DNA of 27,036 nt from a virus. How positions within the stretch are numbered: position 1 is the first letter of the stretch; every line of letters starts with the position of its first letter. The stretch is taken from positions 1-27,036 of IMG/VR virus record IMGVR_UViG_3300044911_002105. One strand, given 5' to 3'. Made by a program: the position numbers and the translations under genes. Under the pieces are notes generated by a model. It saw only the letters and a list, made by a program, of their open reading frames with translations, did no database searches and was not told the origin of the DNA. Below, piece after piece: positions 1-27,036 of this stretch.

Positions 1-150
1 AGCACCATGCTTCTTTATGGCACGGTGCAGCGGATACTTGGGTTTCTTGGATTGACTGATGTGTTGTGACCAGCGATTCTCAAGGGTTCTGCTGGTATAG
101 CCGACATAGACGGGCTTGGAGTCCTTGCGGACAAGATAGATAGTGTGCAT
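1..150 (-). CDS. GIY-YIG homing endonuclease, N-terminal part (runs off the window)
   Basis: Only the first 50 codons are in the window. The translation starts MHTIYLVRKDSKPVYVGYTS and carries the two halves of the GIY-YIG catalytic fold: IYLV for GIY, and YVG for YIG about ten residues later. An Arg and a His follow in the NRWSQH segment. It is about 80% identical (40 of 50 positions by eye) to the GIY-YIG protein encoded at 2839-3588. The start is fixed by a full AAGGAGG ribosome site just upstream and by identity to the paralog. The catalytic Glu and any DNA-binding tail lie outside the window. It points away from the plus-strand gene island and towards the window's left end. Family knowledge: free-standing GIY-YIG genes in T4-like phages are usually mobile homing endonucleases. 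That this one is mobile is inference. Confidence 0.88.
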   Translation of the reverse strand, partial: MHTIYLVRKDSKPVYVGYTSRTLENRWSQHISQSKKPKYPLHRAIKKHGA

Positions 151-181
151 TGGGAGCCTCCTTCACAGGTTTCTTGCCATG

Positions 182-209
182 CCCCTGGGTGCTGATTACA
201 CCGCAGGGG
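182..209 (-). ncRNA. Conserved leader hairpin of GIY-YIG gene 1
   Basis: Read on the minus strand, this forms CCCCTG, a bulged C, GGTG, a 7-base loop, CACC, then CAGGGG. The same structure sits upstream of the second GIY-YIG gene at 2781-2807. There the inner stem is GATG/CATC, so one base pair has changed on both sides (A-T to G-C) and pairing is kept. No T-run follows, so it is not a typical terminator. A cis-acting RNA element in the endonuclease mRNA leader is inferred. Confidence 0.6.
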
Positions 210-220
210 TTTTCTATGAC

Positions 221-228
221 TACCTATG
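221..228 (-). promoter_or_regulatory. Candidate late promoter of GIY-YIG gene 1 (CATAGGTA)
   Basis: The minus-strand octamer CATAGGTA lies 70 bases before the start codon at 150. This is the same spacing as CATAGATA before the paralog at 2839. It resembles the T4 late promoter TATAAATA, known from T4 to be read by the gp55 sigma factor. Bases 219-227 on the minus strand (ATAGGTAGT) can also pair with codons 3-5 of the gene (136-144). Confidence 0.45.
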
Positions 229-247
229 ATTCACCATATTTCTGTCG

Positions 248-255
248 TATAGATA
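248..255 (+). promoter_or_regulatory. Candidate late promoter (TATAGATA) of the plus-strand island
   Basis: TATAGATA differs at one base from the T4 late promoter TATAAATA. It ends 23 bases before the start codon at 279, and an AGGAG ribosome site sits between them. The related forms CATAGATA, GATAGATA and CCTAGATA precede other transcription units in the window. This is the best-placed example on the plus strand. Confidence 0.55.
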
Positions 256-278
256 CCATTGCACCATAGGAGACTTCA

Positions 279-773
279 ATGCACCCATTCACACGACAGG
301 ATTCCCTTGCGAAAGCAGCACAATCCACTCTTGAGAAGAACAGGAACACCACCCTTGCAGACTATCTGGCAGAAGCCGACTCGATGAAGGCTATGACCAA
401 GACCTCGCCTCAGATGTTCAATTTCGGCAACCACTATGTGGAGAAGCCTGAGAACATCGAGCGCATCAACGGATTCATCAAGAGGTTCCTCGCGGGAACT
501 CACCTTGAGCCTGAGACTCAGATACGCCACCTGTTCCTCCATCTTCAGTCCATCGGTCTCATCGTCAGCGGATACAAGGGACAGGACGGCACATTCGACA
601 TCGACCAGTTCGGCAAGCCACTGGACAACAAGCCCGTGGAAGGCGACCAGAAGACGCACGACATGTACTTCCCCCGTGGGAACATCGGAGGCAAGATCAA
701 GATCAGCCGCACGATGACTCCTGGAGGAAGATACATGATCGACGCAGAGGTCTACGGCTTCCGCAAGAACTGA
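279..773 (+). CDS. Hypothetical phage protein, 164 aa
   Basis: I do not recognise this family. The start is chosen because AGGAG lies six bases upstream and a candidate late promoter lies at 248-255. The protein is soluble, with no membrane segment. It begins with a helical stretch containing TTLADYLAEADS around residues 24-35. The YLAE/A inside it resembles a T4-type prohead protease site, so it could be a virion protein with a removable N-terminus (inference). The middle (roughly residues 45-95) is predicted helical and contains IERINGFIKRFLAG. The C-terminal third is strand-rich with Gly turns. It is first in a four-gene plus-strand unit, five bases before the next gene. Confidence 0.75.
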   Translation: MHPFTRQDSLAKAAQSTLEKNRNTTLADYLAEADSMKAMTKTSPQMFNFGNHYVEKPENIERINGFIKRFLAGTHLEPETQIRHLFLHLQSIGLIVSGYKGQDGTFDIDQFGKPLDNKPVEGDQKTHDMYFPRGNIGGKIKISRTMTPGGRYMIDAEVYGFRKN

Positions 774-778
774 TACAC

Positions 779-1153
779 ATGGACAAGCGGCTGTGCGACG
801 AGGACTTCCTTGTCCTCGCACTTGAACACTATGAGAACCCGCAGTGCGAGTCGCTGGAGGAGTTCTACGAGGATCTCGACAGGATCAAGTACCTGAAGAG
901 GCTCCTCAACAGGACCGAGGGAGACATGGATCAGGCAGTCAGGTTAGCCCTGAACCACATCATAGTGGTCACCAATGTGTTCGGTTCGGTGATGGGAAGC
1001 AGGATACTCTTCTTCCGCATGGAGGAAAGGCATCATGGGCAGTTGAAGGCATACCTTCACTACCTGAACCTCCTGCCCAGAAGCATACCCGAGGTGGACC
1101 TGGACGCGATTGCGGTCGATGCCGCGCTTTTGGAGAAACTGAGGAACCTATGA
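779..1153 (+). CDS. Conserved T4-like phage protein, 124 aa (DUF7207-like)
   Basis: A small soluble, helix-rich protein. The pattern MDKRLCDEDFLVLALEHYEN, then EEFYEDLDRIKYLKRLLNR, then LNHIIVVTNVFG and RILFFRMEE matches my memory of a hypothetical protein conserved in T4-like cyanophages and pelagiphages. I believe this is the DUF7207 type, but the family number is from memory. No catalytic motif is visible and the function is unknown. It starts five bases after the previous stop and its own TGA overlaps the next ATG (ATGA), so the pair is probably translationally coupled. Placement beside a virion-type ligase-like gene suggests a structural or assembly role, which is inference only. Confidence 0.8.
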   Translation: MDKRLCDEDFLVLALEHYENPQCESLEEFYEDLDRIKYLKRLLNRTEGDMDQAVRLALNHIIVVTNVFGSVMGSRILFFRMEERHHGQLKAYLHYLNLLPRSIPEVDLDAIAVDAALLEKLRNL

Positions 1154-1914
1154 AGAGATACGGAGAGTTGGTTGAGTCTGCTGCCGAGAAGGAGTTCATG
1201 GATCTCATGGAGGAGGCTGGGTCTGATCCCGCCAAGATGGAGGTCTTCCTTGCCATCCTTGAGGAGAACGGGTTCGTCAGCACCGCATCCGCCCCTGGCG
1301 TGGCAATGGTGTCGGATGGAGAGCCTGTGCTGGTCAAGCAGGGGAATGTCGATAGACCGAAGATGACCAACAAGCCCTTCGGCAAGGGAATCTGGCGAAG
1401 GAAGAAGCGGAAGCCCGACATCTCCGAGATGGCTCTCCCCAAGAAGAAGGTGGCTCACACTGGTCACCTTGAGCATGTAGCCGACACCCTGTTCCACGGC
1501 GATCCGCACGAAGCCATCCGCCACATGGAAGCCATGCACTCAAGGTTCAGGGACAAGCCCGTGAAGGGGCATCAGGCTTCGCTCAAGGTGGACGGAGGGA
1601 TGTCCGTGATCGTGGGTCGCGACCATGACGGCAAGCACTTCGTCCGCAGCAAGCACGGCGACAGCACCATGTTCAAGGAACCCGAGCAGATCCATGCCAC
1701 GGGAAAGCCGCACTATTCGCGTGACCTCGTCCCGCTGCTCCACCATGTGCGGAAGATGGACATCAAGCCAGGGACAGCGTTTCAGGCTGATCTCGTCCAC
1801 CACGGAGGATCGGATGCAGATGTCGTTCAGCCAAACACGATCAAGTACAAGGTGAAGAAGGGCAAGAGCCTCGTCCTCGCAACGCACTCACAATACGAGA
1901 TTCCCAAGCAATGA
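1150..1914 (+). CDS. Ligase/nucleotidyltransferase-like virion protein, N-terminal half (DUF6267-like)
   Basis: 254 aa, starting at the ATG overlapping the previous stop. The N-terminus MKRYGELVESAAEK resembles the T4 internal-protein targeting signal, with a possible prohead protease cut after LVE (residue 9). Residues 80-100 are extremely basic. Residues 142-170 carry ASLKVDGGMSVIVGR, with a K-x-D-G motif (Lys146) like the nucleotide-accepting lysine of ATP-dependent ligases and capping enzymes, followed by HFVRSKHGDS. FQADLVHH (near 211-218) and PNTIKYKV (near 228-235) also fit the DUF6267-type proteins I know from marine T4-like phages. In those proteins the chain continues further; here it stops and the next gene supplies the rest. 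Enzymatic activity is not proven. Confidence 0.75.
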   Translation: MKRYGELVESAAEKEFMDLMEEAGSDPAKMEVFLAILEENGFVSTASAPGVAMVSDGEPVLVKQGNVDRPKMTNKPFGKGIWRRKKRKPDISEMALPKKKVAHTGHLEHVADTLFHGDPHEAIRHMEAMHSRFRDKPVKGHQASLKVDGGMSVIVGRDHDGKHFVRSKHGDSTMFKEPEQIHATGKPHYSRDLVPLLHHVRKMDIKPGTAFQADLVHHGGSDADVVQPNTIKYKVKKGKSLVLATHSQYEIPKQ

Positions 1915-2747
1915 AGAAGGTCACCAACCATCCCGACATCTCGCAGTTGTCAGCAGAGGGAGTCCATGCTCCCGACCTGTCCATCCACAAGGGAATGAAA
2001 CTGGGCATCTCCGACAAGCGCAGCAAGGCAGTGACCAAGCACCTTGAGGCTGCGAAGAAGCACCTGACTCCAGAGGTGTCCGAGTTCTCCTCCCGCATGG
2101 CAAGCGGAGAAGGTGTCCACAAGAGGATGCACGAACTCGTCCGCAACTACTCCAATGCAGAAGCAAGGACCACGGGAAAGAGGAGCGTGGCAGGGCTGAG
2201 GAAGCATGTCGCTGGCTATGCGGAGAGGACGGTCAAGAGCGAGGCAGGAAGGAAGAAACTCCATGATGCCCTCCATGCGGACATAGATGCCAACAAGCAC
2301 CATCTGAATGCCCTCTTCAAGGCTCACCACCACATCGTACAGGCAAAGCACCACATGCTGGACGAGTTCGAGAAGAGCCACAGGGGGAAGTTCGACATCG
2401 ACACCCATGGCGGCGAGGAACACGAAGGTCTAGTCTCAAGCATGAAGACACCGCACGGCGAGACGATGGTCAAGTTGGTTCGGGAGGGAGAGGGCGGGTT
2501 CCCCGCTAGGAACACCGCGAACGCAGCCATCAGGTTTGGGAAGAAGCCCGTCAGCGAGTCTCCCCTGTCGCTCGACATCTCTGCCACCACCATGATGGAG
2601 ACGCACTACATGGTTCATGGGAGGGATGACATCACGCTCGAAGAGGTCGTGGCAATGCTGCCTTCAAGTGAACTGGAGCAACTGGCGGAAGGCAAGAAGG
2701 ACAAGATCGTGGTTCGTGCAGGACGGAAGACAGTAGTCCTCAGATAG
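1911..2747 (+). CDS. Probable C-terminal half of the split DUF6267-like protein, 278 aa
   Basis: This gene starts at an ATGA overlap with the preceding gene but in another frame. The protein is basic and His-rich, with long helices around residues 40-155. The stretch EGLVSSM...GETMVKLVREGEGGFPARN (around residues 172-201) resembles the C-terminal part of DUF6267-like phage proteins, where an EG(F/Y)V segment is followed by VKLV and an aromatic/Asn ending. The two genes together have about the length and domain order of one such protein. This suggests gene splitting or an ancestral frameshift fixed by translational coupling. The C-terminus has ELEQLAEGKKD, another LAE/G site of prohead-protease type. 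The domain match is from memory. Confidence 0.7.
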   Translation: MKKVTNHPDISQLSAEGVHAPDLSIHKGMKLGISDKRSKAVTKHLEAAKKHLTPEVSEFSSRMASGEGVHKRMHELVRNYSNAEARTTGKRSVAGLRKHVAGYAERTVKSEAGRKKLHDALHADIDANKHHLNALFKAHHHIVQAKHHMLDEFEKSHRGKFDIDTHGGEEHEGLVSSMKTPHGETMVKLVREGEGGFPARNTANAAIRFGKKPVSESPLSLDISATTMMETHYMVHGRDDITLEEVVAMLPSSELEQLAEGKKDKIVVRAGRKTVVLR

Positions 2748-2760
2748 AGCCATAAAGAAT

Positions 2761-2768
2761 CATAGATA
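2761..2768 (+). promoter_or_regulatory. Candidate late promoter of GIY-YIG gene 2 (CATAGATA)
   Basis: CATAGATA lies 70 bases before the start at 2839, matching the spacing of its counterpart at 221-228. It overlaps the left arm (2762-2773) of a 12-base perfect inverted repeat. The right arm (2842-2853) covers codons 2-5 of the endonuclease gene. Confidence 0.5.
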
Positions 2769-2853
2769 GTGTGTAGAAAACCCCTGCGATGCGGAAACAT
2801 CCAGGGGCATGGCAAGAAACCTTTCAAGGAGGCTCCCAATGCACACTATCTAT
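2762..2853 (+). promoter_or_regulatory. Long-range inverted repeat enclosing the ribosome site of GIY-YIG gene 2
   Basis: ATAGATAGTGTG at 2762-2773 is the exact reverse complement of CACACTATCTAT at 2842-2853. In a transcript reading through from upstream, the pair would enclose the inner hairpin (2781-2807), the AAGGAGG ribosome site (about 2826-2832) and the AUG. A transcript starting at the candidate late promoter would lack the left arm. A 9-base version with one G-U pair exists in the other leader (219-227 with 136-144). Confidence 0.5.
2781..2807 (+). ncRNA. Conserved leader hairpin of GIY-YIG gene 2
   Basis: CCCCTG, bulged C, GATG, loop CGGAAA, CATC, CAGGGG. It has the same architecture as 182-209 on the minus strand, with one compensatory pair change in the inner stem. 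It lies in the 5' leader between the candidate promoter and the ribosome site. Confidence 0.6.
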
Positions 2854-3588
2854 CTCGTTCGTAGAGATTCCAAGCCCGTCTATGTCGGCTATACCAGCAG
2901 GTCTTTGCAAGACCGCTGGAAACAACACATCCATATCTCAAAGAACCCTAAGTTTCCCTTGCACCATGCCATCAAGAAGCATGGTGCTGAGTCCTTTACC
3001 ATAGAGACCCTCTATGAGTCGGAGGACGAGTATCACACCTTGAACTACATGGAACACCACTACATCTGGCTCTATCAGACGCATGGGAGTCTAGGTGGAT
3101 ATAACATGACCCTTGGTGGAGAAGGAAACCCGAAGGGACTCACTGAGAAGGAGAGGAAGGAACGGAGGAAGGCTGAAAAGAAGGCTTGGTATGAAGCCAC
3201 CAAAGAGCGAACCAAAGTTCAACGGAAGGCTTACTATAAGGCTTATTGGGAAACAAACAAGGATCGATACAAGGTTTACAGGGAAACCAACAAAGAAAAG
3301 CAGAAGGCTTACGGGAAGGCATGGCAGGAATCCAACAAGCAAAGGGAGAAGGATCGGAAGAAGGCATGGTATCAAGCCAATAAGGACAAACAAAAGGCTA
3401 GGATGGAGGCTTGGAGGGAATCCAACGAGGAGAAGCGGAAGGCATACGAGAAGACTTACTACAAAGCGAACATGGTGAAGAAGAAGGCTCAGTCGAAGGC
3501 TCGGTATGAAGCCAACAAACTCTTCAAGACGATTGCAACTCTCCCTGAAGCATCCACACCAGCCACATCGAATCAACTAGATCGCTGA
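2839..3588 (+). CDS. GIY-YIG homing endonuclease with a C-terminal basic repeat tail
   Basis: 249 aa. The start is set at 2839, not at an in-frame ATG at 2809, because AAGGAGG sits just upstream and the paralog at 1-150 starts at the same residue. Residues 1-95 form a GIY-YIG nuclease domain: IYLV (4-7), YVG (15-17), Arg26, the probable metal-binding Glu72 in NYMEHHYIWL, and Asn89 in GGYNMTLGGEG. Residues 103-230 are a highly charged helical tail of imperfect repeats resembling K-A-W/Y-Y-x-A-N-K-x-K-x-K. This replaces the NUMOD/HTH modules seen in many homing enzymes and presumably binds DNA. The gene runs 65 bases into the 3' end of the oppositely oriented RuvC-like gene. Mobility is inferred. 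Confidence 0.9.
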   Translation: MHTIYLVRRDSKPVYVGYTSRSLQDRWKQHIHISKNPKFPLHHAIKKHGAESFTIETLYESEDEYHTLNYMEHHYIWLYQTHGSLGGYNMTLGGEGNPKGLTEKERKERRKAEKKAWYEATKERTKVQRKAYYKAYWETNKDRYKVYRETNKEKQKAYGKAWQESNKQREKDRKKAWYQANKDKQKARMEAWRESNEEKRKAYEKTYYKANMVKKKAQSKARYEANKLFKTIATLPEASTPATSNQLDR

Positions 3589-4084
3589 CGGGATTCGCGA
3601 TTCTGCCTCCGAACTGATCGGATAGATTGAACCCCGCCTTTGCCGCAAATGCAGAATGCATTGCTGGTTTGTCTGAGTTTCCCTTGCCTGTGGCATATTT
3701 CTTCAGAGCAGTTGGTGAGATTAGATCAAAAGAAATGCCGTTCTTCCAAAGCATCCATTTGGTCAATCCCGTTCCCTCTGCTATGTTGAAGACCTTTCCT
3801 TTGGCTCCCATCGCATAATCCTCGATGCGAACGGCATCACAGCCACGGACAAGATTTAGAATCCAGTTGGCGATTTGGTCGTACCTCTCCTGCTGATTGG
3901 TGTATTCCAAATGCTCAGTACCAACGGCAGAGTACCAATCCGCACACTTTATCGTGCGGACATTCTTCTTGGTTGTGGTCAAGTAGTGACCTACGACAGA
4001 CGATGTTTTGATGTCTATGATGGTGACGGATGGCGAAACGAGCGAGTAGTCGATGCCAGCGATCTTGTGAAGGGGGTGGGTCAT
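3524..4084 (-). CDS. RuvC-like Holliday-junction/branched-DNA endonuclease
   Basis: 186 aa, the usual size for phage RuvC-type resolvases. The RNase H-fold acidic residues appear in the expected order. Asp12 is in IAGIDYSLVSPSVTIID, Glu88 in AVRIEDYAMGAKG, and Asp168/Asp171 in SDLVDSMWL. A basic Lys-rich loop (PTALKKYATGKGNSDK, from about residue 124) matches the RuvC segment between the second and third acids. Family role: cutting branched DNA during recombination or before packaging. It starts one base after the TGA of the upstream gene. It is the last minus-strand gene before the plus-strand island, and its last 21 or so codons are overlapped antisense by the GIY-YIG gene. T4 uses an unrelated endonuclease VII (gp49), so this would be a functional substitute. 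Confidence 0.85.
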   Translation of the reverse strand: MTHPLHKIAGIDYSLVSPSVTIIDIKTSSVVGHYLTTTKKNVRTIKCADWYSAVGTEHLEYTNQQERYDQIANWILNLVRGCDAVRIEDYAMGAKGKVFNIAEGTGLTKWMLWKNGISFDLISPTALKKYATGKGNSDKPAMHSAFAAKAGFNLSDQFGGRIANPVSDLVDSMWLVWMLQGELQSS

Positions 4085-4085
4085 C

Positions 4086-4823
4086 TCATATACCTATGAC
4101 CTTTGCATTGGACGGAACCTTGTCGATCACGACGATCCTCCCCGCGCTGTCTCCCTTGCTTGGAGACTTACCGTATATCTTCGGCACACCTTTTACATCG
4201 ACCGCAGATGGATCGAACCTCTGGTCTTCCCGCCTTGCCCTAAGCCTGAAGTACAGTTCGTGCTCATCGGCATACTGCTTGCTTTCATACAGGTTTCCGC
4301 GAAGAACTAGCGTGTTCGACTCAGGTCTGTAGATGAAGTCCACCGTCATTCGACCGATGTACATGTAGTGAACTGGTCCACCGACCTTCTCGTTTCCAAC
4401 GACGAGTTTTCTCTTCAGGTCTTTGTCTATCTTTCCGTAGATGTCGGGAACCTTGTCGCCCGTCTTCAGGTTCATGGACTCCGTCAGGTGCTTCTTCGCA
4501 GCCTTCATGAACCTGGATGCCACGCCGGGAGTGATGGTCTCTATTCCGCTCATGCCGCCGCCAGCAAGGGAAGGAGAGTCTGGTCCCTTGAGCGAGAGGT
4601 TCACCTTCTCCTTCCTGCCGTGCTTCGTGACGGTCAGGGTTATGTCCGTGAGAGGTTCAGAGCCGCCGACTTGCCTACCCTTGTACTTCTCGGCATCGAC
4701 CACTCCCTCTATGACCACCTTGCCAGCCGCAAGGGTGATGGGATTACCCTTGTTCGTCTTCACTCCGCGCTTGACAGCCTCGACAAAGGATCGCTCTTGC
4801 CTCTCGGAACTCTCTCCAGCCAT
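4086..4823 (-). CDS. Hypothetical phage protein, 245 aa
   Basis: Family not recognised with confidence. The N-terminus contains ERSFVEAVKRG. A strand-rich region (residues 55-95) has DITLTVTK then KVNLSLKGPDSPSLAGGGMS. The spacing of Asp60 and the SLK at 77-79 recalls the core of PD-(D/E)XK nuclease-like phage proteins, but the acidic residue of the ExK motif is Ser here, so I do not call a nuclease. AKKHLTESMNL near residue 111 holds an LTE/S site of prohead-protease type. The C-terminal half is strand-rich (MTVDFIYRPESNTLVLRGNLYES). It starts four bases after the stop of the upstream gene, with AGGGGTGA as ribosome site. Confidence 0.7.
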   Translation of the reverse strand: MAGESSERQERSFVEAVKRGVKTNKGNPITLAAGKVVIEGVVDAEKYKGRQVGGSEPLTDITLTVTKHGRKEKVNLSLKGPDSPSLAGGGMSGIETITPGVASRFMKAAKKHLTESMNLKTGDKVPDIYGKIDKDLKRKLVVGNEKVGGPVHYMYIGRMTVDFIYRPESNTLVLRGNLYESKQYADEHELYFRLRARREDQRFDPSAVDVKGVPKIYGKSPSKGDSAGRIVVIDKVPSNAKVIGI

Positions 4824-4827
4824 CTAG

Positions 4828-5313
4828 TCACCCCTTCCTTTGCCTCGCGGGGTTCCTCTTCTTGTATGTCTTCTTCTTCCTCAGGCTCTGCTTGTACCTC
4901 TGTACCTTGAGATACTCGGCATCAGCCCCGCCCATCTTCATGAGTTTCTCCCCTGCCCTCTTTGCCAGTTCCCGCGTCACCAACTTGCGGATGTGGCTGA
5001 GGCTTTCCGGATTGCTCCTGATGCTGCTCCGTGCATAGCCGAGGCATCCCCGTCCTACGCATCTGGCTAGGAACCGACCCACTGCCTTGGCAAAGTCAGC
5101 GACTCCCTCGTCCAGTTCCTGAGGACCGCCGACGATCCTTGCTCCTGGCACGGTTGCCTTCGCTGCCTTCATGGCATCGGTCTGGTTGATGGCATTGATG
5201 GTCATCCTCCGTGGATTGCGACCTTCCTCGCCAGGCATGCGGTACTTGACCACATAGACCCTGTCGTTTGGTCCCCTAGGCTCCTGAGGATTCGCGGTGG
5301 GCTTCTTCTTCAT
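4828..5313 (-). CDS. Basic virion-type hypothetical protein with a prohead-protease-like site, 161 aa
   Basis: The start overlaps the upstream stop by ATGA. Residues 18-62 look like a small beta-beta-alpha domain (VYVVKYRMPGEEG...TINAINQTDAMKAAKA...GARIVGG), reminiscent of two-strand-plus-helix phage modules. Then comes PQELDEGVADFAK with an ELDE/G cut site after residue 69. Everything after it is a strongly basic helical and Lys/Arg-rich tail (KQSLRKKKTYKKRN). Cleavage would separate an acidic-to-neutral N-domain from a polycationic peptide. That fits a packaged, DNA-associated internal protein (inference). Two Cys in FLARCVGRGCLGY could form a metal or disulfide pair. Confidence 0.7.
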   Translation of the reverse strand: MKKKPTANPQEPRGPNDRVYVVKYRMPGEEGRNPRRMTINAINQTDAMKAAKATVPGARIVGGPQELDEGVADFAKAVGRFLARCVGRGCLGYARSSIRSNPESLSHIRKLVTRELAKRAGEKLMKMGGADAEYLKVQRYKQSLRKKKTYKKRNPARQRKG

Positions 5314-5891
5314 CCCAGGTTCGGCGGGTTCTCGCCGTCATGGAGGCGGGACAGATCGATCCTGCGGCTTGATGCAGGAAGGAAGGAGTTGATGGACGGC
5401 TCCCTCTGTGCGGGTGCAGGAGGCTCCACGGGCTTGGGAAGGGATTGGGGGGTCGATGTCCTTGAGAATCTTTCCTTGCCCCGTATCACGCTTTCCACCA
5501 CCGAGGACGGCTTCCCTGACCTATGGAAAGGCTTCTGGATTTGTTTCTTATCCGTCTGCGGTCTTGGGGGTGCTGCGGGTGGGGATTGTGCTTCCTTGGC
5601 GTGGGATCGGACTGAGATTGATTCCTTTGGGACATTGAACTTCTCCTCCAAAGATTCGGTAAGTCTGCGGAAAGTCGTGTTCTCAGGGAGTCGGGTCGCA
5701 CCTAGCCGCTTGATTCCGTCGTTCGATGTGAATCTGTGCTTCATGTTCTCGTAGGTTCTCCTGTCCTCTGTGAGATGAAGGATAGCCGTGTTGTCGTCGT
5801 AGACCGTGAAGAGGGCATACTTGCCCGACAGATCCTGGTCTGTGGACTCCATCAACACCCGTGCAATGCTAGATGATAGCGAATCTGCCAT
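5310..5891 (-). CDS. Hypothetical virion-type protein, 193 aa, with a Pro-rich linker
   Basis: The start at 5891 is chosen because AGGAGG lies directly upstream (5901-5906) and the candidate promoter GATAGATA at 5909-5916. The longer frame to 5948 would swallow both. The N-terminus MADSLSSSIARVLMESTDQD resembles that of the upstream neighbour (ESVMESTGQ) and contains an LME/S site. Residues 22-95 look like a small folded domain (YALFTVYDDNTAILHLTEDR). Residues 100-180 are Pro/Ser/Lys-rich and probably disordered (PPAAPPRPQTDKK). It is the first gene of a minus-strand unit with coupled ATGA downstream genes. Function unknown. Confidence 0.75.
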   Translation of the reverse strand: MADSLSSSIARVLMESTDQDLSGKYALFTVYDDNTAILHLTEDRRTYENMKHRFTSNDGIKRLGATRLPENTTFRRLTESLEEKFNVPKESISVRSHAKEAQSPPAAPPRPQTDKKQIQKPFHRSGKPSSVVESVIRGKERFSRTSTPQSLPKPVEPPAPAQREPSINSFLPASSRRIDLSRLHDGENPPNLG

Positions 5892-5908
5892 TTCGTTTCC
5901 TCCTGTCC

Positions 5909-5916
5909 TATCTATC
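5909..5916 (-). promoter_or_regulatory. Candidate late promoter (GATAGATA) before the 5891 gene
   Basis: On the minus strand GATAGATA ends 17 bases before the ATG, followed by AGGAGG. It sits just after a strong terminator-like hairpin at 5927-5946, which marks a transcription-unit boundary. Confidence 0.55.
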
Positions 5917-5926
5917 CAACGACAAA

Positions 5927-5946
5927 GGGGAGGGTCTCCCCTCCCC
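5927..5946 (-). terminator. Rho-independent-type terminator
   Basis: Perfect 8-base stem GGGGAGGG / CCCTCCCC with a 4-base loop. On the minus strand it is followed by TTTGTCGTT. It lies between the stop at 5974 and the promoter at 5909-5916, so it would end the upstream minus-strand unit (genes from 10341 to 5974). The T-run is short, so termination strength is uncertain. Confidence 0.65.
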
Positions 5947-5973
5947 ATGATCGGTCGTGTATGACTTGAGGAG

Positions 5974-6399
5974 TCACTCCACTCCGTCGATCAGACCAGC
6001 GAGTTCCTCGGAGATCTCGCCTGTCTCAGCAAAGTCCGCGAGGATCTTGGTCATGCCTTCCTCTCCGTAGAGTTCGATGCCTTCGGCAAGGATGAGGTCG
6101 ATTGGATCTACTTCCTCGCTCATGGACTTCTTTGCTGCCTTTTTTGCCGCTACCTTTCGGTTGAGTTCTGCCGCCACACTGACAAGTCTGGCGTGCTTAG
6201 GTCCATGCTTACTCTTCGCCTCGGCGGCTTGCGCAGGATCGTCTGGATTGGTCAAGAAGACACCTCGAGCGCGTTGACCTCTCCAATATGCTGCATTTTG
6301 AATGCGCTTCAACTTCTTCGAGCCAGCCTCGTCCAACTGCCCCGTGCTTTCCATGACCGACTCGGTCAGCGATGTGTATGCCTTGCGATCTATTGCCAT
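5974..6399 (-). CDS. Basic internal-protein candidate, 141 aa, with a QLDEA module
   Basis: The start at 6399 has an AGGAAAG ribosome site. N-terminus MAIDRKAYTSLTESVMESTG, followed by QLDEAGSKKLKRIQNAAYW. This holds three closely spaced prohead-protease-type sites: SLTE/S, VME/S and QLDE/A. The stretch from QLDEAG to KHARLVSVAAELNRKVAAKK is clearly homologous to a module near residues 407-465 of the next upstream gene product. After a basic helical core the C-terminal 50 residues are acidic (ILADFAETGEISEELAGLIDG). Likely role: a packaged internal protein processed during head maturation (inference). The hairpin at 5927-5946 ends the unit after this gene. Confidence 0.75.
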   Translation of the reverse strand: MAIDRKAYTSLTESVMESTGQLDEAGSKKLKRIQNAAYWRGQRARGVFLTNPDDPAQAAEAKSKHGPKHARLVSVAAELNRKVAAKKAAKKSMSEEVDPIDLILAEGIELYGEEGMTKILADFAETGEISEELAGLIDGVE

Positions 6400-6419
6400 T
6401 GTTCTTTCCTGTTCTGGGC

Positions 6420-8159
6420 TTACTTGCCCTTGGTCTTGAGTTTACCTGTTCTCTTCAGCCAGTTGTAGAGAGGACGCATGCCTTCCTGATTGTTCTGTCC
6501 GAAGTCTCCCGTTCGTGCCTTCTTCTCGAAAGCAGCCTGTGCCTGTTGCTTCTTCCGCTTGGTTTCGGCGTTCATGTTGTGCATTCCGAATGCACCTTGC
6601 ACCGCTTCCCTAGACTTGCTTCCCGAAGCCATGCCACGGAACTTGCCAAGTGCCTTGTCGCGCTGTGCTGCTAGTCCTGCTGCCTTTGCGGTGTACTTGC
6701 CGCTCTTGCCGATGCGGCTTCCACCAGCCCTGACGGCATCAGCCGATGCTCCACCCTTCATTGCCATCCTTGCGGCAACCTTGGCTTCTTGTTCCGCTGC
6801 TGCTCTCTTGAGTCTGGCGTGCTTCTTTCCCTGCGAACGGGCATCGGTGGGATCCAACACGCTGCTGCGGGAAGCAAGGTCTGCCTTGTATGCTGCCTTG
6901 CGAAGACGCATGAGACGCTTGTAGCCAGCCTCGTCCAACTGCTCGGATTCAAAAACCTTCTTGCCCTTCGCATTTGCCTTCTGCATGGCTCCCTTGAAGA
7001 ATTCCGCGAATGCCTTGTCTGTTGCTGGTGTGGTGGGCTTGCCCTTTTTGAAGAAGCCACGAATTGTCTGCTTTCTTGCTCCACCACGACGAAGACGGCT
7101 TGCAGACAACTTGTTAAGTTCCTTGTCATATGCATCGGCGGTTTCGCGAGAAGCCCTTCCGCTCGTCCCCGCCTCGCGCTGCGCGATTGATCGCGGTGCG
7201 AGGCGGCGAAGCCTACGCAGTCTCTTCACGCCTTCTGCAAGTTCGGTTTCCTCGTCCATCTTTGCCATGTTCCATGAGCGACCGTACATGACCTTCTTCC
7301 AACGCTTGCCGTAACGCTCCTTGAATGCCTTCTTGACCTTGGGGTTCGACGCCCAGTCCTCGGTTCCAGGTGCTGCTACCTCCGCGATTGCGCCAGGGTT
7401 GACCATGTCGGGATCGTACTTCCTTGCCTTGGGCTTCTCGCCAGCATAGGCATCATCCGTCTTGTTCCCGCTTCCAGCCTTCTTCCTTGCCCTCTTGAGA
7501 GCCTTCGCGGCAAGACGCTTCATTGCGTCCTCTATGCTCTCCTTGTGCTTCTTCTCTTCCTCGGTCATGTTCTTGGGGTACGAGTATCCTCCTGCGGAGA
7601 GACCCTTGGTCACGCGCTTGTAGAGCGCGGCAGCATCCTCTTTGCCCTTCTCGGTCGGGACATACTTGCCAGCAGCCCTCTTGACGCGCTTTGCCTTCGC
7701 ATCCCTGTCTGCCTTGGCAAGTTGACGCTTCGATGCCTCGTCCAATGCATCTTCCTTCACGGGTTTCTTCACAGGAACCCACTCTTTGCTTCGCTTGGCA
7801 ACGACCTTGCCGCCCTTGCCGTAGAGTTTGAACTCATCGGATTTCTCTCTTGAGTCTATATCTCTCAAATCTTCATCTGCATGGGATAGTTTGTCCCACG
7901 CTCGTCGGTTTGTGTGGAACTTGATCGCTCCCTTCCTCAACTTCTTCTCCGCCTGATCTCGCTTCTTCTTCATCTCCCTTGCCCGCTCAGGGGTCTGTAA
8001 GTCTTCGGTGATGGAGTTCTCGTTCAACTGGACCTGACCAGCCATCCCCGTGAGGGAGTTGTGGAACTCGTCTGCGATGTTCCTCTCCTCAGGCTGTTCG
8101 CAGAGGTCTCGGACGGTGTTGCAAAGGCTTCGTGTGTTTCTGCTGTTGTGTCTTTCCAT
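6420..8159 (-). CDS. Long basic polyprotein-like internal protein, 579 aa
   Basis: Extremely Lys/Arg/Ala-rich and helical throughout, with no membrane segment. Start at 8159 with AAGGAA upstream. It contains spaced prohead-protease-like sites: DALDE/A (Glu141), GAIAE/V (Glu260), ELAE/G (Glu309) and EQLDE/A (Glu410). After the last two come related segments (VKRLRRLRRLAP and YKRLMRLRKAAY). The Glu410 segment matches the whole neighbouring 141-aa protein. This looks like a string of similar basic modules separated by cleavage sites, which would yield several DNA-binding peptides inside the head. T4 precedent: internal proteins and prohead core proteins are cut by gp21. Polyprotein processing is inference from sequence only. 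Confidence 0.75.
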   Translation of the reverse strand: MERHNSRNTRSLCNTVRDLCEQPEERNIADEFHNSLTGMAGQVQLNENSITEDLQTPERAREMKKKRDQAEKKLRKGAIKFHTNRRAWDKLSHADEDLRDIDSREKSDEFKLYGKGGKVVAKRSKEWVPVKKPVKEDALDEASKRQLAKADRDAKAKRVKRAAGKYVPTEKGKEDAAALYKRVTKGLSAGGYSYPKNMTEEEKKHKESIEDAMKRLAAKALKRARKKAGSGNKTDDAYAGEKPKARKYDPDMVNPGAIAEVAAPGTEDWASNPKVKKAFKERYGKRWKKVMYGRSWNMAKMDEETELAEGVKRLRRLRRLAPRSIAQREAGTSGRASRETADAYDKELNKLSASRLRRGGARKQTIRGFFKKGKPTTPATDKAFAEFFKGAMQKANAKGKKVFESEQLDEAGYKRLMRLRKAAYKADLASRSSVLDPTDARSQGKKHARLKRAAAEQEAKVAARMAMKGGASADAVRAGGSRIGKSGKYTAKAAGLAAQRDKALGKFRGMASGSKSREAVQGAFGMHNMNAETKRKKQQAQAAFEKKARTGDFGQNNQEGMRPLYNWLKRTGKLKTKGK

Positions 8160-8173
8160 GTGTTGTTCCTTGC

Positions 8174-9178
8174 TCAGAAGTTCCGTCCGGTGATCATCGA
8201 ATCCATGTTCGACATTGGGGTTGACATTGCTTTTCCGATCTTCTTCCCGATCAGTCCGATCTGCTTGGCAGACTTCACTATGTTCTTGCCTGTGAAGATC
8301 GATTTGCGCTTTCGCTTTGGCTTGTTGATGTTGAGAAGCCTACCGAAGTTCTCACTCACCTGCTCTGGAAGACCTTGCCATCCGAAAGCGGAGTAGCCAT
8401 GCTTTGCTTTTCTGGCATCGCTCCTTCTCTTCTGCCTAACATTCATTGCCGCAACCTCTCCCTTTCCACCAGAGAGTCGTGCGTTTCGCGCCATCTTCCT
8501 CTTGAAGGAACGCTTCATGAAGTCCGCGACCTCTGGCTTCATGTCGTTGTCGGACTGAATTGCCTTGCGGGTGATTCTCAACCGCTTTGCCTGATAGCCC
8601 TCGTTCACTTTCGCTCCAGTCACCTTGGTTCCATCGGGCATCTTCCAGTATCCCTTCGCAGCCTTTCCTGGCTTGCGTGGAGCGGTAGAGACCCAAACGG
8701 CTCCCTTCTTCTTGGCTTCCTTCACCCTTGCTCTTCCCGCAGCATCGATCCTCTTCCATGCATCCCGCATTTCACCTGTGTAATCCGTGGCTTCCTTGAT
8801 TGGCTTCGGATCGCGGGGAGACTTCTTGCCGTCTTCCCTGCTGCGGATGGACTTGCCGACGAATCTGCTTCTTCCTAGCATCGCAGGAACATTGGCATAG
8901 TAACCGCCTGGATCATTGATGGCATCTCTGACTGACTCAGGATCGGTTCCACCCCTGCGCAGCATTGCAGCCTCTCTGGCTTTCATCCTTGTAGCATACC
9001 TGTCTTCGGCATTCTTGAGCGTAGCGTAGTCCTTGTTCGGATTGATTCCTGCCAGTGCCTTGATAATCTTGGACCGAGTCGCTTCAGCGATCTTGTCCTT
9101 GGAGACGAAGAGACGGGTCTCGGAATCCCTTCCTTCTGGGCTGATGGTCTTGAGGTGGTTTAGGAACAGGTTGTTCAT
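8174..9178 (-). CDS. Basic internal-protein candidate, 334 aa
   Basis: The start overlaps the upstream stop (ATGA at 9175-9178). The protein is Lys/Arg-rich. KDKIAEATRSK near residue 32 and PIKEATDYTG near residue 130 provide IAE/A and IKE/A prohead-protease-like sites. LRRGGTDPESVRDAI (near 74) recurs as LRRGGADPEVVRGHI in the 18447 gene product, so the cargo proteins share small modules. The segment GAVWVSTAPRKPGKAAKGYW (around 165-183) is Trp/Gly-rich and may be a small folded unit. No enzyme motif is visible. A packaged DNA-associated virion protein is inferred from composition, sites and neighbours. Confidence 0.72.
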   Translation of the reverse strand: MNNLFLNHLKTISPEGRDSETRLFVSKDKIAEATRSKIIKALAGINPNKDYATLKNAEDRYATRMKAREAAMLRRGGTDPESVRDAINDPGGYYANVPAMLGRSRFVGKSIRSREDGKKSPRDPKPIKEATDYTGEMRDAWKRIDAAGRARVKEAKKKGAVWVSTAPRKPGKAAKGYWKMPDGTKVTGAKVNEGYQAKRLRITRKAIQSDNDMKPEVADFMKRSFKRKMARNARLSGGKGEVAAMNVRQKRRSDARKAKHGYSAFGWQGLPEQVSENFGRLLNINKPKRKRKSIFTGKNIVKSAKQIGLIGKKIGKAMSTPMSNMDSMITGRNF

Positions 9179-10341
9179 GCTACTCCCTTCGAGCGCAATG
9201 CTGCTTGCTTCTTTGCTTGTGATGCGGCACGGTAGTCAAGGACTTTCTTGGGTATTACATGTTTGGCTCTGTATCCCTTGGTGATCGGACCCATGGAACC
9301 GGTCGCTTGGTGCGGATATGATCTATTTGCCCTTGTATCGTCGATGCGGGGATTCAGTCCTGTCTTGAGTCGTTCCTTCGTGAGTTTCTTGAGCCTCAGT
9401 TTCTGGACTCGTCCATGAGCCTTGATGACCTTTCCGTCCACGGTGGTTCCGGTGCGCTGCACGGCATACTTCCTAGCCTGTGCCTCTGCCTTCCTTGCCC
9501 TTCTCAGTTCCGCTTCGACAGCCTCCATGACGGGCTTCTTCTTGGTCTTGGGAGCAGCAGCGGGCTTCTCGACGGGAGCGAGTTTGTACTTGGGCATCCG
9601 CTTGATCTTGTTCGCATAGAACCGCGACTTCATCAGTTCGTCGAAAGTGAATCCGCCTCCGTGGACTTTGTTGAACTTGCGCTTGCTGATCTCGCCGCGA
9701 TGCACCTTGACGAGAAGATCAAGGGTTCTGTTCTGCTGGCGCTTGGCATCTGCCCTCAACGAGTTCTGCACTTCCCTATGGGCATCTGCGGACGACTGGA
9801 AGCCACCGCCCCATTCCTCGTTCGTCTGCCGCGCAAGTTCTGCCCTCTTCTTGGGATCGGGATGTGCCTTGATGTTGCCCAACTGCTCCTCGGCATCCTT
9901 CTTGTTCTCAAGCCAGGACTTCATTGCCTTCTTGTCGCCCTTCTTGTATGCCTTGCCGATCTCCTTCTTGGAACCCTTGACTGCCTTCTTGAGTTCTCCC
10001 TTGGAGTGGGCATAGGAACCCTCAGCCAACTGACGGTCGTGGTCGAAGATGCCCTCGACATCTTCGCTCATGGCATCGGTTGCCCGCTCTATTCCCTTGA
10101 GGCGGTTCTGGATCTTCTTCTGCGACCTCTTGAAACGCCACCGGCTAACATCGTCGAAATAATTGATTCTTTCGTGCTTGCGTGCTGCATTCACGGCATC
10201 CTTGGAAGCCTTCTTGATGTAGTTCCCATAGGTCTTCTTGCTCAACTCGTTCAACTGACGGTCGTGGTCGAAGATGCCCTCGAGTTGCTCGTTCATGGCA
10301 CGGGCGAGGTAAAGACGCTGCTGGATGTTCGGTGATCTCAT
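9175..10341 (-). CDS. Basic internal-protein candidate with duplicated EGIFDHDRQL motif, 388 aa
   Basis: Start at 10341, with AGGAG upstream and the candidate promoter CATAGATA at 10364-10371. Residues 20-30 and 96-106 repeat EGIFDHDRQL. The first copy continues as NELSKKTYGNYIKKASKDA, a motif I recognise from many T4-like phage virion or prohead proteins (usually LDELSKKTLGSYIKKA). The second continues as AEGSYAHSKGELKKAV, giving a QLAE/G site. KKPVMEAVEAELRRA near residue 270 gives another (VME/A). The rest is basic and helical. The repeat is near-exact at DNA level (10027-10058 and 10252-10283). A packaged core or internal protein is the best reading; no enzymatic domain is seen. Confidence 0.75.
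   Translation of the reverse strand: MRSPNIQQRLYLARAMNEQLEGIFDHDRQLNELSKKTYGNYIKKASKDAVNAARKHERINYFDDVSRWRFKRSQKKIQNRLKGIERATDAMSEDVEGIFDHDRQLAEGSYAHSKGELKKAVKGSKKEIGKAYKKGDKKAMKSWLENKKDAEEQLGNIKAHPDPKKRAELARQTNEEWGGGFQSSADAHREVQNSLRADAKRQQNRTLDLLVKVHRGEISKRKFNKVHGGGFTFDELMKSRFYANKIKRMPKYKLAPVEKPAAAPKTKKKPVMEAVEAELRRARKAEAQARKYAVQRTGTTVDGKVIKAHGRVQKLRLKKLTKERLKTGLNPRIDDTRANRSYPHQATGSMGPITKGYRAKHVIPKKVLDYRAASQAKKQAALRSKGVA
10027..10058. repeat. 32-bp direct repeat, copy 1 (EGIFDHDRQL motif)
   Basis: Identical over 32 bases to 10252-10283, 225 bases apart and in the same frame, inside one gene. It encodes the duplicated EGIFDHDRQL peptide. Near-perfect DNA identity suggests a recent duplication or ongoing exchange. 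Confidence 0.85.
10252..10283. repeat. 32-bp direct repeat, copy 2 (EGIFDHDRQL motif)
   Basis: Second copy of the repeat at 10027-10058, in the first 30 codons of the same gene. Confidence 0.85.
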
Positions 10342-10363
10342 TTCATTCTCCTGTAGTTCCTGA

Positions 10364-10371
10364 TATCTATG
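10364..10371 (-). promoter_or_regulatory. Candidate late promoter (CATAGATA) before the 10341 gene
   Basis: CATAGATA on the minus strand ends 22 bases before the ATG and partly overlaps the TAG stop of the upstream gene. An AGGAG ribosome site follows. Confidence 0.55.
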
Positions 10372-12379
10372 ATTTCCTAGGGTGACGGATCACCAGGTGC
10401 GAGTGCATCGCCGCTCCATGTTCTCCACGGAACCTCTGCGATGCGGGAAGATAGCCAGGCGTTCCCTTGGATCGGGGTATCTTCACCTCGGATGCCCATA
10501 TCTGCTTGTCTGGCACATCATGTGCGGGAACCTCCTTGCCCTGCGAGACATGGAAGACCTTCCCCTTCATCCTCGGATCCTTGCGGATCCTGTTCCATAC
10601 GGAAGCACCGCCCGGACTCTGTAGATCACTGCTCTTCAGGCTTCCATGCTTCCGTGCGAGGTGCTTGTATGCAAGCACGGCAAGGGACTTTCCGATCTTC
10701 TTGCGCGTGTGGTCGCCGTGTATCTGCGTGTGAAGCACGGTATGGGTCTTGTCCTTTCCATGAAGCATGGTGGTCACCTCACCGGCAATGTGGTTCGTCG
10801 CATCATGGACGATGTAGTGGTCTTGGGACATTCCGCCCATGTCGTCGTTCACCTTGTCACTGTGGAGGCTGTATCCCTTGGCAATCCTTCCCGATCTCTT
10901 CGTGTTTCCCTTTGCCGCGATGCGGGAGAAGTCGCGATGGTATCCACCGCTGGGCTTCACCAAGAGGTTTGCCATCTCTATGTCCTCCCGCACGACCTTC
11001 TTCCTTGGCTTTGGCTTCGCATGGAGGACAAGGGTCTTCTCCTGCGCCGAAGGATGCTCCTGCCAGATGTCATCGAAGGAAACCTTGTGCGCGGGATATG
11101 CCTTGTTGTCCCTCTCGTCATGGAACTTGACATGATCCTTCACATCCGGATCCCGCCTCAGCGTGTCCCACAGATGCGCACCGCCGATGCTCTGCCTTGT
11201 GTCGCTCTTGATGGAATGTCCACGCGAGTGGAGGTGCTTGTAGGCAGCAACGGCAAGAGACTTGCCGATCTCCTTGCGCGTGTGGTCGGAATGGACACCG
11301 ACCCAGTCGATCTTCAATCCCTTGCCGATTCCCGGCTTGTGTTCGCCCGTCTTCCTGTCGATCTTTCCTGCGGTGGCATCTATCTCGCCAGCGACATCCT
11401 TGGTCTTCTTGTGGACGATTGTGTACCTGTGGCTCATCACCGTCCTGTCGCCGTTCCATGGAACGGCGATCTTGTGTACATGCATCTCATATCCAGGATG
11501 GATCTCCCCGAGGTTCCTGTGTCCCGCGTATCTATACGATACGCCTTTGACCAAGGGGAAGGACTTCTTCCTGTCGGCATAGGTCTTGGTGTACTTCTGA
11601 TGCAGCATATTCTCCGATGGTTCGATGTATGGATCCACCTCAGGAGCCTCTCCTATGAACTCCATGAAGGAGATGAAGCCCTCCTTGACGGGCTTTCTCA
11701 GCCTGGACTGAGACTTCGCTATCGCCGAGAGGTACTTGTTCTTGTCGGCTGAGGCTGGCATGAGTGCATGGGCAAGTTCCGTGTCCCCGCTGCGGACTGC
11801 CTTCCTCAGGTGTCCTGCCTTGGCGACCGTGAGGTCTCCGCTCTTCAGCCTCTTGAGCAGTTCGTTCCTTTTCAGCGGTCTCTCGTCCCTCTTCTCCCCC
11901 ATCTGCTTGAAGGAGAGTTTCACGGGATGCACCTTGCCGTCCTGGTCTAGCATTCCGCCGTGCTTCCGCACATGACGCTCAAGGCTTCCCTTCAGACCCT
12001 TCTTGCCCATCTGGTCGGATCCAAGACCGACCGTGATGTGGGTGTGACCCTTCTTGGCAAGATGGAGAACCTGATGGAACGGGGTGGAATGCTGCTTTGG
12101 AAGGACTCCGAACCTGATCCCCTTGACCTCCGAGGACAGATGCCTGTGCGATGCCCTGATGACTCCGCGCTTCTGCGCATGGGTGAGGGGGGCATCCTCG
12201 CTCTTCTCCGATGCGCCTATGCCGTGGTAGATGTGGGTGTGTCCCGTGTCCCGTGCATGGACTGCGGCATGACGAGCCATCTCCTCATGACCCACGGTGT
12301 AGGGATTGAAGGCTCCCGTCAGGAGGAATGCCTTCCTGGGCTTCGCTGCCTCCGTGATGATGGGTCGTATCTCTATCAT
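10367..12379 (-). CDS. Multidomain virion protein: nucleotidyltransferase plus two GNAT-like domains
   Basis: 670 aa from the ATG at 12379. MIEIRPIITEAAKP gives a capsid-targeting-like N-terminus with an ITE/A site at residue 10. Residues 17-125 look like an HxGH-family nucleotidyltransferase (NMNAT/cytidylyltransferase fold): GAFNPYTVGH at 22-31, with VGLGSDQ at 117-123. The ISSTxxR signature is not evident. A second targeting-like motif, SFMEFIGEA, lies at 237-245. Residues 295-420 and 505-610 are homologous copies of a GNAT acetyltransferase-like domain: VHSDHTRKEIGKSLAVAAYK at 362-381 and HGDHTRKKIGKSLAVLAYK at 554-572. Both are followed by SD..QS.GG...W. The acetyl-CoA loop is degenerate. 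No convincing ribosome site precedes 12379. An upstream Met at 12427 is possible but has none either. Confidence 0.8.
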   Translation of the reverse strand: MIEIRPIITEAAKPRKAFLLTGAFNPYTVGHEEMARHAAVHARDTGHTHIYHGIGASEKSEDAPLTHAQKRGVIRASHRHLSSEVKGIRFGVLPKQHSTPFHQVLHLAKKGHTHITVGLGSDQMGKKGLKGSLERHVRKHGGMLDQDGKVHPVKLSFKQMGEKRDERPLKRNELLKRLKSGDLTVAKAGHLRKAVRSGDTELAHALMPASADKNKYLSAIAKSQSRLRKPVKEGFISFMEFIGEAPEVDPYIEPSENMLHQKYTKTYADRKKSFPLVKGVSYRYAGHRNLGEIHPGYEMHVHKIAVPWNGDRTVMSHRYTIVHKKTKDVAGEIDATAGKIDRKTGEHKPGIGKGLKIDWVGVHSDHTRKEIGKSLAVAAYKHLHSRGHSIKSDTRQSIGGAHLWDTLRRDPDVKDHVKFHDERDNKAYPAHKVSFDDIWQEHPSAQEKTLVLHAKPKPRKKVVREDIEMANLLVKPSGGYHRDFSRIAAKGNTKRSGRIAKGYSLHSDKVNDDMGGMSQDHYIVHDATNHIAGEVTTMLHGKDKTHTVLHTQIHGDHTRKKIGKSLAVLAYKHLARKHGSLKSSDLQSPGGASVWNRIRKDPRMKGKVFHVSQGKEVPAHDVPDKQIWASEVKIPRSKGTPGYLPASQRFRGEHGAAMHSHLVIRHPRKS

Positions 12380-12452
12380 GCAACTATACCTATTCCCTCT
12401 TGATCCTCGTTCATCGAGGCATACCAATGCTCGGTCACATCGAATCCGCCGA

Positions 12453-13700
12453 TCAAGCCGTCCACGGTCGGATATTGATCGTTTCTTGCTTTGTGCCTTC
12501 CTTGCGGTTCAAGTCCGACCATCCCTTTGCCTCCCTTGCGGTCTTGGCTACATGGAGTTCCCTGTTGTTGTGCCAGTCGTACACCGTCCACCCACGCTTG
12601 CCCTGCCTCTCGACGGAGTGGCTTCCCTTCGTCCATCGACGGCGACCAAGTGCGCGGCTGTGCTGCCACCCATCCTTCGTTTCCCTGTTGTACAAGGACT
12701 CTCGGATCCTGACCTTGGTCTTCAATGCAGTAGAACCTTCATACGAGGAAGGATCGATCATCGGATCCTCATCGTGCATTCTGGCATCCTCGGTTCCAAC
12801 GACATCGACCTTCAGCCTTCTCCTTGCGGACTTCCTGAGGTTTGCAATCGGGAACTTGATGACATGGATGTGTTCGTAGTCGCGCTCATCCACCTCGCGC
12901 TTGCGGCGATTGACCGCATGGGCAGTCTGGTCTTTCCAGTAGTTCACGCCATGATGGTTGGTCACGAATGCATGACCACGGGTATGAAGATCCAACGACG
13001 GGTAGTTGGTGCGTCCCTTCGGACTTCTTGGCTTCAGACCGCCCTTGACGATCTTGGCGGCTCTTGATGCCGTGGTCACATGGTAGACATACTTCTGCTT
13101 CTCTGAGTTTGGCATCTCATGGAAGTCATGTGCATATGACCAGTTCTCAAGCAGATTTCCCTGTCCATCGTGGATCTTGTACTTAGGATATGCCCTGGCG
13201 ATGGTTCTGATTGCGGATGATTGTGGTGACATTCCGCGATGGTCGTATGAGATGATCCCACCGCCACCCTCATGGTGTTCGATGCGCCCTTGCCCTATGA
13301 TATCGTCCTCCCTCACCTTTACTGCTATCTTCTTGTTGACCTTCACTCCCTTGCGCTTGCTACCTCCACCATCAAGGACATCATGATGGGTAGTGTCTCC
13401 GATTGCGGGGTGGGTGATGATTCCATGCTGCTTGTGCATGAAGAGGAGATCCGATGTTCCCTTGCGCCTCTTGCCGAAGACCTTCTCCTTCATGGCTTCG
13501 ATTGCCTTGGATGTTCCGTACCTGACACCGGGGTTGTGACCGATCAACCGCCAGTCCCTATTTCCGCCACGGAGATTCGAGGTGACCTTTGAGTGCAACA
13601 CCTGGTTGAACTTGTCGGCAAACTCAGCCTTCTCCTTGCGAGTGGGCTTCTTCCTTGTGGCAACTGCCGCCTCAGTGATGAACTGCTCGTAGGTCTTCAT
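12453..13700 (-). CDS. Capsid-targeted protein with possible ADP-ribosyltransferase-like domain, 415 aa
   Basis: It begins MKTYEQFITEAAVA; eight of the first eleven residues match T4 IPI/IPIII (MKTYQEFIAEA). This is the clearest capsid-targeting signal in the window, with cleavage expected after Glu10. Residues 203-250 read KYVYHVTTASRAAKIVKGGL...HAFVTNHHGVNYW. The YH(V/G)T, then AxxIxxxGLxP, then strand pattern fits ADP-ribosyltransferase/RNA 2'-phosphotransferase-like folds (His207). T4 packages the ADP-ribosyltransferase Alt the same way, but the catalytic Glu is not located here, so this is a hypothesis. The C-terminus (345-400) has a small Trp-rich unit (WTVYDWHNNRELHVAKTARE). Start overlaps the upstream stop by ATGA. 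Confidence 0.8.
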   Translation of the reverse strand: MKTYEQFITEAAVATRKKPTRKEKAEFADKFNQVLHSKVTSNLRGGNRDWRLIGHNPGVRYGTSKAIEAMKEKVFGKRRKGTSDLLFMHKQHGIITHPAIGDTTHHDVLDGGGSKRKGVKVNKKIAVKVREDDIIGQGRIEHHEGGGGIISYDHRGMSPQSSAIRTIARAYPKYKIHDGQGNLLENWSYAHDFHEMPNSEKQKYVYHVTTASRAAKIVKGGLKPRSPKGRTNYPSLDLHTRGHAFVTNHHGVNYWKDQTAHAVNRRKREVDERDYEHIHVIKFPIANLRKSARRRLKVDVVGTEDARMHDEDPMIDPSSYEGSTALKTKVRIRESLYNRETKDGWQHSRALGRRRWTKGSHSVERQGKRGWTVYDWHNNRELHVAKTAREAKGWSDLNRKEGTKQETINIRPWTA

Positions 13701-14323
13701 CGCTTCTTCTTCCCCTTCAGCACCAATGTCACCCCAACGATTTTCTTTCCTTTTGAACCCTCGCTGCTGCTGGAGCGTATTCCCTTCTTTGCGGCTCGGT
13801 CACGAGTAAAGCCTGGACGAGATGTCCATATGTCTTGGGTCTTCATCTTGGATGCCTGACCGATGATCCGATTGTTGCGAACTACATGGACATGCTTTCT
13901 GGTATCGGGATCCTTCCTGAGCGTGTTCCAGACGGATGCGCCACCAGGACTCTGTTGGGCGTCGCTATGCACATCGACACCCATCCCATGAAGGTGCTTG
14001 TACGCTGCCACGGCAAGCGAGTGACCTATCTTCTTCTTGGTGTGCTTCGGGTGGACGGAAATGCCATGGACTGCAAACCTCTTTGGCGATCCCTCGCCAT
14101 CTATCCTGCCAATCACCTTCTTTGTCTTGTCATGGGTGATGAACATAACATTATCGCCCTCCCTGTGCAACGAATAGTCCTTGTGTATCTTCCCGATGTT
14201 CATGATCTTGTCGTCCCTTTCGGTCCTTTCGGCTTTGAACACACGATTGGCGTGGTGCGCATCGAAGCCACCAGCAACGCCAATCAGATCGATGTCTTCC
14301 CGAAGTTGAGTGTAGGTTTTCAT
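13697..14323 (-). CDS. Capsid-targeted GNAT-like protein, 208 aa
   Basis: N-terminus MKTYTQLREDIDLIG resembles the T4 internal-protein signal, with a less typical LRE/D site. Residues 45-150 match the two GNAT-like domains of the 12379 gene product. The core is SVHPKHTKKKIGHSLAVAAY, then DAQQSPGGASVWNTLRKDPD. The basic tail ends GSKGKKIVGVTLVLKGKKKR. It starts one base after the upstream TGA, with GAGG as ribosome site. If active it would acetylate an amine on a host target at infection. The acceptor is unknown, and the acetyl-CoA-binding signature is weak (TKKKIG rather than RxxGxG/A). Confidence 0.8.
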   Translation of the reverse strand: MKTYTQLREDIDLIGVAGGFDAHHANRVFKAERTERDDKIMNIGKIHKDYSLHREGDNVMFITHDKTKKVIGRIDGEGSPKRFAVHGISVHPKHTKKKIGHSLAVAAYKHLHGMGVDVHSDAQQSPGGASVWNTLRKDPDTRKHVHVVRNNRIIGQASKMKTQDIWTSRPGFTRDRAAKKGIRSSSSEGSKGKKIVGVTLVLKGKKKR

Positions 14324-14324
14324 T

Positions 14325-14693
14325 TCATTCCTCGTAGAACTTTTCGTTGTCTGCTCCGTACATGCGGATCAACCTTCCCGCGACTGCATTTGCCTCGTCC
14401 TCGCACGGAGATCCCGTCTCCCCGTCTAGTTCGTCCCCGTTCTCGTCCTGCATCTGGTGCACCAGTTCATGGGCAATCGAACGGCACACATCGAATGTGG
14501 CTCGGTTGCCTCCCACGACCCGTATGGTCGAGTCGGATGGAGAGTAGGATGCGGTGGTCATGCCTTCCTGACGGGTCGGGACGATCTCCACATTCGGTGC
14601 GTTCCTCAACCCGAGTTTCCTCGAGGCGAACTGCACGAAGTCGTTGATCGTGGCTTCGTTCTGCTCGGAGATGTATTGCCTGTAGGACTTCAT
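14325..14693 (-). CDS. Capsid-targeted zinc metalloprotease-like protein (HELVH), 122 aa
   Basis: MKSYRQYISEQNEATIND: targeting-like N-terminus with a YISE/Q site at residue 10. A compact zincin core follows. HELVH at residues 75-79 is the zinc-binding HExxH. CEDEANAVAGRLIRMYG from residue 97 offers the third ligand (Glu98 or Glu100). VEIVPTRQEGMTTASYSPSD (35-54) and TIRVV (56-60) are the expected strands before the helix. The size is that of a minimal gluzincin-like domain, as seen in other marine T4-like phages. All catalytic residues are present, so activity is plausible; the substrate is unknown. It overlaps the upstream stop by ATGA and is flanked by other targeted proteins. Confidence 0.85.
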   Translation of the reverse strand: MKSYRQYISEQNEATINDFVQFASRKLGLRNAPNVEIVPTRQEGMTTASYSPSDSTIRVVGGNRATFDVCRSIAHELVHQMQDENGDELDGETGSPCEDEANAVAGRLIRMYGADNEKFYEE

Positions 14694-15820
14694 CTTGTCT
14701 CGCTTCCTTCCGGTGGTCTGTACTTGATCCTGACCACTGGCTTCTTCACCCTGCGGTTTCTGGCATTGGATTCCTCCCTTGACCTTGCCTCAGCCCCACT
14801 CCTGCGCTCCATCTCCTTCATGGATCGGGCAGCAGCCTCGGGGGTGCTGAAGTCGAGTGGGACGAATGCGTTCTCCTTGAGGGTTCCGACCTTGTGACCC
14901 TTCTTCTTTGCCATGTCGAGCGTGATGTGGCTTGGCTCGAGGAACTCCTTGTTCACATTGAACTGGGCTGTCAGGCTCCTTGATGCTGGCTTGCCATCCT
15001 TTGCGCTCTTGTGGGTCTTGACCCTGTGACGCACGGAAAGGACATCCCCGTTCGTCGCTGCATGGTGGTCGATGTGGTCTCCGATGTACGGGATCCCCGT
15101 CTTCTTGGATACATGGGGATGCAGTGAGTATACGCCATGCCCAGCGATGTGGACCAAGTCGTTGTTGTTCATGGTCTTCCTGAGGATCCTGGCTGCATGG
15201 TGAGCGGAAACCTCAAGATGGACATGGAGTTCCTTCTTCTTTCCACGGACATGCTCGATGTGGCTTTCCTTTCCGCTTCCCTTGGGCTTCCCGAAGTGGC
15301 TGTGCGCGATCTCGTCCACCTTGAGTCCATGGAGAGTCTTGGCTATTGCCCTGCCAGCATTGACTTCCCTGACCTTGTCGGCATGAGCGTTGACCTTCTT
15401 GTTCCAAGACTTCCTCTGCTTGGGAGTCATTGAGTCCGGATGAACCTTCGGGACAGGACGCGGGGGAACTTCCTCTGCCCTGTAGTGCCATCCCTTCTTG
15501 GAATGGTATCGCAACCCGACCTGACCGAAGGCTGCTCCCTTCTCCTTCAGTTCCATGGAATAGGGCTTGCCTCCGATGTTGACCGATGCATCCGAACCTC
15601 TTCCCGACAGGCTGCTTCCCTTGCCTCCGACACCGGACTTCTTCAGCATGGCTATCTTCTTTGCTTCGCCGCTCTGCCCAAGGTTCCTAGCCTCCATGAT
15701 CTCAGCCATCTCGGAGACGAATGTCTCGTAGGTCTTGCCGCTCTTTGAGTCCCTCTGCGGTGTCTGCGGGAATATGCGGAGCGTGTCCTCTGGAACCCTC
15801 TTGGTCTTCTTCGGTTTCAT
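14690..15820 (-). CDS. Capsid-targeted protein with PD-(D/E)XK-like core, 376 aa
   Basis: The start at 15820 overlaps the upstream TGA and has AAGGGA upstream. The frame continues upstream to 16195 but only as antisense-like sequence over real genes. The targeting-like motif is internal: SGKTYETFVSEMAEIMEARN at residues 27-46, with IME/A at 41-44. Residues 77-105 read DASVNIGGKPYSMELKEKGA then AFGQVGLRY. Asp77, E90-L-K92 and Gln100 suit a PD-(D/E)XK nuclease core with its motif IV Gln. The middle (about 150-260) is His/Lys-rich with ELHVHLEVSAHHAARIL and VHIAGHGVYSLHPHV. The tail is basic. Nuclease activity against host DNA is an inference. Some defence systems are DNA-targeting enzymes, so other roles exist. 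Confidence 0.75.
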   Translation of the reverse strand: MKPKKTKRVPEDTLRIFPQTPQRDSKSGKTYETFVSEMAEIMEARNLGQSGEAKKIAMLKKSGVGGKGSSLSGRGSDASVNIGGKPYSMELKEKGAAFGQVGLRYHSKKGWHYRAEEVPPRPVPKVHPDSMTPKQRKSWNKKVNAHADKVREVNAGRAIAKTLHGLKVDEIAHSHFGKPKGSGKESHIEHVRGKKKELHVHLEVSAHHAARILRKTMNNNDLVHIAGHGVYSLHPHVSKKTGIPYIGDHIDHHAATNGDVLSVRHRVKTHKSAKDGKPASRSLTAQFNVNKEFLEPSHITLDMAKKKGHKVGTLKENAFVPLDFSTPEAAARSMKEMERRSGAEARSREESNARNRRVKKPVVRIKYRPPEGSETR

Positions 15821-16134
15821 TTCTTTCCCTTCTCCGTGTGCCAAGCCACATGCTGGTGGGCATGGTTGATCGCGTCGTTCATGGTCTTGTGGGTCTGATG
15901 GACTTCGGGAACCTCTATGGGAGTTCCGTTCGTAGCGGCAAATCTTCCAGCGACATAGCCCCATCCGCCCATGCGGTTCCATCCCTTGCGGACGAAGCCG
16001 TTGATTCCACGGTGGCTGTACCTCCATGTGTCGCCGTCGATCTTCTGGATGTACGCAGGATGTCCGCTCGGCTTGATCTTCACATATCTGCCGCTGCTGG
16101 AGCCTTCCGCGAGATAGTCCTTGAATGACATCAT
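15817..16134 (-). CDS. Small capsid-targeted protein, 105 aa
   Basis: MMSFKDYLAEGSSS is a targeting-like N-terminus with a YLAE/G site. Removing it would leave about 94 residues rich in Trp, Gly and His. Among these are GRYVKIKPSG, HPAYIQKIDGDTWRY and WNRMGGWGYVAGRF. This looks like a small strand-rich folded domain, followed by a helix (TMNDAINHAHQHVAWHTEK). Two adjacent ATGs are possible starts; the first overlaps the TGA of the upstream gene. No function recognised. Confidence 0.75.
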   Translation of the reverse strand: MMSFKDYLAEGSSSGRYVKIKPSGHPAYIQKIDGDTWRYSHRGINGFVRKGWNRMGGWGYVAGRFAATNGTPIEVPEVHQTHKTMNDAINHAHQHVAWHTEKGKK

Positions 16135-16865
16135 CGGGTTTTGTAGAGCCTTCCCGTCCTGCCTCCCCTGCTTGCCGCACGGGAGCGGATGCCAACCTCT
16201 CGGTAGTAGCGGGCGCGACCCTCGTCGCTCAGTGAGGCAATGCGCTTCCTTGTCTTGCCTCCGGTGGACTTGATCTCGCCCTTGGCATACATGTCGTATG
16301 GATCGACTCCCCTTGGCAACTTGGGCTTGGCTCGTCCCTCCGCTCCCCTGTTGGGGTCGCTCTCCTTGATGTATCGCTTTGCCCTATCCTCGCTGCTCTT
16401 CTTCCTGTGGGCTTCCTTGGCGGGATCGACTGCCTTGGGCTTCTTTACCTTCTTGCCGTCGATGTCGTATGTCCATCCGCTAGCCCGCTCACGCTTATCG
16501 ACATTTACCAACTTATCATGTTGACGACGCAAATTCATACGCATTGTGTCTAACCCACCCAACGCACGCGATGAGATCGAGGCGTATGGCTCGGGAGTCA
16601 AAGCATCCACATGGAGCATCAGATCCGCCTGTTTATCCACTATCTGCTTCCGTCTTGCGGGAGTCTGAGCCATCTCCTCAAGTGCGTTCTCTATGAGTTC
16701 CCTTGCTTCGTTGTAGGACATCCTGCGCGAACTCATGATGCGCTTGACGGTGGATGCTTCCTTCCGCGCTGCCTTGGTTCCCTTGGACATGTACTTCCGA
16801 AGCAAGGTCTTGAGCCTCTGCATCGGGAGTTTCTCAAGGGTCTCTATGTTGTGTGATTCGTTCAT
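16131..16865 (-). CDS. Basic internal-protein candidate with MAQTP/GWTY repeat module, 244 aa
   Basis: Start placed at 16865 (MNESHNIETLEKL), five bases after the upstream stop with AAGG upstream. An in-frame ATG at 16886 overlaps the upstream gene more deeply and is the alternative. Residues 50-140 form one copy of a module found twice in the next upstream gene product: ARELIENALEEMAQTPARRK, a variable middle, then ASGWTYDIDGKKVKK. Large DNA blocks are identical between the two genes. The remainder is Lys/Arg-rich and ends in GGRTGRLYKTR. YIKESDPNRG offers an IKE/S site. A packaged, processed DNA-associated protein is inferred. Confidence 0.75.
   Translation of the reverse strand: MNESHNIETLEKLPMQRLKTLLRKYMSKGTKAARKEASTVKRIMSSRRMSYNEARELIENALEEMAQTPARRKQIVDKQADLMLHVDALTPEPYASISSRALGGLDTMRMNLRRQHDKLVNVDKRERASGWTYDIDGKKVKKPKAVDPAKEAHRKKSSEDRAKRYIKESDPNRGAEGRAKPKLPRGVDPYDMYAKGEIKSTGGKTRKRIASLSDEGRARYYREVGIRSRAASRGGRTGRLYKTR
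16450..16497. repeat. 48-bp direct repeat (GWTYDIDGKK module), copy 1
   Basis: Identical over 48 bases to 17483-17530 in the neighbouring gene. A diverged third copy is near 18212-18243. It encodes RERASGWTYDIDGKK. Confidence 0.85.
16616..16685. repeat. About 70-bp direct repeat (EMAQTPARRKQIVDK module), copy 1
   Basis: Nearly identical to 17634-17703. The part encoding EMAQTPxRRKQI also recurs at 18367-18411. It encodes the helical half of the repeated module. Confidence 0.8.
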
Positions 16866-16869
16866 GACC

Positions 16870-18447
16870 TTACCAATCGGCATCATTCCCCCGATCCATC
16901 AGGATTCGCTTGCTCTTTGCGTCGATGACCTGTAGTCCAGCACCCGATGGGTTGAGGTGGACTTCCCTGTCGGTTCCGTGGATCACATGGACATCGCGAC
17001 CCATGATGCGCTTTCTGGACACACGGACCTTCTTCTCCACGGTTCCACCGCCATGCTTGCGTCCGTAGAGGTTGACGGGTGAGCCATGAGGCTTGCTCTG
17101 TATCGCGGAGATGATGTCGTGCGCTACCTTCTGATTGTGCTTGATCGCTTCCGCAGGAGTGTCGAAGTCAGGCTTCTTGACTGCCACGATGCCGCGCTTG
17201 TCCGTCTTGCGCTTCATCAGCCTCTTGGTCGGATCGATGTGGGCAGGGATGTTCTCCGTTGGAGTCACGACCATCTTGGCAAAGGTTCCCCGCGCCCTGC
17301 CTTCGCGCTTCTCCTTTTCCAGTCTCTGCATGGTTTCCTTCGCTGCCTTCCTGCGCTGGATCAGACCCGACCGTCTGGCTGAGTCACCCGCGAGGATTGC
17401 CTCAACTACCGACTGCACTACGGGATTCGCGGCTTCCTCGGTGATCTTCTTCACCTTCTTGACCTTCTTGCCAAGCCTCAACTTCTTGCCGTCGATGTCG
17501 TATGTCCATCCGCTAGCCCGCTCACGCTTACCAACCTTTCCCAACGCACTGTGTTTGAGAATTAGGGAGGTGAAGTCGGAAGTGAAGTTTGGATACGGCA
17601 CTGGAAGATCTAGGGGCATAGCATTCGCTTGGCGCATCAGATCCGCCCGTTTATCCACTATCTGCTTCCGTCTTGCGGGAGTCTGCGCCATCTCCCCGAG
17701 TGCCGACTCCTTCAGGTCTCCGTGGATGCCGTCGAACATCATCTTGACCGCATCGACGCTGTGGCGCGGATGATCCATGAGGTGCTTGACCTTGTGCTTG
17801 GCAAGGGTGCTGGCGATGCTCTTGCCGCTCTGCTTCTCAGCCGAGCCACGCGACTTGATCTCGGAGACCGCTCCCTTCGGGAGTTTCTCTATCCAGTCGT
17901 GCATCATGTCCTTGACGGCTCCTTCGTTGATCTTCTTAGCCTTCTTGCCAGCGGCACGGCGGATGTCTGATCCAGCGCCGAAGCGATGTAAATAAGCGTA
18001 TGCCTTGTAGTCGTCTGGTGTAAATCCCCTAGCATCTCCTCTGTTCAGTGCCGCAAGCCTGTCGATATGACCACGCACAACCTCTGGATCGGCTCCTCCT
18101 CGACGCAGTTCGGCAGCCCTGCGCTGAAGTTTCCTCTGTTGAGACTTCTCTTTGTCCTTGACGGCTCCTTCGTTGATCTTCTTAGCCTTCTTGCCAAGCC
18201 CCATACGCAACTTTTTGCCGTCGATGCCGTATGTCCATCCGCTGCGCTTTTCTCCCCACTCTGCCTTATCCAATTTATGGAGTTCGGGGTAAAGTTTCCG
18301 GAGAGCCTCAATGTCGGACGAATGCGTACTATACAGTTTATTGAGGAGTTCCTTCCGTTGACCATGTATCTGCTTCCGTCTTGAAGGAGTCTGAGCCATC
18401 TCCTCAAGTGCCTCTTCAATCAGTTCCCGTGCTTGCCTGTAGTTCAT
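16870..18447 (-). CDS. Repeat-built basic polyprotein-like internal protein, 525 aa
   Basis: Start at 18447, with AAGGAAAAG upstream and candidate promoter CCTAGATA at 18508-18515. Residues 10-96 and 247-340 are two copies of a module: EEMAQTPSRRKQI or GEMAQTPARRKQI, a variable helical middle, and SGWTY(G/D)IDGKKLR, ending in KKAKKINEGAVKD or KKVKKITEEAANP. The KKAKKINEGAVKD ending occurs twice (87-98 and 169-180). Each copy ends at a possible prohead-protease site (NEG/A, TEE/A). LRRGGADPEVVRGHI matches a segment in the 9178 gene product. VVQSVVEAILAGDSARRSG (344-362) faintly resembles prohead-core segments of T4-like phages. It reads as a polyprotein of basic packaged peptides, but processing is inferred. 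Confidence 0.75.
   Translation of the reverse strand: MNYRQARELIEEALEEMAQTPSRRKQIHGQRKELLNKLYSTHSSDIEALRKLYPELHKLDKAEWGEKRSGWTYGIDGKKLRMGLGKKAKKINEGAVKDKEKSQQRKLQRRAAELRRGGADPEVVRGHIDRLAALNRGDARGFTPDDYKAYAYLHRFGAGSDIRRAAGKKAKKINEGAVKDMMHDWIEKLPKGAVSEIKSRGSAEKQSGKSIASTLAKHKVKHLMDHPRHSVDAVKMMFDGIHGDLKESALGEMAQTPARRKQIVDKRADLMRQANAMPLDLPVPYPNFTSDFTSLILKHSALGKVGKRERASGWTYDIDGKKLRLGKKVKKVKKITEEAANPVVQSVVEAILAGDSARRSGLIQRRKAAKETMQRLEKEKREGRARGTFAKMVVTPTENIPAHIDPTKRLMKRKTDKRGIVAVKKPDFDTPAEAIKHNQKVAHDIISAIQSKPHGSPVNLYGRKHGGGTVEKKVRVSRKRIMGRDVHVIHGTDREVHLNPSGAGLQVIDAKSKRILMDRGNDADW
17483..17530. repeat. 48-bp direct repeat (GWTYDIDGKK module), copy 2
   Basis: Identical to 16450-16497; encodes RERASGWTYDIDGKK in the 18447 gene. 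Confidence 0.85.
17634..17703. repeat. About 70-bp direct repeat (EMAQTPARRKQIVDK module), copy 2
   Basis: Nearly identical to 16616-16685, with only a few differences seen by eye. It begins the second module of the 18447 gene product. Confidence 0.8.
17908..17950. repeat. 43-bp direct repeat (KKAKKINEGAVKD), copy 1
   Basis: Identical over 43 bases to 18154-18196 in the same gene and frame. It encodes the basic module ending with the possible cleavage site NEG/A. Confidence 0.85.
18154..18196. repeat. 43-bp direct repeat (KKAKKINEGAVKD), copy 2
   Basis: Second identical copy of the repeat at 17908-17950. Confidence 0.85.
18367..18411. repeat. Partial third copy of the EMAQTP module repeat
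   Basis: About 45 bases encoding LEEMAQTPSRRKQI at the start of the 18447 gene. They match 16641-16685 with a few changes. The downstream part of the module has diverged. Confidence 0.75.
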
Positions 18448-18507
18448 TTGGTTCTTTTCCTTTTGTGTAGACGGAGCATCCCCGTGATTGTGGGAAATGC
18501 ATACGAG

Positions 18508-18515
18508 TATCTAGG
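18508..18515 (-). promoter_or_regulatory. Candidate late promoter (CCTAGATA) before the 18447 gene
   Basis: CCTAGATA on the minus strand ends 60 bases before the start at 18447, in the 80-base gap after the stop at 18528. The same octamer precedes the 19316 gene. Confidence 0.4.
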
Positions 18516-18527
18516 TTTTAGGGACGA

Positions 18528-18815
18528 TCAGCCATTGCCCCAGACCGTGCCACGGCGGGAGGCTGATCTCTCAAGGTTCTCACGGAACCGCTTGGGGACT
18601 CCCCGCGAGACCTTCTGCATGACTTCCTTGAAGTCCTTGCCAGGGGTCAGGTTCATGTCCACCGCAGCAGCGGGTGCGGATGTCCAGTCCCTCCGCACCT
18701 CTCTCTTGGAGCAGGAAGGGCATGGCTCCGAGCAGGGGGTGTCCCTATCGGAGATCGACTTCAACTGGTCGAACGCATGGTCGCACGAAGAGCATCGGTA
18801 TTCATAAACGGGCAT
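18528..18815 (-). CDS. FmdB-type zinc-ribbon protein, 95 aa
   Basis: Starts MPVYEYRCSSCDHAFDQLKS. Four cysteines form two CxxC knuckles (Cys8/Cys11 and Cys32/Cys35), as in the FmdB/CxxC_CxxC_SSSS small zinc-ribbon family. The family usually has the same MP.YEY.C..C opening. The Ala/Pro linker and helical C-terminus (residues 55-95, VMQKVSRGVPKRFRENLERS) are variable in the family. The start at 18815 is set by AAAGGAGGT upstream and by the family N-terminus; a longer frame to 18842 is rejected. Candidate promoter GATAGATA lies at 18844-18851. Such proteins are common in T4-like marine phages; regulatory or nucleic-acid binding is assumed, not shown. Confidence 0.87.
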   Translation of the reverse strand: MPVYEYRCSSCDHAFDQLKSISDRDTPCSEPCPSCSKREVRRDWTSAPAAAVDMNLTPGKDFKEVMQKVSRGVPKRFRENLERSASRRGTVWGNG

Positions 18816-18843
18816 GGTGTAAGACCTCCTTTGGTCGCACACC

Positions 18844-18851
18844 TATCTATC
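18844..18851 (-). promoter_or_regulatory. Candidate late promoter (GATAGATA) before the zinc-ribbon gene
   Basis: GATAGATA on the minus strand ends 28 bases before the ATG at 18815, followed by AAAGGAGGT. It lies in the short gap before the stop at 18855. Confidence 0.55.
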
Positions 18852-18854
18852 CCG

Positions 18855-19316
18855 TCACTCCCATGCCGAATCGTTGAGCCTCAGCCATGCGATGTAGGCA
18901 TTGGATCGCTTCCTGATGGCACGGTGGTTCGCAGGGATCCTCCACTCGCGCAGGATCGACCTCGCGTCCCTCTCCGTCCTCTTCTCAAGGGAGAAGTAGG
19001 AATCTCCCGAGATGTGGTCGCCCTCTCCCCCGAGCCACTCCTTGTCGCCCGACCTCCATTGGAGGAAATGGACATACTCATGGACTAGGTTCATCAGGAT
19101 GTTGATGGGCTTCCTGTTCCCCGTGCCGATGCGGATGATGCCCCACTTCTTCGCGGTGGGTTCCTGGAAGTATGCTGCCGTGAGGTTGGAGCCGTCGAAG
19201 CGCACCATGCGGGTGCGGGAGAAGACGAGCCTGACCCTGCTCTCCTTGAGTTCCGAACGGATGTGCGAAAGCAGCGACTTCGCTTCGGGGCTGTGGCGGG
19301 ACAATGTCCGTATCAT
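18855..19316 (-). CDS. Zincin metallopeptidase-like protein (HEYVH), 153 aa
   Basis: Residues 76-87 are MNLVHEYVHFLQ, a zinc-binding HExxH helix (His79, Glu80, His83). A Glu in SLEKRTERDARSIL (Glu111 or Glu116) suits the third ligand. The upstream strands (VRLVFSR, LTAAYFQ, WGIIRIG) fit a minimal gluzincin fold. No targeting signal or secretion signal is visible, unlike the other HELVH protein at 14325-14693. The start is ATG 19316 with GGAGG eight bases upstream; an in-frame GTG at 19325 would overlap that ribosome site. Candidate promoter CCTAGATA is at 19338-19345. Substrate unknown. Confidence 0.8.
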   Translation of the reverse strand: MIRTLSRHSPEAKSLLSHIRSELKESRVRLVFSRTRMVRFDGSNLTAAYFQEPTAKKWGIIRIGTGNRKPINILMNLVHEYVHFLQWRSGDKEWLGGEGDHISGDSYFSLEKRTERDARSILREWRIPANHRAIRKRSNAYIAWLRLNDSAWE

Positions 19317-19337
19317 CAGTCGCACCTCCGTTCGATC

Positions 19338-19345
19338 TATCTAGG
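19338..19345 (-). promoter_or_regulatory. Candidate late promoter (CCTAGATA) before the 19316 gene
   Basis: CCTAGATA on the minus strand ends 21 bases before the ATG at 19316, with GGAGG between. It is identical to the octamer before the 18447 gene. Confidence 0.5.
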
Positions 19346-19348
19346 GCT

Positions 19349-19627
19349 TTAGCGGATCTTTTTCAGCACAATGCCAAGACCCATGAGGGAAAGCAAGAAC
19401 AGGACGGCAGACAGAGCCACAATGTGCGGGTAGAGCGGAATGAGGATTGCCCACCATGACCATTGCAGACCCCCGAACAACTTCATGCTGAGGAGGACAG
19501 ACCCTCCGAACAGGAGCATGTATCCGTTCATCCCTGCAAGGAAGAAGGACATGAACTTTCCGAACTTCGTGAAGAACCTCACGAATGGGTGATTGTCGTA
19601 TTCCTGATCGGTCATTTGTTTCATCAT
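19349..19627 (-). CDS. Small membrane protein with two predicted transmembrane helices, 92 aa
   Basis: MMKQMTDQEYDNHPFVRFFTKF is a charged N-terminus. Two hydrophobic segments follow at roughly residues 28-48 (FFLAGMNGYMLLFGGSVLLS) and 60-87 (AILIPLYPHIVALSAVLFLL and SLMGLGIV), ending in KKIR. A short Trp-rich loop (GGLQWSWW) joins them. The start at 19627 overlaps the upstream TGA, with AGGA upstream. Size and topology would suit a holin or another small inner-membrane protein. No lysis genes are adjacent, so no function is assigned. Confidence 0.75.
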   Translation of the reverse strand: MMKQMTDQEYDNHPFVRFFTKFGKFMSFFLAGMNGYMLLFGGSVLLSMKLFGGLQWSWWAILIPLYPHIVALSAVLFLLSLMGLGIVLKKIR

Positions 19628-19953
19628 CTGTCCTGATCGTAACCCATCTTCCTCAGTTCGTTCCAGATCTCTCTTGCCTTTTTCACGCTCACGGTCATCA
19701 CGGCACGGTCGGAGTCGAGTCCAGCAAACCCATGGCTGTTCAGGCTGATATATGTCCATGCCTCTACGGACGGATCCACCCCGTAGGACCAGATGTTCAC
19801 GCGCTCGTAGTCTCCGGACTCATAATCTACCGGAGTGAAGCGAATCTTGCGAGATTGTGAAGTATGCCTTGTCTTCATCTTCTTGATGAAGAGGTACTCG
19901 GGGTTGTGGAGTACCCATTCGTTGTTGTCCATCGGTTTGTCCATCGGTTCCAT
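19624..19953 (-). CDS. ARxxW-family small protein, 109 aa (array member 1)
   Basis: C-terminus VSVKKAREIWNELRKMGYDQ gives the clearest form of the array motif: A-R-x-x-W-x-x-L-x-x-x-G-Y. Ahead of it lies a strand-rich body (KIRFTPVDYESGDYERVNIW, WTYISLNSHG). The N-terminus is longer than in other members (NNEWVLHNPEYLFIKKMK). Start at 19953 is supported by GAGG four bases upstream. It is the last gene of the array, overlapping the membrane-protein gene by ATGA. No known domain recognised. Confidence 0.78.
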   Translation of the reverse strand: MEPMDKPMDNNEWVLHNPEYLFIKKMKTRHTSQSRKIRFTPVDYESGDYERVNIWSYGVDPSVEAWTYISLNSHGFAGLDSDRAVMTVSVKKAREIWNELRKMGYDQDR

Positions 19954-19964
19954 CTTACCTCAAT

Positions 19965-20327
19965 TCAGTATTCAGTCCAGGATGCCATCCCAAGCCGCAC
20001 AAGTTCATCGTTGGACAAACCATCCATGCACTTCCAGCCTGGAACGCACTTCTTGGTTGAACCTGTCAGGTATCTCCACAGATGCCTGGCATCCTCCTTG
20101 TCCATGTTGATCCCTGCCGGAGGAATGTCTAAGAAACAGGTCTCCGAATGCACCACCCTGTAGGGAACCGTACCCCATTCCTCGGGGAGGTCCAAGACCT
20201 TCCTGAAGACCTTGACAACGACATCGGTGGGAATCCCATGCGTGTCATCGACCACGGTGAAAACCATCACCACGGTGTTCGTCGGGTCATGGATCTTGTG
20301 ATGACTGACAAGCCCTTCGTACTTCAT
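19965..20327 (-). CDS. ARxxW-family small protein, 120 aa (array member 2)
   Basis: Starts MKYEGLVSHHKIHD at the ATGA overlap (20324-20327); a longer frame to 20363 would run into the upstream gene. The body is strand-rich (TVVMVFTVVDDT, DVVVKVFRKVLDL). The family motif NMDKEDARHLWRYLTGS lies near residues 83-100. It is followed by an unusual 30-residue extension (CVPGWKCMDGLSNDELVRLG) that ends SWTEY. This is one of the few members with added sequence after the motif. Function unknown. Confidence 0.76.
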   Translation of the reverse strand: MKYEGLVSHHKIHDPTNTVVMVFTVVDDTHGIPTDVVVKVFRKVLDLPEEWGTVPYRVVHSETCFLDIPPAGINMDKEDARHLWRYLTGSTKKCVPGWKCMDGLSNDELVRLGMASWTEY

Positions 20328-20554
20328 CCCTTCACCCACCCATGGGATGTGATGTCCCTCCACAAGGCACGGGCTTCCTCCTTGGTGAAGCGTCTATCTG
20401 TAGTGATCATCGCGGTGCGGGAATCCCATCGCCATATGGTCTGTTCCTTGCCATTCCAGAAATAGCGGATGCTCATGGAGTCCTCGCCCTCGACCGTGAA
20501 CCGAATGATCATGTTGGGAAGAGTGTTGTGCGCGATCAGATCGTATGTGGTCAT
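20324..20554 (-). CDS. ARxxW-family small protein, 76 aa (array member 3)
   Basis: MTTYDLIAHN at the ATGA overlap (20551-20554). Typical short member: strands MIIRFTVEGEDSMSIRYFW and TIWRWDSRTAMITTD, then the motif FTKEEARALWRDITSHGWVK at the C-terminus. It aligns by eye along its whole length with the members at 20751-21023 and 21264-21494. Confidence 0.78.
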   Translation of the reverse strand: MTTYDLIAHNTLPNMIIRFTVEGEDSMSIRYFWNGKEQTIWRWDSRTAMITTDRRFTKEEARALWRDITSHGWVKG

Positions 20555-20787
20555 GACATCCATCCAATCGACACCAGATACTTCCACATCTGCCGCGCCT
20601 CATCCTTGCTCAACTCCGTGGTCGGGGTCATCTTCCTACAATCAAGGATCCAATGCTCCATCCGTTGGTTGCCGTACATGAACTCAAGCGTCACCATTCC
20701 TGCGTCATGAACATGGAATTCCATGACGGCATCCATGGGGAACATTCTGGTCAACAGGTGGTCTGATCGCAACTTGTATATGGGCAT
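20551..20787 (-). CDS. ARxxW-family small protein, 78 aa (array member 4)
   Basis: MPIYKLRSDHLLTRM aligns with MKRYELRSEPDCRAM of the next member, so the start at 20787 is kept. This is despite a 37-base overlap with the upstream gene and a weak ribosome site. The body VMEFHVHDAGMVTLEFMYGN matches the family strand pattern (FFVHGDGSVTTEY in the neighbour). Ends LSKDEARQMWKYLVSIGWMS. Confidence 0.77.
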   Translation of the reverse strand: MPIYKLRSDHLLTRMFPMDAVMEFHVHDAGMVTLEFMYGNQRMEHWILDCRKMTPTTELSKDEARQMWKYLVSIGWMS

Positions 20788-21023
20788 GGCTTGTATCCGA
20801 TTGAACGCAAAAGGTTCCAGATCTTTCGGGCATCTTCCTTGTCGAACTTCGTGTCAGGACTTATGAAACGATTCCCGATGTCTAGTATACCGTAGTGATT
20901 AAAGTGCCATGTTTTCTGTTCCTTGCCACCAACCAAGTATTCCGTGGTCACTGATCCATCACCATGGACGAAGAACCGCATAGCGCGACAGTCGGGTTCG
21001 GATCTCAGTTCATACCGCTTCAT
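20751..21023 (-). CDS. ARxxW-family small protein, 90 aa (array member 5)
   Basis: MKRYELRSEPDCRAMRFFVH, GDGSVTTEYLVGGKEQKTWH, then the motif FDKEDARKIWNLLRSIGYK. A short Cys-containing extension (PCPYTSCDQTTC) follows. GGGAGG lies about nine bases upstream of the ATG. It overlaps the preceding gene by 14 bases. Confidence 0.78.
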   Translation of the reverse strand: MKRYELRSEPDCRAMRFFVHGDGSVTTEYLVGGKEQKTWHFNHYGILDIGNRFISPDTKFDKEDARKIWNLLRSIGYKPCPYTSCDQTTC

Positions 21024-21267
21024 ACTCTACAGCCTCCCTTGGGGGAACACGAACCCAACCTTGCTCCACAAGCGTCCACCAGAACTCACGCGCCCTCGCC
21101 TTGGTGAAGCCCTGTAGATCCCTGAAGACCTCTTCATCCACCGTCCAGTTCATCGCTGCCTTGCCATCGGGGTAGAAGAACCTGGCTGTCACGATGTCAC
21201 GGTCTCGGTAGGCAAGGAAGACGATGACATCCCCGTCCTTGTGAAGTTCGTATCTGTCGAAGATCAT
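21010..21267 (-). CDS. ARxxW-family small protein, 85 aa (array member 6)
   Basis: MIFDRYELHKDGDVIVFLAY, TARFFYPDGKAAMNW, then FTKARAREFWWTLVEQGWVR and a tail PPREAVEYEAV. The start at 21267 overlaps the upstream TGA and has AAGGAGGT seven bases upstream, which decides against the longer frame to 21309. Confidence 0.78.
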   Translation of the reverse strand: MIFDRYELHKDGDVIVFLAYRDRDIVTARFFYPDGKAAMNWTVDEEVFRDLQGFTKARAREFWWTLVEQGWVRVPPREAVEYEAV

Positions 21268-21494
21268 CCCTTGACCTCCTTCCATCCACAGTTCCTCAGT
21301 GTCCTCCATATCCTCCGTGCATCCTCCTCGGTGAACCTAATGGTCGGTTCGATTCTCATTCCGATGACGAACCATATGGACTGTTTCCTGTCATCGACCG
21401 AGTACTCCATCGTCACGGCTCCATCGCCATGGACGAGGAACACCATCAGGAAATCTCCGTCAAACGACTTGAACCTCAGTTCGTGCCTCTTCAT
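21264..21494 (-). CDS. ARxxW-family small protein, 76 aa (array member 7)
   Basis: MKRHELRFKSFDGDFLMVFL, VHGDGAVTMEYSVDDRKQSI, then FTEEDARRIWRTLRNCGWKE at the end. It is closely similar to the member at 20751-21023 (VHGDG.VT.EY...KQ..W is shared), which indicates duplication. Ribosome site AGGAGG upstream; ATGA overlap. Confidence 0.79.
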   Translation of the reverse strand: MKRHELRFKSFDGDFLMVFLVHGDGAVTMEYSVDDRKQSIWFVIGMRIEPTIRFTEEDARRIWRTLRNCGWKEVKG

Positions 21495-21739
21495 TCCTCG
21501 ACCCTCCTGTATCCATGCTCGACATGGATCCTCCAGATCCCCCTGCCCTGCTCAAGGGTGCGCCGATCCCTTTCATCCGCTCCGTTCATCAGGTGAGAGA
21601 AATCCAAGCCGTTCTCAGTGTAGCGGACGATGACATTCGGCTCAGGCTCGTCCAGCACCTTGAAGATCAGCCGACAGGAGAAGATTGTGCCGCTGGTGGT
21701 TACGTCCTTTGCAAGGACATAGGTTCCGACGATGGTCAT
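21491..21739 (-). CDS. ARxxW-family small protein, divergent, 82 aa (array member 8)
   Basis: MTIVGTYVLAKDVTTSGTIF is a different N-terminus. The middle (RLIFKVLDEPEPNVIVRYTE) keeps the strand pattern. The motif is changed to RTLEQGRGIWRIHVEHGYRR, with Gly for Ala and His-Val in the spacer. It overlaps both neighbours by ATGA. Confidence 0.74.
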   Translation of the reverse strand: MTIVGTYVLAKDVTTSGTIFSCRLIFKVLDEPEPNVIVRYTENGLDFSHLMNGADERDRRTLEQGRGIWRIHVEHGYRRVEE

Positions 21740-22056
21740 TTCACGGCTCCGTTCAGGGGGTAAGGGAAGGTATTCTGAAGTTTCCGAAGTTCATCCTCGG
21801 GCAACTCGGAGGAGTCGATCCATCCTTCCTTCCGCATCATCCTCCATGCATCCCTTGCCCCCTCCTTGGGCAGGGTCATATAGCGCAACCGGTTAGGTGC
21901 ATTCCAGAATTTACTATGGCGTTGTCCTGCCCATGATCCCCCCATGTCCCTGGTGCATGCAAACACATCCACCGTGGTGTTGCACACAAGGAAGCGAATC
22001 AGCACAATGCCGGGGCGGCGGGAAGAGACGAGGGTATGGGCTGTATGGATGGGCAT
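21736..22056 (-). CDS. ARxxW-family small protein, 106 aa (array member 9)
   Basis: MPIHTAHTLVSSRRPGIVLI, RFLVCNTTVDVFACTRDMGG, then LPKEGARDAWRMMRKEGWID. A 25-residue extension SSELPEDELRKLQNTFPYPL follows the motif, similar in kind to the extension (NDELVRLG) of member 2. No clear ribosome site precedes the ATG at 22056, and a 49-base gap follows the upstream gene. Confidence 0.72.
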   Translation of the reverse strand: MPIHTAHTLVSSRRPGIVLIRFLVCNTTVDVFACTRDMGGSWAGQRHSKFWNAPNRLRYMTLPKEGARDAWRMMRKEGWIDSSELPEDELRKLQNTFPYPLNGAVK

Positions 22057-22105
22057 GGGCGGTCAGACCATGATAGCAGGATTGCGTTCGCAGTCAATGG
22101 GAACA

Positions 22106-22432
22106 TCATGTGGATTGGGGATAGAAACCGTAGCCGTCTTTCCTCAGGTTAGCCCAGAGTTGCCGTGCATCCTCGATGAGCAGCCATGTCCCGTTCATGT
22201 GGAACCAAATTCCACGGACATCTTTATCATAATCCTCCACCCAGATGCCAGAATCCTTGATCCATTGAAAGATCCGAACCTTGATCTGTTCCTGTCTCAC
22301 ACAGTGCGTGTCCGAAAAGGACACAGCCACGATGCCATCGTCCCAATCGCTCACCGAAGCAGCCGAGACGACCTTGGGGGGATAGAGGATCCATGATGGC
22401 TGCTGGCTGCCTTGGATGATGATTTTGCTCAT
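22106..22432 (-). CDS. ARxxW-family small protein, 108 aa (array member 10)
   Basis: MSKIIIQGSQQPSWILYPPK. The start at 22432 is fixed by AAAGGAAG five bases upstream. The body is IVAVSFSDTHCVRQEQIKVR, with WFHMNGTW. It ends LIEDARQLWANLRKDGYGFY. Larger than the core members. Confidence 0.76.
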   Translation of the reverse strand: MSKIIIQGSQQPSWILYPPKVVSAASVSDWDDGIVAVSFSDTHCVRQEQIKVRIFQWIKDSGIWVEDYDKDVRGIWFHMNGTWLLIEDARQLWANLRKDGYGFYPQST

Positions 22433-22469
22433 GGCTTCCTTTGTGGGTTCTTTGTGAAGTTTGGAAAGG

Positions 22470-22799
22470 TCAGGAAGAGGAACGATCCATGCGATGGATG
22501 TCATAGCCCATGAGCCTCAGGTGCTTCCATATGGTTCGTGCCGACTCGAGAACGCATGGAATGCCTGGGACATGGATGTCCCCGACAACGACGACTTCTC
22601 GCCGCAACTTCCAGTCCAGCCTGTCATCAGACCATTCGTATGGATACACCGAGATGGTTCCGTTGGAGATGCGCAGGAACTCCATCATGAGCATTCCCGT
22701 CTTCAGTTCATCCCTAGAGTTGGCTTTCTGGGTCTCAGGGCAGCAGAGAACCCAACGGTTGCATTGAGTGGTGCCAGTCATGGTCATGGTCGTGGTCAT
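22470..22799 (-). CDS. ARxxW-family small protein, 109 aa (array member 11)
   Basis: MTTTMTMTGTTQCNRWVLCC, then strands MLMMEFLRISNGTISVYPYE and LRREVVVVGDIHVPG, ending VLESARTIWKHLRLMGYDIH. ATGs at 22808, 22799, 22787 and 22784 all lie in the Thr/Met-rich start. 22799 is chosen because AGGA sits eight bases before it. Confidence 0.73.
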   Translation of the reverse strand: MTTTMTMTGTTQCNRWVLCCPETQKANSRDELKTGMLMMEFLRISNGTISVYPYEWSDDRLDWKLRREVVVVGDIHVPGIPCVLESARTIWKHLRLMGYDIHRMDRSSS

Positions 22800-22808
22800 G
22801 TCTTTCAT

Positions 22809-22982
22809 CCTACATCAGGATGGGAAGGGAGTCAATGGGAAGATCGTTGGGAACATTATGAGGATTGGGAAGAGATTTGGGTGTATGTGGTCTGGGATGG
22901 CAACTGGAATGTGGTTTTCGGTGTGGGAAACGGGGATCGGGGGAAATCTGGGGGAAGGGATGTCATGGAATGTCATGGAATG
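22809..22982. other. 174-base intergenic spacer with short tandem and shared repeats
   Basis: This is the largest gap within the small-gene array. It has two tandem copies of ATGTCATGGA and a related third (ATGTCACTGG) near 22970-22991. A segment around 22831-22870 (GTCAATGGGAA ... GAACATTATGAGGATTGGG) resembles 22093-22118 (GTCAATGGGAACATCATG then TGGATTGGGG), which lies at the end and just downstream of member 10. The plus strand is G-rich. No convincing gene is seen on either strand. It may be a decayed array member or a recombination scar. Confidence 0.5.
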
Positions 22983-23336
22983 TCACTGGATGTAACCATT
23001 GCTCCTCATGATGTCCCAAAGGTTCCTTGCCGTGACTCCATTGCCGTTCACGGGGATGACAGGTCCTGTCTTTAGTTTCCAGACCAATGGTTTACAGGTC
23101 CAAGAATCCTTGGACCGGAAATGCACAGCCATGGATGCTTCGGTCCATACGTTTTGCTTCTGTGATCCATTCAATTGCTCAGACCACGAATCGAACCTCA
23201 GGAAGCAATGTTCTCCCTGAATGCGGAAGATGAGCCTCTTCTCAGCGGTGCCATAGAGGGGATCATCCCCAAGCCTCACGGGCGACTTGGGGTAGTAGAG
23301 GGTGTACACGCTGGTTTTTGTGAAGTCCTCATTCAT
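22983..23336 (-). CDS. ARxxW-family protein, 117 aa (array member 12)
   Basis: MNEDFTKTSVYTLYYPKSPV shares YxLxxPKSPxR...GDP with the member at 24512-24808. A long strand-rich middle follows (KRLIFRIQGEHCFLRFDSW, VWKLKTGPVIPVNGN). It ends GVTARNLWDIMRSNGYIQ. Start overlaps the upstream stop by ATGA. Confidence 0.77.
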   Translation of the reverse strand: MNEDFTKTSVYTLYYPKSPVRLGDDPLYGTAEKRLIFRIQGEHCFLRFDSWSEQLNGSQKQNVWTEASMAVHFRSKDSWTCKPLVWKLKTGPVIPVNGNGVTARNLWDIMRSNGYIQ

Positions 23337-23590
23337 TCGACATACCCCTTGCTGCGGTAGCGGTTCCAGATCTCCCTTGCCACTTCCACGGTCACCCAGT
23401 ATCCCCCACAGGCTTTCCTTGCAGACTTTGACGACTCATTCAGAACATCATCTGCCTCACAGTTCGTGTGATCCGTACACCACAGGTTCTTGTCATGGCA
23501 TAGGTTCTTGACCAGGAAGAGATTGGTCTCTTCTTCCAGAACGAATACGACCTTGCGGGGGTGTCTGTGCAGGGTGTATTCGTTGCTCAT
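23333..23590 (-). CDS. ARxxW-family small protein, 85 aa (array member 13)
   Basis: MSNEYTLHRHPRKVVFVLEE starts at the ATGA overlap (23587-23590); the longer frame to 23908 runs antisense-like through the next gene. Unusually it has three Cys in the middle (NLCHDKNLWCTDHTNCEADD), possibly metal-binding. Ends VTVEVAREIWNRYRSKGYVE. Confidence 0.77.
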   Translation of the reverse strand: MSNEYTLHRHPRKVVFVLEEETNLFLVKNLCHDKNLWCTDHTNCEADDVLNESSKSARKACGGYWVTVEVAREIWNRYRSKGYVE

Positions 23591-23850
23591 CGCGCCCATC
23601 CGTCCTTCCGGTAGTGGTTCCAGCACTCCCTTGCCATTTCCACGGAAACACCAATGCTGTGGCGGAACCACAGAGGATCCTTCCCCGAGGTCAAGATCTT
23701 GTACTTGAAGCAGGGAATCCAGTTGCAACTGCCCATTTCCCATTCCCAGGCAGAGATGATAGTCGATTGCCCGGGCGGGTTGACGGTGAACTCCATCTTT
23801 TTGATGATGATCCCTGACACGGTGTAGAAGAGGGTGTACACTTGCTTCAT
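23587..23850 (-). CDS. ARxxW-family small protein, 87 aa (array member 14)
   Basis: MKQVYTLFYTVSGIIIKKME. The body ISAWEWEMGSCNWIPCFKYK matches ISAWEWNNVACEWIPCFKNK of the member at 24512-24808. The two are clear duplicates. Ends VSVEMARECWNHYRKDGWAR. ATG 23850 is preferred over GTG 23868; neither has a strong ribosome site. Confidence 0.76.
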   Translation of the reverse strand: MKQVYTLFYTVSGIIIKKMEFTVNPPGQSTIISAWEWEMGSCNWIPCFKYKILTSGKDPLWFRHSIGVSVEMARECWNHYRKDGWAR

Positions 23851-23894
23851 CTTGGTCTTCTTCTTCACGGGGTCTTCTTGGCGGGAGACACGAT

Positions 23895-24173
23895 CTACAC
23901 GATCTCACGGATCACGACCGTTGTGATCTTCTCCTGAACGATCTCGTACTCGCTCTCGGTTGTTCCAGTCGGGAGTGTGCCTCGGTCGGCATACCCCTTC
24001 AGGATGAAGCCCATTTGAACTCGCTGGTGGATATTGAAAGAGGGGATGCGCCAGTCCTCGTAATCCACCAAGAGAGCGGCGTGTGCCTCAAGGCACAGAA
24101 ACTTGCCGCTAGGCTTGTGGCGGAAGGTCAAGGTGGTCTTGGTCTTGGACTTGGTGTTGGTGGGCTTCTTCAT
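23895..24173 (-). CDS. Unassigned small protein in the array, 92 aa
   Basis: MKKPTNTKSKTKTTLTFRHK opens basic; then LCLEAHAALLVDYEDWR and a strand-rich end (SEYEIVQEKITTVVIREIV). It lacks the C-terminal AR..W motif of its neighbours, so it is either unrelated or a member that lost it. It is not ATGA-coupled and has a weak ribosome site. Function unknown. Confidence 0.65.
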   Translation of the reverse strand: MKKPTNTKSKTKTTLTFRHKPSGKFLCLEAHAALLVDYEDWRIPSFNIHQRVQMGFILKGYADRGTLPTGTTESEYEIVQEKITTVVIREIV

Positions 24174-24197
24174 TGCTTGCTTTCGTGAGGCGGGTGT

Positions 24198-24515
24198 TCA
24201 TGGCGTACCGATCTGGATCGTAGTGGGAATGAGTCGATGCGCCAGGGCGATACCCCAAAGGTAGCGGCAGTGGTCGGTCGTTCGGCGTTGAGCGGCTGAA
24301 CCAAGATCGGATCGCACCATCCACATCGTTCCGTCTGGATTACGGAAGAACACGATCCACCGAATCACACTGACATTGGTGGGGTTGACCAACACCCACC
24401 ACTGGCAGTCGTTGAATACATGAAGGTGATCCCGCTTGAAGTCGCAGACCGCCTGGCGGGCTTCGGCGGTGTTCAATTCCAATTCGGTTGTCAGAGTTTG
24501 GTTGCTGTTCATCAT
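24198..24515 (-). CDS. Divergent array protein, 105 aa
   Basis: MMNSNQTLTTELELNTAEAR at the ATGA overlap (24512-24515). Strands CQWWVLVNPTNVSVIRWIVF then GTMWMVRSDL. The C-terminal TDHCRYLWGIALAHRLIP keeps the Arg-x-x-Trp spacing but not the GW/GY ending. I count it as a degenerate member of the family. Confidence 0.7.
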   Translation of the reverse strand: MMNSNQTLTTELELNTAEARQAVCDFKRDHLHVFNDCQWWVLVNPTNVSVIRWIVFFRNPDGTMWMVRSDLGSAAQRRTTDHCRYLWGIALAHRLIPTTIQIGTP

Positions 24516-24808
24516 TGCACCCACTTTTCCTTCCGGTAGTGGCACCAGATCTCCCGTGCCTCTTCCTTGGTGACAGCAATGCAGTGGTTGAACGACAGAG
24601 GATCCCGGGTCGCGAGATACACGCTCTTGTTCTTGAAGCAGGGAATCCACTCGCATGCGACATTGTTCCATTCCCATGCAGAGATGGTCACCACATGCTT
24701 GTTCGGCATCTGCATCTTGAACTCCATCTTGCGGGTGGCTTGCCCTAGATTCGGGTCGCCCCAGGGGCGTTCAGGAGACTTGGGATGGTGGAGTCTGTAG
24801 GTTTCCAT
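24512..24808 (-). CDS. ARxxW-family small protein, 98 aa (array member 15)
   Basis: METYRLHHPKSPERPWGDPN, then KMEFKMQMPNKHVVTISAWE and CEWIPCFKNK (shared with member 14). Ends VTKEEAREIWCHYRKEKWVQ, with Lys replacing the Gly before Trp. AGGAG upstream of the ATG at 24808. Confidence 0.78.
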   Translation of the reverse strand: METYRLHHPKSPERPWGDPNLGQATRKMEFKMQMPNKHVVTISAWEWNNVACEWIPCFKNKSVYLATRDPLSFNHCIAVTKEEAREIWCHYRKEKWVQ

Positions 24809-24824
24809 TGGTTTGGCTCCTCTG

Positions 24825-25109
24825 TCATGCCGTCACATGGAAGTACCCGTGGTCGTTCACCAGCGAGTCCCAGATCTGTCGGGCTTGATCCTTGTCGTAA
24901 GTTCCCGTGTACGGATGGGGAAATGCATGGTTGGTGACCCATATGCAACGGTCGTAGTCCCATGCATACGGTTCCATATGGACATATCCGTCCTTGAGGA
25001 CGGAGAAAACGACCAGATGGGTGAAGACGACGGGTCCGTGTGCCGTCTTGCTGCGGAGGCGAAGGTGGTGGCGGTGCAGGACTTCATGGAATGATGGCTT
25101 GGTGGTCAT
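24825..25109 (-). CDS. ARxxW-family small protein, 94 aa (array member 16)
   Basis: MTTKPSFHEVLHRHHLRLRS has a basic His-rich start. The middle LVVFSVLKDGYVHMEPYAWD resembles LVIFTVQEDRITVFVQAYSW of the next member. Ends YDKDQARQIWDSLVNDHGYF. AGGAG lies about 13 bases upstream of the start. Confidence 0.76.
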   Translation of the reverse strand: MTTKPSFHEVLHRHHLRLRSKTAHGPVVFTHLVVFSVLKDGYVHMEPYAWDYDRCIWVTNHAFPHPYTGTYDKDQARQIWDSLVNDHGYFHVTA

Positions 25110-25124
25110 GGCTTTGCGCTACTC

Positions 25125-25418
25125 CTACCGCAGAGGATCGAAGTCGTGAGATCTCAGTTTGTTCCAGATGTCTCGCGCTGTTCCGACGCTGTATAGCCCC
25201 GAAGTATCTGCCCCCATCTCCCTGAGCGTTTCGCGGTCGGGCAGAAACCTTTCCGCGCCCCAACCCCGCGACATCGAGGTCCATGAGTATGCCTGTACGA
25301 AGACCGTGATACGATCTTCCTGCACTGTGAAGATGACCAGATTGGTGTAGAGTTCCCCCCTCTGCTTGCGCCGTTTGATGGGGGGGTAGATGAGTCGGTG
25401 GCTGATCTTGGTGTCCAT
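25125..25418 (-). CDS. ARxxW-family small protein, 97 aa (array member 17)
   Basis: MDTKISHRLIYPPIKRRKQR. The start at 25418 is set by AGGAGG upstream; a longer frame to 25448 would enter the CobT-like gene. The middle LYTNLVIFTVQEDRITVFVQ matches the family. Ends YSVGTARDIWNKLRSHDFDP, with the usual Gly-aromatic replaced by Asp-Phe. It is the first member of the array, immediately after the CobT-like gene. Confidence 0.77.
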   Translation of the reverse strand: MDTKISHRLIYPPIKRRKQRGELYTNLVIFTVQEDRITVFVQAYSWTSMSRGWGAERFLPDRETLREMGADTSGLYSVGTARDIWNKLRSHDFDPLR

Positions 25419-25431
25419 GGTCTTGTCCTCC

Positions 25432-27036
25432 TCACTTGGCAACGACATCCATCAGGGTGTTGATGAACAGACGGTTGGCTTGCTTCTGTCGCATGGAAGC
25501 CATGAAGGACTTCTCGAGGTTCTTCTGGCGGGTCTGGATGGTCTTGGCAGCCAGCCCCTTCGCCTCAGCCCTCTCAGCCATCGTGTCAGCCCGAGAGTCG
25601 TTCACGATTGCCACAAGGCAGTAGCCATCGTAGGCAGGGATCTCAAGGCTCAGGAACCTGTCCTTGGCATACTTCTTCTCAGCAGCCTCCCGCTTGCTCC
25701 TTTCGGCATCGGTGGGATCGGTGGCTCCCACCTGCCACCACCACGGTCCCGAGTAGGACAGGCGGTAGTTGCTTCCATCCCTGGACTCGAGGCGGATGCC
25801 GACGATGCTTGCACCCGTGGCATCCTTGAACATCTGCACTGCCGCAGAGTGGGTGGTGTGGTCGTCGCCCTTGAGGTCGAAGCGGCGACCAGTCTCCTTG
25901 TCCACGACGACCCTAGCCAGGGTCTTGCTGCCCACGCAGGGCGAATGGACGCGATTGATGAGGCTCTGACCCTCTCCGTCCGTGATGCTGATGAGCGTGA
26001 CCTTGGTGTTGCTGGACTTTCGGAAATCGTTGACGATGTCCCGCATCGCGAGGATGGACTCGTCGAGGGGGGTTCCGCCAAGGGACAGGGGACCGTTGTC
26101 GATGCTGACCTCCCTGCTGCCGGGGAAGGCTACGGAATCGGACAGGAGGATGAGGCGACCAAGGGAAGCCACCATCTTGCGCTGACCAGCCGCGCTGTCG
26201 TAGACCTTGAACAGGGAGAACATGGAGCAGTGGCTAGCCTTGCCCTCCATGATGTCCTGCCTGGTCGTTCCGCAGACGATCTCGTTGAAGAGGTCGTTGG
26301 AGTCCTGGGCAGTCCATCCCTTGTTCGTACCGGGGATGGGGGTGGAGTACCCCATCGCGGCATTGCTGAGGAACTCCTTGCGGTTGATTCTGGGGTTCCT
26401 GCGCATGATCTCGTCCAGCACAGCCTTGTTGTAGATGCTGCTGAAGAAGTAGACCTGGACGGGGATGCCCACGCGGCGGCAGAACTCCACCGTAGCCACC
26501 AACTGGCTCACCGACTCGCGGATGATGCCCTGCATCGACCCCGACCAGTCGAGGAGGATCACGATGCCGTGGTTCTTCTCGTCGGGCTTGATGCACATGC
26601 GGTCGAAGATGTCCTCGCTGAAGCGGTAGTTCTTGAGGAGACGGGGCGAGATGCGACCCGACTTCTGCGAGGTGGTCTTCGCAAAGTTCCTGGCGGAACG
26701 TCGAACCTCGAACCTGCGGCACATCAGATCGACGCTCTTCTTGTTCTCGTCCTTGACCCTGCGGAAAGCCTTCATGCTCTTCTCTTCGACCAGCCGCGTC
26801 TTCTCTGGGGAGGACGAGCCGCAGGTGTGGCGATCCACGCGGCACTGGGTGTCGAACATGGTCATGAACTCAGCGGTCTCCACCACGACCTTGGAGGCAT
26901 CGATGGGACGGACCTCGATCTGCTGCTCCACGATGCTGCTGTCAACGAGACCCTGAAGCCCCGTGCGACCCGCAGCAGCCGTGTTCACCATCTCAGGCTC
27001 GTACTCCTCTTCGGAAGCCTCAGACGGCTCAGAGGC
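25432..27036 (-). CDS. cobT: CobT-like VWA-domain protein (open at the window edge)
   Basis: The frame is open to the window edge. An internal ATG at 26991 gives 519 aa, but the 15 codons before it are in frame and acidic (ASEPSEASEEEYEPE), like the acidic linker of CobT proteins. Counting from that Met, HGIVILLDWSGSMQG around residue 141 is a VWA MIDAS motif (DxSxS). LGGTPLDESI and LISITDGEG supply the further Thr and Asp. Just before it, RRFEVRRSARNFAKTTSQKS is typical of the T4-like cyanophage proteins annotated CobT. Those are usually paired with a CobS-like AAA+ protein, which is not in this window. The phage role is unknown; cobalamin synthesis is doubtful. A CobS-MoxR-like partner outside the window is expected. 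Confidence 0.87.
   Translation of the reverse strand, partial: ASEPSEASEEEYEPEMVNTAAAGRTGLQGLVDSSIVEQQIEVRPIDASKVVVETAEFMTMFDTQCRVDRHTCGSSSPEKTRLVEEKSMKAFRRVKDENKKSVDLMCRRFEVRRSARNFAKTTSQKSGRISPRLLKNYRFSEDIFDRMCIKPDEKNHGIVILLDWSGSMQGIIRESVSQLVATVEFCRRVGIPVQVYFFSSIYNKAVLDEIMRRNPRINRKEFLSNAAMGYSTPIPGTNKGWTAQDSNDLFNEIVCGTTRQDIMEGKASHCSMFSLFKVYDSAAGQRKMVASLGRLILLSDSVAFPGSREVSIDNGPLSLGGTPLDESILAMRDIVNDFRKSSNTKVTLISITDGEGQSLINRVHSPCVGSKTLARVVVDKETGRRFDLKGDDHTTHSAAVQMFKDATGASIVGIRLESRDGSNYRLSYSGPWWWQVGATDPTDAERSKREAAEKKYAKDRFLSLEIPAYDGYCLVAIVNDSRADTMAERAEAKGLAAKTIQTRQKNLEKSFMASMRQKQANRLFINTLMDVVAK

Follow-up and report, generated by a model that had tools for sequence, protein, structure and literature searches.

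The stretch of DNA analysed here, referred to as the window, is a 27-kb virus record, and its segment 2761-2853 raises the question of how translation of the gene behind it is started. This gene (2839..3588, plus strand) codes for a 249 amino acid protein which agrees with GIY-YIG/homing endonuclease profiles (PHROG homing endonuclease match, E-value 9e-18), and PF01541 was matched on the N-terminus of a paralog (E-value 1.3e-7). From its sequence, we read the segment as the 5' leader of a putative GIY-YIG homing endonuclease gene, one that is free-standing. The paralogous GIY-YIG gene, which runs off the window, is preceded by a second copy of the leader (128..232, minus strand) which scored 51.1 bits with the R1 covariance model.

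Among the other genes of the window, the best relatives of the last large ORF are found in T4-like cyanophages and in marine viruses related to these (23-27% identity). DUF6267 (PF19782) is matched in its first part by the ORF 1150-1914 and in its second by the adjacent ORF 1911-2747, as though one gene had been split. On the minus strand at 19965-25448 there is a row of small ORFs of about 75-130 amino acids which are alike at their C-terminal ends (ARxIWxxLRxxGY/W-like), and which apparently represent a tandemly amplified gene family.

The initial annotation had proposed that a 12-base perfect inverted repeat joins the late promoter to the first codons and acts as a switch. The repeat itself was confirmed at exactly the positions given: the arms 2762-2773 and 2842-2853 are 12 nt long, 100% complementary and separated by 68 nt, and the right arm comprises codons 2-5 (CAC ACT ATC TAT) of the gene starting at 2839. 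Folding lengthens the helix to 14 bp including one U-G, with a left arm of 2762..2775 and a right arm of 2840..2853 which takes in the UG of the AUG in addition to codons 2-5; the predicted probability of this helix in read-through RNA was 0.999 (z = -4.4). None of 2000 left-arm shuffles gave a duplex energy as good as that of the window, and only 1 in 20000 reached 12 Watson-Crick pairs. When codons 1-8 were recoded synonymously and the left arm was kept, at least 12 pairs arose in 429 of 20000 cases, and codon choice therefore explains only part of the repeat. At the window locus the repeat is far beyond chance, and it provides the I-TevI type of helix, that is one linking promoter-region RNA to the translation start.

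Whether the repeat is conserved across GIY-YIG loci was also considered; set against shuffles and swapped arms, the ten other loci gave no support for this, and the idea was rejected. The comparison took in eleven GIY-YIG loci, ten once the window was left out, and in these ten related loci a locus's own arms paired no better by energy than swapped arms (p = 0.28), while the longest run was slightly better for own than for swapped arms (p = 0.019). The best repeats outside the window were those of L007 and L040, which 72 and 138 of 2000 shuffles equalled, respectively, and the arms of L017, L045 and L192 gave 5-6 pairs only. The 9-base version which had been noted in the paralogous leader (128-232, minus strand) does exist, with one G-U, but 409 of 2000 shuffles do equally well, so that it is no evidence of conservation. 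From the swapped-arm and shuffle results it follows that the repeat, and with it a left arm which is not conserved in relatives, is special to the window phage and near-identical contigs.

The left arm overlaps a candidate late-type promoter, CATAGATA (2761..2768, plus strand), which has two mismatches to TATAAATA; since this promoter is plausible, a T4 I-TevI-like switch is possible in the window. Eight copies of ATAGATA were found in the window, five of which lie no more than 90 nt upstream of a gene start, as against 7.2% of positions (p 9e-5; gene starts picked by the analyst from the ORF list). With the copy at 2762 and two coding copies left out, four of five were upstream of gene starts (p 1.2e-4). 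This enrichment makes CATAGATA at 2761 a reasonable promoter candidate. TATAAATA was not clearly enriched in the window, where 4 sites with one mismatch were located and 1.7 were expected. The ATAGATA sites upstream of genes include those at 5915, 10370, 18850 (minus) and 249 (plus), and the motif is a candidate late promoter of the window phage. By T4 spacing from CATAGATA, the RNA would presumably start near 2774.

The T4-late-like ATAAATA occupies the corresponding place in several GIY-YIG relatives. In the HNH-type leaders, TANNNT starts 10-24 nt before the first hairpin, P1, in 47 of 56 cases, compared with 9-14 of 56 in controls (p 1.5e-19). The presence of these two kinds of site before P1 suggests that the leader begins at or near the mRNA 5' end, as predicted from the sequence, in two different promoter settings.

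What the initial annotation had missed is that the repeat encloses a conserved leader of approximately 63 nt with two hairpins. In the window the leader element (P1, CRYG, Shine-Dalgarno (SD) hairpin and start codon) extends over 2775..2841 on the plus strand, and R1 scored it at 57.6 bits (E-value 1.3e-12), the window leader (as L001) itself belonging to the training set of R1. Folding and covariation delimit the 5' strand of P1a at 2781..2786, which pairs with 2802-2807 (the 3' strand, 2802..2807). It is followed by a bulged C at 2787 that is invariant in 58 of 58 leaders, and by P1b (2788..2801; 2788-2791 with 2798-2801, loop 2792-2797), which is supported by covariation. Directly after P1 comes the junction CAUG (2808..2811), an instance of C-R-Y-G, of which CAU can pair with the AUG at 2839-2841. 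The Shine-Dalgarno sequence AAGGAGG (2826..2832), recognised from its sequence, lies within the second hairpin region.

The core of the window leader reads CCCCUG-C-GAUG-(CGGAAA)-CAUC-CAGGGG-CAUGG, and in the paralog leader GGUG/CACC replaces GAUG/CAUC. Generally, P1 consists of 6 bp with a C-rich 5' strand ending in G, the bulged C, 4-5 bp and a mostly 6-nt loop, which is often CNNNAA. C-R-Y-G follows directly, then P2 with the SD in its loop or 3' side, and then the start codon. In the GIY-YIG leaders, including that of the window, P2 is irregular as well as short, and a better description of the AUG side is a pairing of GCAUGG with C-C-(N)-AUGC. The leader of the window and that of L170, which stands before a Zn-ribbon HNH gene, share every letter from AAAA to the end of CAUG.

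The evidence for the structure comes from two alignments, A3 with 48 distinct leaders and A4 with 58. A4 comprises 36 of the 48 rows of A3, near-duplicates being omitted, and 22 of 36 new leaders. The 14 new leaders left out were the same as A3 rows (L303, L308, L312 and L343), near-duplicates (L315, L327, L339 and L346), without an assigned start (L305, L317 and L323) or doubtful (L318, L331 and L332). L083 had been dropped as chance before A3, duplicate leaders were merged, and L236 has the motif and is in no alignment. In A3, 97.7% of P1 was paired and double changes were observed at eight of ten pairs; none of 500 shuffles reached the score, and sliding abolished the signal. In A4, 570 of 580 P1 cells were paired, and pair 11-33 occurred as UA (19), CG (15), AU (13) and GC (11), thus being Watson-Crick in 58 of 58 leaders. 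For P2, 268 of 406 cells were paired in A4, as against 184.6 +- 7.1 in shuffled sets, the maximum in 5000 shuffles being 213.

The cleanest test was that in which the search pattern fixed most of P1a and left P1b and P2 unconstrained. P1b was fully paired in 45 of 47 loci and, in the 36 distinct leaders, in 143 of 144 cells; in the latter set P2 was paired in 145 of 252 cells compared with 110.5 +- 5.7, a value not reached in any of 2000 shuffles. C.A mismatches recur in P2 of this set. Within CRYG, the C and G are invariant (58/58); R is A or G and can pair with the U of AUG; in 12 of 58 leaders Y40 is C, which gives a mismatch with the A of AUG. The GIY-YIG leaders fit P2 in the HNH register poorly, 68% of P2 cells being paired in A3, and the RNAalifold consensus of A3 contained P1 only and no P2, so that P2 rests on the pair counts. 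Together the counts show that the RNA around the start site has a conserved structure.

Leaders in other contigs were found by pattern and protein searches. R1 placed the leader immediately before the gene in 45 of 78 HNH relatives (48-79 bits) and 14 of 15 GIY-YIG relatives (49-67 bits), many of which had also trained R1. The duplicate contigs L197 and L198, absent from the HNH round of scoring, were scored with the GIY-YIG relatives. The sole GIY-YIG relative without a leader is L196, which upstream of 3001 has a tRNA T-arm-like hairpin after an ATAAATA site instead. In a control of 748 kb of bacterial contigs the R1 maximum was 26.8 bits; among the matches listed by a pattern scan of genome contigs, 100 of 118 loci were scored and none was higher. 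When whole contigs were searched, 18 of 25 carried the leader, including the non-training sites L278, L289 and L298; by reading, the L278 and L298 sites precede HNH-type ORFs. Phage contig L172 carries two leader-nuclease cassettes (605-664, minus strand, and 13862-13921, plus strand; HNH and HNH_3) with identical P2.

Named phages were sampled by protein or gene-DNA similarity, since blastn of the leader letters against them gave no matches or only short partial ones. In the first set 2 of 14 exceeded 30 bits, namely Arthrobacter phage Persistence, with two leaders (58.8 and 55.4 bits) at HNH genes 41 and 34, and Pasteurella phage PMP-GADVASU-IND, with one (33.4 bits) before an HNH gene. A compensatory change from C-G to U-A distinguishes the P1 stems of Persistence genes 41 and 34. 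In the second set 5 of 7 exceeded 37 bits: Tiff81, Richie and Bauer, which are not independent as the similarity query included the leader, Zucker, whose leader site lies away from its similarity match, and 1191A. In this set Faja had no leader and WinkNick reached only 19.8 bits. In both sets the leaders stand mostly at HNH genes. The leader was thus found in uncultivated phages, in cultured Arthrobacter phages and in one Pasteurella phage.

The proteins encoded downstream belong to several Pfam types: GIY-YIG, HNH, HNH_3 (with AP2 or HTH), NUMOD4 with HNH_3, and T5orf172/MUG113, which we take to be GIY-YIG-like. The Pfam scan covered 19 of 22 downstream proteins in one set. Of the Pfam-scanned proteins, 13 of 20 passed the nuclease-type cut-off and L340 fell below it. 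No nuclease family was recognised by Pfam in L311, L314, L318, L324, L331 and L341, nor in Richie gp47 and Zucker gp35; the product in L331 is a Rep protein (PF23343). Since some downstream genes lack a nuclease family, the element is mainly, but not solely, a nuclease leader. The leader-like hairpin before the Rep gene (L331:73-137, in a 5.1-kb contig) is without a clear P2. The start codon at the leader of Bauer precedes the annotated start of gp40 by 45 codons, and the frame it opens includes a complete HNH_3 domain. The leader suggests start codons other than those annotated for Persistence gp34 (MW712719.1 24567-24629), Richie gp96 (MH834625.1 52420-52482) and Bauer gp40 (OP580516.1 28574-28636).

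Folding of 44 leaders indicated that the AUG is less exposed than in shuffles (0.41 versus 0.53, p 0.0015) and the SD more exposed (0.61 versus 0.46, p 1e-5). The AUG exposure of the leaders equals that of 19 other genes of the window (0.413). This pattern fits an SD presented in a loop together with a lightly held start codon, and the raised SD exposure could also go with an enhancer rather than a brake. It had been supposed that late transcripts, lacking the left arm, would be open and translated. By prediction, the late RNA would not be simply open: from 2774 onwards, GCAUGG (2807-2812) is paired in the minimum free energy (MFE) structure with CC-A-AUGC, which covers the AUG (probability about 0.37), the unpaired probabilities of the AUG being 0.75/0.37/0.15.

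Several known systems resemble parts of this arrangement. In T4 I-TevI, I-TevII, I-TevIII and segB and in mobE of phage Aeh1, the available accounts place the late promoter in the left arm and describe a start region sequestered on read-through RNA (PMC2988022, PMC3014915). The inverted repeat of the window has this same layout, with a candidate promoter in the left arm and the start codon in the right. In these accounts, however, the hairpins are described as gene-specific, without a shared covarying two-hairpin motif across nuclease families, and they match the window repeat and not the conserved leader. Unlike them, the leader starts at the candidate promoter, and therefore promoter-derived RNA would carry it too. 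The seg43(25) gene of Aeromonas phage 25 is described as having a stable hairpin which directly precedes an unsequestered homing endonuclease RBS; compared by description only, this hairpin resembles P1, but the available account mentions neither a second SD hairpin nor CRYG.

The SAS/ESAS elements of cluster K mycobacteriophages and EF Microbacterium phages are, in the available texts, SD-containing conserved repeats located at the start codon and closely preceded by an inverted repeat or second motif (PMC3203893, PMC7302621). SAS is described as a conserved sequence, GGGATAGGAGCCC, which serves many genes, and its authors consider it poorly supported that the upstream repeats form a hairpin in the mRNA. 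The layout is like that of our leader, but what these accounts present is a conserved sequence without covariation support (PMC3203893, PMC7302621, PMC12699233); within 2 mismatches, GGGATAGGAGCCC occurs near the start in 0 of 58 leaders. The 17-bp repeats of cluster O are, in the account available, not tied to start codons (PMC4351075). Rfam 15 gave no match at the leader in the window and 16 other loci, weak chance matches falling elsewhere. No description of the leader was found in the literature covered, which was mostly without subscription papers and hence gives weak evidence of absence.

Could the 12-bp repeat alone explain the segment, read-through RNA being locked and late RNA, without the left arm, open? 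The strength of the repeat, the lock predicted in read-through RNA, the promoter motif inside the left arm and the precedent of T4 all speak for such an I-TevI-type switch. Yet the repeat is not conserved in the ten relatives, in the late RNA GCAUGG is still predicted to pair with the AUG, and the conserved leader is left out of account, so that the geometry and the predicted lock of the annotated switch stand but we regard it as unlikely to be the main mechanism. Slightly better placed, though still doubtful, is the notion that the repeat arose by chance, a promoter motif (ATAGATA) and Ile-Tyr codons (ATC TAT) happening to be complementary: the GIY-YIG relatives retain these codons and AT-rich promoters, and swapped arms pair about equally, but the 12-14 bp of the window exceed the yield of two such motifs (0/2000 shuffles).

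For the leader itself, a portable element that raises rather than restrains expression, its 5' hairpin protecting the mRNA and P2 presenting the SD, would fit the position of P1 at the promoter-proximal end and an SD more exposed than in shuffles. A mere stabiliser needs neither the invariant bulged C nor C-R-Y-G, however, and the AUG is less exposed than in shuffles, which leaves this as a minority reading. We hold it equally improbable that the leader is the operator of a common trans-acting factor, a host or phage RNA-binding protein or a small ligand, governing a nuclease regulon. Sequence-specific invariants (the G-C beside the bulged C, the CNNNAA-like loop and CRYG) before unrelated protein families argue for it, but the hypothetical factor would have to be spread across cyanophage-like, Arthrobacter and Pasteurella phages. 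A transcription terminator or DNA-level mobility site is very improbable: two terminator-like hairpins (L083 and L133) are similar to P1, but P1 is followed by GCRYGR and no U run, and P2 covaries around the SD and start codon.

We infer that the leader controls translation initiation, and consider it rather probable that the segment combines a portable leader for translation initiation, belonging to homing endonuclease genes, with a phage-specific read-through lock present in the window. In this combination of leader and lock, the anti-start CRY would engage the AUG in a weak coaxial helix that leaves the SD accessible, and initiation would be restricted or postponed for as long as the small structure is not opened, whether by the ribosome, by a protein or ligand, or through a change in conditions. 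Lying next to its own putative promoter, the leader could travel with the gene as an expression cassette, one that may serve unrelated nuclease families in unrelated phages. In the window phage, read-through transcripts would in addition fold the inverted repeat around the leader, in the manner of T4 I-TevI, giving two layers of control, a general leader and a phage-specific I-TevI-like lock. More speculative is a cross-phage RNA regulon for selfish genes, in which the leader is exchanged between unrelated nuclease families (GIY-YIG, HNH, HNH_3, NUMOD4 and T5orf172) and phages, and senses a common intracellular signal (a protein, a metabolite or the state of the ribosome) to time nuclease translation; we think this possible but doubtful.

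A leader with matching paired changes before many unrelated nuclease genes in different phages suggests a common, apparently undescribed way of timing the translation of selfish phage genes. It is directly testable in cultured phages of Arthrobacter globiformis, and would help to locate such genes in unannotated phage genomes and to correct their start codons. Homing endonucleases must invade without damage to their phage host; if our reading is true, unrelated nuclease families would have solved this problem in the same way, by means of one leader that they share.

Follow-up and report, generated by a model that had tools for sequence, protein, structure and literature searches.

N-terminal tags in a run of minus-strand genes

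The window analysed here is a 27,036-nt stretch of viral DNA in which five adjacent genes, all on the minus strand, occupy positions 12453-16134. In T4, tags and cut sites load proteins into the head for delivery into the bacterium (PMC3012670, PMC9026906), and the original prediction was that all five genes carry such capsid-targeting N-termini (CTS). Canonical T4-type CTS, with aromatic residues at positions 4 and 7, a hydrophobic residue at position 8 and Glu at position 10, are present in three of them: 12453-13700, encoding a 415-aa protein (MKTYEQFITE/AA, the slash marking the predicted cut), 14325-14693, encoding a predicted 122-aa zincin metallopeptidase (MKSYRQYISE/QN), and 15817-16134, encoding a basic protein of 105 aa (MMSFKDYLAE/GS). 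Position by position, they agree with what mutations have shown for the T4 IPIII CTS, in which residues 4 and 7 serve targeting and residues 8 and 10 serve processing (PMC9026906). The orthologues of 15817-16134 in two related genomes, G002 (the nearest long relative) and G004, are 57% identical and begin MKSFNQFISES and MKSFSQFLTEAS.

The other two genes depart from this arrangement. In the basic 376-aa protein encoded at 14690-15820, the CTS-like KTYETFVSE lies at residues 29-37, an internal position that had been marked from the outset; a comparable placement occurs in ORF12 of cyanophage S-CREM2, a virion-detected protein. The 208-aa GNAT acetyltransferase-like protein at 13697-14323 has a variant tag, MKTYTQLRE(D), within the N-terminus MKTYTQLREDIDL, with Leu at residue 7, Arg at residue 8 and Asp at residue 10. 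In T4 IPIII, Asp at position 10 blocks processing but not targeting (PMC9026906). Since the G004 orthologue starts MKTYRQLLEDI and the tag of a nucleotidyltransferase (NTase) detected in S-SZBM1 virions is short in a similar way (MRFRQFIIEA), a cut after E9 (LRE/D) is possible. The proposed ATGA coupling applies to three of the four junctions, which are 4-bp overlaps, the remaining one being a 1-bp gap; 15817-16134 also overlaps the upstream gene 16131-16886 by 4 bp.

These N-termini are far more frequent than chance would allow. In the gene sets of the window, G002 and G004, the strict pattern ^M[KM][TSR][YF]..[FLY][LIVM].E is matched by 3, 3 and 4 N-termini, respectively, as against 0.000, 0.0017 and 0.0007 per genome when residues 2-41 are shuffled. 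At the DNA level, the pattern ATGAARNNNTWYNNNNNNTWYNTNNNNGAR has 20 matches across 9 genomes and its backwards control has none. Near relatives retain the tags although the bodies behind them diverge. Searched on their own, the N-terminal peptides hit PHROG families annotated as "internal head/virion protein", aligning at profile position 1; the E-values are weak (0.005-0.3), and the best, 5e-4, belongs to an unnamed family.

Predicted functions of the tagged proteins

The zincin assignment holds at the level of the predicted structure. While the Pfam M78 match (E=1.4e-3) falls under the cut-off, the AF2 model (pLDDT 88.6) has a minigluzincin/Wss1-like fold that matches Wss1, abylysin and selecase with Z of 7.9-8.9, and within the HELVH..E motif H75, E76 and H79, together with E98, are invariant in 19 sequences. 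The zincin CTS is retained by its 72-73% relatives. The GNAT-like character of 13697-14323 was likewise borne out, with a marginal score for Pfam Acetyltransf_1 (21.2 bits against a gathering cut-off of 20.7) and paralogy to the GNAT halves of 10367-12379. The 415-aa protein consists of its CTS, a lineage-specific insert of about 150 aa, an ART-like HxT domain and a C-terminal domain. Three orthologues have the CTS and the ART-like domain in common, and the intervening segment is present only in the window, a natural domain swap. The ART-like part resembles stand-alone PBS1 gp278 (27%, E 3e-3), no match was found in Pfam ART or PDB sequences, and the AF2 model, built on a three-sequence alignment, was unusable (pLDDT 43). 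Because the HxT pattern and the gp278 match are all that points to it, the suggested ART identity is plausible and unconfirmed. For 14690-15820 a nuclease-like function had been proposed, which our searches do not support: Pfam, PHROG and PDB sequences gave no convincing match, and no viral relatives were found.

Downstream of these genes, 10367-12379 (minus strand) encodes an apparent NTase-GNAT-GNAT polyprotein of 670 aa with sites ITE/A (8), VKE/G (231) and FMEFIGE/A (242), the last two lying between domains and the site at 242 being CTS-like; the counterpart internal sites are MSFAEFVSE in G002 and MSFLDFIGE in G004. It matches a PHROG cytidyltransferase (1.2e-5), its NTase domain is homologous to the virion-detected S-SZBM1_140 (1.4e-5), and PDB sequences gave no match. 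Several effector domains in one polypeptide are apparent, from weak domain matches, only in this protein; the five tagged genes are separate.

Sites of gp21 type extend across a 15-gene block

The feature exceeds the five genes first reported and spans a block of 15 mostly very basic genes at 4086-18447, the original extent having been too narrow. Across the window, G002 and G004, gp21-type sites ([LIVMF]xE/[AGS]) are about 2.5-fold enriched in this block, with 36 observed against 14.6 +/- 3.7 in shuffled sequences for the window, 35 against 13.2 for G002 and 36 against 13.3 for G004, counts reached in 0 of 500 shuffles in each case. Outside the block, sites are at or near expectation (observed/expected 15/11.4, 149/142.9 and 88/76.3, respectively), and reversed and E-to-D control motifs had no comparable consistent excess. 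The ten genes that the original prediction missed hold this excess (32 sites against 11.1); the five genes alone, with 4 sites against 3.5 expected, are ruled out as its source. We therefore read two cargo classes, enzymes with a single N-terminal CTS and basic multi-site polyproteins. A pI of about 9.7 or more is found for 13 of the 15 block proteins, the exceptions being 5974-6399 (5.3) and the zincin, whose acidity (4.7) contrasts with the T4 internal proteins.

All block genes described here are on the minus strand, and several begin with leaders other than the CTS. At the upstream end, the basic 525-aa protein of 16870-18447 has the leader MNYRQARELIEE/A and multiple sites (5 against 1.8 expected), and has repeats in common with the basic 251-aa protein of 16131-16886 (MMPIGKVMNE/S). 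Beyond the polyprotein lie 9175-10341 (basic, 388 aa), with leader MRSPNIQQRLYLARAMNE and repeated LxE motifs, and 8174-9178 (basic, 334 aa), with leader MNNLFLNHLKTISPEG..IAE/A and 4 sites against 0.8 expected; this leader of 33-35 aa is common to otherwise different G002 and G004 proteins (48-51%). They are followed by a basic multi-domain protein of 579 aa with 25% K+R (6420-8159), a 141-aa protein with LTE/S, VME/S and LDE/A near its N-terminus (5974-6399; 4 sites against 1.0), a 193-aa protein with MADSLSSSIARVLME/S (5310-5891; 3 sites against 0.7; orthologues 53-54%), a very basic 161-aa protein of pI 10.7 (4828-5313; orthologues 48-52%) and a basic 245-aa protein with FVE/A near its N-terminus (4086-4823; 4 sites against 1.1). 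Genes were called with a simple codon-usage caller, which missed a RuvC-like gene at 3524-4084. Outside the block, the plus-strand gene 1150-1914 encodes a 254-aa protein with a KxDG motif, a PHROG_455 match (5e-7) and the leader MKRYGELVE/S, the G002 orthologue beginning MSKSYERFLVES; it is possibly further cargo, and a DUF6267 protein of another virus (L085) bears a CTS.

The protease expected to act on these sites, gp21 (Peptidase S77), was found in G002 (E 3e-39) and is absent from the 27-kb fragment itself. Megablast of positions 8000-20000 against known phages gave no match.

CTS-bearing genes in other viruses and in cyanophage virions

A scan of IMG/VR returned 132 CTS-first genes, of which 117 are full-length. 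The full-length genes fall into about 53 families, among them NTases, GNATs, an ART and SAM lyase. In the published virion proteome of S-CREM2 we recognise such N-termini on a SAM hydrolase (MKDFDSFLEE), a GTG-start kinase (KRFDAFLTE) and a cytidylyltransferase (MKNFSSFLTEA), and at residues 18-26 of a Cas9-like protein (RFASFMAEA); mention of the CTS was not found in that paper. The NMNAT of S-SCSM1, likewise reported from virions, begins MKSFLQFLKEA; T4-GC190 of P-SSM2 and S-SM2 is also tagged, and its cluster has been detected in virions of S-SM1.

Strict CTS genes are virion-detected in 3 of 3 cases in S-CREM2 (the GTG-start kinase included), 1 of 2 in S-SCSM1 and 0 of 2 in S-SZBM1, which pools to 4 of 7 against 1.3 expected (P=0.025). 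A looser pattern gave 5 of 7 in S-CREM2 (Fisher P=0.011); since it was composed after the N-termini had been seen, we rely on the strict one. The correspondence between tag and detection is imperfect, which counts against a cargo reading, and the proteome authors concede that co-purification could account for the enzymes.

A probable head-loaded cargo operon and its alternatives

The block at 4086-18447 is probably the cargo operon of a T4-like virus, whose CTS- or leader-tagged products would be loaded into the head, cut by gp21 and passed to the host. Packaging of the tagged proteins in this virus is likely; the whole course from packaging through cleavage and ejection to action on host targets is what we infer from the analysis. 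During head assembly, the proteins would bind the prohead core through their short N-terminal tags and be enclosed by the shell; the gp21-type protease would then cut them after [LIVMF]xE, and the products would remain with the packaged DNA and enter the host upon infection. The first class would comprise separately folded proteins, each bearing a single N-terminal tag (the zincin, the GNAT, the ART-like protein and two whose folds are unassigned), and the second large, mostly basic multi-site polyproteins cut into peptides or domains, the NTase-GNAT-GNAT protein with its CTS-like site between domains among them. The central claim of the original prediction, a packaged and varied cargo with T4-type CTS, is well supported, because tags stay fixed while bodies change, gp21 is encoded in G002, and CTS-bearing enzymes occur in cyanophage virions. 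Points against the cargo reading are the absence of gp21 from the 27-kb fragment, the D10 of 13697-14323 and the acidity of the zincin.

It is less probable that the module encodes components of the prohead core or scaffold, cleaved by gp21, condensing DNA and shaping the head, with no need to enter the host or act in it. The many sites and high pI (about 10) of most module proteins would fit such a role, as would the surplus sites of G002 gp22 and gp21 (7 against 2.9 and 4 against 1.1) and the slowed head assembly of T4 IPIII mutants (PMC9026906). This leaves unexplained why the same tags precede enzyme domains (zincin, GNAT, NTase) and why bodies turn over rapidly behind fixed tags; for the multi-site class alone, it may well hold. 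We consider it improbable that the packaged enzymes work inside the head, the zincin, for example, serving not as an effector but as an additional maturation protease, by which core proteins would be removed or polyproteins trimmed. Zincin-like peptidases have been proposed to process the multidomain polypeptides of polyvalent proteins (PMC5512222), the zincin lies among multi-site polyproteins, and gp21 is near the zincin gene in several distant zincin genomes; yet a CTS could not be recognised in several distant zincins, and the module sites are gp21-type with no zincin signature. Paralogy is frequent across the block, as expected if the shared N-termini were mere remnants of recombination or duplication, or a regulatory peptide, with no packaging role. 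This is very unlikely given that the tags precede so many IMG/VR families and agree with the T4 CTS at each position, and that several tagged enzymes are virion-detected.

Beyond the cargo operon of this virus, there is about an even chance that in aquatic T4-like viruses CTS and gp21 form a general loading tag, with several leader types, for multi-site polyproteins and for a large range of exchangeable enzymes (NTase, GNAT, ART, zincin, SAM lyase, kinase and cell-wall hydrolases). If so, infection would open with the injection of many different enzymes, and gp21 would cut polyproteins into several effectors inside the head. Purified cyanophage particles repeatedly yield enzymes for which their authors could not decide between cargo and contamination; for several of these, the CTS provides an explanation at the sequence level, together with a simple test. 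On the strength of the first ten residues, many T4-like genes that were anonymous become predicted virion effectors, and a catalogue of natural cargo for T4-type head loading is obtained.

Comparison with known systems

A close parallel is with the gp21-processed T4 proteins IPI, IPII, IPIII and Alt, which have the same 10-residue N-terminal CTS (PMC3012670, PMC9026906) and diverse, mostly basic bodies behind a conserved tag; here, 13 of the 15 block proteins are basic, and a gp21-type protease is encoded in G002. Unlike the T4 set, the window groups about 15 genes in a single block and adds multi-site polyproteins, several recognisable enzyme folds, extra leader types, one D10 tag and one internal tag. 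The enzymes (ART, GNAT, zincin, NTases, kinases) overlap with those of polyvalent proteins (Iyer et al. 2017, PMC5512222), which are delivered with phage or plasmid DNA, and a related ART that bears a CTS gives a weak match to Pfam ART-PolyVal. However, the window proteins are mostly separate and CTS-tagged rather than one giant chain, their predicted processor is gp21 rather than the zincin, and the NTase is cytidylyltransferase-type rather than Pol-beta. Purified particles of the T4-like cyanophages S-CREM2, S-SCSM1, S-SM1 and S-SZBM1 contain enzymes, several with CTS-like N-termini and one whose NTase domain is homologous to the NTase domain of 10367-12379; strict CTS genes are scarcer in these phages, at 1-2 per genome compared with 4 in G002 and G004. 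The inner-body ejection proteins of phiKZ and SPN3US and the Dar proteins of P1 are also packaged cargo, often protease-processed, and P1 DarB carries an N-terminal capsid signal (PMC5694885, PMC9024508); the SPN3US propeptides are far longer than the window tags, and these systems involve other cargo families and other phage lineages.

Capsid-targeting tags are shared with close relatives

The window, a 27,036-base virus fragment in IMG/VR, has two close relatives, G002 (156,618 bp) and G004 (92,788 bp). By sequence, the virus is placed in a T4-like lineage near aquatic ones: T4-like phages of Pelagibacter, Methylophilales and Synechococcus have major capsid proteins that match the one of G002 at 54-55% identity. 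The original prediction was of T4-style capsid-targeting sequences (CTS) in five adjacent genes, one of them internal. All five genes are on the minus strand. Three have canonical N-terminal tags (MKTYEQFITEA, 12453-13700; MKSYRQYISEQ, 14325-14693; MMSFKDYLAEG, 15817-16134), while the N-terminus of 13697-14323 is a variant (MKTYTQLREDI) and the motif in 14690-15820 is internal, at residues 29-37. The proposed ATGA coupling holds as a 4-bp overlap at three of the four junctions, the remaining one being a 1-bp gap; the junction with the upstream gene also overlaps by 4 bp. Mutants of T4 IPIII indicate that residues 4 and 7 act mainly in targeting and 8 and 10 in processing, and that Asp at position 10 prevents cleavage yet still allows targeting (PMC9026906); the canonical window tags agree with the T4 CTS at all four key positions. 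The window, G002 and G004 each contain 3-4 CTS-type N-termini, versus at most 0.002 after shuffling, and the motif in DNA form gave 20 matches across nine genomes, versus none for the backwards control.

The tags are kept while the proteins behind them change. Both relatives retain the CTS in the zincin (14325-14693), ART-like (12453-13700) and 105-aa (15817-16134) genes, though they lack the insert of about 150 aa that separates tag from domain in the window ART-like protein. Several distant zincins have no recognisable tag; one distant virus has a tagged zincin of its own, 28% identical.

The module extends beyond the tagged genes

Sites for gp21, the T4-type prohead protease, were counted as [LIVMF]xE[AGS] in called genes. 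The module is larger than the five genes first noted: the block at 4086-18447 (minus strand) contains 36 sites versus 14.6 expected, and the corresponding blocks of G002 and G004 contain 35 and 36 (about 13 expected), with counts outside the module at or close to expectation in all three genomes. Reversed and E-to-D control motifs had no comparable consistent excess in the modules or the rest of these genomes, the former being elevated in the G002 module alone (25 versus 13.4) and the latter in the remainder of G002 (216 versus 163). The window excess is borne by ten further genes (32 versus 11.1); the original five have 4 sites versus 3.5 expected. Thirteen of the 15 module proteins have a pI of at least about 9.7, and two leaders, MNNxFLxHLxSITPxG..IxEA and MRYxxARxILxEA, are each common to otherwise different proteins and end at or near a gp21-type site. 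A CTS-like site also lies between domains of the NTase-GNAT-GNAT protein (10367-12379, minus strand) in all three genomes.

The protease, absent from the 27-kb window, is encoded by G002 (Peptidase_S77, E 3e-39), whose capsid protein, scaffold and protease each contain gp21-type sites. Among records with tagged genes, gp21 is present in all four of at least 170 kb and in the 247-kb one, and was not seen in most shorter fragments.

Published virion proteomes

Published cyanophage particle data lend independent experimental support to tagged cargo in other phages. S-CREM2 particles contain 52 proteins (Table 3 of PMC10665884, a paper in which a search for CTS terms found none), including a SAM hydrolase (MKDFDSFLEE), a kinase ((GTG)KRFDAFLTE), a cytidylyltransferase (MKNFSSFLTEA) and a Cas9-like protein with RFASFMAEA at residues 18-26, an internal placement like that in window gene 14690-15820. 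NMNAT from S-SCSM1 particles begins MKSFLQFLKEA. Of seven genes with strict tags, 4 were detected in particles versus 1.3 expected (P = 0.025), an agreement above chance, if imperfect. The window's proposed second cargo class, basic multi-site proteins, resembles the virion-detected basic proteins S-SCSM1 ORF89 (L186:16358-17329; five gp21-type sites versus 1.0 expected) and S-CREM2 ORF155 (three versus 0.7), and virion-detected S-SZBM1_140 (PMC9146016) is a homologue of the window NTase domain.

The cytidylyltransferase/NMNAT (S-CREM2 ORF154, L178:24608-25468; cyanophage T4-GC190) has matches in 526 phage records, with a CTS-like start in every example inspected (S-CREM2, S-SCSM1, P-SSM2, S-SM2, S-CRM01, S-SZBM1).

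Cargo identities

Using a stricter DNA pattern of the CTS, we found at least 132 tagged genes in IMG/VR; among the matches listed, 117 full-length genes (at least 60 aa) fall into 53 families. Pfam assignments among these matches were CTP_transf_like (7), GNAT (3-4), lytic transglycosylase (3), zeta/AAA_33 (3), glucosaminidase (2), and SAM lyase, PARP and DUF6267 (1 each). A tagged ART weakly matched ART-PolyVal, and S-CRM01 has a tagged acetyltransferase.

Regarding the enzymes originally proposed, the 14325-14693 product is confidently predicted to be a zincin, with invariant HELVH and Glu98 and a model (pLDDT 88.6) resembling Wss1, abylysin, jannalysin and selecase. The GNAT-like cargo has a marginal Pfam match, an ART identity is plausible for the 12453-13700 protein, and no support was found for a nuclease-like cargo. 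Another zincin-like protein (18855-19316, minus strand), a paralogue of the 14325-14693 zincin, has the motif HEYVH and no CTS.

Elsewhere in the window, tandem small overlapping ORFs of 76-132 aa (20324-25418, minus strand), several of them paralogous in two subgroups by blastp, are possibly an early host-takeover family; four small ORFs scanned in or beside this run had no convincing PHROGs match. Two GIY-YIG homing-endonuclease-like ORFs (1-150, minus; 2839-3588, plus) share 80% identity across a 50-aa stretch, and Lys-rich repeats occur in the longer one. The ORF at 25432-26991 (minus) encodes a VWA/cobalamin-chelatase-like protein (PHROG_459 'peptidase').

Comparison with the T4 internal proteins

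We infer packaging and cleavage in the window virus, as well as ejection and host targets. The module probably belongs to the T4 internal-protein system, whose workings it resembles, and differs from it in having been widened to enzymes and multi-site polyproteins.

Follow-up and report, generated by a model that had tools for sequence, protein, structure and literature searches.

Local expansion of a small protein family with a predicted WGR-like fold next to the vWA gene of a phage contig

Why would a phage carry 19 small genes in a row, nearly all of them variants of one protein, in a single slot of its genome? The slot lies on the minus strand of a whole IMG/VR contig of 27,036 bases (the window), between the gene of a vWA-domain protein, whose N-terminal part probably lies off the contig, and that of a probable metallopeptidase (Table 1). 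The contig encodes this vWA protein (phrog_459) and a RuvC protein (phrog_159), which together place the window near the genomes of T4-like cyanophages and Pelagibacter phages. From position 25418 to 19624, the array consists of 19 closely spaced genes for proteins of 76-120 aa, as an earlier description made from the letters and ORF translations (the sequence-only reading) had stated, and the ORFs were confirmed at these positions. All 19 reading frames are intact. With the junction to the following membrane-type gene included, 10 of 19 junctions are overlaps, of which seven measure 4 nt; a single gap within the array is longer than 50 nt. Seventeen of the genes encode members of one family, m04 is a marginal member, and m05 is unrelated.

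Table 1. Positions of the array genes, their flanking genes, and promoter-like sites in the window
Feature	Position	Strand	Basis or remark
vWA domain of phage peptidase/co-chaperone (phrog_459)	25432..26991	-	upstream boundary gene
m01, member, 97 aa	25125..25418	-	GAGG upstream of ORF; leave-one-out E 3e-11
m02, member, 94 aa	24825..25109	-	leave-one-out E 2e-13
m03, member, 98 aa	24512..24808	-	48% identity with m06
m04, marginal member, 104 aa	24198..24512	-	family HMM 4.2 bits; similar strand pattern and C-R-Y-L-W
m05, unrelated small gene within array, 92 aa	23895..24173	-	family HMM: no match
m06, member, 87 aa	23587..23850	-	leave-one-out profile; identity with m03
m07, member, 85 aa	23333..23590	-	leave-one-out profile
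m08, member, 117 aa	22983..23336	-	leave-one-out profile
m09, member, 112 aa; true start may be an ATG at 22799-22781	22470..22808	-	leave-one-out profile
weak sigma-70-like site, TTGACT N17 TAGGAT	22807..22835	-	before m09, in the array's only large gap; consensus match only
m10, member, 108 aa	22106..22432	-	leave-one-out profile
best sigma-70-like site of region, TTGACT N16 TATCAT, TG before it	22070..22097	-	13 nt before m11
m11, member with C-terminal extension, 106 aa	21736..22056	-	leave-one-out profile
m12, member, 82 aa	21491..21739	-	leave-one-out profile
m13, member, 76 aa	21264..21494	-	46% identity with m15; leave-one-out profile
m14, member, 85 aa	21010..21267	-	leave-one-out profile
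m15, member, 90 aa	20751..21023	-	AlphaFold2 model; PDB matches
m16, member, 78 aa	20551..20787	-	leave-one-out profile
m17, member, 76 aa	20324..20554	-	top DUF1651 score of window
m18, member, 120 aa; terminal-motif insertion and C-terminal extension	19965..20327	-	leave-one-out profile
m19, member, 109 aa	19624..19953	-	leave-one-out profile
small membrane-type protein (phrog_1374)	19349..19627	-	directly after m19; not seen in sister phage L251
metallopeptidase (HEYVH), probable	18855..19325	-	downstream boundary; counterpart follows L251's single member
FmdB-type zinc ribbon	18528..18842	-	conserved flank; Pfam Zn_ribbon_8

The array members form one family, and their resemblance is not due to chance. 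The C-terminal helix motif noticed at the outset holds, as the pattern AR..W.{7,8}[WYF] was found in 16 of the 19 array proteins versus 100 of 19,000 shuffled ones (0.5%); m18 has AR..W with an insertion ahead of GW. Leave-one-out HMMs recovered 17 of 17 members (single-sequence E 4e-6 to 5e-19), and among 200 shuffles of each member none scored as high as the real protein. A division into unrelated families, which the sequence-only reading had set against its own count of about 17 paralogues, did not occur. When the C-terminal helix was removed, nine of the 17 bodies still scored above every shuffle, and m09, m10, and m19 nearly did, so the unity of the family exceeds its terminal motif.

The alignment of the members has Y-x-L in strand 1, F in strand 2, W after strand 3, and AR..W..L...G[WY] in the last helix. 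Judged by residue type, these positions look like core residues, and they are retained across great divergence, while the pI of the paralogues spans 4.9 to 9.9, their net charge -4.4 to +5.8, and their C-terminal tails vary. The closest pairs, m03/m06 (48% identical) and m13/m15 (46%), had both been named as duplicates in the sequence-only reading, as its pairs 14/15 and 5/7; its pair 16/17, m02/m01, is 29% identical (E 4e-5) and does not qualify as an obvious duplicate. Because even the closest pair shares no more than 48% identity, a tandem repeat or a misassembly is ruled out as the source of the array.

A sister phage, L251 (contig 3300042945_001299), has the same gene order as the window, with a vWA protein 40%, a metallopeptidase 59%, and an FmdB-type protein 70% identical to those of the window. 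It has exactly one family member, between the vWA and metallopeptidase genes, in the slot where the window has 19 genes and the membrane-type gene. The window therefore represents a local expansion, from about one to 17-18 genes, which sustains the earlier remark that such an array is unusual in a phage; from the comparison with this one sister phage, we infer gain rather than loss. If the region were hyperplastic and the genes a neutral or mobile accretion, with duplicates that arise and decay and mostly lack a present role, this would account for the sharply different copy number in related phages as well as for the unrelated m05 inside the array. It agrees poorly with 19 intact frames packed closely and with overlaps, and with core residues kept over great divergence. 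In a compact phage genome this requires purifying selection, and we regard accretion as very improbable.

Relatives in other phages were sought with a degenerate pattern for the terminal helix, which few viral contigs matched. In one of these, L054 (contig 3300043409_001577), about ten members lie downstream of the vWA gene, at a place corresponding to that in the window, and the array includes an RNase T-BRCT gene. In L055, three members lie beside a CobS-like AAA+ gene, L057 has one member near CobS-like and vWA genes, and in L056 the family domain is fused to a BRCT domain (5113-5577). A search with a conserved vWA motif matched at least 120 contigs, and three of the 44 vWA-bearing records that were then searched whole contained members, L251 being one of the three. 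Cultured phages gave no near match to the array region, tblastn with m13 and m03 gave only chance-level matches, and protein back-translation scans found no relatives. PsbA and PsbD, sought in ten records as a sign of a cyanobacterial host, were not found. The family HMM had no match in S-CAM8, AG-345-O18, S-SKS1, Bellamy, P-SSM7, or ECBP5, though an S-CAM8 protein whose predicted shape is similar appears in BFVD.

The neighborhood of the array would fit a role of its members as interchangeable specificity adaptors for the adjacent phage MoxR(CobS)-vWA chaperone-peptidase, each delivering its own substrate to the vWA subunit. The seven T4-like records in which members occur all encode phrog_459, a co-occurrence that arises partly by selection because the vWA motif led to three of these records and the window itself is another. 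In L251 the single copy directly follows the vWA gene, and one of the L055 members shares 13 nt (2709-2721) with the CobS-like gene. MoxR-vWA-peptidase pairs of jumbo phages have been described in a review, with a proposed role in virion assembly (PMC7824862). The array and the single members in related phages adjoin this module (phrog_459), and the array proteins are not part of the module as described there. With 41 of the 44 vWA-bearing records searched whole lacking a detectable member, and with members 10-20 kb away in other records, delivery to the vWA subunit is distinctly unlikely. As for adaptors of the virion, T4-type packaged internal head proteins carry an N-terminal motif like MKxYxxFIxE. 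Such a motif was found on four neighboring, possibly packaged, proteins and on none of the array members, which leaves the multivalent adaptors of the sequence-only reading without support in this sense.

The family has a distant relative in cyanobacteria. In an hhalign comparison with a DUF1651 profile of 34 sequences from the Prochlorococcus/Synechococcus family, the array family aligned over 66 columns with a probability of 96.7, an E value of 3.7e-10, and a score of 48.9, which none of 100 column shuffles reached (maximum 14.4). The signal comes mostly from the helix; the body is colinear in the alignment and weak on its own. Pfam DUF1651 (PF07864) is the sole family matched by many members, weakly and by nine of 27, and no member reaches its gathering cut-off of 22 bits, the best in the window being m17 with 18.7 bits. 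The reported DUF1651 gene of ECBP5 was likewise a weak match here. Since the family HMM found nothing at E 0.001 in 61 cyanobacterial genomes, the link requires profile-profile comparison. These comparisons support the array family as a distant homologue of DUF1651, so the resemblance noted in the sequence-only reading extends to full-length homology while falling short of the Pfam cut-off. Both have the same length and strand order, with W/Y-L-x-x-P and RF in strands 1 and 2 and a terminal A..(I/L)W..L...GW. In DUF1651, however, the near-invariant Arg of AR is mostly missing, and its genes lie at scattered positions in marine Synechococcus and Prochlorococcus genomes, where no such array was seen.

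Structure prediction suggests what the two share. The AlphaFold2 model of m15 (pLDDT 85.7, pTM 0.75) was compared with 989 chains by VIA-align, which ranked 2ra8 first (Z 7.1, 2.4 A over 70 residues) and the PARP3 WGR domain 2eoc fifth (Z 4.9), both of them WGR by sequence, as they are the top PDB chains for a cyanobacterial WGR sequence. A model of DUF1651 made from its own alignment (pLDDT 77.5) matched the PARP2 WGR domain first (Z 5.4), with PARP1/PARP2 WGR domains at ranks 1, 4, 7-9, and 13. All of these Z scores are below 8, a range where a common arrangement alone could explain a match, which is harder to maintain when two separately made models both select WGR. CYTH/triphosphate tunnel enzymes (Z 4-5) were rejected because what matched was a portion of a larger barrel. 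With Foldseek alone, no PDB match was significant. Profile comparison with WGR (PF05406) gave a probability of 1.5 for the array family, with three of 200 shuffles as high, and was not significant for DUF1651, with one of 200 as high. We call the fold of the family WGR-like, with a predicted beta meander followed by the C-terminal helix AR..W..L...GW, and do not file it under WGR itself. It resembles WGR domains (PARP1-3, MolR, Bacteroides 2ra8) in predicted fold and order of elements, whereas they are parts of large proteins and the array proteins are single free domains without the WGR motif.

Like true WGR domains, the array proteins might bind nucleic acids, with copies differing in the nicks, ends, or other structures of phage or host DNA that they recognize. 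Replication, repair, end protection, or transcription would then be the processes that they serve. The WGR-like fold predicted for m15 and DUF1651 would suit such a function, as would the BRCT fusion in L056 and the RNase T-BRCT gene within the L054 array. The WGR domain of PARP2 bridges 5'-phosphorylated DNA ends (PMC8190142), and jumbo-phage WGR proteins have been interpreted as transcription factors (PMC7824862). The motif [WFY]G[RK], however, is absent from every window member, so that they lack the Trp and Arg pair that contacts DNA, and the wide range of net charge is ill-suited to one common DNA surface. Nucleic acid binding as the common function is unlikely.

Promoter-like sites bear on when the array may be read. 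The window has six such sites versus 4.2 +/- 2.2 by chance, which is barely above expectation, and among them are the sigma-70-like sites before m11 and m09. In L054, the array follows a strong terminator-like site and lies amid several coding-strand promoter-like sites of the TTGACA type. Together with the expansion from one copy and the variation in pI and tails, these sites make a set of early proteins built on a common scaffold, each with a separate partner, the simplest reading. We favor, at roughly even odds, a lineage-specific expansion of one small WGR-like protein whose diverged, early-expressed copies bind different host targets. The array would form a translationally coupled operon that host RNA polymerase reads early. 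Tandem duplicates would have kept their core but diverged in surface, charge, and C-terminal tail, and each copy would bind its own host protein or nucleoprotein and disarm or redirect it during takeover. An anti-host or anti-defense role, as had been suggested for the array, is inferred from expansion, divergence, and promoter-like sites. A broader version, which we consider quite improbable, would unite DUF1651 and the phage array in one superfamily of motif-less WGR domains that serves both sides of infection. Host DUF1651 proteins would rise when a phage infects, and the diversified banks of some phages would act, as decoys or as dominant-negative partners, on host WGR-like sensors or break-sensing defense complexes.

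Expansions this large have a precedent of the same general kind. Bacillus phage G, a big myovirus, has about 35 copies of a zinc ribbon, which is likewise a lineage-specific expansion but of an unrelated fold (PMC7824862). Here an unannotated phage gene bank gains a predicted fold and a relative, and with one copy in the same slot a likely ancestral state, which makes it possible to test its diversification member by member. Should the copies each have a separate host target, the array would be a natural probe set for weak points of the host. Several DUF1651 genes rise upon infection with Syn9 or P-SSP7 (Fedida and Lindell, PMC5490813), and for these cyanophage-responsive genes without known function the predicted fold provides a structural lead. 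No description of a WGR-like fold for DUF1651 was found in the DUF1651 and WGR-phage literature, the coverage of which was incomplete. NCBIfam, PADLOC, PHROGs, and Pfam give the family no name, apart from the weak DUF1651 matches and single-row matches to BRCT and DNA ligase, which most likely reflect the BRCT fusion. PADLOC gave one match among the 27 members, to PDC-S48, which may be due to the BRCT part of the L056 fusion.

DUF1651 was found in 51 of the 61 Prochlorococcus/Synechococcus family genomes (G014-G074), dispersed and with up to seven copies per genome. A DUF1651-like gene whose product shows F-N-P and EEARRLW..L..KGW occurs on five contigs (L031, L032, L033, L034, and L037), and phrog_459, the vWA-domain peptidase/co-chaperone gene bordering the array upstream, was not found in these five.

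Features of the array family on other viral contigs and of the remaining window genes are listed in the table. The N-terminal part of the member-like protein in contig L055 resembles DUF5710 below the cut-off (21.3 bits).

Four window proteins neighbouring the array and one in the sister phage L251 begin with an MK(T/S)(Y/F)xx(F/Y)(I/L)xE-like motif. It resembles the N-terminal sequence that targets the internal head proteins of T4 to the capsid, so these five may be packaged and injected. Beyond its N-terminal domain, the 686-aa protein appears by eye to contain repeated segments.

Features in the window and in related viral contigs
Contig	Position	Strand	Feature	Remarks
window	2809-3588	opposite	homing endonuclease gene	phrog_314; adjoins RuvC
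window	10367-12427		686-aa protein	N-terminal cytidylyltransferase-like domain
window	12453-13700	minus	motif-bearing gene
window	13697-14323	minus	motif-bearing gene
window	14325-14693	minus	motif-bearing gene
window	15817-16134	minus	motif-bearing gene
window	23895-24173		m05, inside array	92 aa, basic, intact; unrelated to adjoining genes
L251	7698-9064		motif-bearing gene	sister phage
L054	10409-11278		RNase T exonuclease bearing BRCT at its C-terminus	within second array
L055	2709-3317		member-like protein	start overlaps CobS-like AAA+ gene
L056	5113-5577		array-type domain fused to C-terminal BRCT	BRCT by Pfam, E 1e-8
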